From positions 124,001-188,000 of the forward strand of contig CANNFD010000003.1 in NCBI GenBank assembly GCA_947503885.1: DNA of 64,000 nucleotides, in the 5' to 3' direction. The notes beneath the pieces were generated by a model that was given only the letters and a program-made list of their open reading frames with translations, did not search any database and was not told where the DNA came from. Below, piece by piece: positions 1 to 64,000 of this stretch (position 1 is the stretch's first letter; the number at the start of each line of letters is the position of its first letter). The stretch is from an uncultured Olleya sp. (GTDB taxonomy: Bacteria > Bacteroidota > Bacteroidia > Flavobacteriales > Flavobacteriaceae). Made by a program: the position numbers and the translations under genes.

Positions 1-1
1 T

Positions 2-70
2 AAAACCTTGATTGTTAATGATCCATTTAAACAAAACTGGGTGTTTAAAGTAAATATGACTAATTATTAG
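2..70 (+). CDS. C-terminal end of a protein cut by the window edge
   Basis: An open frame enters from the left edge and ends at a TAG at 68-70. The visible 22 residues finish NWVFKVNMTNY, a composition compatible with real coding sequence. It converges with the minus-strand DoxX-like gene, whose stop begins two bases further on, so the two genes meet tail to tail with no spacer. The part inside the window is too short for a family assignment, and the start lies outside it. Confidence 0.45.
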   Translation, partial: KTLIVNDPFKQNWVFKVNMTNY

Positions 71-71
71 A

Positions 72-467
72 CTATTTTAATAAGTATAGGGTAATAATTG
101 TCGGAATAAAATAAATAACAATCGTTTTTGCACCTTCATAATCTTTAGCTAAACGTTGTCCAAACAGTAATAAAAGTAAAGTGATAGCGCTAAAAATTGC
201 CGAATAAAAACCAAAGCTAGTGTTACTGTCTAGTATTAAAGTAAAAATTCCAACGATAGCCAATACACCAGCTATAACTTCTAAAATTAAAATAACACCA
301 AGATTTAAAGGTACCATATTAGCTATAAATGTTTTTGAAAAATGGCCTTTTAGCCATTCAATATTACCGTTCCAATCTAAAATTTTATCTATTCCAGATT
401 GTAAGAAAGTAATAGCTAAAAAGATTAGTAATATTATTTCTGTAATGTTATTTAATAGGTTGTTCAT
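72..467 (-). CDS. DoxX-like small integral membrane protein
   Basis: This 131-residue protein is almost entirely hydrophobic. Four membrane spans can be seen, at about residues 8-26, 52-76, 86-104 and 114-130. An early FLQSGIDKILDW stretch resembles the DoxX/SURF4-like pattern in which a polar Q-S-G-x-x-K motif follows the first helix. DoxX-type proteins sit in the inner membrane and several have been linked to thiol or quinone redox, but none of that can be shown here. The ATG at 465-467 is followed by a good hydrophobic start. The gene lies 44 bp downstream of the lipid kinase gene on the same strand and could share its transcript. Membrane nature is certain, the family probable, the function unknown. 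Confidence 0.6.
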   Translation of the reverse strand: MNNLLNNITEIILLIFLAITFLQSGIDKILDWNGNIEWLKGHFSKTFIANMVPLNLGVILILEVIAGVLAIVGIFTLILDSNTSFGFYSAIFSAITLLLLLFGQRLAKDYEGAKTIVIYFIPTIITLYLLK

Positions 468-511
468 TGTAGTAATTTTTATTCAAAGATATTAATATTA
501 ATGAGTCAATT

Positions 512-1420
512 TTAACAATAAAATTTAATTGCTTTAGGTATTATAAACACTTCAATTTCTCCAAAATTTATTTGTTCTCCGTCGGACTGAATTAAGGTGT
601 TAGTATTAATTAATGATAAGTCACTAGTTTTAAATGTTTCAACTTTTTTATGATTTACTATTTTACCATTAAATAATTCTAAAATGTTACTAATAAGGTC
701 CCATTTAGTAAACTTTGTAGCTATAGTAATGTCTAATAGTCCATCTTTTGGATCAGCTTCTTTAGTAAGTTTCATGCCTGAGCCTGTGTATTTACAAATC
801 CCTAATTGGATCATAAAACAAGATTTATAGATTTTATTCTGAGAATTAACAGTCATTTGCATATCAAAATACTTGAAGAGAAATAAACTTTTTAAAGCTC
901 CTAAAAGATAAGTTAGCTTTCCAAATGCCCTATTATTTTTAACAGTGTTTACAACCAAACCATCAAAGCCAATACCACAAAGATTAATAAAGTATTTTTT
1001 AGAATTGTCCTTTGTGTAATTAATGCAACCAACATCTTGTGTGTCTGTTTTACCATCAAGAATCGTTTGAAGAGCCTTATTTATGTTATTTGAAATGTTA
1101 TGGGTTTTAACCCAATCATTACCTGTTCCAATTGGTATAATGCCAAACGTTATGCTATGTGGACTAACAGTGTCTTGGCTAAATAAAGCATTGACAAACT
1201 TACTTAAAGTACCATCCCCGCCTATAATAATAAAATGCCTAAAGCCTTTATTAATAGCTTCTTTGGCTATTTTTATTTCATGATTAGAATGCTTTGTAAA
1301 TCGATACTCTGTATTGTGATGTAAGTTTAATTTAGGCTGTATTTTTTGCCAAACTTTTTTCCCTTTTCCATTGCCAGAAACAGGATTAATTATAACAAAA
1401 AAATTGTGTTTTGTTGTCAA
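512..1420 (-). CDS. YegS/DgkB-type diacylglycerol or lipid kinase
   Basis: The 302-residue protein carries the hallmarks of the diacylglycerol kinase catalytic domain. These are NPVSGNGKG at residues 12-20, the GGDGT nucleotide-binding motif at 67-71, and PIGTGND at 96-102. The C-terminal half is the usual beta-sandwich region and includes SDGEQ near the end, which matches the D-G-E motif of the family. Length is normal for bacterial YegS/DgkB/BmrU relatives, which phosphorylate lipids such as diacylglycerol or phosphatidylglycerol at the cytoplasmic membrane face. The exact lipid cannot be read from sequence. The start lies one base after the holB stop, so the two are almost certainly co-transcribed. 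Confidence 0.88.
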   Translation of the reverse strand: MTTKHNFFVIINPVSGNGKGKKVWQKIQPKLNLHHNTEYRFTKHSNHEIKIAKEAINKGFRHFIIIGGDGTLSKFVNALFSQDTVSPHSITFGIIPIGTGNDWVKTHNISNNINKALQTILDGKTDTQDVGCINYTKDNSKKYFINLCGIGFDGLVVNTVKNNRAFGKLTYLLGALKSLFLFKYFDMQMTVNSQNKIYKSCFMIQLGICKYTGSGMKLTKEADPKDGLLDITIATKFTKWDLISNILELFNGKIVNHKKVETFKTSDLSLINTNTLIQSDGEQINFGEIEVFIIPKAIKFYC

Positions 1421-1421
1421 T

Positions 1422-2576
1422 TTAGTCTTGTTTTGCGTGAAGCAATCGTGTTAACTTTATACTTAAATCAGTAAGAATAATTCTAGAATTTCCGTTACGC
1501 TCTATATGGTAGATAGCATCATTCAACTCGTTAGAAATATCCATAATATTGTTATTGTGGATAAATGGAGCAAATTTTGAGATATCAAAATTCTTGCTTT
1601 TAGTTTCAAAATACACTAGCTCTTCTGCACCATAATTTAAAAGCATAGCTTGTCTAAAAAAGTCTAAACAAAAGTTTAAAAATTGTTTCTGAGTCTCTCT
1701 TCCGGTTTTTGCAATATCATCACTCCAACCAATTAAATCGTGGATAGCAGCCTTGTTGCCTTTAGCTTTAAAAGCTGCACGAATCCAAAATATAAACCAT
1801 TGTTCAAATTGGTCGTCTTCACTATCATGATAAACTAAATCGCATGCTTTATTATAATTTCCATCTGCTTGATGGGCTATTTTAGTAGCAGTAGCTTCGT
1901 CAAGTTTAAATTGTTTGATAATACCTGCTTTGATATCGTCTTCCGCTAATGGTGGAAAATGTAAAGTTTGACATCGTGACCTAATAGTGTTAATTATTTG
2001 CTCTTCTTCTTCAGCTATAAGAATAAAAACGGTATTGTTTGGCGGTTCTTCAATAAGCTTAAGTAGTTTATTGGCAGCTTGAGTATTCATTTTTTCGGCC
2101 ATCCAAATCAACATAACCTTATAACCGCCTTCGTAAGATTTTAAACTTAATGCTTTAACAATATCTATAGCTTCGTCAACACCAATCTGTCCCTGTTTGT
2201 TATCTACACCAAGAAGTCTATACCAATCAAATAAATTACCATAAGGTTGTTCTTTTAAAAGCTGCCTCCATTCATCTAAAAAAGAAGAAGATACAGGATG
2301 TTTTTTAACCTTATCTGTTTTAGTAACAGGAAAAGCAAAATGTAAGTCTGGATGAGAAAAGCTATTAAACTTAAGGTTGCATGATTCATTTCCTCCTAAG
2401 TTTTCACCAGAGGTGTTTTTACACAAAATATACTGTGCATAGGCAATTGCCATAGGTAACGTTCCGGAACCTTCAGGTCCAATAAAAAGTTGGGCATGAG
2501 GGATACGTCCATTATCTGCACTTGTAGTTAAGTGTTTTTTAATATGATTTAATCCTAAAATTTCACTAAAAAGCAT
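1422..2576 (-). CDS. holB: DNA polymerase III subunit delta' (clamp loader)
   Basis: This 384-residue AAA+ clamp-loader subunit begins LFSEILGLNHIKKHL and has a degenerate P-loop (GPEGSGTL, 33-40), as expected for delta', which does not hydrolyse ATP. LLKLIEEPP (171-179) and the SRC motif (200-202) are the typical sensor and arginine-finger region of the RFC/DnaX family. The zinc module of many delta' proteins normally has four cysteines. Here only C52 and C66 remain in the expected stretch before HPDLHF, so zinc binding is doubtful. I believe that reduction is common in flavobacteria, so I do not call the gene broken. It acts in the replisome to load the beta clamp. It is the first gene of a minus-strand unit with the lipid kinase. 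Confidence 0.93.
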   Translation of the reverse strand: MLFSEILGLNHIKKHLTTSADNGRIPHAQLFIGPEGSGTLPMAIAYAQYILCKNTSGENLGGNESCNLKFNSFSHPDLHFAFPVTKTDKVKKHPVSSSFLDEWRQLLKEQPYGNLFDWYRLLGVDNKQGQIGVDEAIDIVKALSLKSYEGGYKVMLIWMAEKMNTQAANKLLKLIEEPPNNTVFILIAEEEEQIINTIRSRCQTLHFPPLAEDDIKAGIIKQFKLDEATATKIAHQADGNYNKACDLVYHDSEDDQFEQWFIFWIRAAFKAKGNKAAIHDLIGWSDDIAKTGRETQKQFLNFCLDFFRQAMLLNYGAEELVYFETKSKNFDISKFAPFIHNNNIMDISNELNDAIYHIERNGNSRIILTDLSIKLTRLLHAKQD

Positions 2577-2643
2577 AATACAAATATAGTTTTCCTATTA
2601 TATAAAAACTATTTTTATTAAAGATTGATTTTAGTAGTACAAA

Positions 2644-2674
2644 TTTAAAGTATGGCACTATTTGTATATATTTG
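2644..2674 (+). promoter_or_regulatory. Bacteroidetes-type promoter candidate for the secreted SPOR-like protein and pgk
   Basis: A perfect TAnnTTTG -7 box, TATATTTG, lies at 2667-2674. The near-match TTTA lies at 2644-2647, with 19 bases between them, the usual spacing. The start codon follows 30 bases later. The region lies between divergent holB and the secreted-protein gene. Confidence 0.5.
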
Positions 2675-2703
2675 AAGATTATTAACTGTTTTAATTTTTT
2701 TAA

Positions 2704-4278
2704 ATGAAAAGGTTATTAGGAATATTTTTTTTTATTATTGGTTATAGTCAAGCTTTTGCGCAAGAAGCAGCTCCAATAAATGACGTTTCCAACGGTGGTG
2801 TCGCGTTTAATTCGCAAAACGAATTTTATATTTTCGGAGACACAGCTGTTATAGGTAATAATATTTTAAGCGAAGATGATAAGGATGCTTTTAATAACCT
2901 ACAAGTCAATAACGATGATACTAAAATGCGTTATGTAGATATTGATAGTGATAAAGAGACTTTTAGCTCTAGTCAAGCCACATTAACTTTACCATCAGAT
3001 TTAAAAAAAATCGCTTATGCTGGACTGTATTGGTCTGCAACTTATGCCTACGAAAAAGGGACGCGTAAAGAGCAAAAAGGTAATTATGATTATAGAGGAA
3101 GTGGAGAGCGATCAACATTAATAAATCAGATTAAATTTAAACTGCCAAACCAAGAGTATCAAGACATAACAGGTCAGGTTATTTATGATGGTTCTACTAA
3201 TCCAACACATGCAATAAACTCGCCTTACGTGTGTTTTGCAGATGTTACTAAGTTGTTAAAAGAAGCCGAAAATAAGTCTGGAGATTATGTTGTAGCTAAT
3301 GTAAAAGCTACAGAAGGCTATTTATCTGGTGGTAGTGCTGCAGGTTGGATGTTATATGTCATATACCAGTCCCCAACAGACAACCCTAAATACATATCTA
3401 CATATCATGGTTTTGCCTTAATAAACAAAGAGGAACCACTAGATTTAAAATTTGAAAACTTTAAATCTGTAGAAATAGGAAACGTTAAAACTACAGTCGT
3501 ACTTTCTGCTCTAGAAGGTGATTCTGCTCTAGAAGGTGATAATTTTGAGATTATTAAACAAAAGGATGGTAGTTATCAAGCACTAAGTAATGGGGCTAGA
3601 TTTCAGCAAAACTTTTTTAATAGTTCAATAACAAATAATAGTATAAAAAATAGAAACAGACTACCAAATAGCGAGAACACCCTTGGTTTTGATATAGCTA
3701 AGTTGGATATTCCTAACTATAACAACGCTATAATTAGCAATAATACTAGTGAGACTACTTTAAGGTTTAAAACACAATCTGATAGATTTTACTTGTATTT
3801 TACAGCTTTTGAAACTGAAATAGCTCAAACATTTTTTGACGACATAGTTCAGGACAATAACCCTAATGCAAGCCAAACAGCAAGTGTGTCTCCAGAGATA
3901 GTAAGATCTCAGCCAGAATCTGATCCTAGCTATAACACAAAGCAAAAACGTAAACCTTATCGTTACACCCAAAAAGGGTTAAACTCTAAAGCTTTTAATT
4001 ATTTAAAAAACAAAAAATCTACGACTATTGCTGGAGTTGAGGGAGGATATTATGTCGTTACAGGTGTTTTTGCAGAATCTTTAAGAGCAGCAAAATGGAC
4101 TTCTAATTTAATTAAAGAAGGATATAAAGCTAATACATTTATAAATCCAAAAAACAGATGGAATTACGTGTATTTACTTAGAAGCGATACTCCGGATGAA
4201 GCCTTTAAATTAGCTGAAAAATTAAAAGTAAATTACAAATACAGAGATGCTTGGGTGTTAAAAGCCAATTTAGATTAA
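2704..4278 (+). CDS. Secreted protein with adhesin-like N-terminal region and SPOR-like C-terminus
   Basis: The 524-residue product starts with a clear Sec signal peptide (MKRLLGIFFFIIGYSQAFAQ, cleavage near residue 20). A long beta-rich region (about 25-390) resembles the head found on large flavobacterial surface proteins; I recognise it only by resemblance. After a basic linker (KQKRKPYRYTQK) the last ~90 residues read as a SPOR-like fold, with GGYYVVTGVFAESLRAAKW, a central NRWNYVYLLRS and a final YRDAWVLKANLD. SPOR domains bind denuded peptidoglycan, so the protein may sit in the periplasm or be anchored to the wall. pgk follows 20 bases downstream and is probably in the same operon. An in-frame 18-bp tandem duplication (SALEGD twice) lies inside the gene. 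Function is unknown. Confidence 0.72.
   Translation: MKRLLGIFFFIIGYSQAFAQEAAPINDVSNGGVAFNSQNEFYIFGDTAVIGNNILSEDDKDAFNNLQVNNDDTKMRYVDIDSDKETFSSSQATLTLPSDLKKIAYAGLYWSATYAYEKGTRKEQKGNYDYRGSGERSTLINQIKFKLPNQEYQDITGQVIYDGSTNPTHAINSPYVCFADVTKLLKEAENKSGDYVVANVKATEGYLSGGSAAGWMLYVIYQSPTDNPKYISTYHGFALINKEEPLDLKFENFKSVEIGNVKTTVVLSALEGDSALEGDNFEIIKQKDGSYQALSNGARFQQNFFNSSITNNSIKNRNRLPNSENTLGFDIAKLDIPNYNNAIISNNTSETTLRFKTQSDRFYLYFTAFETEIAQTFFDDIVQDNNPNASQTASVSPEIVRSQPESDPSYNTKQKRKPYRYTQKGLNSKAFNYLKNKKSTTIAGVEGGYYVVTGVFAESLRAAKWTSNLIKEGYKANTFINPKNRWNYVYLLRSDTPDEAFKLAEKLKVNYKYRDAWVLKANLD
3505..3540 (+). repeat. Perfect 18-bp tandem duplication inside a coding region
   Basis: Two identical 18-base units, 3505-3522 and 3523-3540, abut exactly and encode the hexapeptide SALEGD twice in frame. 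The absence of any base difference between copies suggests a recent slippage or duplication event. Confidence 0.95.
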
Positions 4279-4297
4279 ACATATATATTATAATTAA

Positions 4298-5485
4298 ATG
4301 AGGACATTAAACGATTTCAATTTTAAAAATAAAAAAGCATTAATACGTGTAGATTTTAACGTCCCATTAGATGCGGATTTTAATGTTACAGATACAACTA
4401 GGATACAAGCTGCAAAGCCAACAATTATAAAAATTCTTGAAGATGGTGGTAGCTGTATTTTGATGTCGCATTTAGGAAGACCTAAAGGTGTTCAAGATCA
4501 GTTTTCTTTGAAGCACATTGTTAGTAAAGTTGAAGACATTATAGGTGTAGAAACACAATTTGTAGCTGATTGCATCGGAGAAGATTCCGTGACCGCAGCT
4601 GCTAATCTAGAACCAGGAAAAATATTAATTTTAGAAAATTTAAGGTTTCATGAAGAGGAAACTAATGGAGACCACGCTTTCGCGGAAAAGCTAGCCAAAC
4701 TTGGAGACATTTATGTCAACGATGCATTTGGAACAGCACATAGGGCACACGCATCAACAACCATAATTGCTCAGTTTTTCCCAGAAAAAAAATGCTTTGG
4801 TTACCTGTTAGAACAAGAAATTAAAAGTATTGACAAAGTAATGAAAACTGGCGAAAAACCAGTTTTAGCAGTACTTGGAGGGGCAAAAGTGTCTTCAAAA
4901 ATTACAATAATTGAAAATATTTTAGATAAAGTAGACCACTTAATTATTGGTGGAGGTATGACTTTTACATTTATCAAAGCACAAGGCGGTAATGTTGGAG
5001 ACTCAATATGCGAAGACGACAAAATGGACTTAGCTTTAGAGATACTTAAACAAGCAAAAGCTAAAAATGTACAAGTCCACTTACCTGTAGATGTAATAGC
5101 AGCAAATGCTTTTAGTAATGATGCCGATACACAAGTTGTAGATGTTACAAATATACCTGACGGATGGCAAGGTTTAGACGCAGGACCAAAATCCATAGCG
5201 TTAAATCATGATGTTGTTATGCAATCTAAAACCATACTTTGGAATGGGCCTTTAGGAGTATTTGAAATGGAAAATTTTGCAAAAGGTACTATTGAGTTAG
5301 GAAACTCTATAGTAGAAGCTACAAAAAATGGAGCCTTTTCTCTTGTAGGTGGAGGTGACTCTGTCGCAGCAGTAAAACAATTTGGGTTTGAAGACAAAGT
5401 AAGTTATGTAAGTACTGGTGGTGGTGCAATGCTTGAAAGCTTAGAAGGAAAAACATTACCAGGTATTGCAGCTATTTTAGAGTAA
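4298..5485 (+). CDS. pgk: Phosphoglycerate kinase
   Basis: This 395-residue protein is the glycolytic enzyme that transfers the acyl phosphate of 1,3-bisphosphoglycerate to ADP in the cytoplasm. Clear signatures are [14 protein letters not shown] near the N-terminus (RVDFNVP motif), SHLGRPKG for the substrate side, and LGGAKVSSK followed by the nucleotide-side [15 protein letters not shown] and GGGDSVAA. Length and motif order are normal. It starts 20 bases after the secreted SPOR-like protein and is followed, 40 bases on, by the lytic transglycosylase, so the three may form a transcription unit. No internal defects are visible. Confidence 0.98.
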
Positions 5486-5524
5486 TACAATACTCTAAAA
5501 TTTTAGAAACTAAATAATACACAC

Positions 5525-7114
5525 ATGTATCAAGTTAAAACATATATTGCTTTTATTGCTGTGTTTTTTGGATTAACCTTTGGTTGGTCTCAAGAGACTA
5601 CCCAAAAACAAAATAGGCTAACCCAAGACCAATTAGTAGAAGGGGAAGATTACGTAATTGATACCATAATTGACGGTCAAGCTTATTTTAAAAAATCTAT
5701 AAAAGCCCTAGAAGAGGTAGACTTATCTAAAGCTTTAGAAGACGATCATTTTGCTGCAGATATTGACAAAAAATGGTTAGAAGAGCTTTATAGCAATACC
5801 TTGTTTGATACAATTTACAGAGACGTTTCTGGATTAAAATATGATGCAGTTTATTATCCAGAATTAACTACAGATACTTTAAAAGCAAGGTTAGCACGGT
5901 TAAATGCTAGAACACCTTTTAATGTCGAGTATAATCCAGGTTTGGAAAGTGTAATTAAATCGTTTTTAAAAAATAGACACCATTCTTTTGAGCGCTTAAT
6001 GGGGCTAAGTAACTATTACTTTCCAATGTTTGAGCGCGAGTTGGATAACTACGACATCCCTTTAGAGATGAAATACCTAGCAATCGTAGAATCTGCTTTA
6101 AAACCACGTGCACGCTCTAGAGTTGGTGCAACAGGATTATGGCAATTTATGTTTGCAACAGGTAAAGAGTATGGATTAGACGTAAGTAGTTATGTGGATG
6201 AGCGTAGCGACCCAATAAAATCGACCATAGCAGCTTCAAAATATTTATCTAAACTATATAAGTTGTTTGGGGATTGGGATTTGGCTTTAGCAGCCTATAA
6301 CTCTGGACCAGGTAATGTAAGTAAAGCTATCAGACGTTCTGGTGGTTATAAAAATTATTGGAATATTCGTCAAAATTTACCACGTGAAACCGCAGGTTAT
6401 GTCCCTGCTTTTTTAGCTACTATGTATATTTTTGAATATGCTAAGGAGCATGGATTTGTGCAACACAGACCAGAGTTTCATTTAATAGAAACAGATACCA
6501 TCCATGTTAAACAAATGATTACTTTAGACCAAGTGTCAGAGTATACAGGTGTTGAGATTGAAACACTTCAGTTTTTAAATCCTGCTTACAAACTGGATGT
6601 TATTCCTTTTATAGAAGGAAAAAATTATACATTGCGGTTACCTAGAAATATTATTGGTGCATTTGTAAACAATGAAGATCAATTATATGCACATGCTAAA
6701 GCAGAATTTGATTCGCGTGAAAAACCATTACCTAAGTTTCAAAATTCTGATACTAAAACACGATATAGAGTAAAGCAAGGGGATTATTTAGGGAAAATTG
6801 CTAGGAAATTTGGAGTTAGAGTCAGCCAAATTAAACAATGGAATGGTTTACGAAACAATAATTTAAAAATTGGACAACGACTAACCATTTATCCTCGAAA
6901 CGGAGTACCGGTAAGTCGATCAAACGCTTCAACATCAACTAAAAAAAACACTAAACCAGTAAACGGAACAACCTATACTGTACAACAAGGTGACAGCTTA
7001 TGGAGTATCTCTCAAAAATTTTCAGGAGTTTCTGTTCAAAACATTATAGATTGGAACGATATTAGTGGTACTAAACTAAAACCCGGAATGAAACTAATAG
7101 TTTCAAAAGGGTAG
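5525..7114 (+). CDS. MltD-like membrane-bound lytic murein transglycosylase with LysM repeats
   Basis: The 529-residue protein has a signal peptide (residues 1-22), an SLT catalytic domain at about 165-305 and two clear LysM domains at 414-457 and 483-528. The catalytic glutamate is E189 in AIVESALKP. It is followed by GATGLWQFM and by the AAYNSGPGN motif, all standard for family 1 lytic transglycosylases. A weaker LysM-like stretch lies around 330-375. The enzyme should cleave the MurNAc-GlcNAc bond of peptidoglycan in the periplasm, forming 1,6-anhydro ends, with the LysM modules holding it on the wall. It has no visible lipobox, unlike E. coli MltD. The DUF4837 lipoprotein gene begins 26 bases downstream. 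Confidence 0.93.
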   Translation: MYQVKTYIAFIAVFFGLTFGWSQETTQKQNRLTQDQLVEGEDYVIDTIIDGQAYFKKSIKALEEVDLSKALEDDHFAADIDKKWLEELYSNTLFDTIYRDVSGLKYDAVYYPELTTDTLKARLARLNARTPFNVEYNPGLESVIKSFLKNRHHSFERLMGLSNYYFPMFERELDNYDIPLEMKYLAIVESALKPRARSRVGATGLWQFMFATGKEYGLDVSSYVDERSDPIKSTIAASKYLSKLYKLFGDWDLALAAYNSGPGNVSKAIRRSGGYKNYWNIRQNLPRETAGYVPAFLATMYIFEYAKEHGFVQHRPEFHLIETDTIHVKQMITLDQVSEYTGVEIETLQFLNPAYKLDVIPFIEGKNYTLRLPRNIIGAFVNNEDQLYAHAKAEFDSREKPLPKFQNSDTKTRYRVKQGDYLGKIARKFGVRVSQIKQWNGLRNNNLKIGQRLTIYPRNGVPVSRSNASTSTKKNTKPVNGTTYTVQQGDSLWSISQKFSGVSVQNIIDWNDISGTKLKPGMKLIVSKG

Positions 7115-7139
7115 TAAACCGTTTAAATAGCATAATAGA

Positions 7140-8117
7140 ATGAAAAAATTAGCTGTATTAATTGTATTAGTGTGCACCATTTTTGCGTGTAACGAAGGAA
7201 ATAAACAAAACCAACGTATTATACCTAAATCTTCAGGTAACTTATACAATGTTAGCGTTGTAGTGGATAATGAGTTATGGAAAAGTAATGTTGGCGATGT
7301 CATAAGAGATATATTAACAACAATAGTTTCTGGATTACCACAAGACGAACCAATGTTTGATATTAATCAAATTCCGCCTCAAGTATTTTCAGGTTTTGCA
7401 GCAAAAAACAGAACGGTTTTAAAAATTGAACAAGGCGATGATTCTGGGATTAAAATAGCAACTGATGCATTTGCCCAACCTCAAAAAGTAATCGTAGTTA
7501 CTGGACAAAATGATTTTCAAATAATAGAGGTTTTAAAGGCTAATAAAGCTAAAATATTAGACACTTTTAAAAATCAAGAATTAGAAGCACGTCAAGCTTT
7601 AACTAACAAGTCACTTCACGTTAATAATAATATCGAAAAACAATTAGGGATTTCAATCAAGTTTCCTTCGGTATATAGAATTGCAGAAGAAGACGAAGGT
7701 TTTTTCTGGGTTAGAAAAAACTTAACTACAGGGACTAATAATTTTATGGTATATCAAATTCCGTTAGACGGTATTGACAAAGATGGGGACATCATTCAGC
7801 AGATTATAAAAATTAGAGATAGTGTAGGTAAAAAATATATTCCTGGACCAATTGAAGACTCATACATGAAAACCGAGGAAGCTTATACACCGTTTTTGTT
7901 TACTACAATAATAGATAACAAACCAACGTATGAAGTAAGAAGCACTTGGGATATTGAAGGGACTTTTAATGCAGGTCCATTTTTAAACTTCATGGTTGAA
8001 GACAAGATTAATAATCGTTACGTAGTTATAGAAGGGTTTACGTTTGCACCTTCAGTAAACAAACGTGATTATGTTTTTGAGCTAGAATCTATAATTAAAT
8101 CCTTAAAGATTAACTAA
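7140..8117 (+). CDS. DUF4837-family lipoprotein
   Basis: This 325-residue protein has a lipoprotein signal, with a short basic start, a hydrophobic stretch and FACN, placing the lipidated cysteine at residue 17. The rest matches my recollection of DUF4837, a family of uncharacterised Bacteroidetes proteins: QRIIPKSSGNLYNVSVVVD at the front, and a later TGTNNFMVYQIPLD region and IEGFTFAPS motif. No catalytic residues can be assigned. It follows the lytic transglycosylase gene closely and ends just before a strong terminator, so a cell-envelope role is plausible from context only. The family call is from memory and the function is unknown. Confidence 0.78.
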   Translation: MKKLAVLIVLVCTIFACNEGNKQNQRIIPKSSGNLYNVSVVVDNELWKSNVGDVIRDILTTIVSGLPQDEPMFDINQIPPQVFSGFAAKNRTVLKIEQGDDSGIKIATDAFAQPQKVIVVTGQNDFQIIEVLKANKAKILDTFKNQELEARQALTNKSLHVNNNIEKQLGISIKFPSVYRIAEEDEGFFWVRKNLTTGTNNFMVYQIPLDGIDKDGDIIQQIIKIRDSVGKKYIPGPIEDSYMKTEEAYTPFLFTTIIDNKPTYEVRSTWDIEGTFNAGPFLNFMVEDKINNRYVVIEGFTFAPSVNKRDYVFELESIIKSLKIN

Positions 8118-8133
8118 CTTAATTACAATCCAT

Positions 8134-8166
8134 AAAAAAAACCAATGCTTTGCATTGGTTTTTTTT
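8134..8166. terminator. Rho-independent terminator, bidirectional
   Basis: AACCAATGC / GCATTGGTT pairs around a three-base loop, with an A-run on one side and a T-run on the other. It separates the plus-strand DUF4837 gene from the convergent minus-strand tatA and can serve both. Confidence 0.92.
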
Positions 8167-8183
8167 ATAACATAAAGTAATAA

Positions 8184-8363
8184 TTACTTTTTATTCTCTG
8201 TTTCTTCTTCTTTGCTTGCGTCCTTAAACTCTTTAATTCCGCTACCTAATCCACGCATTAATTCTGGAATTTTCTTTCCTCCAAAAAGTAGTAATACTAA
8301 AACGACTACTATTGCAATTTGCCAAGGTCCTATAGCACCTAAAAATATACTTGCTGAAATCAT
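8184..8363 (-). CDS. tatA: Sec-independent translocase subunit TatA
   Basis: A 59-residue gene. Its translation begins MISASIFLGAIGPWQIAIVV, continues with a hydrophobic helix to about residue 25, then the FGGKKIPELMRGLGSGIKEF hinge and amphipathic helix. The GP before the helix, the FGGKKIPEL hinge and the acidic, lysine-rich tail are the TatA/TatE signature. TatA oligomerises in the inner membrane to pass folded, twin-arginine proteins. The gene is alone on its strand: it lies between a terminator and the divergent M23 peptidase, and no tatC or tatB is nearby. The ATG at 8361-8363 is preceded, reading the minus strand, by a TAnnTTTG box. Confidence 0.93.
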   Translation of the reverse strand: MISASIFLGAIGPWQIAIVVVLVLLLFGGKKIPELMRGLGSGIKEFKDASKEEETENKK

Positions 8364-8381
8364 AATTTAAAATTTAGACCA

Positions 8382-8389
8382 CAAAGTTA
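8382..8389 (-). promoter_or_regulatory. -7 box candidate for tatA
   Basis: On the minus strand the box reads TAACTTTG, a perfect TAnnTTTG match, ending 18 bases before the tatA start. No convincing TTTG is present at -33. Confidence 0.4.
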
Positions 8390-8463
8390 ATAATTAAACT
8401 TTAATAATAACGTTAAAACACTAACTTTAGCATATGCTTAAAGAGCAAGCACAAATTTTTATT

Positions 8464-8471
8464 TACTTTTG
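8464..8471 (+). promoter_or_regulatory. -7 box candidate for the M23 peptidase
   Basis: TACTTTTG matches TAnnTTTG exactly and ends eight bases before the ATG. If used, the transcript would be leaderless or nearly so. No clear -33 element. Confidence 0.33.
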
Positions 8472-8479
8472 TTTTTAAT

Positions 8480-9349
8480 ATGGCAAAATCCGAAAAAAAA
8501 TCTAAGAAAATTAGGAAGAAGTTACTAAACAAGTACCGTTTAGTAATTTTAAACGAAGATACTTTTGAAGAACGATTATCTTTAAATTTAACACGTTTAA
8601 ACGTCTTTATTCTTGGTACTTCATCAATAATTTTATTAATTGTTTTAACAACTATTTTAATAGCATTTACGCCATTAAAAGAATACATACCTGGTTATTC
8701 ATCTACAACACTTAAAAAGAAAGCCATAAGCCTAAGTTATAAAGCAGACTCCTTACAACGCACTATTGATTTAAACGAAAAATATTTTGAATCAATCAAA
8801 AAAGTATTACAAGGCGAGGTAAGCACTGTACAATTTAACAAAGACTCTATAATACAAGTCGCAAAGTTAGAAGCTAGTCAAGTGGATTTAAACCCTATTA
8901 AAGAAGACTCGTTACTAAGAGAAAAAGTAGATAAGGAAGACAAATATAGTCTCTTTGAAACCGCTACCTCTAAAGCTGATTTTGTGTTATTTCCTCCTGT
9001 AAACGGTACAATTAGTGAAAAATATGATGTAAAAACTAAACATTATGCTGTTGATATTGTTGTCGCTAAGGACACACCAATAAAAGCCACTGCAGATGGA
9101 ACTGTGATATTTTCAGAATGGTCTGCTCAAACCGGGCATGTAATAATTGTAGAACACAGTCATGGGTTAATTTCAGTTTATAAGCACAATGCAGCTTTAA
9201 CAAAAGCTCAAGGGGACTTAGTTAAAGCGGGAGAAGTAATAGCAATAGCCGGAAACACAGGAGAATTGACTACTGGTCCACATCTTCATTTTGAACTTTG
9301 GAGTGATGGTTACCCAGTAAACCCAACTAACTTTATAGATTTTAAATAA
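8480..9349 (+). CDS. Membrane-anchored M23-family peptidoglycan endopeptidase
   Basis: The 289-residue protein has a very basic cytoplasmic start, one membrane span at about residues 42-63, a periplasmic helical linker and an M23 (LytM) domain from about 165 to the end. The zinc ligands appear intact: H188 and D192 in KHYAVD, and the HLH pair at 268-270 in GPHLHFEL. It should be an inner-membrane-tethered metallopeptidase that cuts peptide cross-links in peptidoglycan, like flavobacterial M23 proteins with this topology. The stop overlaps the start of the GH3-like ligase gene by one base (TAATG), which implies translational coupling. Whether it is an active enzyme or a regulator of amidases cannot be told from sequence. 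Confidence 0.92.
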   Translation: MAKSEKKSKKIRKKLLNKYRLVILNEDTFEERLSLNLTRLNVFILGTSSIILLIVLTTILIAFTPLKEYIPGYSSTTLKKKAISLSYKADSLQRTIDLNEKYFESIKKVLQGEVSTVQFNKDSIIQVAKLEASQVDLNPIKEDSLLREKVDKEDKYSLFETATSKADFVLFPPVNGTISEKYDVKTKHYAVDIVVAKDTPIKATADGTVIFSEWSAQTGHVIIVEHSHGLISVYKHNAALTKAQGDLVKAGEVIAIAGNTGELTTGPHLHFELWSDGYPVNPTNFIDFK

Positions 9350-10851
9350 TGTTTTCAATAAAATCAGCTTTAGCAAAACCATTTGCCAAGCGCATTTATA
9401 AAAAAGTGCAAAAATGGGCAAACAATCCAATAGAAACACAAGATAAAGTGTTTAAAGAGTTAATTAGTGAAGCTTCAGAAACTGCATTTGGAAAAGACCA
9501 CGACTTTGTCAGTATTAACTCTTATCAGGATTTTATAAAACGGGTCCCGATACGTGATTATGAAGCACTAAAACCTTATGTAGATCGTGTTGTTTTAGGC
9601 GAAGAAAATGTACTTTGGAAAGGCAAACCTATCTATTTTGCTAAAACCTCAGGAACAACCTCTGGCGCTAAATATATCCCACTAACTAAAGCGAGTATGC
9701 CAAATCATGTCAATGCAGCAAGAAATGCTATTTTACTGTATATACATGAAACGGGTAATGCTAAATTTGTTAACGGAAAGATGATTTTTTTACAAGGTAG
9801 TCCCGTTTTAAAAGAACAAAACGGAATACAATTAGGGCGTTTATCTGGTATTGTAGCCCATTATGTGCCTAAGTATCTTCAAAAAAACAGGATGCCTTCA
9901 TGGGAAACTAATTGTATTGAAGATTGGGAAACTAAAGTCGATGCAATCGTTGAAGAAACCGTTAATTTAGACATGTCTGTTATTTCTGGGATCCCATCGT
10001 GGGTACAAATGTATTTTGAAAAACTACAGCAAAAAACTGGAAAAAAAGTTGGTGATATCTTTAAAAATTTTAACCTATTTATTTTTGGAGGTGTTAATTA
10101 TGAGCCTTACAGAGCTAAATTTGAAAACCTAATTGGACGCAAAGTAGATAGTATCGAATTGTATCCTGCAAGCGAAGGATTTTTTGCATTTCAGGACAAA
10201 CAAGACAAAAAAGGAATGCTACTTCAATTAGATTCTGGGATGTTTTACGAATTTGTTAAAGCAGACCATTTTTTTGATGACAACCCTAAACGTATTACAA
10301 TTAAAGATGTTGAGGTTGGGGTTAATTATGTAATGATAATTTCTACTAACGCAGGGCTTTGGGCTTATAACATTGGAGACACTGTAATGTTTACAGACAT
10401 TAAACCTTATAGAGTAATTGTGTCTGGGCGTATTAAACATTTTATATCTGCATTTGGAGAACATGTCATTGGTAAAGAGGTAGAGCATGCCTTGAAAGAA
10501 GCAACTCAAGATACCAATATCAGAATTAACGAGTTTACTGTTGCCCCTCAAATTAATCCTGACTCAGGACTACCTTATCACGAATGGTTTATAGAATTTG
10601 AAAACGAGCCAGAAGAGCTTTCCGCTTTAGCGAAAAAAATAGACCTTGCTTTACAAAAACAAAACAGTTATTATTTAGATTTGATAGCAGGTAAAATATT
10701 ACAACAATTAAAGATAAGTAAAGTAGAAAAAAATGGATTTCAAAATTACATGAAATCTATAGGAAAATTAGGAGGTCAAAATAAAATACCACGATTAGCT
10801 AATGACCGTAAGATAGCAGATGCCTTAAAAGCACATATTGTAACTAAATAA
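9349..10851 (+). CDS. GH3-family acyl-acid amido synthetase-like enzyme
   Basis: The 500-residue protein belongs to the GH3 branch of the ANL adenylating enzymes, best known from plant auxin-amino acid conjugation. Visible features are the P-loop TSGTTSGAKYIPLT at about residues 100-113, IELYPASEGFFAFQ in the middle, the YNIGDTVMFTD motif and an ISAFGEHV stretch near the hinge. By family knowledge it should activate a carboxylic acid as an acyl-adenylate and pass it to an amine. The bacterial substrates are unknown. It starts on the last base of the M23 gene stop. The DUF6909-type gene follows 28 bases after its end. No sign of truncation. Confidence 0.88.
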   Translation: MFSIKSALAKPFAKRIYKKVQKWANNPIETQDKVFKELISEASETAFGKDHDFVSINSYQDFIKRVPIRDYEALKPYVDRVVLGEENVLWKGKPIYFAKTSGTTSGAKYIPLTKASMPNHVNAARNAILLYIHETGNAKFVNGKMIFLQGSPVLKEQNGIQLGRLSGIVAHYVPKYLQKNRMPSWETNCIEDWETKVDAIVEETVNLDMSVISGIPSWVQMYFEKLQQKTGKKVGDIFKNFNLFIFGGVNYEPYRAKFENLIGRKVDSIELYPASEGFFAFQDKQDKKGMLLQLDSGMFYEFVKADHFFDDNPKRITIKDVEVGVNYVMIISTNAGLWAYNIGDTVMFTDIKPYRVIVSGRIKHFISAFGEHVIGKEVEHALKEATQDTNIRINEFTVAPQINPDSGLPYHEWFIEFENEPEELSALAKKIDLALQKQNSYYLDLIAGKILQQLKISKVEKNGFQNYMKSIGKLGGQNKIPRLANDRKIADALKAHIVTK

Positions 10852-10854
10852 TAT

Positions 10855-10862
10855 TATATTTG
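10855..10862 (+). promoter_or_regulatory. -7 box candidate before the DUF6909-type gene
   Basis: TATATTTG, a perfect TAnnTTTG, lies just after the GH3 stop and 17 bases before the next ATG. The following TCAG also matches the box context seen at 17136. No TTTG at the expected -33 distance. Confidence 0.4.
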
Positions 10863-10879
10863 TCAGTTAAATACACTAT

Positions 10880-12571
10880 ATGAGTAGTATCATTAAAAAA
10901 CATGAAAGAACGAGAGCTCAAGAAAGCTCAAATGCTATTGAACGAATGTACATAACTATGCGCCATTTGTTTAATAGAGGTTTTTATAAACCAATGGGAG
11001 TGTCAGGAGAAACACTTCGTGAAGCATTATTAGTGCTTAGACCAGAAATCTACGGGTCAATTTCAGAAGAAAAAGCAGAATTAGAAGGATTACTATACGT
11101 CATTGATAGATTGCCACATGGTATTGAAGAGTGTCGTTTTATTAACTTAACTAGTGATGAGGGCTATAAAGATTCTCATTTTGAAGCAATAATTCCACCA
11201 AAACGTAGAAGAAATTGTTATCGTATTGATGACGAGCAAATGAATATTGAAATTACCAGAGGACGATCTGAAATTTACGATATTTTAACCCATTTAACTT
11301 TTTTGTTTGTCGAGTCTCACAAAATAAGCAAGCGTGTTATTATTGACGAAAATGGTGCAACAACTAGAGATTGGCAAAAACTAGAAGCAGCAGTTTTAAA
11401 CAAGAAAAAATTAACACAAAAAGAACGTGAAGTTGCAATAACGCATACCGCAAATATATTAGGACGTACATTTAAAGAGTTATCAAACGTATATAGTGCT
11501 TTTGCATTAACTAATAAGCCTGAACGTTTATTACATGTTGTATATTGGTTAGGAAAGTTAGCTATAGATGAAGTTGTAAAAAACAATAAACGTACGGTAA
11601 CTTTTAGCCCAGTTTTAAGAGAACGTTTAGGGCATCATATACATGGAGAGATTTGGGCTAATACTATAAAGGAAACCCTTAAAAAAGAAGGGCTTTTAGA
11701 AAGACCTATTCATATAATTAGTGCTAATTTACATAGTGTAATGAATACATTATACGCGCCAATTGCACTTAAAGCAGAGACTTCAAAAAAAGAAATTTTT
11801 AAAGTTTACGAAGCGTTAAGTCAGAGCGATAATGTAACGTTACGAAATAAGGTGACCCAAAAAGCACTACAAAACGGAATGATTTTTATTAAAGATAGTT
11901 CTGGGACAAATATTGACGTTCAGATTTTTGACACTGCAAAAATAGACCTTTCTAAAACAGATTTAAATTTATCTAAAGCTGATAAAAACTCAGAAGCACC
12001 TGTACTTTTTGTAATGGATTATGCTTTTGGAGAACAAGCTTATGAAACGATTGATGAATTTTTGAAGCCTTTTAGCGAAGGAGATAAAAAGACATTACTA
12101 AATATTGAGTCTATCTCAATAATGGGTAAAGCAGGGATTTTAGAAGGCTCAAAAGGGGATATTATGATACCTTCTGCACATATTTTTGAAGGTACAGCAG
12201 ATAACTACCCTTTTAAAAACGAATTAAGCAAAGCAGATTTAGATAATCAAGGCGTAAATATTTACGAAGGTAGTATGATTACTGTTCTAGGGACCTCGCT
12301 TCAAAATAAAGATATTTTAAAATTCTTTTATAATTCTACATGGAATGTTATAGGTCTTGAAATGGAAGGTGCACACTACCAAAAAGCAATACAAGCAGCC
12401 TCTAAAGTTAGAGGTAGTATTAAACCAGATGTTAAAGTAAGATATGCCTATTATGCTAGTGATAATCCATTAGAGTCTGGAGGGACATTAGCTTCGGGTG
12501 GATTGGGTACATCAGGAGTAAAACCAACCTATTTAATAACAAGAAAAATATTACAACAAATATTTAATTAA
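10880..12571 (+). CDS. DUF6909-type protein with nucleoside-phosphorylase-like C-terminus
   Basis: The 563-residue soluble protein resembles an uncharacterised Bacteroidetes family that I recall as DUF6909. The N-terminal half is helical (MYITMRHLFNRGFYKP, then HLTFLFVESHKI). The C-terminal ~200 residues hold SIMGKAGILEGSKGDIMIPS, a beta-alpha pattern and GLEMEGAHYQKAIQAAS. The last of these is close to the E-M-E-G-A motif that binds ribose in purine nucleoside phosphorylases and related hydrolases. A role in nucleotide or NAD metabolism is therefore possible but is inference. It is the last clearly housekeeping gene before the polysaccharide locus; wzz starts 14 bases downstream, so read-through is likely. 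Confidence 0.68.
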   Translation: MSSIIKKHERTRAQESSNAIERMYITMRHLFNRGFYKPMGVSGETLREALLVLRPEIYGSISEEKAELEGLLYVIDRLPHGIEECRFINLTSDEGYKDSHFEAIIPPKRRRNCYRIDDEQMNIEITRGRSEIYDILTHLTFLFVESHKISKRVIIDENGATTRDWQKLEAAVLNKKKLTQKEREVAITHTANILGRTFKELSNVYSAFALTNKPERLLHVVYWLGKLAIDEVVKNNKRTVTFSPVLRERLGHHIHGEIWANTIKETLKKEGLLERPIHIISANLHSVMNTLYAPIALKAETSKKEIFKVYEALSQSDNVTLRNKVTQKALQNGMIFIKDSSGTNIDVQIFDTAKIDLSKTDLNLSKADKNSEAPVLFVMDYAFGEQAYETIDEFLKPFSEGDKKTLLNIESISIMGKAGILEGSKGDIMIPSAHIFEGTADNYPFKNELSKADLDNQGVNIYEGSMITVLGTSLQNKDILKFFYNSTWNVIGLEMEGAHYQKAIQAASKVRGSIKPDVKVRYAYYASDNPLESGGTLASGGLGTSGVKPTYLITRKILQQIFN

Positions 12572-12585
12572 TTTTAAAATAAATT

Positions 12586-13710
12586 ATGAGTCAAGAATTA
12601 CCAAATAATAATAAAACTGAAGAGGTTGATTTAAGTTTTATTTTTAAAACTTTTGAAAGAGTTATAAAAAAAATAGGGGACTTGATATATTTTATATTTC
12701 AGCTTTTATTACTCATTTTAGAGAAGATTTTCATATTTATTTTATTCTTAATTAATTTAGTTAGAAAAAACTTTATTATAGTACTTCTAACAGGGATTAT
12801 TGGTTTTAGTATTTTTTATGTTTTAGAAAAATCTAGACCAACTGTTTATGTTTCTAAGATGTTGATTAAACAAAACTTTGAAACAGGAAAAGTATTGTAT
12901 AGAAATATAACAACATACAATGGATTAGCAGCAGCTAATGATTCTATTGCTTTAGCCAAAGTATTAGATATACCAGTATCTGTAGCATCAAAACTTAAAC
13001 AATTTGGCATAAGGCATAGTGCCAATAAAATCGTTTTATTAGAGGAGTATTTTGAATTTCTGAAATTAACAGATTCTACTTTTAGGATGTCGTATGACGA
13101 ATTTGTTTTTCAAAAAAACTTAGAAGAATACCCTTATCAATCTATTACAGTTGTAGCTAGTGATCCTTATGTGTATGATGGATTATCTAATTCTATAATG
13201 GAATCAATTTTAAAAAATAAGTATTTAGAAGACTTAAAAGAGAAGGATTTAGAAACTATTAATAGAAAAAAGAGTTTATTAAATCAGTTAGTGGTCGAAA
13301 CCGATACATTTCAGTCTAACTATTTTAGATTATTAGAAAATTATTATGGATTAAATGAATCTAAAAGTTCTAAATTAAATAATTCTACTATTAATTTAAA
13401 TTTAGAAAATAAGAAGGAGACTATTAATACAAAAGAATATGATTTATTTAATACTTCCAAGGAGTTAAAGTTAGAAATTAATGAAATTGAAGACGTTTTA
13501 AAACAGAAAGAAGATATTTTTGTAATTCAAGAAAGTTTTTCTGCACCATCAACTTTTGACGAAGAAGGTACAGACACGCCTTTCAATGTTGCAGTAATAT
13601 TTGTTTTACTAATTATTTTAATTTTATTAATTAAAGAATTAGATTTAATTGACAAGCTAAACAAATTTGGAACTAAAGAAAAGCTATTTGAAAAAATTAG
13701 AGAAAAATAA
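12586..13710 (+). CDS. Wzz-like polysaccharide chain-length / co-polymerase protein
   Basis: The 374-residue protein has a polar N-terminal tail, hydrophobic stretches at 32-59 and 63-80, a periplasmic coiled-coil-rich region and a final membrane span at about 338-356 (FNVAVIFVLLIILILLI). This two-ended membrane topology with a helical periplasmic middle is that of Wzz/PCP proteins, which set the chain length of Wzy-made glycans. The extra N-terminal hydrophobic stretch is atypical. No kinase domain follows, so it is not a full Wzc. It opens the polysaccharide locus, and its last 23 bases overlap the proposed rfbB start. Family placement rests on topology and position rather than a strong motif. 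Confidence 0.72.
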   Translation: MSQELPNNNKTEEVDLSFIFKTFERVIKKIGDLIYFIFQLLLLILEKIFIFILFLINLVRKNFIIVLLTGIIGFSIFYVLEKSRPTVYVSKMLIKQNFETGKVLYRNITTYNGLAAANDSIALAKVLDIPVSVASKLKQFGIRHSANKIVLLEEYFEFLKLTDSTFRMSYDEFVFQKNLEEYPYQSITVVASDPYVYDGLSNSIMESILKNKYLEDLKEKDLETINRKKSLLNQLVVETDTFQSNYFRLLENYYGLNESKSSKLNNSTINLNLENKKETINTKEYDLFNTSKELKLEINEIEDVLKQKEDIFVIQESFSAPSTFDEEGTDTPFNVAVIFVLLIILILLIKELDLIDKLNKFGTKEKLFEKIREK

Positions 13711-14719
13711 AACAGTACTTATTACTGGAGGTGCTGGTTTTATAGGATCTAATTTTGTACCCTATTTTTTAGAGACCAATCCAAATACTAAATTGGTAAA
13801 TTTGGATAATCTAACTTATGCAGGTGATTTAGATAATTTAAAAGAAATAAAAAACAACAACCATTACACCTTTGTTAAAGGAGATATTTGTGATAGAAAA
13901 CTAGTTGAACAGTTATTTGATACCTACAAGTTTGATGGTGTGATTCATTTTGCTGCAGAGTCTCATGTTGACAATTCAATTACTAATCCAGGTGCTTTTA
14001 TTAACACTAATATTACTGGAACCTTTAATTTAATTGATGTTGCTAAAAAACATTGGATGTCTGCTCCTTTTCAATGCATTGAAGGAAAAGAATCTAATAG
14101 GTTTCATCACATCTCAACAGACGAAGTATATGGTACCTTAGCTAACACAGGTTTATTTACAGAAGACACTCCATATGCGCCCAATAGCCCGTATAGTGCT
14201 TCTAAAGCAGCCTCAGATTTTATCGTGAGAAGTTATTTTCATACCTATGGGATGAATGTAGTAACAACCAATTGCTCCAATAATTATGGACCAAAACAAC
14301 ATGACGAAAAGCTAATCCCAACTATTATTAGAAAAGCAATTTCTGGAGAGAATATTCCAATTTATGGTGATGGTAAAAACATCAGAGATTGGTTGTATGT
14401 TTTAGACCATTGTAAAGGAATAGATATAGTTTTTAAATCAGGTAAAGCTGGAGAAACGTATAATATAGGAGGAAAAAATGAGCGAAATAATCTATATATT
14501 GTAGATACAATTTGTACTATTCTTGACAGTATTAAGCCATCAAAAAAATCTTATAAAGAACAAATTACGTTTGTAAAAGATAGACCAGGACATGATTTTA
14601 GATATGCTATAGACGCTACTAAAATAGAACAAGAATTAGGTTGGAAAGCAGACGAAAATTTTGAATCAGGAATACGTAAAACTATTGATTGGTACTTACA
14701 AAAATATAATAGTCAATAA
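13688..14719 (+). CDS. rfbB: dTDP-glucose 4,6-dehydratase
   Basis: The enzyme converts dTDP-glucose to dTDP-4-keto-6-deoxyglucose in the cytoplasm, the second step of dTDP-rhamnose synthesis. With the start at TTG 13688 it has 343 residues: the NAD-binding TGGAGFIGS at 13-21, the STDEVYG active-site strand at 143-149 and the catalytic YSASK at 169-173. No ATG lies in frame before the Rossmann motif, so a TTG must be used. I chose 13688 because it gives the usual short MKK-type N-terminus. An alternative TTG lies at 13667. The start overlaps the end of wzz by 23 bases, implying coupled translation. rfbA follows after 10 bases. Confidence 0.95.
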   Translation: MKKLEKNKTVLITGGAGFIGSNFVPYFLETNPNTKLVNLDNLTYAGDLDNLKEIKNNNHYTFVKGDICDRKLVEQLFDTYKFDGVIHFAAESHVDNSITNPGAFINTNITGTFNLIDVAKKHWMSAPFQCIEGKESNRFHHISTDEVYGTLANTGLFTEDTPYAPNSPYSASKAASDFIVRSYFHTYGMNVVTTNCSNNYGPKQHDEKLIPTIIRKAISGENIPIYGDGKNIRDWLYVLDHCKGIDIVFKSGKAGETYNIGGKNERNNLYIVDTICTILDSIKPSKKSYKEQITFVKDRPGHDFRYAIDATKIEQELGWKADENFESGIRKTIDWYLQKYNSQ

Positions 14720-14729
14720 ATTGTAATTA

Positions 14730-15596
14730 ATGAAAGGTATTATACTTGCAGGCGGATCAGGAACTAGGCTTCATCCTTTAACAAAGGTGTTAAGTAAACA
14801 ACTTATGCCTATTTATGATAAGCCAATGATATATTACCCACTTTCAACATTAATACACGCTGGGATAAGAGAAATATTAATCATATCAACACCAGAGCAC
14901 TTACCCTTATTTAAGCAACTTTTAGGAGACGGTAGTCATTTAGGTTGTGATTTTCAATACGCAATACAAAAGGCGCCTAATGGATTAGCAGAAGCTTTTA
15001 TTATTGGTGCTGATTTTATAGGAAAAGATAAAGTGGCACTTATATTAGGCGATAATATTTTTTATGGTACAGGATTGACAGATCTATTAAAATCTAATAA
15101 TAATCCAGACGGAGGTATTGTGTATGCCTATCATGTCACAGATCCAGAACGTTACGGAGTAGTAAATTTTGATCAAAATGGAAAAGCATTATCAATAGAA
15201 GAAAAGCCGGAAAAACCAAAATCTAATTACGCAGTTCCTGGAATTTACTTTTATGATAATAGTGTAGTAGAAATTGCAAAAAACATAAAGCCAAGTCATA
15301 GAGGAGAGTTAGAAATAACAGATGTCAATAAAGAATATTTAAATCAAGGTAAATTACAAGTGTCAATTTTAGACAAAGGGACCGCTTGGTTGGACACGGG
15401 TACTTTTAACTCCTTAATGCAAGCCTCTCAATTTGTTCAAGTAATTGAAGAGCGTCAAGGCTTAAAAATAGGTGCTATTGAAGAAGCTGCATATAGCAGT
15501 GGATTTATCTCAAAACAACAGTTAATAGATTTAGCAACACCACTACTAAAAAGTGGTTATGGCGAGCATTTAATTAGTTTAGTAAACCAAGAGTAA
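14730..15596 (+). CDS. rfbA: Glucose-1-phosphate thymidylyltransferase
   Basis: The 288-residue nucleotidyltransferase makes dTDP-glucose from glucose-1-phosphate and dTTP, the first step of dTDP-rhamnose synthesis. The signature [11 protein letters not shown] lies at 8-18. [19 protein letters not shown], a central [33 protein letters not shown] and the late [10 protein letters not shown] are all typical of the short RfbA/RmlA type. Length is normal. It lies between rfbB and rfbC, with rfbC starting two bases after the stop. Confidence 0.98.
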
Positions 15597-15597
15597 T

Positions 15598-16143
15598 ATG
15601 CAAGTAACTAAAACTGAACTTAATGATTGTTACATACTTGAACCAACTGTCTTTGGGGATGATAGAGGTTATTTTTTTGAAAGCTATAACAAAAAACAAT
15701 TTGAATCTTTAATAGGTAAATCAGTTGATTTTATTCAAGATAATGAAGCTTTCTCTAAAAAAGGAGCATTACGTGGACTTCATTTTCAAGAAGGGGATTA
15801 TGCTCAGGCAAAATTAGTTAGGGTAACCCAAGGGGTAGTTCTAGATGTGGCGGTAGATTTAAGACCAAATTCCACTACTTTTTTACAACACATAACAGTT
15901 AATTTATCTTCAGAAAATAAAAAACAGTTATTTGTTCCAAGAGGATTTGCACATGGTTACGTTGTTTTAAGTGACACAGCTGTCTTTAATTATAAATGTG
16001 ATAATATTTATAATAAAGCTTCAGAAAGTGGTGTTATTTATAATGATAGCGATTTAAATATTGATTGGAAATTAGAGTCACAACAGTTTATTATTTCAGA
16101 AAAAGATAAAGTTCTTCCAACACTAAAAGAATTATTTGGATAA
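15598..16143 (+). CDS. rfbC: dTDP-4-dehydrorhamnose 3,5-epimerase
   Basis: The 181-residue cupin-fold epimerase inverts C3 and C5 of dTDP-4-keto-6-deoxyglucose. The catalytic histidine is H62 in LRGLHFQ. RGFAHGYVVLS and the following NYKCDNIYNKASESG with the active-site tyrosine are in place. Length is standard. It follows rfbA by one intervening base. rfbD is 82 bases downstream, across a small A+T-rich spacer without an obvious terminator. Confidence 0.97.
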   Translation: MQVTKTELNDCYILEPTVFGDDRGYFFESYNKKQFESLIGKSVDFIQDNEAFSKKGALRGLHFQEGDYAQAKLVRVTQGVVLDVAVDLRPNSTTFLQHITVNLSSENKKQLFVPRGFAHGYVVLSDTAVFNYKCDNIYNKASESGVIYNDSDLNIDWKLESQQFIISEKDKVLPTLKELFG

Positions 16144-16225
16144 AAAAACTAGACTATTAGTCATATTAATACCTAAGATGAATAACAAATAGCATGTATT
16201 TATTAAATAATAATATATTGGACAT

Positions 16226-17080
16226 ATGAAAAAGATTCTGGTTACAGGAGGTAATGGACAATTAGGGTCATGTTTAAAAATTAAGTCTAAAATTCAAAAC
16301 ACTTTAGATTTTGTTTTTTTTGACAGTAAAGAATTAGATATCACTGATAGTAATCAAATCGAAACAATTTTCAGCAATTCTGATTTTGATTTTTGTATAA
16401 ATTGCGCTGCCTACACAGCTGTAGATCAAGCAGAAGAAGATAAAGACACAGCTTATAATGTTAATGCTCTTGGCGCGAAAAATCTAGCCCAAGCTTGTAA
16501 AGATTTTAATGTAACTTTAATTCATATTTCAACAGATTTTGTTTTTAATGGCAATTCCACAAAACCCTATAAAGAAACAGATACAACAGATCCACTAGGA
16601 GTTTATGGGGCTACAAAGTTAAAAGGAGAACAGTATATAGACGCTGTTTTGGATAAATATTATATAATCAGGACCTCATGGTTATATTCACAGTTTAAAA
16701 ATAACTTTGTAAAAACCATGCTTAGGTTAGCATCAGAAAAAGAGGAGCTAAACATTGTAAACGACCAAAAAGGGACACCAACTAATGCTAACGATTTAGC
16801 AGAAGTTATTATAAAAATAATAAATAGCGCTAATCATGAATATGGATTATACCATTTTAGTAACTTAGGTGAAACAACATGGTATAATTTTGCTAAAGCA
16901 ATATTTAAGATAACAAATACAGATATAAAACTTATCCCAGTAACTTCTGAAGCATTTATAACTAAAGCAAAACGACCAAAATATAGTGTTATGGATAAAA
17001 CAAAAATCTTAAACCGTTTAGGGATAGAGGTTTTAGATTGGAAAAAAAGTTTAAAAAATCATTTAATTACTACTTTATAA
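16226..17080 (+). CDS. rfbD: dTDP-4-dehydrorhamnose reductase
   Basis: The 284-residue SDR-family reductase completes dTDP-L-rhamnose synthesis, using NAD(P)H to reduce the 4-keto group. The Rossmann motif is GGNGQLG at 8-14, and HISTDFVFNG (100-109) supplies the active-site strand. The catalytic Tyr/Lys pair is Y127/K131 in VYGATKLKGE. RTSWLY and KGTPTNANDLA are further family marks. With it the set rfbB-A-C-D is complete, so the cell can make dTDP-rhamnose from this locus alone. The next gene is 130 bases away behind its own promoter-like box. Confidence 0.97.
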   Translation: MKKILVTGGNGQLGSCLKIKSKIQNTLDFVFFDSKELDITDSNQIETIFSNSDFDFCINCAAYTAVDQAEEDKDTAYNVNALGAKNLAQACKDFNVTLIHISTDFVFNGNSTKPYKETDTTDPLGVYGATKLKGEQYIDAVLDKYYIIRTSWLYSQFKNNFVKTMLRLASEKEELNIVNDQKGTPTNANDLAEVIIKIINSANHEYGLYHFSNLGETTWYNFAKAIFKITNTDIKLIPVTSEAFITKAKRPKYSVMDKTKILNRLGIEVLDWKKSLKNHLITTL

Positions 17081-17135
17081 AGTTTTATAAAAGATTAAAA
17101 AGTAGTATTTTATTACAAAAGAGGTATCAATAACT

Positions 17136-17143
17136 TATATTTG
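17136..17143 (+). promoter_or_regulatory. -7 box candidate before the WbpA-like dehydrogenase
   Basis: TATATTTG, a perfect TAnnTTTG, lies in the 130-base gap after rfbD, 67 bases before the next ATG. The following TCAG matches the box context at 10855. A -33 TTTG is lacking. Confidence 0.45.
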
Positions 17144-17210
17144 TCAGCTAGAATAAATAAAACATTAAAAGATAATACACTCTATTAAGAGTCATTAATA
17201 AAAAAGTAAT

Positions 17211-18482
17211 ATGAGTCATAAAATTGCAATTATTGGTTTAGGATATGTAGGTCTACCTTTAGCAGTCGAATTTGCTAAAAAATATAATGTCGTAGGATTT
17301 GACATAAATCAGAGTAGAGTAAATGCGCTAAACAATGGACATGATTCTACTTTAGAAGTTAGTGATGACAACTTAAACGAGGTGCTTAAATCTGATGCAG
17401 AAAAAGGATTAAAACTGAGTTTTGACTCTAGTTCTATTGCCGATTGTAATATTTACATTGTAACAGTTCCAACACCAGTAGATAAAAACAATAGACCTAT
17501 TTTAACACCATTGATTAAATCTTCTGAAACTGTAGGTAAACTTTTAAAAAAGGATGATATTGTGATATACGAATCGACAGTATATCCTGGGGTTACTGAA
17601 GACGAGTGTGTGCCAATATTAGAAAAAGAAAGTGGACTAAAATTTAATAAAGACTTTTTCTGTGGATATTCTCCAGAACGTATAAACCCAGGAGATAAGC
17701 AACATACTGTTGCAAATATTTTAAAAGTAACTTCAGGATCTACGCCAGAAATAGGAGTAAAAGTAAACGATTTATATGCCTCAATAATAACAGCAGGAAC
17801 ACATTTGGCGCCAACAATTAAAGTTGCTGAAGCTGCTAAAGTGATAGAGAATGCTCAAAGAGATATAAACATTGCGTTTGTTAATGAGTTAGCTAAAATT
17901 TTTAATAAACTTGATATTGACACGCACGCAGTTTTAGAAGCAGCAGGAACAAAGTGGAACTTCTTACCATTTAAACCAGGATTAGTCGGAGGACACTGTA
18001 TTGGTGTAGACCCTTTTTATTTAGCCCAAAAAGCGCAAGAAGTAGGTTATCATCCAGAAATTATACTTGCGGGAAGACGTTTAAATGATAGTATGGGAGA
18101 GTATGTTGCTACTGAGGTTTTAAAACTTATGGTAACTAACGATATTACTATTAAAAATGCTAAAGTTTTAATGTTAGGGATCACTTTTAAAGAGAATTGC
18201 CCAGATATTAGAAACACAAAAGCAATTGATGTATATAATGCTTTAACAAACTTTAATATGGATGTTGATGTTTATGACCCATGGGCTAACACAAAAGAAG
18301 TAGAGCATGAATATGGAATAAATACTATTCAATCACTTGCAGGACAATATGATGCTGTAGTCCATGTTGTATCACATAAAGATTTTGCTAACATTGACTT
18401 AAGCAAAATTACAACAAGTAAGGGTATTATTTATGATGTAAAAGGAACATTAGATCCTTTAAAAGTAAGTAAACGATTATAA
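17211..18482 (+). CDS. UDP-N-acetylhexosamine 6-dehydrogenase (WbpA/WbpO/TviB-like)
   Basis: The 423-residue nucleotide-sugar dehydrogenase has GLGYVGLPLAV (9-19), a YESTVYPGVTEDE strand, the catalytic C263 in GGHCIGVDPFYL, and GITFKENCPDIRNTK in the C-terminal domain. The GGHCIGVDPFYL form and the late FKENCPDIRN motif are typical of enzymes oxidising UDP-GlcNAc or UDP-GalNAc to the uronic acid, not of UDP-glucose dehydrogenases. The second dehydrogenase, at 37502, is of that other type. The next two genes are WbpD-like and WbpB-like, so UDP-GlcNAc is the more likely substrate, giving UDP-GlcNAcA. The choice between GlcNAc and GalNAc is inference from context. Confidence 0.9.
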   Translation: MSHKIAIIGLGYVGLPLAVEFAKKYNVVGFDINQSRVNALNNGHDSTLEVSDDNLNEVLKSDAEKGLKLSFDSSSIADCNIYIVTVPTPVDKNNRPILTPLIKSSETVGKLLKKDDIVIYESTVYPGVTEDECVPILEKESGLKFNKDFFCGYSPERINPGDKQHTVANILKVTSGSTPEIGVKVNDLYASIITAGTHLAPTIKVAEAAKVIENAQRDINIAFVNELAKIFNKLDIDTHAVLEAAGTKWNFLPFKPGLVGGHCIGVDPFYLAQKAQEVGYHPEIILAGRRLNDSMGEYVATEVLKLMVTNDITIKNAKVLMLGITFKENCPDIRNTKAIDVYNALTNFNMDVDVYDPWANTKEVEHEYGINTIQSLAGQYDAVVHVVSHKDFANIDLSKITTSKGIIYDVKGTLDPLKVSKRL

Positions 18483-18516
18483 AAATTAAAGACCAAATTA
18501 TCGCAAGTAAATTAGT

Positions 18517-18543
18517 ACTGCTAACGTCATTTCTGGTAGCAGT
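18517..18543 (+). other. Small hairpin in the spacer before the WbpD-like gene
   Basis: ACTGCTA (18517-18523) pairs perfectly with TAGCAGT (18537-18543) around a 13-base loop, inside a 165-base spacer. No T-run follows directly, so it is at best a weak attenuator or decayed terminator. Confidence 0.3.
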
Positions 18544-18647
18544 TTTATAGTATAAAGTAAGTGCTTTATTTATATAAATAAAAAAGGATTGTACTTTAAC
18601 CTGAACCTGCTAATTGTAATAAACTAATAACTAAATCATTTAAAAAA

Positions 18648-20194
<1,547 letters not shown>

Positions 20195-20196
<2 letters not shown>

Positions 20197-20232
20197 AAAA
20201 AGGGCGTCATAATATTATGATGCCCTTTTTTT
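20195..20232. terminator. Bidirectional rho-independent terminator
   Basis: A long inverted repeat with AAAGGGC and GCCCTTT arms flanked by A and T runs has only one G-T wobble in its stem. It lies between the plus-strand WbpB-like gene and the convergent CapK-like gene, and overlaps the last codon of the latter. Confidence 0.93.
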
Positions 20233-21529
20233 ATTCTTTAATAATAAATTTATGCTTGTTATTAGATTTTATAAAAACATCGGTATAAATAAAATCGATT
20301 TTTAAATCATTACTCACATTAGAGGTTAAAGATTCTTTAATAAAATCTTCTTGATTAGGACTGTAATCTTTTCCTTTTAAAATTCTAATTTCTAAACTTT
20401 GATCTTTCTTCTGTATTATTTGATATTTAATAGCGTCAATTTTACCCATTAAAACCGTAAGTACAGGACTACCAATTGTTTTATTATTAATTGTAATAAA
20501 ATCTGTAGTTCTACCCCTTAAATCTATTAATTTTTTACGGGAACCGTTATTGCCTAATATTTGAGAGCCATTATCTCCAGTATCATAGCGTATAAATGGA
20601 AATGCGTAATTATATAATGAAGTCGCAATTATTTTACCATTGGTATTAAAAACGTTTTCTTCATTACTAACTATCTCTAAAATACTTCTCTCAGTATCTA
20701 TTATAAATACTTCTTTTTCTCCAGTTTCATAAGCAGAAACCCCACCATCATTTAAACCATAATTATTATAAACCTTGGTGTCAAAAGCAGTTTCAATAAG
20801 TTGTCTTTGTGATGGTAATAACATTTCAGCAGTTGAGAATACAGACTGAAAATTTATTTTTTTATTATTATCAACACAATATTTTGCAAATAAACTTAAC
20901 GAGCTAGCATATCCTCTAAAAAACTTAGGATTCCATTTTTTTAAAATTTGGTAATATGTTTCTAGATCTTGATCATTTACACCATAAGAAGAAAACTTTT
21001 TATAATTTAAAATAGTATTATTAATCTTAGTTGATAAGCTAGTTTTGTTCTTAACAAGCGATCCTCCGGCTAGAACACCAATTTTGTCTCCAGGATTATA
21101 ACCGCCTTGGTTTAACCCTCTATATAGTAGCGCTACACCCTTAGAGTAGTCTTCAATATTCATTCTATATTTTAGAGGCTCACCTGTTGAGCCACCTGTT
21201 GCCCCAACAACAAATTTCTCGTTATAGTTTCTAGGAATAAAATCAGAATAGTTAGCAAGTATTATCTCTTTATCTAAAAGAGGGATTTTTTTTAAATCAG
21301 ATAACGATTTAAAATCTGAAACTTGAAGTTTAAGTTTATTAAATAATTTATCATAATAAGGTACATTCTTTTTACAAAACACGAATAGTTTATGAAAAGC
21401 TTCAAGTTGCTCTTGCTCTAATAAATCTATTGACTTATCAAATCCATGTTTAAATTTATTATAGTAATTTAAATCATTTCTATTTTTAATTTTATAAGAC
21501 AAGTCAATAAGTAGAGATGTATTTTTCAT
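20231..21529 (-). CDS. CapK-like adenylate-forming protein (phenylacetate-CoA ligase family), copy 1
   Basis: The 432-residue protein is in the CapK/PaaK branch of adenylate-forming enzymes often found in capsule loci. Motifs seen are the phosphate-binding VGATGGSTGEPLKYR near residue 108, NNYGLNDGGVSAYE in the middle and PFIRYDTGDNG further on, then LRGRTTDFITI. Such proteins are presumed to activate an acyl group for attachment to the glycan, but no substrate is established. Its stop overlaps the terminator. Its start touches the stop of the flippase gene (one shared base), so the two form a minus-strand pair embedded in a plus-strand locus. A second paralogue lies at 42195. Confidence 0.85.
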   Translation of the reverse strand: MKNTSLLIDLSYKIKNRNDLNYYNKFKHGFDKSIDLLEQEQLEAFHKLFVFCKKNVPYYDKLFNKLKLQVSDFKSLSDLKKIPLLDKEIILANYSDFIPRNYNEKFVVGATGGSTGEPLKYRMNIEDYSKGVALLYRGLNQGGYNPGDKIGVLAGGSLVKNKTSLSTKINNTILNYKKFSSYGVNDQDLETYYQILKKWNPKFFRGYASSLSLFAKYCVDNNKKINFQSVFSTAEMLLPSQRQLIETAFDTKVYNNYGLNDGGVSAYETGEKEVFIIDTERSILEIVSNEENVFNTNGKIIATSLYNYAFPFIRYDTGDNGSQILGNNGSRKKLIDLRGRTTDFITINNKTIGSPVLTVLMGKIDAIKYQIIQKKDQSLEIRILKGKDYSPNQEDFIKESLTSNVSNDLKIDFIYTDVFIKSNNKHKFIIKE

Positions 21530-22782
21530 TATTTAAGATTACTTGTTTTTTTTGAAAGCTTTATTAAGATAAATAACAATGACAAATTAAAGATAAAACC
21601 AACAATACCATAAAAAATTATTGAATATGATGGATCGTTATACAAACGGTAACCTAAATAAAGCGCTAAACCTCTACAAATAAATAGTAAAAACTCATAT
21701 ACAAAATAAGGTTTTTGTTTACCTAGTATTAAAACTAAAGAGCTAATAGGAGAGTTAATAAAAACAATAAAAAACCAAGGTATTAGGTATTTTGTATATT
21801 GGCCAGCAATCCTCCATTCTTCTCCAAAAACAAATGCAAATATTTGTGGCGCGAATAAATATATAAAGGTGTATGGAAGGATTCCAATTAAAAAAAGTTG
21901 TTTAATTGTTTTGGTTGTAATTAAATATAAAGATTCGCCATCATTATATTTTTTACTAGCTTCTCTATAAAAAACCTGTTGTATGGACCCTATAATCATT
22001 CCCATTGGACCTTGAATAATTCTTAAAGACCATGAATAGAATCCGGTTATTTTAGCACTATATAAATTTTCTAATAAGTAAAGTGGAAGATTATTAGAAA
22101 AAGAATTTAGAACAGCATTAGGCATTGTGTATAAAGGAAAATCTTTGTTTTCTTTTAAAGAATTTTTTAAAACATCAGAGCGTATTGGAAGTAGTTTTGG
22201 CGATTTTTTTTTGGAAGCAAAAAACAGATAAATTGATGATACAACAACACTAATAAAACGACCTAAAACAAGTCCCAAAGCACCAAATATAGAACTAGTG
22301 ACTTGTATAAAACCCATTATTGCACCTTGTATGACTTTTCCCTTAGAGATAGCGACATAATTATCATTTCTGTTTAACCAATAATTATAAGTTTGAAAAG
22401 CAGCAAAAAATAAAGAGGTAATTGGGATTAAAAATAACCAATTAGATATACTAGATAAACCTAAAATGTTTGCTATTGGATTTTTAAGAAAAATAAATAG
22501 AAATAATGCTATTGTACAAATAACTAATGAGAAAAATAAAGAAAGTTTTAAAACATTAAAACTATCTTTTTTATGCTTCGGAATAAGTATAGCTTGCTCT
22601 AATCTTCCAGAACTTAATATAGCTAATATATTAACTGTTGCAAAAAATATAGTGTAAACACCTATTTCGTTAGGCTTATAAATTCTTGTTAAAATAGGAC
22701 TAATTAAAATTGGAATAGCTTGGGCTACTACAGTTCCACTTAACAGTGTAACAATGTTTTTTAAAATTTTTTTTGAGTCCAA
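21529..22782 (-). CDS. Wzx-like oligosaccharide flippase
   Basis: The 417-residue protein has about twelve hydrophobic segments spread along its whole length. It begins KNIVTLLSGTVVAQAIPILISP, with ILTRIYKPNEIGVYTIFFA following, the usual N-terminal pattern of the MOP/PST superfamily. It should flip undecaprenyl-linked repeat units across the inner membrane. The gene is on the minus strand, upstream of and overlapping CapK copy 1. It diverges from the O-antigen-ligase-like gene at 22887 across 104 bases. It is the only complete flippase in the window. Confidence 0.9.
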   Translation of the reverse strand: MDSKKILKNIVTLLSGTVVAQAIPILISPILTRIYKPNEIGVYTIFFATVNILAILSSGRLEQAILIPKHKKDSFNVLKLSLFFSLVICTIALFLFIFLKNPIANILGLSSISNWLFLIPITSLFFAAFQTYNYWLNRNDNYVAISKGKVIQGAIMGFIQVTSSIFGALGLVLGRFISVVVSSIYLFFASKKKSPKLLPIRSDVLKNSLKENKDFPLYTMPNAVLNSFSNNLPLYLLENLYSAKITGFYSWSLRIIQGPMGMIIGSIQQVFYREASKKYNDGESLYLITTKTIKQLFLIGILPYTFIYLFAPQIFAFVFGEEWRIAGQYTKYLIPWFFIVFINSPISSLVLILGKQKPYFVYEFLLFICRGLALYLGYRLYNDPSYSIIFYGIVGFIFNLSLLFILIKLSKKTSNLK

Positions 22783-22860
22783 AAAAAGAAGAATTAGTTT
22801 TAATAGCCAAATTTATTTAAATTTTAAACAAAGAGCATCCTTAATGAGTATTTAAAATAA

Positions 22861-22868
22861 TAAATTTG
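22861..22868 (+). promoter_or_regulatory. -7 box candidate before the O-antigen-ligase-like gene
   Basis: TAAATTTG matches TAnnTTTG and lies 18 bases before the ATG, in the divergent spacer next to the flippase gene. No TTTG at -33. Confidence 0.42.
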
Positions 22869-22886
22869 TAGTTTAAATATAACAAA

Positions 22887-24149
22887 ATGAATTTTTTGAT
22901 AATCCTAAAAGATAAAGTAAATATTAATTTATTATACTTATTTGCTATAAGTCTATCTTTAGGTCAAAAACTATCAACTTATATTTTAATAATCTGGATT
23001 TTATCTTCACTAATTTTTATTACTCCATCAAAAATTCAGTTTAATAAAAAAATTGTGTTATTACCTTTATTATATTTGTTATATATTATATCATTATTTT
23101 ACACAGAGGCATTTAGCTTTAAGTATTTTGAGCAAAAAGCATCCTTGTTAGCGTTTCCATTACTTTTTCATCTTAATGGTTTTAGGTATAATACTAAGGT
23201 TTTAAATAAAGCATTATACTTTTTTGTAAATGGTTGTTTACTTTCTGTTTTGCTTTGTTTTTTCTATGCCTTTTACAACTCCATCAACATAACTGACAGT
23301 TCAATAACTTTTACTCCACAAGTTAACCCTAATTTAGAGTTTGTAGAATCATCAATTAAAGGGGGTAATTTTTTTTACGGGACACATTTCTCAATTTTTC
23401 ATCACACTACATATTATGCTATGTTTTTGTGCTTTGCAATTTCTATTTTATTATTTAAGCCTCAACTATTTATTAACAAAAAAATACGATTCATACTTGT
23501 TTTTATACTAAGTATTGTTGTTTTGCAGGTTTCCTCTAGAGCTGGATTAGCTACCTTATTAATAGTTTTTATTTTTTATACTTATAACCAGTTTAATAGA
23601 CGTTTGTTTATTTTTATATCAAGTATTACCTTGATAATAATCTTACCACTAATTTTATTATTTAATCCTAGAGTTAACAATTTAGTGCAAAATATAATTT
23701 TAAAAGGCGCTACTTTTCATAATGAAGATACTGACAGTGCTGCATTAAGGTTAATGACTTGGGACGCCTCTCTACAAATAATTAAAAAAAATCCTATTTT
23801 GGGAGTTGGTATAGGGGATGTATATAACGAACTAAAAGAGGAATATAGACAAAAAAGATATGTCACACCTTTTAGAGAAAGCTTTAACGCCCATAATCAA
23901 TATTTTCAATTAGTTTTAGAATGTGGTATATTGGCGCTTATACTTTTTTTTATTCACCTATTCACTTTATTTAAAAACTATAAACAAGATAAATTTGAAC
24001 ATCAAATTATATTACTATTTATAATAATTATTACTTTTAACGCCTTATTTGAAAGTATATTAAATCACTATTCAGGTATTGCATTTTACTCCTTTTTATT
24101 TTGTTTATTTACTATTTATCATAAAAATCATTTGAAGACAAATACCTAA
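22887..24149 (+). CDS. O-antigen ligase / polymerase family membrane protein
   Basis: The 420-residue protein has ten or more membrane spans. The large periplasmic loop holds the family motif NPILGVGIGDVYNELKEEYR, followed by FNAHNQYFQLVLECG. QVSSRAGLATLLIVF, with its conserved arginine, precedes it. These are the marks of the Wzy_C / O-antigen ligase family, which includes WaaL, capsule polymerases and protein O-oligosaccharyltransferases. Which activity applies cannot be decided from sequence. Its stop overlaps the start of the next membrane protein by one base. Base composition is extremely A+T rich, more so than in the housekeeping genes. Confidence 0.83.
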   Translation: MNFLIILKDKVNINLLYLFAISLSLGQKLSTYILIIWILSSLIFITPSKIQFNKKIVLLPLLYLLYIISLFYTEAFSFKYFEQKASLLAFPLLFHLNGFRYNTKVLNKALYFFVNGCLLSVLLCFFYAFYNSINITDSSITFTPQVNPNLEFVESSIKGGNFFYGTHFSIFHHTTYYAMFLCFAISILLFKPQLFINKKIRFILVFILSIVVLQVSSRAGLATLLIVFIFYTYNQFNRRLFIFISSITLIIILPLILLFNPRVNNLVQNIILKGATFHNEDTDSAALRLMTWDASLQIIKKNPILGVGIGDVYNELKEEYRQKRYVTPFRESFNAHNQYFQLVLECGILALILFFIHLFTLFKNYKQDKFEHQIILLFIIIITFNALFESILNHYSGIAFYSFLFCLFTIYHKNHLKTNT

Positions 24150-25423
24150 TGAAGATTACACTTGAAAAATATAAAATACTAAAGTCATCTATATTATTTT
24201 ATATACTGTTATCTATTTGTTTTTTCTATGTTGTAAATAACCTTTGGAACTTTAGGAGATATGAATACGAAGTTGGTAATATATCCTTTGATAATATTAG
24301 CTACCTCAAATATATCTTTGTTTCAATAATTATAATATTTAACTTATTTATCATTAATTTTTTAAAAATTAAAGATTTTTTGTATGCAATATTATCATTA
24401 ATTTTAATATTATTTGTTATTCCATCTGGGATTGTATTTTCTATAACAAGTAAGGTGGATCTTAGGATTTTTTTCTCACATAATTTACTATTTTATGGTG
24501 TTTTAATTATGTCTTATATAGTGATTAAAATACCTTTTAGAGAGCTAAGTGTACAGAAATCTTTTTCACTGTTACTCGTAATTATAATTATTGGGTTAAT
24601 ACCCTACCTTAGATTTTTACCCTATATAGATCTTCAAAATTTACTATTAAAAAATATTTATGAAACAAGAGCTGTTTTTAGTAGTGTAAGTGACCCATAT
24701 TATGGATACACATATGGCTGGTTTAATAGATTTATAATACCATCTCTATTGGTATTTGCAATTTATTTAAAAAACAGAAAAATTGTAATCCTATCTTTTG
24801 TTTTATTGGTGTATTTGTACTTATTAGGAGCCCATAAATCTGTATTATATGGTACTATATTTGTAATCATATTTTATAAGCTTAGTTACTTAAAAATTAT
24901 AAAATACATTTTTAAAACACTTATAGTTATTGTAATTGTTACCATGGTTTTTTCTTTAATATTTGATAATAATTTAATTGCTATTTTTACGGTAAGAAGA
25001 GCTTTATTTATTCCATCCTTATTAGATTTAGCCTACTTTAATTTCTTTGACAACAATCACCTATATTGGTCAGAAGGAGTTTTAAAAGGAATTACAGAAT
25101 ATAAATATGATAAAGCACATACTTATATAATTTCAGAAGAATTTTTTGGACAAGAAACTATGGCGTCAAATAATGGAATTATTTCTGACGGTTTTATGAA
25201 TGCAGGTATGATAGGTGTATTAATTAACGTACTTATTGTATCAGTCTATTTTTCTATATTAAATAGGTTAAATATAAGTAGTAAGTTTTTTGGCTTATTT
25301 GTGTTTCTTTTTATCTCTCTTATTAGCTCAGCTTTAACAACTATATTATTAACACACGGGGCATTGGTATTATTAATGTTAGCTTTGTTGTTTTTAAAAA
25401 ACACAGAAGAAAAATTTATATAA
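24149..25423 (+). CDS. Polytopic membrane protein, probable glycan polymerase
   Basis: The 424-residue product has about eleven hydrophobic segments. A conspicuous loop at roughly 170-190 contains SDPYYGYTYGWFNRF, and a later GAHKSVLYG turn follows. Both resemble loop motifs in Wzy-type oligosaccharide repeat-unit polymerases, a family so diverse that topology and context carry most of the weight. Its ATG shares one base with the upstream stop, and the next gene starts three bases after its own stop, so it belongs to the operon of glycosyltransferase and epimerase genes. It is one of three polymerase/ligase-like proteins in the locus. Confidence 0.6.
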   Translation: MKITLEKYKILKSSILFYILLSICFFYVVNNLWNFRRYEYEVGNISFDNISYLKYIFVSIIIIFNLFIINFLKIKDFLYAILSLILILFVIPSGIVFSITSKVDLRIFFSHNLLFYGVLIMSYIVIKIPFRELSVQKSFSLLLVIIIIGLIPYLRFLPYIDLQNLLLKNIYETRAVFSSVSDPYYGYTYGWFNRFIIPSLLVFAIYLKNRKIVILSFVLLVYLYLLGAHKSVLYGTIFVIIFYKLSYLKIIKYIFKTLIVIVIVTMVFSLIFDNNLIAIFTVRRALFIPSLLDLAYFNFFDNNHLYWSEGVLKGITEYKYDKAHTYIISEEFFGQETMASNNGIISDGFMNAGMIGVLINVLIVSVYFSILNRLNISSKFFGLFVFLFISLISSALTTILLTHGALVLLMLALLFLKNTEEKFI

Positions 25424-25426
25424 ATA

Positions 25427-26533
25427 ATGAAAAACAAAATAAAAGTTTGTCATCTTACATCAGCTCATAATAGGGACGATGTTAGAATTTTTAAAAAAGA
25501 ATGTACTTCAATTAAAAAAGCAGGGTATGATACCAGTTTAATTGTTGCTGACGGTTTAGGAGATGATGTTGTAGAAGGAATAAACATTTATGACGTTGGA
25601 AAATTAAATGGTAGGTTTAATAGGTTTACTAAAACAACAGCTAATGTCTATAAAAAAGCAATTAAAGTTAACGCTGACTTATATCATTTTCATGACTCAG
25701 ACTTAATGCCAACAGGATTAAAACTTATCAAAAAAGGCAAAAAAGTTATATATGATGTACATGAAGATTTGCCGGGTCAAATTCTAGCTAAACCATATAT
25801 AAAATCATATTTAAGAAAACCAATATCTATAGGTTTAAAAATAATCGAAAATTATTGCTCAAAAAAATATACTTATATTGTTACTGCAACACCACATATA
25901 AAAACAATTTTTGATAAAAGAAATAAAGCAATAGATATTAATAATTACCCGTTTTCAAACGAATTAAACTCGGATAATGTAGATTATTTTAGTAAGCCAA
26001 ACGAAGTTTGTTTTACAGGAGCAATATCAGAAATTAGAGGATTAAGAGAAGTCGTTAAAGGGATTAAAAACTTAGATACAAAGTTAAATTTAGCAGGAAA
26101 ATTTCAACAAAATTACTTTAGAGAACAACTTATAAAAACTGAAGGTTGGAAAAATGTTAACGAACTAGGTTTAGTATCAAGAGAAGAAGTAAAAACTATT
26201 TTATCAAAATCAAGAGTAGGTATTGTAACTTTTTTGCCAAGCCCAAACCATACTTATTCTCAACCCAATAAACTTTTTGAATACATGTCCGCAGGTATTC
26301 CGGTAGTAGCCTCTAATTTTGAATTATGGAAAAGAATCGTAGAAGATTATGATTGTGGGATTTGTGTTAATCCAGAATCTCCTCAAGAAATTGAAAATGC
26401 AATAAAAAAACTTATTGACAATCCTGAATTAGCCAAAAAAATGGGAGAAAACGGAAGACAAGCTGTAAAAGCTAAGTTTAACTGGGCATCAGAAGAAGAA
26501 AAACTAATACGTTTATACGAAGAAATATTATGA
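25427..26533 (+). CDS. GT4-family glycosyltransferase (WbpH-like)
   Basis: The 368-residue GT-B enzyme begins KVCHLTSAHNRDDVRIFKKE and has VIYDVHEDLPGQILAKPYI, IRGLREVVKGI, and the donor-binding C-terminal region QPNKLFEYMSAGIPVVASNFELW. The opening LTSAHNRDDVRIF and VHEDLP motifs are those of the GT4 subgroup around WbpH, which by literature adds diacetamido-uronic acids in Pseudomonas O-antigens. The gene overlaps the WbpI-like epimerase by four bases (ATGA), which fits a partnership between epimerase product and transferase donor. The sugar transferred remains inference. Confidence 0.87.
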   Translation: MKNKIKVCHLTSAHNRDDVRIFKKECTSIKKAGYDTSLIVADGLGDDVVEGINIYDVGKLNGRFNRFTKTTANVYKKAIKVNADLYHFHDSDLMPTGLKLIKKGKKVIYDVHEDLPGQILAKPYIKSYLRKPISIGLKIIENYCSKKYTYIVTATPHIKTIFDKRNKAIDINNYPFSNELNSDNVDYFSKPNEVCFTGAISEIRGLREVVKGIKNLDTKLNLAGKFQQNYFREQLIKTEGWKNVNELGLVSREEVKTILSKSRVGIVTFLPSPNHTYSQPNKLFEYMSAGIPVVASNFELWKRIVEDYDCGICVNPESPQEIENAIKKLIDNPELAKKMGENGRQAVKAKFNWASEEEKLIRLYEEIL

Positions 26534-27618
26534 AAATAGTAACGGTAATTGGCGCAAGACCACAGTTTGTAAAAGCAGCAATAGTAAGTAAAGCTATTGA
26601 TGATCATAACAACAACTCTGAGAATAAAGTAGAAGAATTAATAGTACATACAGGTCAGCATTTTGATGAAAATATGAGTAAAATATTTTTTGATCAAATG
26701 AAGATTAGAAAACCAGATTATAACCTTGAGATACACAGTCTAACTCATGGCGCTATGACAGGTCTTATGATGACTAAAATTGAAGAAATATTATTAAAAG
26801 AAAAACCAGACTGGTTACTAGTTTATGGCGATACAAACTCAACTTTAGCAGGCGCTTTAGCAGCAAAAAAACTACACATCAAAGTGGCGCATGTAGAAGC
26901 TGGATTAAGATCTTTTAATAATAAAATGCCAGAAGAAATTAATAGGATTCTAACAGATAGAATTAGCGATATATTATTTTGCCCAACACAAAAAGCAGTT
27001 GACAATTTACAAAAAGAAGGCTACGCTAACATCGATACCAAAATTGAGTTACCAGGAGATGTAATGAAGGATGCAGCAATGCATTACAAACAGTTTGCCG
27101 AAAAACCAGAAAATATAAACTTACCAGATAATTTTATTCTATCTACTATACACAGAGCAGAAAATACAGATAACTTAGATAATTTAAAAGCAATATTTAA
27201 TGCTTTAAATAACATTGGTAATGAAATGCCAATAGTTATACCATTACATCCTAGAACAAGTAAAATATTAGAAAAAAATAGAATAGAATTAGGTAAAAAC
27301 ATTATTTGTATTGATCCTGTTGGTTATTTGCAAATGGTTTATTTACTAGATAAATGCAAGTTGGTAATGACAGATAGTGGAGGCTTACAAAAAGAAGCTT
27401 ACTTCTTTAAAAAACCATGCATTACACTTAGGGAAGAGACAGAGTGGGTAGAGCTTTTAGAGAACGGCTACAATACTATTGTTGGTAGTAACGAGGACAA
27501 AATTTTAGCTTGTTTTGAGACTATTAAACAAAATAACTTTAAATTAGTAGAAAAGGAAGAGCTTTATGGCAATGGTAAATCCAGTAATAGAATTTTAGAA
27601 AGTTTAATTAAATTTTAA
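26530..27618 (+). CDS. Non-hydrolysing UDP-sugar 2-epimerase (WbpI/WecB family)
   Basis: The 362-residue GT-B-fold epimerase starts KIVTVIGARPQFVKAAIVS and has HTGQHFDENMS, VYGDTNSTLAG, HVEAGLRSFNNKMPEEINR, HRAENTDN and TDSGGLQKEAYF. WecB proteins usually read GTRPEAIK at the start. The GARPQF(I/V)KA form with PEEINRILTD is closer to WbpI, which makes UDP-ManNAc(3NAc)A. Together with the WbpA, WbpD and WbpB-like genes at 17-20 kb this supports a ManNAc3NAcA-type sugar. A plain UDP-GlcNAc 2-epimerase remains possible. It overlaps the upstream glycosyltransferase gene by four bases. Confidence 0.9.
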   Translation: MKIVTVIGARPQFVKAAIVSKAIDDHNNNSENKVEELIVHTGQHFDENMSKIFFDQMKIRKPDYNLEIHSLTHGAMTGLMMTKIEEILLKEKPDWLLVYGDTNSTLAGALAAKKLHIKVAHVEAGLRSFNNKMPEEINRILTDRISDILFCPTQKAVDNLQKEGYANIDTKIELPGDVMKDAAMHYKQFAEKPENINLPDNFILSTIHRAENTDNLDNLKAIFNALNNIGNEMPIVIPLHPRTSKILEKNRIELGKNIICIDPVGYLQMVYLLDKCKLVMTDSGGLQKEAYFFKKPCITLREETEWVELLENGYNTIVGSNEDKILACFETIKQNNFKLVEKEELYGNGKSSNRILESLIKF

Positions 27619-27657
27619 AATTTAAATGAAATCACCAGTACTAGTAATACTAAATAA

Positions 27658-27812
27658 ACCTTAATAGTCAGTAATATAGATAGCAATACTGTAACATTAA
27701 CATGGAAGTGGTTGTCTTATACCGATCAAATTAAATTAAACACTGTTAATGAATTCTTCCTTAATCCTTACGAAGAACAAGCACTATATTTTGAAGCAGA
27801 AGCTAATAAAAT
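27658..27812 (+). pseudogene. Possible gene remnant after the epimerase
   Basis: An open frame without a start codon runs from after a TAA at 27655-27657. It translates to a normal-looking protein segment (for example VTLTWKWLSYTDQIKLNTVN, then YEEQALYFEAEANKIYLL) before it enters the antisense of the LamG gene and stops at 27877. The composition is more protein-like than other spacers here. I do not recognise the family. It could be the tail of a lost gene of the locus, or chance. Confidence 0.35.
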
Positions 27813-28571
27813 CTATTTGTTAAGCAAAGCAACCTCTTCATTTGTTAAAGCTCTATTGTATATTTTAAGATTGTCATAAACACCTGGCGTATTAGTTTTA
27901 TTATCTAAAGATCTTCCAATTAACATATCAGTTTTATAAACATCTAATTTACCATCAGTAATAGTTCTAGCATTTTCTAATTTTCCATTAATAAAAAATT
28001 GCATTCTTTCTCCATCATAAGTACCAGTTAGATTGTACCAAGTATCCGGAGACCAAATGTCTTTTTTTGTACTTAGTTGTACATATTCACCATTAATAGA
28101 AAGTGCAAACTTAAAAGTCCCTTTAACTTTAGGGCTTGGATACTCGTTACCAGTAACTCCAAATAGATATTGAACAAAAGGAGCACCATCTGTATCACTA
28201 GGTTTTAACACAATAGGATCATTACCGCTACCTTTAAAAGAGATAGGCTTATACCATATAGAAACCGTAATACCTTTTTTAGGATTAATATTATCATGGT
28301 TTTCAACTTTTACAGACTCGCTTAAGCCATCCATTGATAATGCTTTTTTAGCCATACCTAAACGGTTAGTAGTGTATGTACCAGTTACAAAATCATAATC
28401 ACCCTCTTTTCTAACACCATCAAAACTTGATTCGTAAAGCAAACCATCAATATCAATTTTTACTTCTTTAACCTCTGGGTTTGGGGTCTTAACAACTTCT
28501 TTTTTGTCTTCATTTTTACAAGAAAATAAAACTAAAACGGAAAGGGTAATTAAATAAAATTTTGAATTCAT
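27813..28571 (-). CDS. LamG / concanavalin A-like domain lipoprotein
   Basis: The 252-residue protein has a lipoprotein signal with the cysteine at residue 18 (VLFSCKN). After a charged linker, a LamG/jellyroll domain fills residues 45-250. Typical features are LSMDGLSESVKVENHDNINP, ITVSIWYKP, WYNLTGTYDGERMQFFINGK and a final YDNLKIYNRALTNEEVALL. Such domains bind carbohydrate or act as spacer modules; no catalytic domain is present. It would be anchored in the outer membrane or exported. It is a single minus-strand gene inside the plus-strand polysaccharide locus and diverges from the PIG-L gene. Its place here may reflect later insertion. Confidence 0.85.
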   Translation of the reverse strand: MNSKFYLITLSVLVLFSCKNEDKKEVVKTPNPEVKEVKIDIDGLLYESSFDGVRKEGDYDFVTGTYTTNRLGMAKKALSMDGLSESVKVENHDNINPKKGITVSIWYKPISFKGSGNDPIVLKPSDTDGAPFVQYLFGVTGNEYPSPKVKGTFKFALSINGEYVQLSTKKDIWSPDTWYNLTGTYDGERMQFFINGKLENARTITDGKLDVYKTDMLIGRSLDNKTNTPGVYDNLKIYNRALTNEEVALLNK

Positions 28572-28587
28572 TTTGATTTGTTTTTAG

Positions 28588-28621
28588 CAAAGGTAATAAA
28601 TAATTAATTTAACGTTGTAAA
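28588..28621 (-). promoter_or_regulatory. Promoter candidate for the LamG lipoprotein
   Basis: On the minus strand TACCTTTG (28588-28595) matches TAnnTTTG, with TTTA at 28618-28621 as a near -33 element and a 22-base spacer. The box ends 17 bases before the ATG. Confidence 0.42.
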
Positions 28622-28643
28622 GCTATAATCCCAAGATAAATTC

Positions 28644-28651
28644 TATTTTTG
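28644..28651 (+). promoter_or_regulatory. -7 box candidate for the PIG-L operon
   Basis: TATTTTTG matches TAnnTTTG and lies nine bases before the ATG at 28661. Its position argues against the alternative TTG at 28649 as the start codon, because that TTG is part of the box. Confidence 0.35.
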
Positions 28652-28660
28652 TTAAAAAAA

Positions 28661-29290
28661 ATGATTTCAAGTTTTAAGAATGTCTTAGTTTTAGCACCTC
28701 ACACAGATGATGGTGAGTTGGGTGCTGGTGGCACAATAAGCAAACTTATTCAAAATGGCACAAAGGTGACTTATGTTGCTTTTTCTACAGCAGAAGAATC
28801 TGTTCCTGAGGGACTTCCAAAAGATATTTTAAAAACAGAAGTTAAAGAGGCAACAAAAAGATTAGGAATACAAAACTTAATTATATATAATTATCAAGTT
28901 CGAAAACTTAACTACAAAAGACAAGAGATTCTTGAAAATTTAATAGATTTAAAAAAGGCAAATAATTTTGATTTGGTTTTACTTCCTAGCCTAAAAGACA
29001 TCCATCAAGACCATAGTACTATAGCTCAAGAAGGCGTTAGAGCTTTTAAAGGGATAACTATACTGGGCTATGAGTTAATTTGGAATAATTTGTCCTTTGA
29101 TACACAATGTTTTATTAAATTAAACGAAGAGCATATTCAAAAAAAGGTGCATGCTTTACAGTCTTATGAAAGTCAAGGGTTTAGAGATTATTTGTCTGAG
29201 GATTTTATTTTTTCGTTAGCAAAAGCTAGAGGGGTTCAAATAGGTGCTAAATATGCAGAAGCATTTGAAGTCATAAGATTAATACTATAA
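28661..29290 (+). CDS. PIG-L/LmbE-family sugar N-deacetylase
   Basis: From the ATG at 28661 the protein has 209 residues. It starts with a beta strand leading to APHTDDGELGAGG, where H14, D16 and D17 form the zinc-binding H-x-D-D motif of the PIG-L/LmbE family (usually HPDD). The third ligand is in LPSLKDIHQDHSTIA. The family removes acetyl groups from GlcNAc-containing substrates such as GlcNAc-PI, mycothiol precursors and some nucleotide sugars. It leads a tight operon with an LpxD-like acyltransferase (10 bases on) and a MaoC-like hydratase. This suggests that the freed amine is re-acylated, discussed in the findings. A longer form starting at TTG 28649 is less likely. Confidence 0.88.
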   Translation: MISSFKNVLVLAPHTDDGELGAGGTISKLIQNGTKVTYVAFSTAEESVPEGLPKDILKTEVKEATKRLGIQNLIIYNYQVRKLNYKRQEILENLIDLKKANNFDLVLLPSLKDIHQDHSTIAQEGVRAFKGITILGYELIWNNLSFDTQCFIKLNEEHIQKKVHALQSYESQGFRDYLSEDFIFSLAKARGVQIGAKYAEAFEVIRLIL

Positions 29291-29300
29291 ATAATAAAAA

Positions 29301-30278
29301 ATGCTTTATTCAAATAATTTCAAATTTAATTCAAAACAGCTATCCTCTGTTTTTAATGAGGATCAAATAATAAATTTTGAAGACTTTGATTTACTAATGT
29401 TTTCTTCATTTAAAAACCTAAATGATAATGCTATTTATTTTATAAAGGAGTTAAATAAAAATTCATTAGATTTAATAGATAAGGTAAAACAGTCAGTAAT
29501 TATTGTTCCAGAAGATTATACTTTTAAAAACAACTCAAATATTATTATTAAATCTAAAAAGCCAAGATTAGATTTCGCTAAATTATCAAATTATATTTAT
29601 AAAAACTGTAGCGATAAGCATGATAATAAAAAATATAAAACAGATAAAAATCATATAACAATAGCCTCTACAGCTATAGTATCAAATAAGGCTACAATCT
29701 ACCCTAATGTTTATATTGGACCAAACTGTGTAATAGAAGATGGGGTAACAATTTTTCCTAATGTAACAATTTTAGGAAATGTTATTATTAAAAAAAATAG
29801 TGAGATTGGTTCAAATTCAACAATTGGAAATCAAGGGTTTGGAGGAGAACGTGATAATGATGGTAAAATCTATATGATACCACATTTAGGAGGAGTTATA
29901 ATAGAACAAAATGTTAGAATAGGCTCTAATAACACAATCGTTTCTGGAACCATCAATCCAACTATTGTTGGAGAGCAAACAAAGTTTGACGACCATATAC
30001 ATTTTGCACACAATTGCAAAACAGGTAAATCATGTTTTGTAACAGCTTGTGCACAGTTTAGTGGTAGTATTACACTAGGAGATAGAGTTTGGATTGGGCC
30101 AAATGCTTCATTAATACAGGGGATTACAATCGGAGATGATAGTACTGTAGGTATCGGAGCAGTAGTTACAAAAAGCGTTAATAAAAATTTAATTGTTACA
30201 GGGAATCCTGCTACAGAATTAAATGAGTTTATTAAAAATCGTAAAATCTTAAAAAGAATTGTAAATGAAAATAATTAA
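29301..30278 (+). CDS. LpxD-like N-acyltransferase (left-handed beta-helix)
   Basis: The 325-residue protein copies the architecture of LpxD. An N-terminal alpha/beta domain ends with KSKKPRLDFAKLSNYIY (84-100), equivalent to the N-P-R-x-x-F-A motif. A hexapeptide helix follows from about 118 to 300, then a short helical C-terminus. The LpxD active-site block is recognisable: GFGGERDNDGKIYMIPHLGG (179-198), and the catalytic-type histidine H237 in HFAHNC. LpxD adds an (R)-3-hydroxyacyl group to the 2-amino group of UDP-acylglucosamine in lipid A synthesis. This copy is divergent and sits in a polysaccharide locus between a deacetylase and a hydratase, so its substrate is probably a surface sugar. 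Its end overlaps the hydratase start by 14 bases. Confidence 0.85.
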   Translation: MLYSNNFKFNSKQLSSVFNEDQIINFEDFDLLMFSSFKNLNDNAIYFIKELNKNSLDLIDKVKQSVIIVPEDYTFKNNSNIIIKSKKPRLDFAKLSNYIYKNCSDKHDNKKYKTDKNHITIASTAIVSNKATIYPNVYIGPNCVIEDGVTIFPNVTILGNVIIKKNSEIGSNSTIGNQGFGGERDNDGKIYMIPHLGGVIIEQNVRIGSNNTIVSGTINPTIVGEQTKFDDHIHFAHNCKTGKSCFVTACAQFSGSITLGDRVWIGPNASLIQGITIGDDSTVGIGAVVTKSVNKNLIVTGNPATELNEFIKNRKILKRIVNENN

Positions 30279-30663
30279 TATTAATGATTCAGCTTCTTTT
30301 TCAAAGACTATTACAGAGCATGATATTTTAACATTTGCTGGGATAACTGGCGATTTTAATGATATTCATATTAATAAGCTAGCAGCAGAAAAATCTATAT
30401 TTAAAGAAAGAATTGCTCATGGTATGCTAACAGCAAGTTTTATATCTACAGTAATAGGTATGTTTCTGCCTGGTAGAGGAAGTATTTATTTAGAGCAGAA
30501 CTTGAAATTTTTAAAACCCGTTACTATAGGAGAAACCATAAAAGCCGAAGTAATTGTTGAAGACATTAATAAGAAAAAAGGAGTGTATACACTTAAGACA
30601 ATAGTTACAAACCAATTTGGAGCGCTTGTTATTGATGGTTCTGCAAAGATATTATATAGATAA
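30265..30663 (+). CDS. MaoC/PhaJ-like (R)-specific enoyl-CoA hydratase
   Basis: The 132-residue hot-dog protein has the hydratase-2 motif ITGDFNDIHINKLAAEKS. D30 and H35 match the catalytic Asp/His pair of PhaJ, and IAHGMLTASFIS follows. Length is that of single-domain PhaJ/MaoC enzymes, which hydrate trans-2-enoyl-CoA to (R)-3-hydroxyacyl-CoA. The ATG overlaps the LpxD-like gene by 14 bases. The stop overlaps the next glycosyltransferase start by one base. In this setting it may make the hydroxyacyl donor for the LpxD-like enzyme, or act as a dehydratase on another substrate. The first reading is inference from gene order. Confidence 0.88.
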   Translation: MKIININDSASFSKTITEHDILTFAGITGDFNDIHINKLAAEKSIFKERIAHGMLTASFISTVIGMFLPGRGSIYLEQNLKFLKPVTIGETIKAEVIVEDINKKKGVYTLKTIVTNQFGALVIDGSAKILYR

Positions 30664-31889
30664 TGACAAAAAACAAATCTATTTGGTTAATAAATCAATA
30701 CTTAACTACTCCAGAATTAAATGGAGAAGGACATAGACATTCATATTTAGCTCAAGAGTGGATTGATAAGGGCTATGACGTGACACTAATTACATCATCT
30801 TACTCGCATATAGGTAATAGGCATAACTCATTTAAAGGGTTATTTAGTGTCCAAAATGATAATATTAGAACATTATTAATTAAAGGAAATGTATACAAGG
30901 ATACAAATGGATTTTTAAGGATTTTAAGTTGGTTAATTTTTTCATTTCTTCTTTTTTTTATACCAACTAAAAAGCTTCCAAAACCTGATATTATAATAGT
31001 GTCTTCAATCTCTTTATTACCAATATTAAATGTGGTATATTATTTTAAGAAGAAATTTAAAAACGCGAAGTTTATTTTAGAAATCAGAGACATTTGGCCT
31101 TTATCACTAATTGAAATAGGAGGATTTTCCCCAAAAAACTTATTTATAAAATTTTTGTCTTGGGTAGAAAAATTAGGATATAAAAAAGCAGAACACATTG
31201 TATCCCTTTTAATGGATACAAATCAACACATAAAGGAAGTACTTGGTAATAATAACTTTAAATATACTTGGATTTCTAATGGATACAACCTTGAAGATCC
31301 ATCTTACTATCAACCTATTGCTGCAGACGTTGTTAATAAAATACCAAAAGATAAATTTATCGTTGGATACACAGGCGCATTAGGTATTGCAAATAGTATG
31401 GAGACTGCTATTGAGGCATTTAATAGCCTTAAAACGGAAGATGTTACCTTATGTATACTAGGTAATGGTAATGAAAAAGATAACTTAATTAAAAGAGCCA
31501 AAAACAACCCTAATATAATTTTCTTTGATGCGGTAAATAAAAATCAAGTACAATCGTTTTTGAGTAATTGTGATTTACTTTTTTTTAGTTCTAAAAACTT
31601 AGATATTTATAGATTTGGGATATCAGCAAATAAGACTTTCGAATACATGTATTCTGGTAAACCAATTATTTTGTCAGCACCTACTAGAAATAATGTTATC
31701 GAAAAAGCTAATTGTGGTAGTGTGATACCAGCAGAAAACACAGAAGCTTTAATCAATGAGATTTTAAAATATAAAGCTATGGACCCAATTAAAAGACTAG
31801 AAATGGGGCAAAATGGTAAGGCTTATTTGATTGAAAATATTACTTATAAAACTCTAGCTCAAAAATATATAAATATTTTTCAAGAATAA
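30663..31889 (+). CDS. WbuB-like GT4 glycosyltransferase
   Basis: The 408-residue GT-B enzyme begins IWLINQYLTTPELNGEGHRH and has LEIRDIWPLSLIEIGGF, where the D-x-W-P-L-S motif is typical of WbuB and related fucosaminyltransferases. The C-terminal half carries VGYTGALGIANSMETAIEAF, ILGNGNEKDNLIK and FGISANKTFEYMYSGKPIIL. In many gram-negative loci WbuB-like enzymes precede a small PglC-type initiating transferase, as here with one membrane protein between. It probably adds the second sugar on the primed lipid carrier. Which amino sugar it uses cannot be told. Confidence 0.88.
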   Translation: MTKNKSIWLINQYLTTPELNGEGHRHSYLAQEWIDKGYDVTLITSSYSHIGNRHNSFKGLFSVQNDNIRTLLIKGNVYKDTNGFLRILSWLIFSFLLFFIPTKKLPKPDIIIVSSISLLPILNVVYYFKKKFKNAKFILEIRDIWPLSLIEIGGFSPKNLFIKFLSWVEKLGYKKAEHIVSLLMDTNQHIKEVLGNNNFKYTWISNGYNLEDPSYYQPIAADVVNKIPKDKFIVGYTGALGIANSMETAIEAFNSLKTEDVTLCILGNGNEKDNLIKRAKNNPNIIFFDAVNKNQVQSFLSNCDLLFFSSKNLDIYRFGISANKTFEYMYSGKPIILSAPTRNNVIEKANCGSVIPAENTEALINEILKYKAMDPIKRLEMGQNGKAYLIENITYKTLAQKYINIFQE

Positions 31890-31890
31890 G

Positions 31891-33093
31891 ATGATTAAAA
31901 ACAAAGCGAAGTTGTTAAACTCAACCGTCCTAGTCTGGTTGATACTTGCACTTTTTCTAGTAGAATTTATTGCAACGCTATTGTTACAATTTGGTGAACC
32001 ATCTAAAACCAGGTTAGTTGGTGTATATAAGTTTTTTTTTCAGGTTGTAATTCTTTTATCTATAGATTATAAAAACTTAAATAAAAAAATTCTTTATTTA
32101 TTTATCACGTTAACACTTATATTTAGTTTAAATCAATTACTAAACCCAATATTTAATAAGGATTTTAATTGGTTATTTTTAAAGGGCAGTATCTATTATT
32201 ATGATAGATATATTTATGTAATATTATTTGCATTAATGATTTACTCTAGGCAGGATAGTGACCGTATAATTAACAAAACACTAAAAATAGCCGAGTATAT
32301 ATTGGTTGCTAATTTGGCTTTAATTATAATAGGTTTGTTGTTTAAAATAGATTTTTTTAAATCCTACCCTAGATCTATTAGATTTGGCTATGACGGATTA
32401 TTTAATAAAGTAAACGAGGTAACTTTTATTTACAGTATTTACCTAATCTATCTATATTATAAAAGCTTCATTATAAAGTCTAGAAAATGGATATTTTTTA
32501 TTATTGTATCTATTATTAGTCTGTTGATAGGTACTAAAGTAATGTTGTTATTTCTAGCTTTATTATTTGTATTTCATTTTGTAGTAGTGTACAAAAAAAA
32601 TAAAGGCTTAAAAGTAATTGCGATAGGTCTAATTTTAGGGTTTATTATCTTTTTTCAAAAAATCACCTATTTTGTTTTAGAGCTGTTTCCTTTTTGGAAT
32701 AAATTAAAAGAAGAATATGGATTAATGACACTTTTATTATCAAAGCGTGATTTCTTATTTTATCAATCCATAGACTATATGTCTGCCAATTGGAGATTTA
32801 TTAACTATTTTATTGGAGGCGCTTTTTATTCTAATTCTTTTGCAATATCTCAAATGGATGGCCCAGATTTGTTTTTGTTTTTTGGGGGAATAGGCACACT
32901 AGTTTATTTGTCCCTATTTGTAGTAATTTTCATGAAGAAAAATAATATAATCATCAATGGGTTAATTTTAATTATATTAATATGTGGATTACTTGGAGGG
33001 GCTTTATTAATGAGTCCTTTGTCTATGGTACTTTTGTTTATAGTATCCTATAGTTTAAATAAAATGCATAAATTTGAATATAATATAAAATAA
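31891..33093 (+). CDS. Polytopic membrane protein, probable O-unit polymerase
   Basis: The 400-residue protein has about ten membrane spans. A central loop [20 protein letters not shown] is followed by [14 protein letters not shown], a layout common in Wzy/EpsG-type polymerases, where conserved arginines sit in periplasmic loops. There is no clear family motif. It lies within one or two bases of its neighbours: the WbuB-like transferase ends just before it and the PglC-like gene overlaps its stop by one base. The position between a transferase and the initiating enzyme supports a polymerase role for the glycan primed by that enzyme. Confidence 0.6.
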
Positions 33094-33698
33094 TGTACAA
33101 ATCATTTTTTAAATCTTTTATAGATTTTTTTACAGCGCTGATAGGTTTTGTACTAATTAGTCCCGTATTTTTAATCGTTTTAATACTATTATTTATTAAT
33201 AATAATGGTAAGCCTTTTTTCTTTCAAAAAAGACCAGGTAAAAACGGTAAAATATTTAATGTCATTAAGTTTAAAACTATGACAGACAAAATGGATAAAG
33301 AAGGCAACTTATTGCCAGACTCAGAAAGATTGACAAATACTGGTAAATTTGTTAGAAAAACATCGCTAGATGAGCTACCACAACTAATTAATGTTTTAAA
33401 AGGAGACATGAGTTTGATAGGACCAAGACCTTTATTACCAGAATACTTAGATTTATATACACCAACCCAAAGCAAAAGACATGATGTTAAACCAGGAATT
33501 ACAGGTTGGGCTCAGGTTAATGGTCGGAATGCTATTAGTTGGAATAAAAAATTTGAATTAGACGTGTGGTATGTAGAAAATATTAGTTTTAAATTAGATA
33601 TTCAAATTTTATTTAAAACGGTATCAAAAGTTATTAAGTCAGAAGGGATAAATGCTATTGATGCAGTCACTACTGAAAAATTTACAGGATCAAACTAA
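33093..33698 (+). CDS. PglC-like initiating phosphoglycosyl transferase
   Basis: The 201-residue protein is a minimal monotopic phosphoglycosyl transferase. It has one N-terminal re-entrant hydrophobic helix (about 6-33), then [41 protein letters not shown] with the catalytic Asp-Glu pair, [12 protein letters not shown] and [14 protein letters not shown]. It transfers a sugar-1-phosphate from a UDP-sugar to undecaprenyl phosphate at the cytoplasmic face of the inner membrane. The adjacent PglD- and PglE-like genes, and the PglF-like gene at 35535, make UDP-di-N-acetylbacillosamine its most likely substrate. Confidence 0.92.
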
Positions 33699-34309
33699 TG
33701 GTATATTTATACGGAGCAAGTGGACATGCTAAGGTAGTAACAGACGTTGTGCTTTCTAATAAAGCTAATGTTATTTCTGGCGTTTTTGATGATAACACTT
33801 CAATTAATAAGTTTAATAATTTACCTTTTTTTGGAAGTTTTGAGCCTTCAAAAATTGATAAACTTAGCAAACTTATTATCTGTATTGGAGATAATTTAAT
33901 AAGAAAAAATATCTCAGATAAATTAATAAATATTAATTTTTTAACTGCATTACATGCTACTTCTGTAGTTTCAAAAAACTCAAGTATTAAACAAGGGACT
34001 GTTGTAATGGCAAATGCTGTTGTTAATTCTGGTGCAACTATTGGCCAACATTGTATTTTAAATACAGCCTCTATAATTGAGCATGATTGTATAATAGAAG
34101 ATTTTGTACATGTATCACCAAATGCAACATTAACTGGAGGTGTAAAAATTGGGGAAGGGACACACATTGGAGCAGGAGCTATTATAATTCCAAATATTAC
34201 CATAGGTAAGTGGTGTAAAATCGGCGCTGGTACTGTTGTTTTAAAAAACATCCCTGACAACTCTGTTGTTGTTGGTAACCCTGGAAAAATAATTAAAAAA
34301 ATTTTTTAA
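33698..34309 (+). CDS. PglD-like UDP-4-amino-sugar N-acetyltransferase
   Basis: The 203-residue protein has a short N-terminal Rossmann-like domain (VYLYGASGHAKVVTDVV) and a C-terminal left-handed beta-helix. H129 in IIEHDC matches the general-base histidine of PglD. The pattern HVSPNATLTGGVKIGEGTHI and the final VVGNPGKIIKK are typical of the PglD/NeuD family. It should acetylate the 4-amino group of UDP-4-amino-4,6-dideoxy-GlcNAc with acetyl-CoA, giving UDP-diNAcBac. The start overlaps the PglC-like stop, and the PglE-like gene follows after one base. Confidence 0.92.
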   Translation: MVYLYGASGHAKVVTDVVLSNKANVISGVFDDNTSINKFNNLPFFGSFEPSKIDKLSKLIICIGDNLIRKNISDKLININFLTALHATSVVSKNSSIKQGTVVMANAVVNSGATIGQHCILNTASIIEHDCIIEDFVHVSPNATLTGGVKIGEGTHIGAGAIIIPNITIGKWCKIGAGTVVLKNIPDNSVVVGNPGKIIKKIF

Positions 34310-34310
34310 A

Positions 34311-35438
34311 ATGAACACAAAAATATGGCTATCCTCACCTCACATGGGAGGAACAGAGCAAAATTATATAAAAGAAGCTTTTGATGCCAATTGGATTGCA
34401 CCATTAGGACCTAATGTTAACGGTTTTGAAAAAGACTTAGAGACCTATTTAGGACAAGATAAAAAAGTAGCTTGTTTATCTTCTGGTACAGCAGCAATAC
34501 ACTTAGCATTAGTACAATTAGGGGTTGCTTTAAATGATGAGGTAATCTGTCAAACCTTTACATTTTGTGGCTCGTCTAACCCAATTGCTTATCAAGGAGC
34601 AATACCTGTTTTTGTGGATAGTGAACCAGAAACTTGGAACATGTGTCCAAAACATCTAGAAACCGCTATTAAAGATAGGATTGCTAAAGGTAAAACACCT
34701 AAAGCCATTATTATAGTACATCTTTACGGGATGCCTTCAAAAATAGACGAACTATTAGAAGTCGCATCAAAATATAAAATACCTGTTATTGAAGACGCTG
34801 CAGAAGCATTAGGATCTACCTATAAAGGAAGACAATGCGGTACATTTGGAGCCTTTTCTATCTTGTCGTTTAACGGAAATAAAATAATAACAACATCAGG
34901 AGGTGGCGCAATGGTTTGCAATACCATTGAAGATAAAAATCAAACCGTTTTTTACGCAACTCAAGCTAGAGACAATGCACCACATTATGAGCATTCTAAA
35001 ATAGGATATAATTATAGAATGAGTAATATCAGTGCTGGTATTGGTAGAGGACAAATGGAAGTCCTAGATAAGCATATTGGTCTAAGAAGAGACATGAATA
35101 CCTTTTATGTCAATTTATTTAAAGACATTAAAGGTGTCCAAGTCCAAAAACAACCCAACCCTGATTTTTATTCAAACTTTTGGCTTAGTTGTATTTTAAT
35201 TAATGAAGATGCTCCTTTTACTAAAGCACAATTTCAAGAAGCGATGGATGCTGCAAATATTGAAACCCGACCTTTATGGAAACCTATGCATATGCAACCT
35301 ATTTTTAAAGACGCATTATATTTTGGAGATAATTTAAGCGAAGTTTTGTTTAAAAAAGGATTATGTCTACCAAGCGGTTCTAATTTGGTTAAAGAGGATT
35401 TAGACAGAATTACTAAAGTTGTCAAGGGGCTACTATAG
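34311..35438 (+). CDS. PglE-like UDP-4-keto-sugar aminotransferase (DegT/DnrJ family)
   Basis: The 375-residue PLP enzyme begins KIWLSSPHMGGTEQNYI, close to the SPPHMGG start of PglE. It has CLSSGTAAIHLAL, VIEDAAEALGS, and the PLP lysine K191 in SFNGNKIITTSGGGA. NYRMSNISAGIGRGQMEVL and ETRPLWKPMHMQPIF are further family marks. It transfers an amino group from glutamate to the 4-keto sugar made by the PglF-like enzyme. It is the only sugar aminotransferase in the window, although the WbpB/WbpD-like genes would also need one acting at C3. The downstream gap of 96 bases separates it from the PglF-like gene. Confidence 0.93.
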   Translation: MNTKIWLSSPHMGGTEQNYIKEAFDANWIAPLGPNVNGFEKDLETYLGQDKKVACLSSGTAAIHLALVQLGVALNDEVICQTFTFCGSSNPIAYQGAIPVFVDSEPETWNMCPKHLETAIKDRIAKGKTPKAIIIVHLYGMPSKIDELLEVASKYKIPVIEDAAEALGSTYKGRQCGTFGAFSILSFNGNKIITTSGGGAMVCNTIEDKNQTVFYATQARDNAPHYEHSKIGYNYRMSNISAGIGRGQMEVLDKHIGLRRDMNTFYVNLFKDIKGVQVQKQPNPDFYSNFWLSCILINEDAPFTKAQFQEAMDAANIETRPLWKPMHMQPIFKDALYFGDNLSEVLFKKGLCLPSGSNLVKEDLDRITKVVKGLL

Positions 35439-35474
35439 CAGCTCTTTAGGCCCTTTTAAATAAGGCTTTAAGTA

Positions 35475-35482
35475 TATTTTTG
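35475..35482 (+). promoter_or_regulatory. -7 box candidate before the PglF-like gene
   Basis: TATTTTTG matches TAnnTTTG in the 96-base spacer between the PglE- and PglF-like genes, 52 bases before the ATG. No TTTG is found at the ideal -33 distance. Confidence 0.35.
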
Positions 35483-35534
35483 GTATATTGTCATTATATT
35501 TTAAGATATTTGTTAACTTTTATTAAAGATCCAA

Positions 35535-37496
35535 ATGCTTAAACAACTAAAACAAGCCTTATTTCAAGTTTTAGAGTCTAGTCAAAAAAAATTAGATTTT
35601 AAAAATATTAATTACCTACCAAGGTGGGCTATATTGTGTTTTGACAGCTCAATACTACTAATATCTTTATTCTTTACTAAAGTTATTGTTAGTAAAATTC
35701 AAAAAGCAGCATTTTTTAGTTTAGGTTTTTCTTCAGACGAGCTTATTATTGTCTTAATTAATGTGTTGTTTTTTATTTTATTTAGGACTTATGCAGGTTT
35801 AATAAGACACTCTACATTTATAGATGCAGCAAAATTCTTTTTAGCTTCTGTAGCAACATTACTTACTGCTTTAGCGGTATATTATGGTTACCTTTTTTTA
35901 ATAGGAGACGAGTTGTTTTCTATTCCACAACTGTTTATTTATTCCATAGTTTCTTTCTGTGGTCTATTCCTTTTTAGAGTACTTGTAAAGCAAGTTTTTG
36001 AAGTATATCAAAGATATAATGATGCAGAGTCTAGATTAAATGTTTTAGTATATGGTACAGGAGAAAATGCAATAGCAATTGCAAGCGCTTTAAAATCAGA
36101 GAACCCTTCAAGATATAAGATACTGGGTTTTATAGACAAGGATGGTAAAAATAAAAGTAAAGAGATTTTAGGACTGCCAATTATATTTTTAGAACGGAAA
36201 ACAGCTGTTTTACTTAGGATTTATAATGCACAAGCCTTAATTATTGCAGATAATACTCTAACAAAGGAAGAGCATATTAAAATTGTAGATAGTTGCTTAG
36301 AGCATAATTATAAAGTCTTTAGAGCACCTTTATTATCTGATATCGAAAAAAACACAAACCTATCTAATCAAATTCAAAAGATTCAAATTGAAGATATATT
36401 AGAAAGAGACCCTATAAAACTAGACAATAAATTGGTTGCTAAAGAGGTGTTTAATAAATGTATAATTGTTACTGGTGGAGCAGGTTCTATTGGAAGTGAG
36501 ATTGTTAGACAAGTTGCAAGTTATAAGCCTAAAAAACTATTAATTTTAGATCAAGCAGAGTCCCCTTTATATAATATTCAACTAGAAATTAAGCAGAGTT
36601 TTCCTGATTTAGATTTTGAAGCTGTAATAGCAGATGTAAGAAAATTAGAGGTACTAGAAGAGGTCTTTAAAACCCACAACCCTCAAGTAGTATATCATGC
36701 AGCAGCCTATAAGCATGTACCATTAATGGAAAAACATCCATCCGAAGCGATATTTGCTAATGTTTTAGGAACCAAAAATGTAGCAGACTTATCACACCGT
36801 TATAAGGCAGAAAAATTTGTAATGGTATCAACGGATAAAGCAGTAAACCCTAGTAATGTTATGGGGGCTTCAAAACGTATTGCAGAAATCTATGTACAAG
36901 CTTTACAAAATAAAGTTATTGCAGACAGTAAAAGTAAAACCCAATTTGTAACCACAAGATTTGGTAACGTGTTAGGTAGTAATGGATCTGTAGTACCATT
37001 ATTTAAACGCCAAATAGAAGAAGGTGGACCACTTACTATAACTCATCCAGATATTATCAGGTATTTTATGACTATTCCTGAAGCTTGTCAATTGGTACTA
37101 GAAGCTGGAGCAATGGGTAATGGAGGCGAAATCTTTATATTTGATATGGGCGAAGCTGTTAAAATCATCGATTTAGCTAAAAAAATAATTCGTTTAGCAG
37201 GTTTTACTCCATATAAAGATATTGATATAAAAGTGGTTGGTTTAAGACCAGGAGAAAAACTCTACGAAGAGTTGTTAAGCGACAAATCTACAACGCTACC
37301 AACTTATAATAGTAAAATAATGATAGCTAAAGTTGAAAACTGTACACACACAGAGATCAATAAAGACGTTCATGAGTTGATTGTCTTAGCTAAAGAGAAA
37401 GATAAAAACGCAATGGTCATAAAAATGAAAGCAATTGTTCCTGAATTTTTAAGCATGAACTCTGACTTTGAAATTTTTGACAAAAAAATAGTATAA
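35535..37496 (+). CDS. PglF/WbpM-like UDP-GlcNAc 4,6-dehydratase (membrane-bound)
   Basis: The 653-residue protein has four N-terminal membrane spans (about 33-52, 69-90, 100-124, 131-152). A CoA-binding-like Rossmann domain (LVYGTGENAIAIASAL) and a C-terminal SDR dehydratase domain follow. The latter holds TGGAGSIGS (313-321), HAAAYKHVPLMEKHP, and STDKAVNP (432-439). The catalytic tyrosine position is methionine (M443 in MGASKR, K447), as in PglF, WbpM and CapD. It makes UDP-4-keto-6-deoxy-GlcNAc, the entry to bacillosamine and related amino sugars. With the PglE-, PglD- and PglC-like genes just upstream the pathway is complete. Confidence 0.93.
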   Translation: MLKQLKQALFQVLESSQKKLDFKNINYLPRWAILCFDSSILLISLFFTKVIVSKIQKAAFFSLGFSSDELIIVLINVLFFILFRTYAGLIRHSTFIDAAKFFLASVATLLTALAVYYGYLFLIGDELFSIPQLFIYSIVSFCGLFLFRVLVKQVFEVYQRYNDAESRLNVLVYGTGENAIAIASALKSENPSRYKILGFIDKDGKNKSKEILGLPIIFLERKTAVLLRIYNAQALIIADNTLTKEEHIKIVDSCLEHNYKVFRAPLLSDIEKNTNLSNQIQKIQIEDILERDPIKLDNKLVAKEVFNKCIIVTGGAGSIGSEIVRQVASYKPKKLLILDQAESPLYNIQLEIKQSFPDLDFEAVIADVRKLEVLEEVFKTHNPQVVYHAAAYKHVPLMEKHPSEAIFANVLGTKNVADLSHRYKAEKFVMVSTDKAVNPSNVMGASKRIAEIYVQALQNKVIADSKSKTQFVTTRFGNVLGSNGSVVPLFKRQIEEGGPLTITHPDIIRYFMTIPEACQLVLEAGAMGNGGEIFIFDMGEAVKIIDLAKKIIRLAGFTPYKDIDIKVVGLRPGEKLYEELLSDKSTTLPTYNSKIMIAKVENCTHTEINKDVHELIVLAKEKDKNAMVIKMKAIVPEFLSMNSDFEIFDKKIV

Positions 37497-37501
37497 TTTA
37501 A

Positions 37502-38800
37502 ATGAAAATAGCAGTAATTGGTACAGGTTACGTAGGCTTAGTAACTGGTACATGTCTAGCCGAAACCGGAAACGAAGTACTTTGTATAGATATAGACGAA
37601 GCAAAAGTAAAACAAATGCAAGCAGGTGAAGTGCCAATTTACGAGCCTCATCTTGATGTTTTATTTGAAAGAAATATTAAAGCAAACCGTTTAAAATTTT
37701 CAACCAGTTTAGAAGAAGGTCTAGAACACGGAGACATTATTTTTCTAGCACTTCCAACTCCAGAAGATGAAGACGGATCGGCAGACTTAAAATATATTTT
37801 AGGGGTTGCAGATAATATTGGTAAGCTTATAAAAGATTATAAAGTCATAGTAGATAAAAGTACTGTGCCAGTTGGTACGTCTGATAAAGTTAAAGAAGCA
37901 ATAGCAAAAAATGCTAAAGTAGCATTTGATGTAGTTTCAAATCCAGAATTTTTACGCGAGGGGTTTGCTGTAGACGACTTTTTAAAGCCAGAACGCATAG
38001 TTGTGGGGTCTAGTAGCGATCGTGCCACAAAACTAATGGAAAAGCTTTACAAGCCCTATGTAAGATCTGGTAATCCAATAATTATAATGGATGAAAAATC
38101 TGCCGAGCTAACTAAATACGCTTCCAATGCATTTTTAGCAGCAAAAATCACGTTTATGAATGAGATTGCTAACTTTTGCGAAAAAGTAGGTGCAGATGTG
38201 GATAAGGTTAGAATAGGAATGGGTACAGATTCTCGAATAGGTAAACGTTTCTTGTTTCCCGGAATTGGATATGGTGGTTCTTGCTTTCCAAAGGATGTTA
38301 AAGCGCTTCATAAATCTGGTTTAGATAACAATTATAACTTTAAGATTTTAGACGCAGTAATTAATGTTAATGCAAGACAAAAACTAGTATTAATCCCTAA
38401 AATAGAAACTCATTTTAATAATGATTTAAAAGGAAAAAATATTGCAATTTGGGGACTAGCATTTAAGCCAGAAACTGACGACATACGAGAAGCGCCTTCG
38501 TTATATATGATAGATATCTTATTGGAAGCAGGTTGTAATATTACAGCTTTTGACCCAGAGGCTATGCCAAATGTTAAACGTAAATTAGGAGATAAAATTA
38601 AATTTGCAGACAGTATGTATGAGGCATTACAAAACGCAGACGCACTAATAATCTCTACCGAGTGGAGTATTTTTAGAACACCTGACTTTGATAAAATGAA
38701 AAACTTAATGTCCAGTCCAACAATCTTCGATGGTCGTAATTTATACGATGTAAAAGATGTTAAAAACGAAGGGTTTAAATACGTGTCAATAGGAAGATAA
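37502..38800 (+). CDS. ugd: UDP-glucose 6-dehydrogenase
   Basis: The 432-residue enzyme oxidises UDP-glucose to UDP-glucuronate with two NAD+. It has GTGYVGLVTGTCLAETG (7-23), DKSTVPVGT, NPEFLREGFAVDDF, and the catalytic C261 in GYGGSCFPKDV. WGLAFKPETDDIREAPS opens the C-terminal domain. These motifs are of the Ugd type, clearly distinct from the WbpA-like dehydrogenase at 17211. The next gene, starting at the base after its stop, decarboxylates UDP-glucuronate, so the two act in sequence to give UDP-xylose. Confidence 0.96.
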   Translation: MKIAVIGTGYVGLVTGTCLAETGNEVLCIDIDEAKVKQMQAGEVPIYEPHLDVLFERNIKANRLKFSTSLEEGLEHGDIIFLALPTPEDEDGSADLKYILGVADNIGKLIKDYKVIVDKSTVPVGTSDKVKEAIAKNAKVAFDVVSNPEFLREGFAVDDFLKPERIVVGSSSDRATKLMEKLYKPYVRSGNPIIIMDEKSAELTKYASNAFLAAKITFMNEIANFCEKVGADVDKVRIGMGTDSRIGKRFLFPGIGYGGSCFPKDVKALHKSGLDNNYNFKILDAVINVNARQKLVLIPKIETHFNNDLKGKNIAIWGLAFKPETDDIREAPSLYMIDILLEAGCNITAFDPEAMPNVKRKLGDKIKFADSMYEALQNADALIISTEWSIFRTPDFDKMKNLMSSPTIFDGRNLYDVKDVKNEGFKYVSIGR

Positions 38801-39790
38801 ATGAGTCAGAAAAGGGTTTTAATTACAGGAGCAGCAGGTTTTTTAGGGTCACATCTTTGTGACCGCTTTATTACAGAAGGTTACTTTGTTATAGGTATGG
38901 ATAATTTTATTACAGGCGATCCTAAAAATATAGCACACCTGTCTTCAAACCCAAACTTTCTATTCATTCAACATGACGTTACAAATTTTATAAATATAGA
39001 AGGCGATTTAGATTATATCCTTCATTTTGCTTCACCAGCAAGCCCAATAGATTATCTTAAAATTCCTATTCAAACTTTAAAAGTAGGAAGCTTAGGGACG
39101 CATAATTTATTAGGTTTAGCAAAAGCAAAAAATGCTAGATTACTAATAGCATCAACTTCTGAAGTTTACGGAGATCCATTAGTACATCCTCAAACAGAAG
39201 ACTATTACGGTAATGTTAATACCATTGGACCAAGAGGAGTGTATGATGAGGCCAAACGTTTTCAAGAGTCTATAACTATGGCTTATCATAGGTTTCATGG
39301 ACTAGAAACTCGTATTGTTAGAATTTTTAATACCTACGGACCAAGAATGCGACTTAATGATGGGCGTGTAATACCTGCTTTTATGGGGCAAGCACTTCGT
39401 GGAGAAGACTTAACCGTTTTTGGAGATGGTAGTCAAACACGTTCTTTTTGTTATGTAACAGACCAAGTAGAAGGTATTTATAGATTATTATTAAGTGACT
39501 ACGCTAACCCAGTAAATATTGGTAATCCGCACGAAATTACTATAAGTGATTTTGCTGAAGAGATTATTAAACTAACAGGTACAACCCAAAAAGTAATCTA
39601 TAAAGATTTACCAGTAGACGACCCAATGCAACGCCAACCAGACATAACTTTAGCTAAAAAAATATTAGGTTGGGAGCCAAAAGTAGGAAGAGCAGAAGGG
39701 ATGAAAAAAACCTTTGACTATTTTAAAAACTTAACAGAAGCAGAGCTTCATAAAAGTGAGCATAAAGATTTTTCAAATTATAATAAGTAA
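38801..39790 (+). CDS. UDP-glucuronate decarboxylase (UDP-xylose synthase)
   Basis: The 329-residue SDR enzyme has [14 protein letters not shown] (10-23), [31 protein letters not shown], and the catalytic Y148/K152 in [11 protein letters not shown]. The ASPASPxxYxxxPIxT and GPRGxYDEAKR stretches are diagnostic for UXS-type decarboxylases, which convert UDP-glucuronate to UDP-xylose. Its ATG begins directly after the ugd stop. It implies xylose, or free glucuronate upstream of it, in one of the glycans made here. Confidence 0.95.
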
Positions 39791-39796
39791 TATTTT

Positions 39797-41206
39797 ATGG
39801 AGTATAAACGCGGAAGGTACTCTTGGTTGCTTAGACCTTTTCTAATCATTTTTGATATAGTTGTCATTAATGTATTGGCGTTTTACTTTTTTGATTTTAA
39901 CCAATCTAACCTCTATTTTTTCTCAGAAGATATTTTAAATAATAAACATGTATTATATGTTATTTATTCAGTAATTTTTTGGTTAATATCTTCGTCTTTA
40001 ATACGTTTTTATAAAGTATATAGATTTACTTCAACGATAAATATCATAACCCTTTTAGTTAAACAATTTCTAGCTTACGGTGTTATTGTATTTGCTTTTA
40101 TTGGTGCATTTAGAAGTATAGACATACAGGCATTTACAACATTAAAATACCTACTATTTTCTTTCTCACTAATTACTATAATCAAGTTACTTAGTTACTA
40201 TGCATTAAAATCGTATCGTACTTTTTTAAGTGGTAATTTAAGACGTATTATAATTATTGGAAAAGGTGAAGGCGCGCAAGAATTAAAGCAATTAGTTGCA
40301 AACCGAAAAGAGCTAGGTTACACTCTAAAAGCAACATTTGCCGATTCAAACTCTAAAGACTTTACAGGTGATATTAATGCGAGTTTTGAGTTTTTAAAAA
40401 ACGACAAAAGTATTGACGAGATTTATTGTGCAATTGATGAGCTGTCCGAAAAACAAGTCAATGATTATGTTAAGTATGCCGAGATTAATCACTGTAACAT
40501 TAAGTTTATTCCAAAATCTAATAAGTTATTAACTACACGACTTAAAACAGATTATTATAACTATTTACCTATTTTATCAATGCCCGAAATAGCCCTTAAT
40601 AATGAGTTTAATAAGTTTTTAAAACGCGTTTTTGATGTTATATTTTCATTATTAGTAATTATTTTTGTGTTGTCATGGCTAGTACCAATCTTGTTTGTTT
40701 TAATTAAATTAGAAAGTAAAGGACCACTTTTCTATATACACAAACGTAACGGAATTAATTATAAAGAGTTTGATTGCTATAAGTTTAGATCTTTAAAAAC
40801 TAACAAAGTAATCGCTGGGACTTATGTTACTAAAGACGATTCTCGTGTAACAAAAATAGGCGCATTTTTACGTAAAACAAGTTTAGACGAGTTTCCGCAG
40901 TTTTATAACGTTTTAAAAGGAGACATGAGTGTTGTTGGACCACGACCACACATGTTGTCTTATACCGATGATTACTCAAAAAAAATAGACAAATTAAACT
41001 TTATATTTAGGCATAATGTTAAACCTGGTGTTACTGGATTAGCTCAGATTAAAGGGTTTAGAGGCGAAATTAAAAACGATGACGATATTATTAATCGTAT
41101 AAAATATGATAATTTTTATATCGAAAATTGGTCAATAGTTTTAGACATTAAAATTATTTTTCAAACTATGCTAAATGTTTTTAAAGGTCAAAAACAAGCC
41201 TATTAA
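39797..41206 (+). CDS. WcaJ-like undecaprenyl-phosphate sugar phosphotransferase (polytopic)
   Basis: The 469-residue protein has about four N-terminal membrane spans, a CoA-binding-like domain (IIIIGKGEGAQELKQLV) and one more span near residue 280. It ends in the bacterial sugar transferase domain, with [53 protein letters not shown] and KPGVTGLAQIKGFRG. This is the large WcaJ/WbaP layout, which loads glucose- or galactose-1-phosphate on undecaprenyl phosphate. It is the second initiating enzyme in the locus, in addition to the PglC-like protein at 33093. It ends two bases before the GT2 gene. Confidence 0.92.
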   Translation: MEYKRGRYSWLLRPFLIIFDIVVINVLAFYFFDFNQSNLYFFSEDILNNKHVLYVIYSVIFWLISSSLIRFYKVYRFTSTINIITLLVKQFLAYGVIVFAFIGAFRSIDIQAFTTLKYLLFSFSLITIIKLLSYYALKSYRTFLSGNLRRIIIIGKGEGAQELKQLVANRKELGYTLKATFADSNSKDFTGDINASFEFLKNDKSIDEIYCAIDELSEKQVNDYVKYAEINHCNIKFIPKSNKLLTTRLKTDYYNYLPILSMPEIALNNEFNKFLKRVFDVIFSLLVIIFVLSWLVPILFVLIKLESKGPLFYIHKRNGINYKEFDCYKFRSLKTNKVIAGTYVTKDDSRVTKIGAFLRKTSLDEFPQFYNVLKGDMSVVGPRPHMLSYTDDYSKKIDKLNFIFRHNVKPGVTGLAQIKGFRGEIKNDDDIINRIKYDNFYIENWSIVLDIKIIFQTMLNVFKGQKQAY

Positions 41207-41208
41207 TA

Positions 41209-41985
41209 ATGAAGCCATTAGTCTCAATAATAACACCACTTTACAATTCTGAAGCATTTATTGATCAGACTATCAAAAGCATCTTAAATCAAACGTATTC
41301 CAACTGGGAGTTGTTGTTAATTGATGACTGCTCCACAGATAATACCATACAAATAGCAACTAAATACGTAACAACAAATAGTAACATAAAACTGTTGCAA
41401 AACAAAACCAATTCTGGTGCTGCAATATCCAGAAATAATGGTATCACTGAAGCTAAAGGAGATTACATTGCCTTTTTGGACGCTGATGACTTATGGAAAC
41501 CAAAGAAGCTTGAAGTACAAGTCCAATTTATGCAAACTAATAATTGTGATGTCTCTTTTAGTAGTTACGAGCAAATTAATGAAGCTGGACAACCATTAAA
41601 CAAATTTGTAAAAGCATTACCAACATTAAGTTATCACAAATATTTAAAGACCAATTACATTGGTAACTTAACAGGAATGTATAATGTGAACACATTAGGC
41701 AAAATAACAGCGCCTAACCTACGCAAACGACAGGATTGGTTATTGTGGCTGTCTGCCATCAAAAAATCTGGTAAACCTGCTCTAGGTGTCCAAGAATCTT
41801 TAGCCTATTATCGGGTTAGAGCAAATTCTATCTCTTCAAATAAATTAGAGTTATTAAAACATAACTATTGGGTGTATAAAAAAGGCTTAGGCTTTTCAAC
41901 TATAAAATCCTTGTACAGAATGGTAATTTTTATTTGGGAACAGTTTTTTGTAAAATCTAAATTAATCGTTACCACAAAAAAGTAG
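41209..41985 (+). CDS. GT2-family glycosyltransferase
   Basis: The 258-residue GT-A enzyme begins KPLVSIITPLYNSEAFIDQT and has LLIDDCSTDNT, SGAAISRNNGITEAKGDYIAF and the DADD metal-binding motif (LDADDLWKP). RKRQDWLLWL is a further mark of this WcaA/WfgS-like group. It should be an inverting transferase using a nucleotide sugar in the cytoplasm. It is the last plus-strand glycan gene of the locus, and its stop is directly followed by the receptor remnant. Confidence 0.93.
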   Translation: MKPLVSIITPLYNSEAFIDQTIKSILNQTYSNWELLLIDDCSTDNTIQIATKYVTTNSNIKLLQNKTNSGAAISRNNGITEAKGDYIAFLDADDLWKPKKLEVQVQFMQTNNCDVSFSSYEQINEAGQPLNKFVKALPTLSYHKYLKTNYIGNLTGMYNVNTLGKITAPNLRKRQDWLLWLSAIKKSGKPALGVQESLAYYRVRANSISSNKLELLKHNYWVYKKGLGFSTIKSLYRMVIFIWEQFFVKSKLIVTTKK

Positions 41986-41986
41986 T

Positions 41987-42193
41987 TTAAAAGCAGACAA
42001 TACCTATTATTTTTTAGATTTTGAAACGCAATACAAATTGATTGATAAAAAACTAACGTTAGGTATTACCGGTAAAAACTTGTTTGATACCAAACGGTAT
42101 ACTAGTTTTTCTATTAGCGATTTAGGGTCTTCAACAACAGAAGTTAGATTACTACCACGCATGATACTTTTAAAAGCAGAATATAGATTTTAA
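41987..42193 (+). pseudogene. C-terminal remnant of a TonB-dependent receptor
   Basis: Directly after the GT2 stop, in another frame, about 68 codons read as the last strands of an outer-membrane beta-barrel: NTYYFLDFETQYKLIDKKL, LGITGKNLFDTKRYTSFSIS, then TTEVRLLPRMILLKAEYRF and a TAA. NLFDT, the LLPR stretch and a terminal phenylalanine are typical of Bacteroidetes TonB-dependent receptors of 700-1000 residues. No start codon or upstream part exists: the frame closes at 41963. The rest of the gene is missing, presumably replaced by the polysaccharide genes. It ends two bases before the convergent CapK-like gene stop. Confidence 0.78.
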
Positions 42194-42194
42194 C

Positions 42195-43502
42195 CTACAA
42201 TCCAGACCTAAACTGTTTTAGTTTACCACTAACTTCCCGTTCCAAAATAGTTTTCTGCTCAAAAATTAAATTTAAATTAGGTTCCAAATATTTGTCTACA
42301 GCTAATTGTACAGCCTTTTGCTGAGGTTGGCTTAACGCTTCGGTAGCAACATAATCAATTTTAAAGGTATCAATTTCAATTTGTTCGACTATAAACTCTT
42401 TTACATTCGCGTCTTTGGTCATGACGGTTTTAGTCACATAATAAAAGGTTAAACCTGCTGCAATTTTTCCGCTTGGAAGCGTAATAAAATCACTGGTACG
42501 TCCTGTTAGAGCGTCTAAAATTGGACGTTGTAATGTGCTTTTAGTGGACAACTGTCCTAAATCGCCAAGCTCATAACGTATAAAAGGGTGTGCACGATTA
42601 TATAAATCGGTGACCACAATTTTACCAGGTTGACCATAAGGGACTGGTTGGTTGTTATTGTCTAAAATTTCGACATATAAATGGTTGGTATTTACTATCC
42701 AATTGTCGTCTTGGTCCTCAAAAGCAATAAGCCCTAATTCGGCTGCGCCATATTCATTTACAACAGGAATATTAAATTGTGTTTCAAGCAGTTTTTTATC
42801 GTCTTCAAAAAGCATTTCAGAGGTGACAATACAAACAGTTAATGTGGGACAAATGTCTTTTAAAACAATATTTTTATGTTCTAAAAATTTAGCAAATTGC
42901 ACAATAGCACTAGTGTAACCGTTAATGTAATTAAATTTTGTACGTTTAAATTTATGTAATACTTTATTTAAAGCAGCATCACTTAAATCAAATACCGAAA
43001 ACCGAAAACGGTTACCTAACCAATCCTTTAATCGTTCTTTATAATATCCATTGGTATCTAACGGAATGCCATAAAAACGCGCTTGTTTAGAGGTGTTTAG
43101 ATCTATATTAAACCAACTATAGCGTTGCATAAAAGTGACCCAAGTCATGGCATGTGCAAAGTTATCTTTAGCAAACTCAAAAGGGGTTCCGGAAGATCCT
43201 GAGGTTTTATGCTTATGTACGGTTTTTAAAGTATACTTGTTGGATAATCTATTAGCTAAAGGTTGTTGCAAATTAGCTTTGGTTAACACAGGTAAGGCAC
43301 TCCAATCTTTGGTGTCAATCCCTTGACATAAGGTGTTGTAAAATGGTGTGTGCTCTAAATGAAACGTAACGATAGCTTGTAGTTGCTTACTTAGGTAGTT
43401 AGCATAATCAGTTTCGGTAAAATTATCAATAATAGCTTGAGTTTTCCTAGCTTCTTTAACAGGAAATCCTTTTAACCGCAATGACCATTCAAATCGTTTC
43501 AA
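42195..43502 (-). CDS. CapK-like adenylate-forming protein, copy 2
   Basis: The 435-residue protein is a paralogue of the CapK-like protein at 20231. It has KHKTSGSSGTPFEFAKDN as the phosphate-binding loop, VVNEYGAAELGLIAFED, HPFIRYELGDLG and LTGRTSDFITLPSGK. Adenylate-forming enzymes of this type are thought to activate a carboxylate for transfer to a glycan or lipid, but no product is established. It is on the minus strand at the right edge of the locus, converging with the receptor remnant and diverging from purD 113 bases away. Confidence 0.85.
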   Translation of the reverse strand: MKRFEWSLRLKGFPVKEARKTQAIIDNFTETDYANYLSKQLQAIVTFHLEHTPFYNTLCQGIDTKDWSALPVLTKANLQQPLANRLSNKYTLKTVHKHKTSGSSGTPFEFAKDNFAHAMTWVTFMQRYSWFNIDLNTSKQARFYGIPLDTNGYYKERLKDWLGNRFRFSVFDLSDAALNKVLHKFKRTKFNYINGYTSAIVQFAKFLEHKNIVLKDICPTLTVCIVTSEMLFEDDKKLLETQFNIPVVNEYGAAELGLIAFEDQDDNWIVNTNHLYVEILDNNNQPVPYGQPGKIVVTDLYNRAHPFIRYELGDLGQLSTKSTLQRPILDALTGRTSDFITLPSGKIAAGLTFYYVTKTVMTKDANVKEFIVEQIEIDTFKIDYVATEALSQPQQKAVQLAVDKYLEPNLNLIFEQKTILEREVSGKLKQFRSGL

Positions 43503-43577
43503 AACACTATAATTTTTTGTAAAATAAAGAAATAAAAAAGTATTGGATTTAAACTTAACAGAATTCTTTTAAATAAT

Positions 43578-43585
43578 TATTTTTG
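43578..43585 (+). promoter_or_regulatory. -7 box candidate for purD
   Basis: TATTTTTG matches TAnnTTTG, 30 bases before the purD ATG. The expected -33 TTTG is not present. Confidence 0.45.
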
Positions 43586-43615
43586 TACAAACAACAACAA
43601 CACAACATTACTACA

Positions 43616-44887
43616 ATGAATATTTTAATTTTAGGATCAGGAGGAAGAGAACATACTATTGCATGGAAGCTTAAACAAAGCCCAAAATGTAGCTCGCTTT
43701 TTGTAGCACCAGGAAACTCTGGAACTGCACAAATAGCTAAAAATGTACCTGTTAGCGTAACCGATTTTGAAGCCATAAAAGAGGTGGTTTTAAATAACAA
43801 TATTACTATGGTAGTCGTTGGTCCTGAAGACCCTTTAGTATTAGGTATTCATGATTTTTTCTTAGCAGATAACGCACTTAAAAACGTAGCAGTTATTGGG
43901 CCACAACAAGCAGCTGCAACCTTAGAAGGTAGTAAAGAGTTTGCCAAACAGTTTTTATACAGACATAATATTCCAACAGCAGCTTACCAAAGTTTTAATG
44001 CCCAAACAGTAGAGGATGGTTACGCGTTTTTAGAAACCTTAAAACCACCATACGTCCTTAAAGCAGACGGATTAGCAGCAGGTAAAGGTGTTGTAATATT
44101 AGACAATTTAGATAAGGCTAAAGCCGAATTAAAAAGCATGCTAGTGGATGCTAAATTTGGTGAGGCAAGTACTAAAGTGGTTATTGAAGAGTTTTTAGAC
44201 GGAATTGAATTAAGCTGTTTTGTATTAACCGATGGTAAAAACTATAAAATACTACCAACTGCTAAAGATTACAAACGTATTGGCGAAGGTGATACAGGCT
44301 TAAATACAGGCGGAATGGGAGCAGTGTCTCCTGTACCTTTTGCTAATCAAGCGTTTTTAGATAAAGTAGAAAAACAAGTAGTAAAACCTACCATTGCTGG
44401 ATTACAAAAAGATAATTTACCATACAAAGGATTTGTGTTTATTGGATTGATAAAAGTAGGTGATGAGCCTAAGGTTATCGAGTATAACGTACGTTTAGGT
44501 GATCCGGAAACCGAAGTAGTATTGCCAAGACTTAAAAACGATTTGGTGACTGTTTTTGAAGCTGTTGCTAACCAAACTTTAGACCAAATAGAAATAGAAA
44601 TTGATTCCCGTGCAGCAACTACAGTAATGTTAGTGTCAGGTGGTTATCCGGAAGCTTATGATAAAGGAAAAGTGATTACAGGTCTAGAAAACATTCAGGA
44701 TTCTATTGTGTTTCATGCAGGAGCACAAAACAAAGATGGAGTAATTGAAACCTCAGGTGGTCGTGTTATGGCTGTAACTAGTTATGGTGATACGTACAAA
44801 GAGGCCATAAAAAAATCTTACCAAAATATAGAAAAACTACATTTTGATAAGATGTATTATAGAAAAGATATAGGGTTTGACCTATAA
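43616..44887 (+). CDS. purD: Phosphoribosylamine-glycine ligase (GARS)
   Basis: The 423-residue ATP-grasp enzyme joins phosphoribosylamine and glycine in purine synthesis. The ATG at 43616 gives the standard start MNILILGSGGREHTIAWKL, so in-frame upstream codons are not used. Later motifs are VVGPEDPLVLGIHDFF, KADGLAAGKGVVIL, and NTGGMGAVSPVP, and VIEYNVRLGDPETEVVLP closes the ATP-grasp domain. Length is normal. It is the first housekeeping gene to the right of the polysaccharide locus and converges with a small minus-strand gene after three bases, with no terminator between. Confidence 0.97.
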   Translation: MNILILGSGGREHTIAWKLKQSPKCSSLFVAPGNSGTAQIAKNVPVSVTDFEAIKEVVLNNNITMVVVGPEDPLVLGIHDFFLADNALKNVAVIGPQQAAATLEGSKEFAKQFLYRHNIPTAAYQSFNAQTVEDGYAFLETLKPPYVLKADGLAAGKGVVILDNLDKAKAELKSMLVDAKFGEASTKVVIEEFLDGIELSCFVLTDGKNYKILPTAKDYKRIGEGDTGLNTGGMGAVSPVPFANQAFLDKVEKQVVKPTIAGLQKDNLPYKGFVFIGLIKVGDEPKVIEYNVRLGDPETEVVLPRLKNDLVTVFEAVANQTLDQIEIEIDSRAATTVMLVSGGYPEAYDKGKVITGLENIQDSIVFHAGAQNKDGVIETSGGRVMAVTSYGDTYKEAIKKSYQNIEKLHFDKMYYRKDIGFDL

Positions 44888-44890
44888 ATT

Positions 44891-45118
44891 TTATAGATAT
44901 GAGTGCGAAGAGATGCTTTTATCTTCCTCGTTGTTATCAGCATGAGATTTAAGTTGTAGCATCCAATATATAAAAGCTACAAATCCAATAATGATAAATA
45001 CCCATGACATAAAGTTTGCTGCCCACCAGTTTTCTAATTCTAATGCTCTTAATGCGTCATATGGAGCAAATAATACGTCAACAAAAAGGCTTGCTATAGC
45101 TTCAAAAAGATCTTTCAT
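44891..45118 (-). CDS. Small single-span membrane protein (DUF6341-type)
   Basis: The 75-residue protein begins MKDLFEAIASLFVDVLFAPY and has a single membrane span at about 34-55 (FMSWVFIIIGFVAFIYWML), with an acidic, serine-rich tail. I recall this family as DUF6341, a conserved Bacteroidetes protein of unknown role next to purD, DUF6427 and upp. Nothing catalytic can be seen. It converges with purD and diverges from the DUF6427-type gene 46 bases away. Confidence 0.72.
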   Translation of the reverse strand: MKDLFEAIASLFVDVLFAPYDALRALELENWWAANFMSWVFIIIGFVAFIYWMLQLKSHADNNEEDKSISSHSYL

Positions 45119-45164
45119 AATAATATAATAGTATATTTATAATACAAAAATACAAAAAGAGTTA

Positions 45165-46088
45165 ATGATTACAACTATTTTTAGCAAATCCAAACCAATT
45201 AATTTTTTAATTGTTTTTAGTATTACACTAATTGCTTTTGTGTTGTTGCCTTTTAAGTACCCTAATTATGTAGATTCTAATACTACTATTTGGATTAAAA
45301 TAGGTGTTTTTATTTTAGCTTATCTTTCTATTTTACTACTTAATTTTATTGTGACTAAAAACTTATTGTCGCAACAAAATAATTACGAAATCTTGCTTTT
45401 TGGACTGTTTTTTTTAGCTGTACCTCAAGCGTTTTCTGACTATAAAATAGTGGTGTCAAACTTTTTTATTCTTCTATCTTTAAGGCGTTTAGTTAGTGTT
45501 AGGTCTAAAAAAGAAGTTGTAAAAAAACTGTTTGATTCAGGCTTTTTAATTGGATTAGCATCTTTATTTTATTTTTGGTCAATTTTATTTTTCCCTTTAA
45601 TATTTATTGCGCTTTTATTGTTTTCAGAGACTACAGCAAAGTACTATTTAATTCCGTTTATAGGATTAGCTACAATTAGCATTTTAGCAATATGTTTTTC
45701 AATTATTATATATGACGATTATTATTTAGCATTAAACATTACTCCTCAGGTTAATCTTGACTTTAATAGTTATAACTCGGTACAATTTATAACGGTAATA
45801 ACAATGCTGTTATCTTTTGGTATCTGGTCTTCGTTATTTTATTTAAAAGATATTAAAAAGAAAATGCGAAGCTACAGACCATCCTACAAAATTATGTTTT
45901 TAGCCTGTATATTAGCGTCTATAATTGTAGTGCTTTCTCCAATAAAAAATGGGAGTGAGCTTTTATTTTTATTCGCACCATTGGCTGTAATAATTACCAA
46001 TTACATTGAAACAATTGAAGAAAAATGGTTTAAAGAAGTGTTTTTAGGCTTAATTATAATTATACCTATTGTTTTATTAGTGTTGTAG
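45165..46088 (+). CDS. Polytopic membrane protein (DUF6427-type)
   Basis: The 307-residue protein has about nine hydrophobic spans and begins ITTIFSKSKPINFLIVFSIT. The N-terminal KSKPIN motif and the order upp-DUF6427-DUF6341 fit my recollection of the Bacteroidetes family DUF6427, whose function is unknown. The C-terminal spans include GSELLFLFAPLAVIITNYIE. Its last 12 bases overlap the end of the convergent upp gene, so the two coding regions share sequence on opposite strands. Confidence 0.75.
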   Translation: MITTIFSKSKPINFLIVFSITLIAFVLLPFKYPNYVDSNTTIWIKIGVFILAYLSILLLNFIVTKNLLSQQNNYEILLFGLFFLAVPQAFSDYKIVVSNFFILLSLRRLVSVRSKKEVVKKLFDSGFLIGLASLFYFWSILFFPLIFIALLLFSETTAKYYLIPFIGLATISILAICFSIIIYDDYYLALNITPQVNLDFNSYNSVQFITVITMLLSFGIWSSLFYLKDIKKKMRSYRPSYKIMFLACILASIIVVLSPIKNGSELLFLFAPLAVIITNYIETIEEKWFKEVFLGLIIIIPIVLLVL

Positions 46089-46736
46089 CTTTTGACCAAA
46101 AGCTAAATCTCCAGCATCCCCTAATCCAGGAACAATATACCCTTTACTACTTAAGTTTTTATCTACCGCTGCAATCCAAAGATTAGCTTCTTCGGGTAGG
46201 TTTTCATTTAAAAAAGCCACACCTGCTTCTGCACCAATAGCAGCAACAATGTGCAGGTTTTTTGGCGTTCCAAATGGTTGTAATGCTTTATAAGTTGCAA
46301 TTAAAGACTGTCCTGTTGCTAACATAGGATCGGCTAGGATTAATGTTTTTCCTGTCAAATCCGGACAAGCTAGATACTCGACAACAATTTCAAAAGTTTC
46401 TGGATTGTCTAAATGATGTCTGTAGGCAGATATAAAAGCATTTTCTGATTTATCAAAATAGTTAAGCAAACCATTATGTAAAGGGACACCAGCTCTAAGT
46501 ATAGAGCATAAAACGACATCGTTTTTTGGAGTGTTAGTAGTTATGGTATCCAAAGGTGTTGTTATGGTTCTAGTTTCAAATTCTAGCGTTTTACTTAACT
46601 CGTAACCTAAAACCTCACCAATACGCTCGATGTTTCGTCTAAATCGCATACTATCGTTTTGGACAGTAACGTCTCTGATTTCTGCAATAAATTGATTTAA
46701 TACGGAGTTTTCTTTAGATAAATTATGAATGTGCAT
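46077..46736 (-). CDS. upp: Uracil phosphoribosyltransferase
   Basis: The 219-residue enzyme makes UMP from uracil and PRPP in pyrimidine salvage. It shows RFRRNIERIGEVLGYELS near the N-terminus and CSILRAGVPLHNGLL in the centre. The PRPP-binding motif is ADPMLATGQSLIATYKAL, and KGYIVPGLGDAGDLAFG is near the C-terminus as in Upp. The C-terminal GDAGDLAFG is the uracil-binding end. The coding end overlaps the DUF6427-type gene by 12 bases. A TTTG / TAnnTTTA promoter lies upstream. Confidence 0.96.
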   Translation of the reverse strand: MHIHNLSKENSVLNQFIAEIRDVTVQNDSMRFRRNIERIGEVLGYELSKTLEFETRTITTPLDTITTNTPKNDVVLCSILRAGVPLHNGLLNYFDKSENAFISAYRHHLDNPETFEIVVEYLACPDLTGKTLILADPMLATGQSLIATYKALQPFGTPKNLHIVAAIGAEAGVAFLNENLPEEANLWIAAVDKNLSSKGYIVPGLGDAGDLAFGQKLQH

Positions 46737-46757
46737 AGCTATTATTACTTTAAAAAG

Positions 46758-46787
46758 TAAAGTTACTCTATTATTTAAAAAGCCAAA
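46758..46787 (-). promoter_or_regulatory. Promoter candidate for upp
   Basis: On the minus strand a perfect TTTG (46784-46787) is followed after 18 bases by TAACTTTA (46758-46765), seven of eight matches to TAnnTTTG. It lies 21 bases before the upp start. Confidence 0.55.
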
Positions 46788-46847
46788 ACACGTACTAACT
46801 AAAATTCATTTAAATTTACGTAATTTTACATTTTTAAAAATTATACT

Positions 46848-47456
46848 ATGTTTACAGATAAAGCTAATAAAATATTTCAGGACGTTATAAATAAGTATCA
46901 TGTTATTAATACGGTAGATCAACCATTTACTAATAGTTATGACAAGAGTACGCACTTATTAGAGCACCTTTTATACAGAAAATGTTGGATAGATACTGTA
47001 CAGTGGCATTACGAGGATATTATCCGTGACCCACAAATTGATCCAGTAGCAGCATTGACTTTAAAACGTAAAATTGATGCTTCAAACCAAGACAGAACGG
47101 ATATGGTGGAGTATATTGATAGTTATTTTTTAGAGAAATATAAAGACGTTACCCCTAAAAGTGGTGCAACAATTAATACTGAAAGCCCTGCTTGGGGAGT
47201 TGATAGATTATCAATTTTAGCATTAAAAGTGTATCATATGGAAGAAGAAGCAACTAGACCGGATGCTTCCGATGCGCATAAAGCTGCATGCCAGAAAAAA
47301 CTGGATGTTTTATTAGAGCAGCGTGTAGATTTAAGTACTGCAATCGATACATTATTATCTGATATTGAAAAAGGTGATAAATACATGAAAGTGTATAAGC
47401 AGATGAAAATGTATAATGATGACGAGCTTAATCCTGTTTTAAGAAATCAAAAATAA
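46848..47456 (+). CDS. DUF4254-family protein
   Basis: The 202-residue soluble, largely helical protein begins FTDKANKIFQDVINKYHVIN and contains WIDTVQWHYEDIIRDPQIDP, then RKIDASNQDRTDMVEYIDSY and a conserved SPAWGVDRLSILALKVYHM. I recognise this as the DUF4254 family, which in Bacteroidetes is regularly found next to a GT9-type glycosyltransferase gene, as here with 36 bases between. The function is unknown. The pairing suggests a role in the glycan or LPS core step of that transferase, as inference only. No metal-binding or catalytic motif is evident. Confidence 0.82.
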   Translation: MFTDKANKIFQDVINKYHVINTVDQPFTNSYDKSTHLLEHLLYRKCWIDTVQWHYEDIIRDPQIDPVAALTLKRKIDASNQDRTDMVEYIDSYFLEKYKDVTPKSGATINTESPAWGVDRLSILALKVYHMEEEATRPDASDAHKAACQKKLDVLLEQRVDLSTAIDTLLSDIEKGDKYMKVYKQMKMYNDDELNPVLRNQK

Positions 47457-47461
47457 TTTTG
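47454..47461 (+). promoter_or_regulatory. -7 box candidate before the GT9 gene
   Basis: TAATTTTG, a perfect TAnnTTTG, overlaps the DUF4254 stop and lies 31 bases before the next ATG. No matching -33 element. Confidence 0.35.
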
Positions 47462-47492
47462 TAATTCTGATTAAAGTGAAGACACTTATTTT

Positions 47493-48512
47493 ATGTCAGA
47501 AAAAATAAAGCATATTTTAGTAATCAGACTCTCAGCAATGGGGGACGTTGCTATGACTGTTCCTGTTTTACAAGCATTTACAAAACAATATCCTAATATT
47601 AAACTAACGGTTTTAACCAGACCTTTTTTTGCTCCTTTTTTTAGAGACTTAAAAAATGTTGAGGTGTTTCCGATTGATTTAAACCAAAAGCACAAGGGTG
47701 TTTTTGGGCTTTATAAGTTATCAAAAGCCTTAAAACAACTGGATGTTGATGCTGTAGCAGATTTGCATAATGTGCTAAGAACAAAGATTTTAAAACTTTT
47801 TTTCTTCGGAAAAAAATATAGTCAGCTAGATAAAGGACGTCAAGAAAAAAGGGCTTTGGTAGCAGGACAATCTTTTCAGCCTTTAAAAAGCACACACCAA
47901 CGGTATGCTGATGTTTTTGAAACTTTAGGCTTTAAAATAGACTTAGATAACCCTAAATTTCCTTTAAAAAAAACACTGCCACTTTCTATTTTAAAACTAG
48001 TAGATACACAAAATAAAAAACAATGGATAGGTATAGCGCCTTTTGCACAATACCAATCTAAAATGTATCCACTAGATAAAATGGCATTAGTAATAAAAGC
48101 ACTGCAAAACCAGTATAACCTCTTTTTATTTGGAGGTAAAGCAGATAAAGCAATACTTGACACAATGGTTAATGCTACTACTGTAATTAACTGCGCTGGA
48201 CAATTTAGTTTTGAAGAAGAATTAGATTTAATTTCTAATTTAGATTTGATGATAAGTATGGATTCAGGTAATGCGCATCTTGCTGCTATGTTAGGTGTTA
48301 AGGTAGTTACTATTTGGGGTGTTACACATCCTTATGCAGGGTTTGGAGCCTTTAACCAACCAGAAGCGTATAATATATTACCAGACAAAAAGCGTTACCC
48401 AAAATTACCAACCTCTATTTATGGTAATAAATTTCCTGAAGATTATAAGGAAGTAGCAGGAACTATTAATCCTGAACAAATTATAAATAAAGTAAATACT
48501 ATTTTAAAATAA
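47493..48512 (+). CDS. GT9-family (heptosyltransferase-like) glycosyltransferase
   Basis: The 339-residue GT-B enzyme begins KHILVIRLSAMGDVAMTVPV, the RxSxMGDVxxTxPV signature of ADP-heptose:LPS heptosyltransferases (WaaC/WaaF). It also has DLHNVLRTKIL, IAPFAQYQSKMYPLDKM, DLMISMDSGNAHLAAMLG and VTIWGVTHPYAGF. The family adds a sugar to the LPS inner core in the cytoplasm. Flavobacteria often lack ADP-heptose synthesis in the usual form, so the real donor is open. A clear hairpin ends the unit directly after the stop. Confidence 0.9.
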   Translation: MSEKIKHILVIRLSAMGDVAMTVPVLQAFTKQYPNIKLTVLTRPFFAPFFRDLKNVEVFPIDLNQKHKGVFGLYKLSKALKQLDVDAVADLHNVLRTKILKLFFFGKKYSQLDKGRQEKRALVAGQSFQPLKSTHQRYADVFETLGFKIDLDNPKFPLKKTLPLSILKLVDTQNKKQWIGIAPFAQYQSKMYPLDKMALVIKALQNQYNLFLFGGKADKAILDTMVNATTVINCAGQFSFEEELDLISNLDLMISMDSGNAHLAAMLGVKVVTIWGVTHPYAGFGAFNQPEAYNILPDKKRYPKLPTSIYGNKFPEDYKEVAGTINPEQIINKVNTILK

Positions 48513-48545
48513 AAAAAAGCCTCAATGTAAATTGAGGCTTCTGAT
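48511..48545 (+). terminator. Rho-independent terminator after the GT9 gene
   Basis: AAGCCTCAAT pairs perfectly with ATTGAGGCTT around the loop GTAA, preceded by a run of A. The T-run is short, so efficiency may be moderate. The following ~165 bases up to the PaaE-like gene contain no feature I can support. Confidence 0.8.
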
Positions 48546-48708
48546 TTTAACGACTAACGTAATATTAATATTATCCCTTAAACTAACAAATTTTAGTGTT
48601 ATAATCTTTAGCTAAATTACTTGTTAGTATTCTTATTCTATTTTATGGAGGTCTGTTTTATAGTGCTTTCGATAAAACGCTATTAAACACGACTAAATAC
48701 CCTTTAAT

Positions 48709-49761
48709 TTAAACATCATCATAATCAACAGCAAGTGTAGGTGTAGTAGGTTGTGCTTGACAAGTTAATATTAAGCCTTCTGCAACTTCACCATCTGTTA
48801 AAATGTTGTTTTGTCTCATAGTAGCTTTACCTTCTGTAATTCTAGCAACACAACTACTACAAATCCCACCTTGGCAAGAGTATGGTGCATCTAAATCTTG
48901 TTTTAAAGCAGCCTCTAATACCGTTTGTTTTTGAGACATTATAAAAGTTTCAGATTCGTCATCCACAGTTACAGTAATTTGTGTGTTACCTTCTCCAGTC
49001 GCTACAGTTGTAGTGGCGTCTGTTGATGCTTTAAATAATTCAAAATGAATATTATTTTCTGAGATGCTATTTTCAATTAAAACCTCTTTAACGGTGTTAA
49101 TCATGGCTTCTGGTCCGCAAAGGTAAAAGTCATCTATAGTTACATGCTTGTATTTATTTTTTACAATCAAATTAACAGTACTTTTTTCAATACGTCCAAA
49201 TAAGGCATTTTCTTCCTGAGATTGGCTATATAAAAACTGAATATAAAAACGCTCTTTAAATTGGTGGTGTAGCGCTAATAACTCCTCTAAAAAGATTGTG
49301 TCTTTTAGGGTTTTATTACCAAAAACTAATACAAAGTGACTTTTAGGCTCTTCTATTAATACCGTTTTAGCAATACTTAAAATTGGTGTAATCCCACTAC
49401 CTGCTGCAAATGCTGCAATGGTACGTTCTTCGTTTGGTTTAGGTTCAAAAATAAAGCGACCTTGTGGTTTTGCAACTTCTAAAGTATCTCCGGTTTTTAA
49501 ATTATGATTAGCATGTTTAGAGAAAGTTCCGTTTTCTACCTCTTTAACTGCAACAGTTAGTTTTCCGCTTGACGGAGAAGCGCATAATGAGTAATCACGT
49601 CTTACTTCTGCATCATTAATAGTAGTTTTAAGTGTAATATATTGACCAGCTTTAAAAGTATAGTCTTGTTTTAAGTTATTTGGCACATCAAAAGTCAATG
49701 TAACACAATGTTCTGTTTGACGTGTTATATCTGAAATTGTAAGTGTATGAAATTGAGACAT
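48709..49761 (-). CDS. PaaE-like FAD/NAD(P)H and 2Fe-2S oxidoreductase
   Basis: The 350-residue protein has a ferredoxin-reductase FAD domain (RRDYSLCASP at 54-63), an NAD(P)-binding domain (AAGSGITPILSIAKT) and a C-terminal plant-type 2Fe-2S ferredoxin domain. The cluster cysteines are C296, C301, C304 and C334 (CQGGICSSC and LTCQAQP). This domain order is that of PaaE, the reductase of the phenylacetyl-CoA epoxidase, and of related reductases. No paaABCD genes are nearby, so the electron acceptor here is unknown; it may serve a fatty acid desaturase or another oxygenase. It diverges from the PadR gene across a ~109-base spacer. Confidence 0.9.
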   Translation of the reverse strand: MSQFHTLTISDITRQTEHCVTLTFDVPNNLKQDYTFKAGQYITLKTTINDAEVRRDYSLCASPSSGKLTVAVKEVENGTFSKHANHNLKTGDTLEVAKPQGRFIFEPKPNEERTIAAFAAGSGITPILSIAKTVLIEEPKSHFVLVFGNKTLKDTIFLEELLALHHQFKERFYIQFLYSQSQEENALFGRIEKSTVNLIVKNKYKHVTIDDFYLCGPEAMINTVKEVLIENSISENNIHFELFKASTDATTTVATGEGNTQITVTVDDESETFIMSQKQTVLEAALKQDLDAPYSCQGGICSSCVARITEGKATMRQNNILTDGEVAEGLILTCQAQPTTPTLAVDYDDV

Positions 49762-49870
49762 TGTTTATTTTTTTTGTAAAAATAATGAAGCTTTTGTGTT
49801 TAGCCTTCTGTTTATAAAAAAATTAATACCTAAGATTATTATGCATAAGAAAATTATGTATATTTACCAC

Positions 49871-50209
49871 ATGGCAAATTCAAAATTATATAAAGGTAGT
49901 TTAGTGACTATTATTTTAAAGCTTTTAAATGAAAGTGAAAAAATGTATGGTTATGAGATGACGCAAAAAGTGAAGGAGATTACTAAAGGCGAACTTAACA
50001 TTACCGAAGGGGCTTTGTATCCTGCATTACATAAATTAGAAGCAGAAGGTTTGCTGGATGTCGAGGTTAAAAAAGTAGATAACCGTTTACGTAAATACTA
50101 TAAACTTACCGAAAAAGGTAATAAAGAAACGGTTAGTAAACTGGAAGAGCTTAAAGATTATATAAAAACCATGGAAACATTTATGAGTCCTAAATTTAGT
50201 TTAGAATAA
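49871..50209 (+). CDS. PadR-family transcriptional regulator
   Basis: With the start at ATG 49871 the protein has 112 residues: MANSKLYKGSLVTIILKLL, then the winged helix with MYGYEMTQKVKEITKG, LNITEGALYPALHKLEAEGL and RLRKYYKLTEKG. The TEGALYPALHKLE recognition helix and the YxLTxxG wing are the PadR signature. In-frame ATGs at 49841 and 49856 exist but precede the usual family start. It should be a dimeric repressor. The next gene starts one base after its stop, and the order regulator, two membrane proteins, permease, ATPase implies that it controls this module. The ligand is unknown. Confidence 0.93.
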   Translation: MANSKLYKGSLVTIILKLLNESEKMYGYEMTQKVKEITKGELNITEGALYPALHKLEAEGLLDVEVKKVDNRLRKYYKLTEKGNKETVSKLEELKDYIKTMETFMSPKFSLE

Positions 50210-50210
50210 T

Positions 50211-50834
50211 ATGAAGCTAAGCCAACAACAAATTAAGCAGATAGATAACTACCTGATTAAACTTAAGGTTAAGTTTGTGGATGTTAGATTAGAATTAATA
50301 GACCATCTAGCATCAGATTTTGAACAGTCCGACAAGCAGGGATTACTTGAAGATTATCTTAAATCTAAAATTAAGTTTATTCAAGACTTTGTCAAACAAC
50401 GTCAAAAAACAATCCATTGGAGTTACCAAAAACAAATGTGGCAAAGACTTTTCATGTTTTTTTATAAACCAACCTATCTTCCGTTTACCATAATAATGGG
50501 GCTTGGTTTATATTGGTTACAAAAAATACAACCTAATAAAACATCAATATTTGTCTTAATAATTAGTTTGGTAATTCTTCATTTTTGGTCTCTTGTTGGA
50601 AGTTACGGGCATTATAAAACGTTTAAAAAACTACAAATAGCGCAACCATTATATGCGATAATGGCATTGCCTTCATTATTTTTATATACAATGGGAGCAG
50701 CTAAACCACTATTAGAAAACCCCTACTTTTTTATAGCCTTTTGGTTTTTAGCAATCCTATTTAACGTAGCTGGAGCAATCGAATTATACAACAAGAAAAA
50801 CAAAATTTTGGACTACTCAAATACAATGGTTTAA
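50211..50834 (+). CDS. HAAS-like membrane protein linked to PadR, copy 1
   Basis: The 207-residue protein has a soluble helical N-terminus of about 80 residues with ELIDHLASDFE at 28-38, followed by four membrane spans (about 88-103, 113-130, 142-160, 168-187). The short helical domain fused to a membrane part next to a PadR gene resembles the HAAS domain known mainly from Firmicutes, where it is paired with PadR regulators. The family is not one I can name for Bacteroidetes. The next gene has the same motif at the same residue numbers, so they are paralogues. A role as a sensor or partner of the regulator is inference. Confidence 0.7.
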   Translation: MKLSQQQIKQIDNYLIKLKVKFVDVRLELIDHLASDFEQSDKQGLLEDYLKSKIKFIQDFVKQRQKTIHWSYQKQMWQRLFMFFYKPTYLPFTIIMGLGLYWLQKIQPNKTSIFVLIISLVILHFWSLVGSYGHYKTFKKLQIAQPLYAIMALPSLFLYTMGAAKPLLENPYFFIAFWFLAILFNVAGAIELYNKKNKILDYSNTMV

Positions 50835-50837
50835 GGA

Positions 50838-51527
50838 ATGAAGTTAACCCAATCTCAAATACAAAACCTTTATACGTTTACAAGACAACATTATGTAGAG
50901 CATTACGATTTACAAACCGAGTTAGTAGATCATTTAGCTAATGATATCGAATCCGTTTGGCAAACACAACCTACTTTACCTTATGAGCAAGCAAGAGATA
51001 AAGCCTTTAAAAAATTTGGAGTGTTTGGGTTTATGGATGTTGTGGAGCGTCGCCAAAAAGCAATGAGTAAACGTTATATTAAATACCTGTGGGACGAGCT
51101 TAAACAATGGTTTACGTTGCCTAAAGCAATAACGACTATGGCTCTATTTGTAATTATTTATATGGCGTTAACATCTGTCTTAGCAGTATATTTTTTGATT
51201 ACATTTTATGCATTAGTTTGTGTATTTGTTTTTTACAAAAGCTTACAATTAAAAAAACAATTTAAAATTAGAAAAGAGGCTTCTAATAAAAAGTGGATGC
51301 TTGAAGAAATTATATTTAAACAAGCAGGAGGTTCTGCAATAGTATTGATAACTCAATTACCACAATGGTATAATTTTTCAGGTAGTTTATTAGAAAATCC
51401 ATATGTTATTTTTGGGGTTTCTACTTTTTCTACACTCTTTTTTCTTTGGATGTATATTAGTTTTGAAGTGATACCAAATAAAGCAGAAGATTTATTAAAT
51501 GAAACTTATCCAGAGTTTTGTCTGTAA
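50838..51527 (+). CDS. HAAS-like membrane protein linked to PadR, copy 2
   Basis: The 229-residue paralogue starts MKLTQSQIQNLYTFTRQHYV and carries ELVDHLANDIE at 28-38, exactly where copy 1 has its ELIDHLASDFE. It continues with a helical segment (ARDKAFKKFGVFGFMDVVER) and four membrane spans between about 98 and 215. The longer insert and different spans show that the copies have diverged well beyond a recent duplication. It begins three bases after copy 1, and the DUF5687 gene follows after 52 bases. Function unknown. Confidence 0.7.
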   Translation: MKLTQSQIQNLYTFTRQHYVEHYDLQTELVDHLANDIESVWQTQPTLPYEQARDKAFKKFGVFGFMDVVERRQKAMSKRYIKYLWDELKQWFTLPKAITTMALFVIIYMALTSVLAVYFLITFYALVCVFVFYKSLQLKKQFKIRKEASNKKWMLEEIIFKQAGGSAIVLITQLPQWYNFSGSLLENPYVIFGVSTFSTLFFLWMYISFEVIPNKAEDLLNETYPEFCL

Positions 51528-51579
51528 CATTTTTATACTTTTATAGACTTACAGTATAACCTAACCAAAATCTTTTTCT

Positions 51580-53058
51580 ATGATTAGTAAATTTATAAGT
51601 TTAGAGTGGAAGTCTTTTATTAGATCTGCTAGCTTTGGTAAAAGTTTAGCAATAAAAATAGTAATGGGCTTTTTTGCGCTATACTTTATTTTAGCGTTTT
51701 TAGCATTAGGCTTTGGATTATACCCAATTCTTGAAAAAACGTTTCCAGGCCAAGATCCTTTTGTTGTAGTTAATGGGTTAATTTTCTTTTGGTTTTTAGG
51801 GGATCTGTTGTTTCGCTTTTTTTTACAAAAATTACCAGTAATGAGTGTAAAACCGTTACTAACCATACCAATTAAAAGAAGCAGTGTTGTGCATTTTGTG
51901 CTAGGTAAATCTGCAGTTTCCTTTTTTAATTTTTTACCACTTTTTGCAATTATCCCATTTAGTATAATATTACTAACTAAAGATTATGAAACTACCAAGG
52001 TAATCACATGGGTAGTTGCCATGATTTTACTAACCCTAATAAATAATTTTTTAAATTTTATTATCGAAAGTTTTTCTGCCGAGACAGAATTGTCCTTTCT
52101 ACCAATCATACTTTTTGCAGGTGCTTTATTTGGGCTTAATTATTTTAATATCGTGGACGTTTCAGGCGCCTTATCTAGTGCAATGTTAGCAATTACAAGC
52201 AACCCGATATTGTTACTAGTTTTAGTGGCTGTTTTGGTGGGTATGTACTTGTTTAATCATAAAATATTAATCAAAAAACTATATTTAGACCACTCGCTTA
52301 AAACAAAAATTAAAGAAGTAACGACTTCAGATTTAGGCTGGACCAAGCGCTTTGGGGATAGTGCACCTTTTATGCAATTAGATTTAAAATTAATTTGGCG
52401 TAATAAACGACCACGTTCAGCAGTTTTTATTTTAGTAATCGGACTATTGTATGGTTTGTTTTTTTATCCACAACCAATGTATAGAGACATGCCAATCATG
52501 TATGGATTTATTGGTGTATTTGTAACTGGTATTTTTCTAATCAATTTTGGACAATTTATTCCTGCTTGGGATAGTGGTTACTATAAAATGCTAATGAGCC
52601 AAAATATTAAGTACGAGCAGTATTTAAAATCTAAATACACACTAATGGTGCTTAGTGTAATTATCATGTTTGTGCTAAGTATTCCTTACGTTTATTTTGG
52701 TTGGAAAATTTTAGTAGCACATTTTGCAGCAGCAGTTTATAATATTGGTGTCAATTCTTATGTGATAATGCTAGGAGGATCTTTTAACAGAAAAAAAATA
52801 GATTTAAACCAACGTGCAGCGTTTAACTACCAAGGGACTGGTGCAGTACAATGGTTAATTGGTATCCCGTTATTATTATTACCGCTAGCTATTTTTGGCT
52901 TACTAACCTATTTTGTAGATTTTTATGCAGGTATTTCAGCATTAATCTTATTAGGTATTACAGGAGTAATATTTCATCAAAAAATCATGCGTTTTATTAC
53001 CAAAAAATATTTAGACTCTAAATATGAAATGATAAAAGCTTTTAATCAAGACAACTAA
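51580..53058 (+). CDS. DUF5687-family ABC-type permease
   Basis: The 492-residue protein has ten to twelve membrane spans. It begins ISKFISLEWKSFIRSASFGK and carries LDLKLIWRNKRPRSAVFILV in the middle and GQFIPAWDSGYYKMLMSQNI in the second half. I recognise it as DUF5687, a Bacteroidetes family that occurs with a single ABC ATPase gene and is probably its permease. The ATPase gene follows 21 bases downstream. The substrate cannot be read; exported peptides, drugs or lipids are all possible. The co-location with PadR suggests that it responds to an external stress. Confidence 0.83.
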   Translation: MISKFISLEWKSFIRSASFGKSLAIKIVMGFFALYFILAFLALGFGLYPILEKTFPGQDPFVVVNGLIFFWFLGDLLFRFFLQKLPVMSVKPLLTIPIKRSSVVHFVLGKSAVSFFNFLPLFAIIPFSIILLTKDYETTKVITWVVAMILLTLINNFLNFIIESFSAETELSFLPIILFAGALFGLNYFNIVDVSGALSSAMLAITSNPILLLVLVAVLVGMYLFNHKILIKKLYLDHSLKTKIKEVTTSDLGWTKRFGDSAPFMQLDLKLIWRNKRPRSAVFILVIGLLYGLFFYPQPMYRDMPIMYGFIGVFVTGIFLINFGQFIPAWDSGYYKMLMSQNIKYEQYLKSKYTLMVLSVIIMFVLSIPYVYFGWKILVAHFAAAVYNIGVNSYVIMLGGSFNRKKIDLNQRAAFNYQGTGAVQWLIGIPLLLLPLAIFGLLTYFVDFYAGISALILLGITGVIFHQKIMRFITKKYLDSKYEMIKAFNQDN

Positions 53059-53079
53059 CAATTACAAAACTTTATAATT

Positions 53080-53790
53080 ATGATCACAACCTCTAATCTT
53101 TCAAAAAAATATAGCGGAAAAGAAGTGTTAAATGTGTCTGCATTAGACATCCCAAAAGGACAAAGTTTTGGACTAGTTGGTAATAACGGTGCTGGAAAAA
53201 CAACTTATTTTAGTCTATTATTAGATTTAATAAAACCTACAACTGGCCATATTAAAAACAACGGTATTTTAGTTAGTCAAAGTGAAGACTGGAAACCCTT
53301 TACATCTGCTTTTATTGACGAAAGCTTTCTAATAGGCTACTTAACACCAGAAGAATATTTTTATTTTATTGGCGATTTACGTGGACAAAACAAGCAGGAT
53401 GTAGACAATTTAATTGCTCAATTTGAAGACTTTTTTCATGGCGAAATCCTTGGTCAGAAAAAATATCTTCGTGATTTAAGTAAAGGTAATCAGAAAAAAG
53501 CAGGTATAGTTGCTGCGTTAATTGGTAATCCTGAAGTTATTATTTTAGACGAACCCTTTGCTAATTTAGACCCAACAACACAAATTAGATTAAAAGAAAT
53601 TATAAAAGATCTTGCCCAACAAAAAGGTGTAACGGTGTTAGTGTCAAGTCACGACTTAATGCATGTTACAGATGTTTGCCAGCGTATTGTAGTGCTTGAT
53701 AAAGGTCAAGTAATTAAAGATATTGTAACTAGCGAAGCAACTTTAAAAGAGTTAGAAGCGCATTTTGCAGGGACTGTAAACCCAGTTTAA
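53080..53790 (+). CDS. ABC transporter ATP-binding protein
   Basis: The 236-residue ATPase has Walker A GNNGAGKTT (34-42), a signature loop of the LSKGNQKK form (133-140), Walker B with ILDEP (155-159) and the H-loop histidine H191 in VSSHDLMH. All catalytic elements are present, with the signature varying from LSGGQ, as is common in this exporter class. It is the energy unit for the DUF5687 permease. No terminator is obvious downstream; a 147-base spacer leads to sprE. Confidence 0.95.
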   Translation: MITTSNLSKKYSGKEVLNVSALDIPKGQSFGLVGNNGAGKTTYFSLLLDLIKPTTGHIKNNGILVSQSEDWKPFTSAFIDESFLIGYLTPEEYFYFIGDLRGQNKQDVDNLIAQFEDFFHGEILGQKKYLRDLSKGNQKKAGIVAALIGNPEVIILDEPFANLDPTTQIRLKEIIKDLAQQKGVTVLVSSHDLMHVTDVCQRIVVLDKGQVIKDIVTSEATLKELEAHFAGTVNPV

Positions 53791-53937
53791 AATCTAACCG
53801 AGTTTCTCAAAACATTTAAGTTTCAGTTCATTTTTTGGCAAAAAGTAAAAAAGATGCTTATTTTTACGCACTTGTCAGTAATTACTAATAATAATTACTA
53901 CAAAATTTAGTTATGTATTACACAAAATACAACCGCA

Positions 53938-56487
53938 TTGAAAATAGCATTTAAAATTTGTATAATTTCTGGTTTAATCTTAGCAACAATCACTAGTTGT
54001 TCAAGAAAAAAAAACAGTTTCCTAAATCGTAATTTTCATGCAGTTACTGCAGAGTATAACGCTTTGTTTAATGGCTATGAAGCTTTATATCAAGGTCAGG
54101 AAAACCTAAATAATGGCTACAAAGACAACTATTGGGATATCTTACCAATAGAGCGTATGCAGGTCAGCGATGAGATTGTACTTCCGGGACAATCTAAAAA
54201 TCAAGATTTTACAAAAGCAGAAGAAAAAGCTGTAAAAGCTATTCAAAAACACGGAATGAATATCCAAGGTAAAGAGTATAACCCTCAAATTGATGAGGCT
54301 TACCTTTTACTTGGTATGGCAAGATATTTTGACCAACGTTTTGTCCCATCTTTAGAAGCTTTTAATTATATTTTATACAAATATCCTGCATCAGACAAAA
54401 TAAATACAGCTAAGGTTTGGAGAGAAAAAACTAACATGCGTTTAGAAAACGACGAGTTAGCAATAAAAAACCTTAAACGCCTAATAGAGCAAGAAGCATT
54501 AGAAGGTCAGGAGTTAGCAGACGCAACGTCTATTTTAGCACAAGCTTACATAAATACAAAAGCTTTAGATAGTGCTTTAACACAAATTAAAATTGCTGCT
54601 AAAGCCACAAAAAATAATGACGAGAAAGGACGTTTTCATTTTATAAAAGGACAACTATATAATGTTTTAACCTTTAAAGATAGCGCCAACATTGCATTTG
54701 ATGAGGTTATTGATTTAAACCGAAAAATCCCGCGCAACTATTTAATGGCTGCCCATGTAGAAAAAGCTAAAAACTTTGATTACAAAACAGGAGACAAAAT
54801 TGCTTTTTTAAAGCATCTAACAAAACTTGAAAAAGATAGAGAAAATCGTCCTTATTTAGATAAGATTTATCATCAAATTGCAGAGTTTCATTTAACTAAT
54901 CAGTTTGACTCTTTAGCGGTTGTGTATTATAATAAGTCGTTAAGAGAAAAATCTCAAGACCAAATTTTGGTTTCAAAAAACTACGAGACTTTAGGCGATT
55001 TTTATTTTGATAGAAACAAGTATAAAATTGCTGGAGCTTATTTTGATAGTACCATGACTAGTATGGTAGAAAACAGTAAACCATATCGTACTATTAAGCG
55101 TAAACGCGAAAACCTGGATGATGTTATTTATTATGAAGGTCTAGCCGAAACAAATGACAGTATTATTAAGCTAGTAAATATGTCAGAGGTAGACCGTCTT
55201 GCATTTTTTACAGATTACACTAATCAACTTAAAATTGATTTAGAAAAAGAAAAAGAACGTCTAGAGATTGAATCCCGTAAAAAAGGATTAGCAACATCAA
55301 TACTCCCTACCAATAACGTCACAAAACCTAGAGGTGGTATGCCAGGAATGGGTATGGGTGGTAATTTTTATTTTTATAACCCAAGTACTGTGGCTTATGG
55401 TAAAAATCAATTTACTCGTATTTGGGGTGATCGTAAAAACGAAGACGATTGGAGATGGTCGTCTACAAGAGGTGGTGCTTTTGATAACCAAGTAGGGATG
55501 GACATAACGTCTATTACAGAAGAAAATCAAGAATTATTAGACCCTCAGTTTTACATCTCTCAAATTCCTTCTGCAGAAAAAGAATTAGATAGTATTAAAA
55601 AAGAACGTAATTACGCTTACTACCAGTTAGGACTGATTTATAAAGAAAAATTTAAAGAGTATAATTTATCTAAAAGCAAGTTTTTAAACTTACTAGCAAG
55701 CAATCCTGATAATAAACTAATCTTACCTACAAAATATAATCTTTACAAGATATATGAGGTTTTGGGGCAAAAGCAAGAAGCCTTAACCACAAAAACTGAT
55801 ATCATAGCAAATTACGCAAGTTCTAGATATGCCGAGATCCTAAAAAATCCAGAATTAGCAGCTGTTAGAGACGAGAGCAGTCCAGAAAGCCTCTATGAAG
55901 CAACCTATAAGCTACTAGAAAATCAAGACTATATGCAAGTAGTTTCAAAGTCTAACAAATACATGAAATTTTTTGATGGCGACCCTATAGTAGCCAAGTT
56001 TGCACTACTTAAGGCAACAGCAAATGGAAGACTAAATGGGTATCAAGCTTATGTTGATGGGCTTAATGATGTTGCTTTAGCATTTGCAAACACACCAGAA
56101 GCAGTACAAGCACAAGCAATAGTAAATAGCTTAAAAGCTGTTAGTGACAAAACCTTTAAACCAAATTCCGAGTCGACAATGTTTAAAGTGTTATTTCAAT
56201 TTGATAAAAACGATAGCGAAGCAATTAACGCCTTTAAAAAAATGTTGGATGAGGTCACCCCTAAAATTCAATATTATAATTTAACAACATCTGTGGATGT
56301 TTTTAACCCAGAAACAACCTTTGTTGTAGTACATGGTTTAAAAAGTGTAGAAGGTGCAAAAGGCTTTGCAGATATTTTAAAAGCAGAAGACAAATACAAA
56401 ATAGACCGACCTTATTTTGGGATTTCGTCTGACAATTACAAAACGCTTCAAATACATAAAAATCTAAACGAATATTTAGCAAACTAA
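53938..56487 (+). CDS. sprE: SprE/PorW, gliding motility and type IX secretion lipoprotein
   Basis: The 849-residue protein has a lipoprotein signal (lipidated C21 in TITSCSRKK), then NRNFHAVTAEYNALFNGYEAL, the opening I know from SprE/PorW. Helical TPR-type repeats follow over much of the length (for example AYLLLGMARYFDQRFVPSLE). A GGMPGMGMGGNFYFYN linker sits near 460, and the C-terminal part holds a late LYEATYKLLENQDYM. SprE is needed in flavobacteria for type IX secretion and gliding. The start is TTG 53938: in frame upstream there is no ATG before a TAG at 53908. A bactofilin gene follows after 14 bases. Confidence 0.9.
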   Translation: MKIAFKICIISGLILATITSCSRKKNSFLNRNFHAVTAEYNALFNGYEALYQGQENLNNGYKDNYWDILPIERMQVSDEIVLPGQSKNQDFTKAEEKAVKAIQKHGMNIQGKEYNPQIDEAYLLLGMARYFDQRFVPSLEAFNYILYKYPASDKINTAKVWREKTNMRLENDELAIKNLKRLIEQEALEGQELADATSILAQAYINTKALDSALTQIKIAAKATKNNDEKGRFHFIKGQLYNVLTFKDSANIAFDEVIDLNRKIPRNYLMAAHVEKAKNFDYKTGDKIAFLKHLTKLEKDRENRPYLDKIYHQIAEFHLTNQFDSLAVVYYNKSLREKSQDQILVSKNYETLGDFYFDRNKYKIAGAYFDSTMTSMVENSKPYRTIKRKRENLDDVIYYEGLAETNDSIIKLVNMSEVDRLAFFTDYTNQLKIDLEKEKERLEIESRKKGLATSILPTNNVTKPRGGMPGMGMGGNFYFYNPSTVAYGKNQFTRIWGDRKNEDDWRWSSTRGGAFDNQVGMDITSITEENQELLDPQFYISQIPSAEKELDSIKKERNYAYYQLGLIYKEKFKEYNLSKSKFLNLLASNPDNKLILPTKYNLYKIYEVLGQKQEALTTKTDIIANYASSRYAEILKNPELAAVRDESSPESLYEATYKLLENQDYMQVVSKSNKYMKFFDGDPIVAKFALLKATANGRLNGYQAYVDGLNDVALAFANTPEAVQAQAIVNSLKAVSDKTFKPNSESTMFKVLFQFDKNDSEAINAFKKMLDEVTPKIQYYNLTTSVDVFNPETTFVVVHGLKSVEGAKGFADILKAEDKYKIDRPYFGISSDNYKTLQIHKNLNEYLAN

Positions 56488-56501
56488 TAATTTTCCTTAA
56501 A

Positions 56502-56888
56502 ATGAAAAATAAGCAGCAAGACCAATTTTCTATTCAAAATATAATAGCAAAAGGCACTAAAATAGTAGGAGACTTTTTTAGTGAAGGCGACTTACGTATT
56601 GATGGATTAATCGAAGGTAATATCGAAACATCAGGAAAAGTGGTAATAGGTAAAGATGGAGAAATTAAAGGAAAACTTAAATGTAGTAATGCTTACTTTG
56701 AAGGAAAACTTACGGGTACTTTAGAGCTGTCAGAAACTTTAACCTTAAAATCTACAGCAATTATAGAAGGAGAGGTTGTAACACAAAAATTAGCGGTAGA
56801 ACCAGGAGCTACGTTTAATGTGACCTGTGTTATGAAAACTACTGTAAAAGATATAAATGGAGGATCGCAAACCAAAAAAACAGCTTAA
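56502..56888 (+). CDS. Bactofilin (polymer-forming cytoskeletal protein)
   Basis: The 128-residue protein is a short bactofilin. A flexible start leads to IIAKGTKIVGDFFSEGDLRI, followed by a right-handed beta-helix of repeating short strands (GLIEGNIETSGKVVIGKDG, then TLTLKSTAIIEGEVV) and a short lysine-rich tail. Bactofilins polymerise without nucleotide at the inner membrane and organise wall enzymes or polar complexes. It lies 14 bases after sprE, and its last 32 bases overlap the start of the AtpZ/AtpI-like gene, so it may be read with both. Confidence 0.93.
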   Translation: MKNKQQDQFSIQNIIAKGTKIVGDFFSEGDLRIDGLIEGNIETSGKVVIGKDGEIKGKLKCSNAYFEGKLTGTLELSETLTLKSTAIIEGEVVTQKLAVEPGATFNVTCVMKTTVKDINGGSQTKKTA

Positions 56889-57084
56889 TCCATTTATCAG
56901 ATTTAGCTCAATAGCTATACAAATGGGGCTAACTATTTGGTTAGGTAGCCAACTAGGGAGTTGGTTGGATGTAAAATTTGATAACCAAGAGCAACTGTAC
57001 TATAAAATTGTGACGCTTTGTGCTGTGTTTATTGCAATATTTAGCGTAATCCGACAAGTAATTAACTTAACCAATAAAGATTAA
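56857..57084 (+). CDS. AtpZ/AtpI-like ATP synthase assembly protein
   Basis: The 75-residue protein has two membrane spans (about 16-36 and 47-66) joined by a short loop LGSWLDVKFDNQEQLYYKIV. The first, IQMGLTIWLGSQLGSWLD, fits the AtpZ/AtpI pattern of small proteins preceding the F0 genes. AtpI-type proteins help assemble the c-ring. The start overlaps the end of the bactofilin gene by 32 bases, which suggests translational coupling. The DUF6168-like gene follows after 17 bases, and atpB lies about 525 bases downstream behind a separate promoter. Confidence 0.82.
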   Translation: MEDRKPKKQLNPFIRFSSIAIQMGLTIWLGSQLGSWLDVKFDNQEQLYYKIVTLCAVFIAIFSVIRQVINLTNKD

Positions 57085-57101
57085 TTTAGATTAACCAACC
57101 A

Positions 57102-57473
57102 ATGACCAAACGTATATTATACTTTGTAATAGCTATAGCAGTATTATTTGCTTTAACTTTTAGTTTACACAATTATTTAAACGACTCTACCCTTTCTTAT
57201 TCTTTATTACAAGTTTATAGTTTTCATGCAATTGCTGCGCTACTTGTTTATGTCTCAATCGAGCTTTTAGCAACGACATTACCTAATCAAGCAGGTTACG
57301 GTTACTTAATGATGATGTTTTTTAAAATAGGAATTTTTCTATTAATGTTTCAAGAATCTGTTTTTGAAAAAGACAGTTTAACCCAGCAAGAACGTATAGG
57401 ATTAGTAGTCCCGTTGTTTATCTTTTTAATGGCAGAAGCTGTTGCTGTTGGTAAGTTGTTAAACAGCAAATAG
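57102..57473 (+). CDS. Small four-span membrane protein upstream of atpB (DUF6168-type)
   Basis: The 123-residue protein has four membrane spans at about 4-22, 36-58, 66-82 and 98-116. The first is preceded by MTKRILYFVIAIAVLF and the last contains LVVPLFIFLMAEAVAVGKLL. I associate it with DUF6168, found in this position in flavobacteria between the AtpZ/AtpI gene and atpB. In other bacteria this place is often filled by AtpI. It may therefore help F0 assembly, but this is by position only. Confidence 0.65.
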   Translation: MTKRILYFVIAIAVLFALTFSLHNYLNDSTLSYSLLQVYSFHAIAALLVYVSIELLATTLPNQAGYGYLMMMFFKIGIFLLMFQESVFEKDSLTQQERIGLVVPLFIFLMAEAVAVGKLLNSK

Positions 57474-57537
57474 TTAATATATTAGAGATTTGATTTTTCA
57501 ACTTTATTGCTCAGTTAAAAATCTAATTAAAATAAAG

Positions 57538-57567
57538 TTTGGCATTTGAAATTATTCCGTACATTTG
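57538..57567 (+). promoter_or_regulatory. Promoter of the atp operon
   Basis: A perfect TTTG (57538-57541) and a perfect TAnnTTTG box (TACATTTG, 57560-57567) stand 18 bases apart, in the 135-base spacer just before atpB. This is the best match to the Bacteroidetes consensus in the window, with an untranslated leader of about 35 bases. Confidence 0.72.
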
Positions 57568-57608
57568 CACAAAATTTGCAGGACATAAATTTATTATTTA
57601 GATAAAGT

Positions 57609-58718
57609 ATGATGGTAGCAACAAAATCTATCAAGTTTTTAGTAGTATTCGTTTTAGCATTAACTTCATTTTCGGCGTTTGCTCAAGATGATGCTGTAGA
57701 AAACAATTTAGTAGATTCACCAGATGAGATAAGAGCGTACATTTCGCATCACCTTAAGGACTCTCATGATTTTCATTTATATACCGATAATGCTTCTGGT
57801 AAGCACTACGGGTTTGCTCTTCCAGTAATTGTATGGACAAGTAAAGGGTTAAAAACATTTATGTCTTCAGCATTTCATCATGACGATAACGGTACAGTTG
57901 TCGTAGATAAAGGAGATGCTAAATTAGTAAAATACCACTCAAAAATATACGAATTAGATGCTAACGCGACAACACTTAGTTTTGACGAGGCGCATCATCC
58001 AACAAACGCATCAAAAGTAATTGACTTTTCAATTACTAAAAGTGTTTTTGGTATGCTATTAACAGGATTATTAATGTTATTAGGTTTTGGAGCATTAGCT
58101 AGAGGGTATAAAAAAGGTAATACAATACCAAAAGGGTTTTCTAGAGTATTAGAGCCTTTAGTAATTTATGTGCGTGACGAAATTGCAAGACCAAATATTG
58201 GAGAGAAAAAGTACCGTAAATTTATGGGCTTCTTATTAACTGTATTTTTCTTTATCTGGATTTTAAATATTTTAGGATTAACACCACTTGGATTTAACGT
58301 AACAGGACAGATAGCTGTAACAGCATGTCTTGCTATCTTTACAATGATTATTTATATGGTTAGTGGTACAAAAGATTTTTGGGCACACACTTTATGGATG
58401 CCAGGTGTACCAGTTATTTTAAGACCAGTTTTAGCGGTTATAGAATTAGTAGGATTTGTTATCATTAAGCCTTTCTCGTTATTAGTACGTTTATTTGCAA
58501 ACATTACAGCAGGTCACTTTGTAGTAATGAGTTTGATGGCGTTAATGATTACAATGAAAGCTTCATTTGGACCAGCTGTATCAACAGGGATGTCATTAGT
58601 ATTATCATTATTTATTATGTTTATTGAGCTTTTAGTAGCCTTTTTACAAGCCTTTATTTTTACGATGTTATCATCGTTGTTTATCGGTATGGCGGTTGAA
58701 GAGCATGACGATCATTAA
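57609..58718 (+). CDS. atpB: F0F1 ATP synthase subunit a
   Basis: The 369-residue subunit has a signal-like start (SIKFLVVFVLALTSFSAFAQ), a ~110-residue periplasmic extension rich in histidine and the usual five to six-span core. In the core, SLLVRLFANITAGHFVVMSL carries the essential arginine that faces the c-ring. The later LLVAFLQAFIFTMLSSLFIGM is the family C-terminus. The long N-terminal extension with signal peptide is usual in Bacteroidetes AtpB. The second ATG at 57612 is an equally possible start. A small hairpin follows in the 112-base spacer before atpE. Confidence 0.96.
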   Translation: MMVATKSIKFLVVFVLALTSFSAFAQDDAVENNLVDSPDEIRAYISHHLKDSHDFHLYTDNASGKHYGFALPVIVWTSKGLKTFMSSAFHHDDNGTVVVDKGDAKLVKYHSKIYELDANATTLSFDEAHHPTNASKVIDFSITKSVFGMLLTGLLMLLGFGALARGYKKGNTIPKGFSRVLEPLVIYVRDEIARPNIGEKKYRKFMGFLLTVFFFIWILNILGLTPLGFNVTGQIAVTACLAIFTMIIYMVSGTKDFWAHTLWMPGVPVILRPVLAVIELVGFVIIKPFSLLVRLFANITAGHFVVMSLMALMITMKASFGPAVSTGMSLVLSLFIMFIELLVAFLQAFIFTMLSSLFIGMAVEEHDDH

Positions 58719-58726
58719 AAATTAAG

Positions 58727-58744
58727 AATGCTAGTAATAGCATT
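58727..58744 (+). other. Hairpin between atpB and atpE
   Basis: AATGCTA and TAGCATT pair perfectly around the loop GTAA, nine bases after the atpB stop, followed by TTATAT. It could partly terminate, or stabilise the 5' side of an atpE-specific mRNA. Confidence 0.45.
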
Positions 58745-58818
58745 TTATATATAAAGCAAGAACATAAATTAAAAGTGTTTAAGCTTAAATTAAGAATTTG
58801 TTTAATTAATATTTATAA

Positions 58819-59019
<201 letters not shown>

Positions 59020-59038
59020 AAAATTCCTAGAAAACAAA

Positions 59039-59078
59039 AAAACAGCTTTCTGCAACGGTTGGTTGCAGAAACTGTTTT
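59039..59078 (+). other. Strong hairpin between atpE and atpF
   Basis: TTTCTGCAAC (59047-59056) and GTTGCAGAAA (59062-59071) form a perfect ten-base stem with loop GGTTG. It is extended by AAAACAG / CTGTTTT across one bulged C. The right arm ends in four T, so partial termination is possible; a processing or stabilising element is the alternative. Confidence 0.8.
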
Positions 59079-59117
59079 AAATTAAACAAAAAAAAGAATT
59101 TTAGTAATCTATATAGT

Positions 59118-59618
59118 ATGGAAACTTTATTAAATGATTTTTCAGTAGGCTTATTTTTTATGCAAGCCATTATCTTATTAATAGTAATTTTATTAATGAG
59201 AAAATTTGCATGGAAACCTATATTAGACGCTTTACAAACTCGTGAAGACGGTATACAAAACGCATTAGATTCAGCTGAAAACGCTAAATTAGAAATGCAA
59301 AATCTTCAAGCAGATAACGATAAGTTATTAAAAGAAGCACGTGCAGAGCGTGAAGCTATGCTTAAAGAAGCAAGAGAATTAAAAAACAAAATGATTGACG
59401 ACGCTAAAACAGAAGCTCAAGCTCAAGCAAACACTATGGTTGCCCAAGCACAAGCAGCTATTGAAAGCGAAAAGAAATCAGCTATGGCCGAATTAAAAAA
59501 TCACGTAGCAGGTTTATCTATAGAGATAGCAGAAAAAGTAGTACGTCAAGAATTAGCTAATAAAGACAAACAACTAGAGTTGGTTGAGTCTATGTTAGGA
59601 GATGCTAAATTAAACTAG
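59118..59618 (+). CDS. atpF: F0F1 ATP synthase subunit b
   Basis: The 166-residue subunit has one N-terminal membrane span (about 10-28, LFFMQAIILLIVILLMRKFA) and then a long charged alpha-helix, rich in A, E, K and Q, that forms the peripheral stalk dimer. WKPILDALQTREDGIQNAL is the familiar start of the stalk in this subunit. Length is normal. It starts 98 bases after atpE, behind a strong hairpin, and atpH begins seven bases after its stop. Confidence 0.96.
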   Translation: METLLNDFSVGLFFMQAIILLIVILLMRKFAWKPILDALQTREDGIQNALDSAENAKLEMQNLQADNDKLLKEARAEREAMLKEARELKNKMIDDAKTEAQAQANTMVAQAQAAIESEKKSAMAELKNHVAGLSIEIAEKVVRQELANKDKQLELVESMLGDAKLN

Positions 59619-59625
59619 TCACAAC

Positions 59626-60162
59626 ATGGCAGGAGAAAGAGCAGCAATACGTTACGCAAAAGCAGTTTTAAGCTTAGCTACAGACAATACTACAGCTGAG
59701 GTTGTAAATAATGATATGGAGCTAATTAATAATACAGTAGCGCAAAGTAAAGATTTAAAAGACATGCTTTTCAGTCCTGTAATTAGTGCGAGTGTAAAAA
59801 AATCAGCCTTATTAGAAATTTTTAAAGGTATTAATCCAGCAACGGTTAATTTAATAGATACCTTAATAGTTAATAAGCGTACAGATTTACTTCCACAAGT
59901 AGCAGCAAAGTATATTACTTTATTCGAGCAACAAAAAGGAAGTCAAATTGCAACCGTAACTACAGCAGTACCTTTAACAGAAGCTTTAGAAGCTAAAGTT
60001 TTAGCTAAAGTTAAAGAGTTAACAGGTAAAGAAGCAGCAATTAAAAATATAGTAGACGAAAGCATTTTAGGTGGTTTCATTTTACGTGTTGGAGATACAC
60101 AGTATAACGCTAGTATCGCTAATCAATTAAACAAATTAAAAAGAGAATTTACAATAAACTAA
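59626..60162 (+). CDS. atpH: F0F1 ATP synthase subunit delta
   Basis: The 178-residue subunit links the F1 head to the peripheral stalk. It begins AGERAAIRYAKAVLSLATDN, the R-Y-A-K-A-L pattern of the OSCP/delta family, and ends with SILGGFILRVGDTQYNASIA, the GGFxxRxGDxxxDxS motif with asparagine in place of the usual aspartate. It is tightly spaced after atpF. atpA follows after 42 bases. Confidence 0.96.
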   Translation: MAGERAAIRYAKAVLSLATDNTTAEVVNNDMELINNTVAQSKDLKDMLFSPVISASVKKSALLEIFKGINPATVNLIDTLIVNKRTDLLPQVAAKYITLFEQQKGSQIATVTTAVPLTEALEAKVLAKVKELTGKEAAIKNIVDESILGGFILRVGDTQYNASIANQLNKLKREFTIN

Positions 60163-60204
60163 AACTAGCCCTAAGCTAGCAGAGGTATATAAATATCAAT
60201 AAAG

Positions 60205-61785
60205 ATGGCAGAAGTAAAACCAGCTGAAGTATCAGCAATCTTAAAACAACAACTATCAGGTTTTGAAGCTAGCGCTTCATTAGACGAAGTTGGAACAGTA
60301 TTAACAGTAGGTGATGGTATTGTACGTGCTTACGGATTATCAAACGCTCAATATGGTGAGTTAGTAGAGTTCGAAGGTGGTTTAGAAGGTATCGTACTTA
60401 ACCTTGAAGAAGATAATGTAGGTATTGTACTTTTAGGAACTTCAGTAGGAGTTAGAGAAGGTTCTACAGTAAAACGTACTAACCGTATTGCTTCTGTTAA
60501 AGTAGGAGAAGGTATTGTTGGTCGTGTTGTAGATACACTTGGTAACCCTATTGATGGAAAAGGACCTATCGAAGGTACTACCTATGAGATGCCACTAGAG
60601 CGTAAAGCACCGGGGGTTATTTATAGAGAGCCAGTAACTGAGCCATTACAAACAGGTATTAAAGCAATTGATGCTATGATCCCAGTTGGTAGAGGACAAC
60701 GTGAGTTAGTAATTGGAGACAGACAAACTGGTAAAACAGCTGTTTGTATCGATGCTATCTTAAATCAAAAAGAATTTTACGATGCAGGTGAGCCTGTATA
60801 TTGTATATATGTTGCTGTAGGTCAAAAGGCTTCAACAGTTGCACTTATTGCTAAAACCTTAGAAGAAAAAGGAGCTTTAGCATACACAACAATAGTAGCT
60901 GCAAATGCATCAGATCCTGCTGCAATGCAAGTATATGCACCATTTACTGGAGCATCTATTGGAGAGTATTTTAGAGATACAGGTAGACCTGCTTTAATTG
61001 TATTTGATGATTTATCAAAACAAGCAGTTGCTTACCGTGAGGTATCTTTATTATTACGTCGTCCACCAGGACGTGAGGCGTATCCTGGAGATGTATTTTA
61101 CTTACACTCAAGATTATTAGAGCGTTCTGCAAAAGTAATTAATAACGATGCAATTGCTAAAGAAATGAATGACTTACCAGAGTCATTAAAGCCAATCGTA
61201 AAAGGTGGTGGTTCTTTAACAGCACTACCAATTATTGAAACTCAAGCAGGAGACGTATCAGCATATATCCCAACTAACGTAATTTCTATTACAGATGGGC
61301 AAATTTTCTTAGACGGAGATTTATTTAACTCTGGTGTACGTCCAGCAATTAACGTAGGTATTTCTGTATCTCGTGTTGGTGGTAACGCACAGATTAAATC
61401 AATGAAAAAAGTATCAGGTACTTTAAAATTAGATCAAGCACAATACCGTGAGCTAGAAGCTTTCGCTAAGTTTGGTTCTGATTTAGATGCAGTTACTTTA
61501 AACGTAATTGAAAAAGGAAAACGTAACGTAGAGATTTTAAAGCAAGCTCAAAACGATCCGTTTACTGTTGAAGATCAAGTAGCAATTATTTATGCTGGAT
61601 CTAAAAACTTATTAAAAGACGTACCTGTAAATAAAATTAAAGAATTTGAAAGAGATTATCTTGAATTCTTAAATGCTAAGCACAGAGGTGTATTAGATAC
61701 TTTAAAAGCAGGAAAATTAACTGACGAGGTTACAGACACATTAATTACTGTTTGTAAAGAACTTTCAGCTAAATATAAAGCTTAA
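60205..61785 (+). CDS. atpA: F0F1 ATP synthase subunit alpha
   Basis: The 526-residue non-catalytic F1 subunit has a regulatory nucleotide site with Walker A GDRQTGKT. It also has [20 protein letters not shown] and [20 protein letters not shown], followed by the conserved [20 protein letters not shown]; all are hallmarks of AtpA. It acts at the inner membrane on the cytoplasmic face. Codon use is visibly biased towards a few codons, in keeping with high expression. A 108-base spacer with two hairpins separates it from atpG. The beta subunit gene is not in this operon. Confidence 0.98.
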
Positions 61786-61795
61786 AAAAAGTTAT

Positions 61796-61837
61796 AAATT
61801 TAGAGTTATGAGTTTATTTGTTCATAACTCTAAATTT
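61796..61837 (+). other. Perfect 16-bp inverted repeat between atpA and atpG
   Basis: AAATTTAGAGTTATGA (61796-61811) pairs base for base with TCATAACTCTAAATTT (61822-61837) around a ten-base loop, starting ten bases after the atpA stop. No T-run follows. It shares its core seven-mer with the next hairpin at 61857. Confidence 0.85.
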
Positions 61838-61856
61838 CAATTTTAAAATTAATGTC

Positions 61857-61877
61857 ACTCTAAGCTAGTTTTAGAGT
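61857..61877 (+). other. Second hairpin before atpG
   Basis: ACTCTAA (61857-61863) pairs with TTAGAGT (61871-61877) around a seven-base loop, 16 bases before the atpG start. Both arms repeat sequence found in the preceding inverted repeat, so the four arms can pair in two alternative ways. Confidence 0.65.
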
Positions 61878-61893
61878 CTTTATAATATAAAGA

Positions 61894-62754
61894 ATGGCTA
61901 ATCTAAAAGAAATACGTAATAGAATATCTTCAGTATCTTCAACGATGCAGATCACTAGTGCCATGAAAATGGTATCTGCTGCTAAGTTAAAGAAGGCTCA
62001 AGATGCTATTACTGCTATGCGTCCTTATTCTGATAAGTTGACTGAGCTTTTACAAAGCTTAAGTGCAACTTTAAAAGAAGATTCTGGAAGTAAATATGCA
62101 CAACAACGCGAGGTTGAAAATGTTTTAATTGTATCTATCACTTCTAATAGAGGTCTATGTGGTGCTTTTAATACTAATATTATCAAGCAAACACAACACC
62201 TAATTTCTAACGTTTATGCAGGTAAAAAGGTATCTGTCTTAGCAATAGGAAAAAAGGCTAATGATGCATTTGCTAAACAACAACTTATTGTTGGAAATTA
62301 CAGTGCATTGTATGACGATTTAACTTTTGATAATGTAGCAAACCTAGCAGAACGTATCATGAAAATGTTTACAGAAGGTGAGTACGATAAAATTGAAATC
62401 GTTTACAATAAATTTAAAAATGCTGCGACTCAAATAGTAATGACAGAACAGTTTTTACCAATTAAACCTATTGAAGGTGAAGTTGAAAACAATTCTGATT
62501 ATATTTTTGAGCCATCTAAAATAGAGATTGTTGAGCAATTAATACCTAAGTCATTAAAAACTCAACTTTATAAAGGTATTAGAGATAGTTTTGCTTCAGA
62601 GCATGGTGCACGTATGACAGCAATGCATAAAGCAACAGATAATGCTACAGAGTTAAGAGATCAACTTAAATTGACTTATAACAAAGCACGTCAAGCTGCT
62701 ATTACCAATGAAATATTAGAAATTGTTGGTGGTGCAGAAGCATTAAACAATTAG
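61894..62754 (+). CDS. atpG: F0F1 ATP synthase subunit gamma
   Basis: The 286-residue central-shaft subunit begins ANLKEIRNRISSVSSTMQIT with the helix that turns inside the F1 head, then SAMKMVSAAKLKKAQ. SNRGLCGAFNTNI is the middle family motif and the C-terminal helix holds EHGARMTAMHKATDNA and TYNKARQAAITNEILEIVGG. All are typical of AtpG. Its last codons are part of a 31-bp direct repeat whose second copy lies just beyond the stop. A terminator follows about 110 bases on, ending the operon. Confidence 0.97.
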   Translation: MANLKEIRNRISSVSSTMQITSAMKMVSAAKLKKAQDAITAMRPYSDKLTELLQSLSATLKEDSGSKYAQQREVENVLIVSITSNRGLCGAFNTNIIKQTQHLISNVYAGKKVSVLAIGKKANDAFAKQQLIVGNYSALYDDLTFDNVANLAERIMKMFTEGEYDKIEIVYNKFKNAATQIVMTEQFLPIKPIEGEVENNSDYIFEPSKIEIVEQLIPKSLKTQLYKGIRDSFASEHGARMTAMHKATDNATELRDQLKLTYNKARQAAITNEILEIVGGAEALNN

Positions 62755-62809
62755 ACGAAGTCAAATTTTTATTATAGCGAAGCATTAAACAATTAGACGA
62801 AGTCAAATT
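62737..62809 (+). repeat. 31-bp direct repeat at the 3' end of atpG
   Basis: Positions 62737-62767 and 62779-62809 are identical over 31 bases, offset by 42. The first copy includes the final five codons and stop of atpG; the second is non-coding. The intervening 11 bases are A+T rich. Confidence 0.95.
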
Positions 62810-62862
62810 ATCTTAATGTAAATAATTAAAAATTAGTTCTATTTAATTAGAATTTCAAACAT

Positions 62863-62898
62863 AAAAAAAACCTTACTCAATTTGAATAAGGTTTTTTT
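62863..62898 (+). terminator. Rho-independent terminator of the atp operon
   Basis: AAAACCTTA and TAAGGTTTT arms, with a partly pairing inner part, are followed by a run of eight T. The structure is placed between atpG and the first tandem lipoprotein gene. Confidence 0.9.
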
Positions 62899-62944
62899 TA
62901 TGGAATAGATTTTGATTAATTACCTTTATAAAAATTAACAACCT

Positions 62945-63418
62945 ATGAAATTTATTCAATACATAAGCGTTTCAATACTATCAAGCCTATTATTTATGCA
63001 ATGTTCAAGCGCGCAAAAACTTCAAAAAGAAGCTTCATTTCAAACAGAAAATGCCTATTATCAAAAATGGGTAGCAGGTGTTAAAGGCGGAGGCTCTGGT
63101 ATAAATGTATTTATTCCTGTAACGACTCAAGTTGTAGATGTTAAGTTAGATAGCTTATTTTTTAGAGGAAATAAAGTAGCTTTACAAACCAAACCAACAA
63201 ACCCAACACTATACATTGGATATATTACTACAGCTGTAAACCAACAAGAAGGGTACATATCTAGTACCGTTAAATTACCTTTTGAATTAAAGGATAATGA
63301 AGCAGTAGTTAGTTATATTGAAAATGAAACGACTAAATACATTAAAATTGAAAATTTAGTTGAAAAACAGATGGAACAATACCCAAGTGCTCCGCCTAAA
63401 ACAATAAATAATAACTAA
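62945..63418 (+). CDS. Uncharacterised lipoprotein, tandem copy 1
   Basis: The 157-residue protein has a lipoprotein-type signal with C20 in LLFMQCSSAQ. The mature part begins KEASFQTENAYYQKWVAGVK and contains GINVFIPV, VKLDSLFFRGNKVALQ, then LPFELKDNEAVVSYIENETT. The next gene matches in the same order, so the two are paralogues. The family is not one I can name. It should be exported and attached to a membrane, and looks like a small beta-rich domain. The start follows the atp terminator by about 45 bases. Confidence 0.72.
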   Translation: MKFIQYISVSILSSLLFMQCSSAQKLQKEASFQTENAYYQKWVAGVKGGGSGINVFIPVTTQVVDVKLDSLFFRGNKVALQTKPTNPTLYIGYITTAVNQQEGYISSTVKLPFELKDNEAVVSYIENETTKYIKIENLVEKQMEQYPSAPPKTINNN

Positions 63419-63428
63419 CGGATTAAAA

Positions 63429-63887
63429 ATGAAACCTACTTTAAAAACGCCATTAGTATTACTAGTTTTAATTTTAGTTTTAAGCTGTAAACCATCACAA
63501 TATGCTTTTCAAAAAGAAGCGCCTTTGCAATTAACACGTGCATATTTTAATAATTGGACAACAGGAGTTAAAATTGGAAGTAACGGAGTTAACATCTACT
63601 TGGCTAACTTAATCCCTGAAAATAACGTAACAATTGATAGCGTTTATTTTAGAAGGATGAAAGGTAAATTATATGAGGCAAAAGGCTTATATAAATCCAG
63701 ATTGACTAAAAGATTGACTAATGCTGAAGATAACGCACTAACTACAACAGGTTTTTTTCCTTTTAAATTAGGAAATAGAGAATGTGCCATAAGCTATATT
63801 GAAAACGGTGTAACCAAATACCATAAAGTAAATTTTGTTGAAGAAAAAGAAGGTGTGTATTACCCAGAGGGACCTCCAAACGATTAA
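63429..63887 (+). CDS. Uncharacterised lipoprotein, tandem copy 2
   Basis: The 152-residue paralogue has C20 in LVLVLSCKPSQ-like context (lipobox VLSC). The mature part starts FQKEAPLQLTRAYFNNWTTG and continues GVNIYLANLIPENN, then TIDSVYFRRMKGKLYEAK, and ends FPFKLGNRECAISYIENGVT. Shared points with copy 1 are KEA, a W, GVK, GxN(V/I), DS(L/V)(Y/F)FR, PF(E/K)L and SYIEN. The genes are ten bases apart and should be co-transcribed. Function unknown; sequence identity between the copies is modest. Confidence 0.72.
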   Translation: MKPTLKTPLVLLVLILVLSCKPSQYAFQKEAPLQLTRAYFNNWTTGVKIGSNGVNIYLANLIPENNVTIDSVYFRRMKGKLYEAKGLYKSRLTKRLTNAEDNALTTTGFFPFKLGNRECAISYIENGVTKYHKVNFVEEKEGVYYPEGPPND

Positions 63888-63940
63888 TTTTTTTAATACT
63901 GCAACAAATTCAATACATTTAAGCCAAATTATAAAGCACC

Positions 63941-64000
63941 TTGAGCGTACTAAAAAAGTTTTTTAAAGACACAATTATCTATGGTTTGGCTACGGTCTTA
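63941..64000 (+). CDS. 5' end of a probable polysaccharide flippase, cut by the window edge
   Basis: Starting at TTG 63941, twenty codons are open to the window end and read VLKKFFKDTIIYGLATVL. This is the usual opening of flavobacterial MOP/PST flippases (K-K-F-x-K-D-T-x-x-Y-G-L). No ATG lies in frame nearby, so a TTG start is likely, or a start further upstream that I cannot support. It is the second flippase of the window, if correct. Only the start is visible, so the call is tentative. Confidence 0.55.
   Translation, partial: MSVLKKFFKDTIIYGLATVL

Follow-up and report, generated by a model that had tools for sequence, protein, structure and literature searches.

Closest described systems

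The LpxC-LpxD pair of lipid A synthesis combines a metal-dependent deacetylase with a left-handed beta-helix N-acyltransferase. In E. coli LpxD, H239 is catalytic, D232 binds the 3-hydroxyl group of the acyl chain and F41 stacks on uracil; the Y47A substitution has little effect and the enzyme is specific for acyl-ACP (PMC6286764), which is contacted by the C-terminal tail (PMC6820557). N-(R)-3-hydroxybutanoyl amino sugars are found in surface polysaccharides: FdhC/QdhC 3-hydroxybutanoyl transferases have been reported for the O-antigens of E. coli O103, Hafnia and Acinetobacter (PMC4869667, PMC3726653, PMC9676051), and the Hafnia sugars include GlcN(R3Hb) and Fuc3N(R3Hb) (PMC4869667). There, the amine of Fuc3N/Qui3N comes from the FdtAB/QdtAB route, and the available portions of these papers name neither a PIG-L protein nor a hydratase; in Hafnia PCM1221, the only enzyme inferred for GlcN(R3Hb) was a transferase (PMC4869667). 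The wfpC-wfpG genes of the flavobacterium F. psychrophilum determine an N-acyl R-group that varies by strain and alters LPS antigenicity. As a dedicated supply, ketoacyl synthases and a reductase are predicted to build the acyl group on an ACP, and a PglD homologue is predicted to place it on Qui2NAc4N; the available text names no deacetylase or LpxD (PMC6519341). In the teicoplanin/A40926 pathways, an LmbE/PIG-L enzyme with the HXDD + H metal motif deacetylates GlcNAc before a long hydrocarbon chain is attached (PMC4101496). The product is a glycopeptide antibiotic rather than a polysaccharide. To our knowledge, this system includes no LpxD-like enzyme or hydratase. Finally, the PhaJ hydratases of PHA synthesis owe their chain-length preference in part to Leu65 and Val130, and PhaJ1 of P. 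aeruginosa acts on C4-C6 substrates (PMC4823750).

The locus analyzed here encodes a PIG-L protein, an LpxD-like protein and a MaoC hydratase. Like LpxC-LpxD, it pairs a metal deacetylase with a left-handed beta-helix N-acyltransferase carrying the catalytic His and the 3-hydroxyl-binding Asp. Unlike in lipid A synthesis, the deacetylase is a PIG-L protein, the LpxD-like protein scores under the family cut-off and has a shortened tail and neither the NPKY motif nor H276, and a hydratase gene lies beside the acyltransferase in a polysaccharide locus. The hydratase shares its fold family, Asp/His dyad and C4-C6 type pocket residues with PhaJ, but it is found in a glycan locus where the LpxD-like partner replaces PHA synthase. 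The combination adds a variant to the known N-acyl-sugar pathways. The sequence-only reading knew of no earlier account of the triad, and we likewise found neither the triad nor a glycan pair of PIG-L and LpxD-like genes described among the literature matches listed (titles and abstract openings, with few subscription papers covered).

Organization of the locus

The window (the whole stretch of 64,000 nucleotides that was analyzed) contains the following features around the three genes, some of which are shared with G276, another of the genomes searched:

20231..21529, minus strand: PaaK-like adenylate-forming ligase, about 7 kb upstream (NF045666 85.1 bits, below the cut-off of 300)
26530..27618, plus strand: gene that we take, by its sequence, to be a WecB-type UDP-GlcNAc 2-epimerase
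27813..28571, minus strand: LamG-domain lipoprotein-like gene, divergent from the triad; it adjoins PIG-L in G276 too (53%)
28661..29290, plus strand: PIG-L/LmbE-family metal-dependent de-N-acetylase (PF02585, metal motif; 87% identical to a relative in G276)
29301..30278, plus strand: predicted LpxD-like left-handed beta-helix N-acyltransferase (TIGR01853 below cut-off, residue map, tree)
30265..30663, plus strand: predicted PhaJ-type MaoC hot-dog (R)-specific enoyl-CoA hydratase (PF01575, 5cpg and 1iq6 matches, residue map)
30663..31889, plus strand: GT4 glycosyltransferase, 74% identical in G276 and there 3' of the other LpxD-like gene
31891..33093, plus strand: Wzy-like membrane protein, named by position and hydrophobicity with no Pfam match; 51% in G276
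33093..37496, plus strand: PglC/PglD/PglE/PglF-type genes (sugar-1-phosphate transferase, NeuD-family acetyltransferase, DegT aminotransferase, Polysacc_synt_2 protein)

Open reading frames, profiles and motif positions confirmed the three genes, their active-site residues and their glycan context as first proposed from the sequence. The PIG-L frame encodes 209 aa from the ATG at 28661 (an alternative TTG start at 28649 is also open), and the LpxD-like and MaoC frames encode 325 and 132 aa, respectively. The first two genes are 10 bases apart, the LpxD-like and MaoC genes overlap by 14 bases, and the MaoC stop overlaps the start of the next glycosyltransferase (30663) by 1 base. The GC-content of the cassette (27-31%) does not set it apart from the other genes of the locus (25-35%). 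Gene labels without a Pfam or NCBIfam match were assigned by eye.

The PglC/PglD/PglE/PglF-type genes probably constitute a bacillosamine-type pathway, and their NeuD/PglD-family enzyme scores above the cut-off of its model (TIGR03570 215.5 bits; cut-off 160.8). Since the locus encodes this acetyltransferase together with an aminotransferase, PIG-L need not be the source of a free amine. The WecB-type gene, a 45% relative of which adjoins the LpxD-like gene in genome G561, might supply a second N-acetyl amino sugar, and the PaaK-like ligase might supply acyl-CoA.

Residues and relatives of the three proteins

The profile scores of all three proteins are far above chance. The PIG-L protein matches PF02585 with 70.3 bits (cut-off 28.2) and carries HTDD at H14-D17 and HQDH at 115-118, as expected of a PIG-L/LmbE deacetylase; H115-Q-D-H118 would contain the third metal ligand. 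The MaoC protein matches PF01575 with 83.9 bits (cut-off 27) and two structures, 5cpg (E 2.8e-26), which we take to be PhaJ1 of P. aeruginosa, and 1iq6 (E 9.8e-24). Its D30 and H35 align with the Asp/His dyad of PhaJ, and it has Ile/Ile at the positions of Leu65/Val130 (published residue numbers taken to be one lower than the chain numbers), as does 5cpg, which points to a C4-C6 pocket. It is the sole PF01575 match of the genome at E<=0.001, and the genome has four matches to acyl-CoA dehydrogenases.

The LpxD-like protein scores below the cut-offs of the LpxD models, with 188.8 bits for TIGR01853 (equivalog cut-off 242.5) and 185.3 for PRK00892 (cut-off 207). Its C-terminal end is NeuD-like (TIGR03570 103.4 bits, below cut-off; best stretch 199-304). 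H237, in an A-H-N motif, aligns with the catalytic H239 of E. coli, and D230 occupies the position of the 3-hydroxyl ligand D232. This position is Asp in 28/28 LpxD-related proteins of the family and Ser in 13/13 of the ACP-linked cousins (alignment). Among the uridine/diphosphate contacts F41, N44, Y47 and H276, only the aromatic F41 is kept (as F47), the others being replaced by E50, S55 and G274; in the 28 family proteins, these contacts are present in 27, 23, 25 and 28, respectively. The D-R of the T-I-D-R motif is V-S here (Asp in 28/28 and Arg in 26/28 of the family set), and the Q236 position is His.

The C-terminal tail, with 22 residues, is shorter than those of E. coli LpxD (32) and of the LpxD encoded by the same genome (35). 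The sequence-only reading had seen its main weakness in the use of acyl-ACP by LpxD; this shortening eases the difficulty only slightly, and a tail of 20 residues was also seen in one protein of a second LpxD-related group. Elsewhere in the genome lie a canonical LpxD (354 bits) and a further LpxD paralogue. In the LpxD tree, a 100/99 branch separates the LpxD-like protein from 30 family rows of LpxD and LpxD paralogues, and the protein lies on a long branch whose placement is unsure.

Recurrence of the gene pair and of the triad

Of 33 other PIG-L loci, 8 have an LpxD-like gene next to PIG-L; in family f24, which was sampled for having the pair, so do 7 of another 10. In total, the pair was observed in 15 of 43 other PIG-L loci from two families (10 of the 43 from f24). 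In 13 of these 15 loci the pair is followed by a small acyl carrier protein-like gene and an AMP ligase (PF00550 matched in one of two ACPs scanned and PF00501 in one ligase), so that this third slot seems to serve donor supply. The pair stands without a local donor gene in G276 and G561, which means that MaoC is not required. Fifteen of the 26 longer PIG-L loci were read gene by gene.

The triad itself did not recur when its presence in other genomes was checked. MaoC was found in 0/43 other PIG-L loci, PIG-L or LpxD-like proteins (at least 40 bits) in 0/21 MaoC loci, and neither the exact triad nor the LpxD-like/MaoC pair elsewhere among the genomes searched. The LpxD-like protein had no match at E<=1e-28 in nine other genomes of the genus. 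The remaining 28 of the 43 PIG-L loci have no LpxD; in such loci, PIG-L adjoins formyltransferase-family or GNAT genes and, as judged by eye, ATP-grasp and WbqC-like genes.

PhaJ-type MaoC genes were identified in seven other glycan loci, three of them directly beside sugar N-acyltransferase-type genes: FdtC-type in G047 and G678, and GNAT in G087. MaoC is fused to an SDR reductase in G300, G157 and G484, with KAS III nearby in G300 and G484, and lies beside polysaccharide genes in G292. Of the 21 longer MaoC loci, 17 were read with their 1.5 kb flanks, 7 in full, gene by gene, and the other 4 were scanned for the three proteins; the other MaoC matches read were 7 of 17 in the family and, in the phylum, 12 new ones plus G157 out of 58.

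The DNA of the window matches that of G276 over 27832-29291 (70.8%) and 30670-33795 (69.5%). Between 29291 and 30670 there is no match, and this gap corresponds exactly to the LpxD-like and MaoC genes. At this position G276 has a single, different LpxD-like gene between shared flanking genes. The acyltransferase-plus-donor part thus looks like a swappable sub-cassette.

Proposed pathway and alternatives

We propose that the cassette would edit the amide of one amino sugar in a surface polysaccharide. PIG-L would strip the N-acetyl group from an N-acetyl amino sugar, either a nucleotide sugar or a lipid-linked intermediate. MaoC, judging from its family and pocket residues, would form the (R)-3-hydroxyacyl-CoA by hydrating a short 2-enoyl-CoA, crotonyl-CoA being the likeliest substrate. 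The LpxD-like protein, using His237 as its base and Asp230 to hold the 3-hydroxyl, would then transfer this short (R)-3-hydroxyacyl group, most likely 3-hydroxybutyryl, to the freed amine, as its residues and gene pairing suggest. The downstream GT4 enzyme may use or extend the re-acylated sugar, in line with its co-conservation in G276. We lean towards this sequence, in which de-N-acetylation is followed by N-acylation and the short (R)-3-hydroxyacyl group added is probably 3-hydroxybutyryl. Its two parts, both anticipated by the sequence-only reading, fared differently. The putative deacetylase and N-acyltransferase logic is supported by the pair in the other PIG-L loci, although the exact triad was not refound. 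The predicted role of MaoC as supplier of the (R)-3-hydroxyacyl donor is less firmly supported; it draws on the seven other glycan loci, the cassette swap and the retained 3-hydroxyl-binding Asp.

The pair might instead exchange the amide using the 3-hydroxyacyl-ACP of ordinary fatty acid synthesis, MaoC being a loosely related neighbor. We consider this unlikely, with a real chance of being right: LpxD is an acyl-ACP enzyme (PMC6286764), the commonest form of the pair includes an ACP, MaoC is missing beside the pair in G276 and G561, and no LpxD-like gene was found in the 21 other MaoC loci. On the other hand, the MaoC and LpxD-like genes overlap and are absent together in G276, this MaoC is the only one of the genome, genes of its type recur in glycan loci and, as a weak argument, the tail is shortened. 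Somewhat less probable is a scheme with different sugars, in which the LpxD-like protein acylates a PglE-type 4-amino group and PIG-L frees another sugar that is left unacylated or otherwise modified. The PglF/PglE-type genes 4 kb downstream would fit this scheme, as would the placement predicted for the F. psychrophilum R-group (PMC6519341) and the PIG-L genes that adjoin formyltransferase-family, GNAT, ATP-grasp or WbqC-like genes without LpxD; yet the locus already has a NeuD/PglD-family enzyme for the 4-amino group, and PIG-L and an LpxD-like gene are direct neighbors in 15 of 43 loci from two families.

Two further readings are far less probable. As a TIGR01853 relative that keeps the catalytic His, the LpxD-like protein could be a spare lipid A enzyme placed in a glycan locus by chance. 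We set this very improbable reading aside because the genome has its canonical LpxD elsewhere; the sub-cut-off score, the 100/99 branch, the missing N44, Y47 and H276 and the polysaccharide locus also argue against it. It is harder still to believe that PIG-L serves bacillithiol synthesis and that the three genes are unrelated. BshB1 is indeed the best NCBIfam match of PIG-L (TIGR04001, 72.5 bits), but this score is far under the cut-off of 182.5, another gene of the genome is a BshB1 at 297 bits, and PIG-L pairs recurrently with LpxD-like genes; the reading is largely refuted.

Returning to the amide-editing pathway, we tentatively suggest, at slightly less than even confidence, a wider reading: a branch of the LpxD fold may have left lipid A and become the second half of a mobile amide-editing module of surface polysaccharides, in which interchangeable LpxD-like/donor sub-cassettes re-acylate the amine exposed by PIG-L. 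Its donor variants would be a hydratase with acyl-CoA, an ACP with a ligase, or none. If this is true, swapping one to two genes would change the N-acyl group and the antigenicity with the glycosyltransferases untouched, and the deacetylate/re-acylate chemistry of lipid A would have been reused for polysaccharides. It would also offer a genomic handle on the non-acetyl N-acyl groups of sugars without aminotransferase origin, such as GlcN(R3Hb), and it predicts that the Asp/Ser switch at one LpxD position tracks 3-hydroxy versus other acyl donors.

Distant relatives

The search for related loci with the LpxD-like protein returned only four distant beta-helix matches (26-29% identical), and the search of 299 family genomes mostly returned proteins of the genome's own LpxD type and a second conserved group. 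By eye, no glycan context was apparent in six loci chosen for proteins of about 335 aa (L057-L062). Modeling the LpxD-like protein from its sequence alone gave a mean pLDDT of 38.2. In a plasmid collection, the best match to PIG-L (Parabacteroides, 74%), with no LpxD-like gene annotated beside it, was one of 42 records with a PIG-L relative. The MaoC relatives nearest by identity (46-50%, L086-L090) lie in non-glycan loci, as read by eye. A single clade of glycan-locus MaoC genes was not supported, the label needing 4 changes on the tree; these genes are nevertheless more clustered than in shuffles (4 changes vs. a shuffled mean of 7.2, with 3 of 500 shuffles as low).

The deacetylase-transferase-hydratase cassette and its locus

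Open reading frames and domain scans confirm the tight run of three genes described in the sequence-only reading, the last two overlapping by 14 bases. Successive junctions along the run are a 10-base gap, a 14-base overlap and a 1-base overlap:

28661-29290, + strand, PIG-L deacetylase (domain scan)
29301-30278, + strand, LpxD-like beta-helix transferase (domain scan)
30265-30663, + strand, MaoC hydratase (domain scan)
30663-31889, + strand, glycosyltransferase next in the run

The triad is surrounded by PglC/D/E/F-type genes, glycosyltransferases and Wzy-like proteins, and the locus is therefore a surface-polysaccharide locus. Elsewhere in the genome, two LpxD-type genes, one canonical (354 bits) and one a second paralogue, cluster with an LpxA-like match, BshB1 exceeds its cut-off and acyl-CoA dehydrogenase has four matches; PF01575 has no genomic match beyond the window MaoC. 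On either side of the glycan locus, a PaaK/CapK-like gene resembling a ligase lies on the minus strand: one (20231-21529) scores under the curated cut-offs of its matches, and the other (42195-43502), labelled by eye, has no Pfam match. A LamG-domain lipoprotein-like gene (27813-28571) diverges from the cassette and also lies beside PIG-L in G276, a genome of a different genus.

Catalytic residues and proposed function

We compared the LpxD-like protein, by alignment, with LpxD of E. coli and with 28 LpxD-related proteins from the organism's family. Its H237 aligns with E. coli H239; G257 (G255), F183 (F180), D232 (D230) and the aromatic F41 (F47) are also kept. N44, Y47 and H276 are not retained, Q236 is replaced by His, and D-R of T-I-D-R by V-S. 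In the E. coli study, H239 is the base, D232 and Q236 serve the 3-hydroxyl of the donor, F41/Y47 stack on uracil, N44/H276 contact the diphosphate, and Y47A has little effect (PMC6286764). The D232 position is Asp in all 28 family proteins, as in G276 and a further genome, G561, and Ser in 13/13 ACP-linked cousins, all of which retain the His. By this difference, the window protein seems adapted to a 3-hydroxyacyl donor, and its ACP-linked cousins to a different acid. Past the E. coli P307 column, the tail counts 22 residues in the window protein, against 35 in the genome's canonical LpxD and 32 in that of E. coli; since a tail of 20 also occurs in one protein of a second LpxD-related group, this is a weak argument on ACP versus CoA as donor. 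In the tree, a 100/99 branch parts nine glycan-locus proteins and one further LpxD-like protein from a set of 30 family rows that comprises own-type LpxD, the genome's second paralogue and the second LpxD-related group, and finer placement is unsure because of long branches.

The D30/H35 PhaJ-type assignment of the hydratase holds at the sequence level: the MaoC domain and the dyad are kept, and both chain-length positions (Leu65/Val130 in PhaJ) are Ile, as in 5cpg, a pattern of the C4-C6 pocket type.

Judged from its sequence, the cassette is real and coherent. PIG-L would free an amine, MaoC would make a short (R)-3-hydroxyacyl-CoA, and the LpxD-like protein would form the new amide; we consider this scheme as a whole somewhat probable. 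That the acyl group is specifically 3-hydroxybutyryl is a more tentative proposal, falling a little short of even. WecB-type, PglF/E/D-type and dTDP-sugar-type genes of the window, labelled partly by eye, are candidate sources of the acceptor. N-(R)-3-hydroxybutanoyl sugars, including GlcN(R3Hb), are known from surface glycans, with FdhC/QdhC or Pse/Leg-type modules (PMC4869667, PMC3726653, PMC9676051). The combination of PIG-L, LpxD-like protein and hydratase seems to be new, as does the PIG-L/LpxD-like pair with ACP and ligase: the literature searched, with incomplete coverage, yielded no description of either, and the sequence-only reading likewise knew of none for the exact triad.

Recurrence of the pair and of the triad

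PIG-L searches covered 397 genomes of the family, where 6 other loci passed E<=1e-12, and 375 of the phylum, where 28 others passed E<=1e-14 and one of these was already in the family set. In f24, a second family chosen for the occurrence of the pair, 92 genomes were searched; 20 loci passed E<=1e-30, spread over 19 genomes, and 10 of the loci were new. This gave 43 other loci, inspected over about 1.5 kb on each side where the contig was long enough. An LpxD-like gene adjoins PIG-L in 15 of them: 8/33 in the family and phylum sets (G276 and seven of f24) and 7/10 among the new f24 loci, a proportion biased by that choice of family. In locus L132, the beta-helix neighbour is weaker (53.5 bits, nearer PglD) and was left out of the count.

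In 13/15 cases, the pair is followed by genes for an ACP-like protein and an AMP-binding ligase. Neither was found at the G561 pair, and the LpxD-like gene of G276 overlaps the glycosyltransferase gene that follows it. One of the two ACP-like proteins scanned is a PP-binding match at 24.8 bits; the other had no match. The resulting four-gene block (PIG-L, LpxD-like, small ACP-like protein, AMP ligase) occurs in 13 f24 genomes (L136-L138, L140, L142, L144, L177-L182 and L184), with polysaccharide-type genes around it in all six longer stretches.

The exact triad, which the sequence-only reading had proposed to look for across genomes, did not recur. MaoC was found in none of the 33 family and phylum PIG-L loci at 40 bits or more, none of the 10 new f24 loci at 20 bits or more (thus 0/43) and none of the 26 longer PIG-L stretches; neither PIG-L nor LpxD-like genes reached 40 bits in 21 longer MaoC loci, one of which (L081) holds a 100-residue PIG-L frame. 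The exact triad is therefore seen in the window genome alone. The LpxD-like protein had no match at E<=1e-28 in nine other genomes of the genus.

G276 shares the gene order of divergent LamG gene, PIG-L, GT4 and Wzy-like protein (identities of 87%, 74% and 51% for the last three). DNA aligns at 70.8% over 27832-29291 and 69.5% over 30670-33795; the stretch between is exactly the LpxD-like and MaoC genes and has no G276 match at E<=1e-3. In that place, G276 has a single 300-residue LpxD-like gene, 37% identical in protein. A downstream PglC/PglD-like stretch (L051:6000-7300) is frame-shifted, which suggests that this locus may be decaying. For comparison, F. psychrophilum strains differ from one another in their R-group genes and their LPS antigenicity (PMC6519341).

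Other partners of PIG-L

The next PIG-L homologues (G079, G174 and G241) adjoin formyltransferase-family genes. This arrangement occurs in glycan loci at L054:3289-4931, L055:8187-9810 and L056:8937-10507, and suggests deacetylate-then-formylate modules. A GNAT-domain gene adjoins PIG-L in G727, and further homologues adjoin ATP-grasp or WbqC-like genes (by eye). On a Parabacteroides plasmid, a 74% PIG-L relative sits between genes for a polysaccharide deacetylase and for a glycosyltransferase and lacks an LpxD neighbour. N-acylation is therefore not implied by PIG-L alone, and these partners fit a general role for PIG-L in exposing amines, which exchangeable enzymes would then decorate. Genes that we take to be WbqC-like lie near PIG-L in glycan loci L132, L133, L135, L145, L148, L149 and L154; the only one scanned, in L052, had no NCBIfam match.

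Relatives of the MaoC hydratase

Searches with the window MaoC gave 17 others in 397 family genomes (E<=1e-10) and 58 others in 394 phylum genomes (E<=1e-15). The top five relatives from the family all belong to glycan loci; of the 12 weaker matches there, two were inspected, both outside such loci. Among 12 new phylum loci inspected, two are glycan loci (G678 and G484), and L091 is ambiguous.

MaoC relatives in glycan loci (labels such as FdtA and PseI assigned from sequence and position)
G300: KAS III and MaoC-reductase fusion, then NeuB/PseI-type gene
G157: MaoC-reductase fusion amid glycosyltransferases
G047: MaoC flanked by FdtA- and FdtC-type genes, then DegT aminotransferase
G087: MaoC flanked by GNAT and PseI-type gene of a Pse-type set
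G292: MaoC adjoining polysaccharide genes
G678: RmlA, two FdtA-type, MaoC, FdtC-type, KAS III
G484: FdtA-type pair, KAS III, MaoC-reductase fusion, AMP ligase, GNAT, aminotransferase

The subfamily is not restricted to glycan loci, because the nearest relatives by identity (L086-L090, 46-50%) adjoin AMP-ligase-looking or other genes outside glycan loci. In the tree, the glycan-locus members are not united, yet they are more clustered than in shuffles. Fusions of MaoC with a short-chain reductase occur in glycan loci at L081:9629-10804, L082:9017-10201 and L120:9245-10432, with KAS III and AMP ligase genes nearby in two of the three; these sets are likely dedicated makers of short hydroxyacyl groups.
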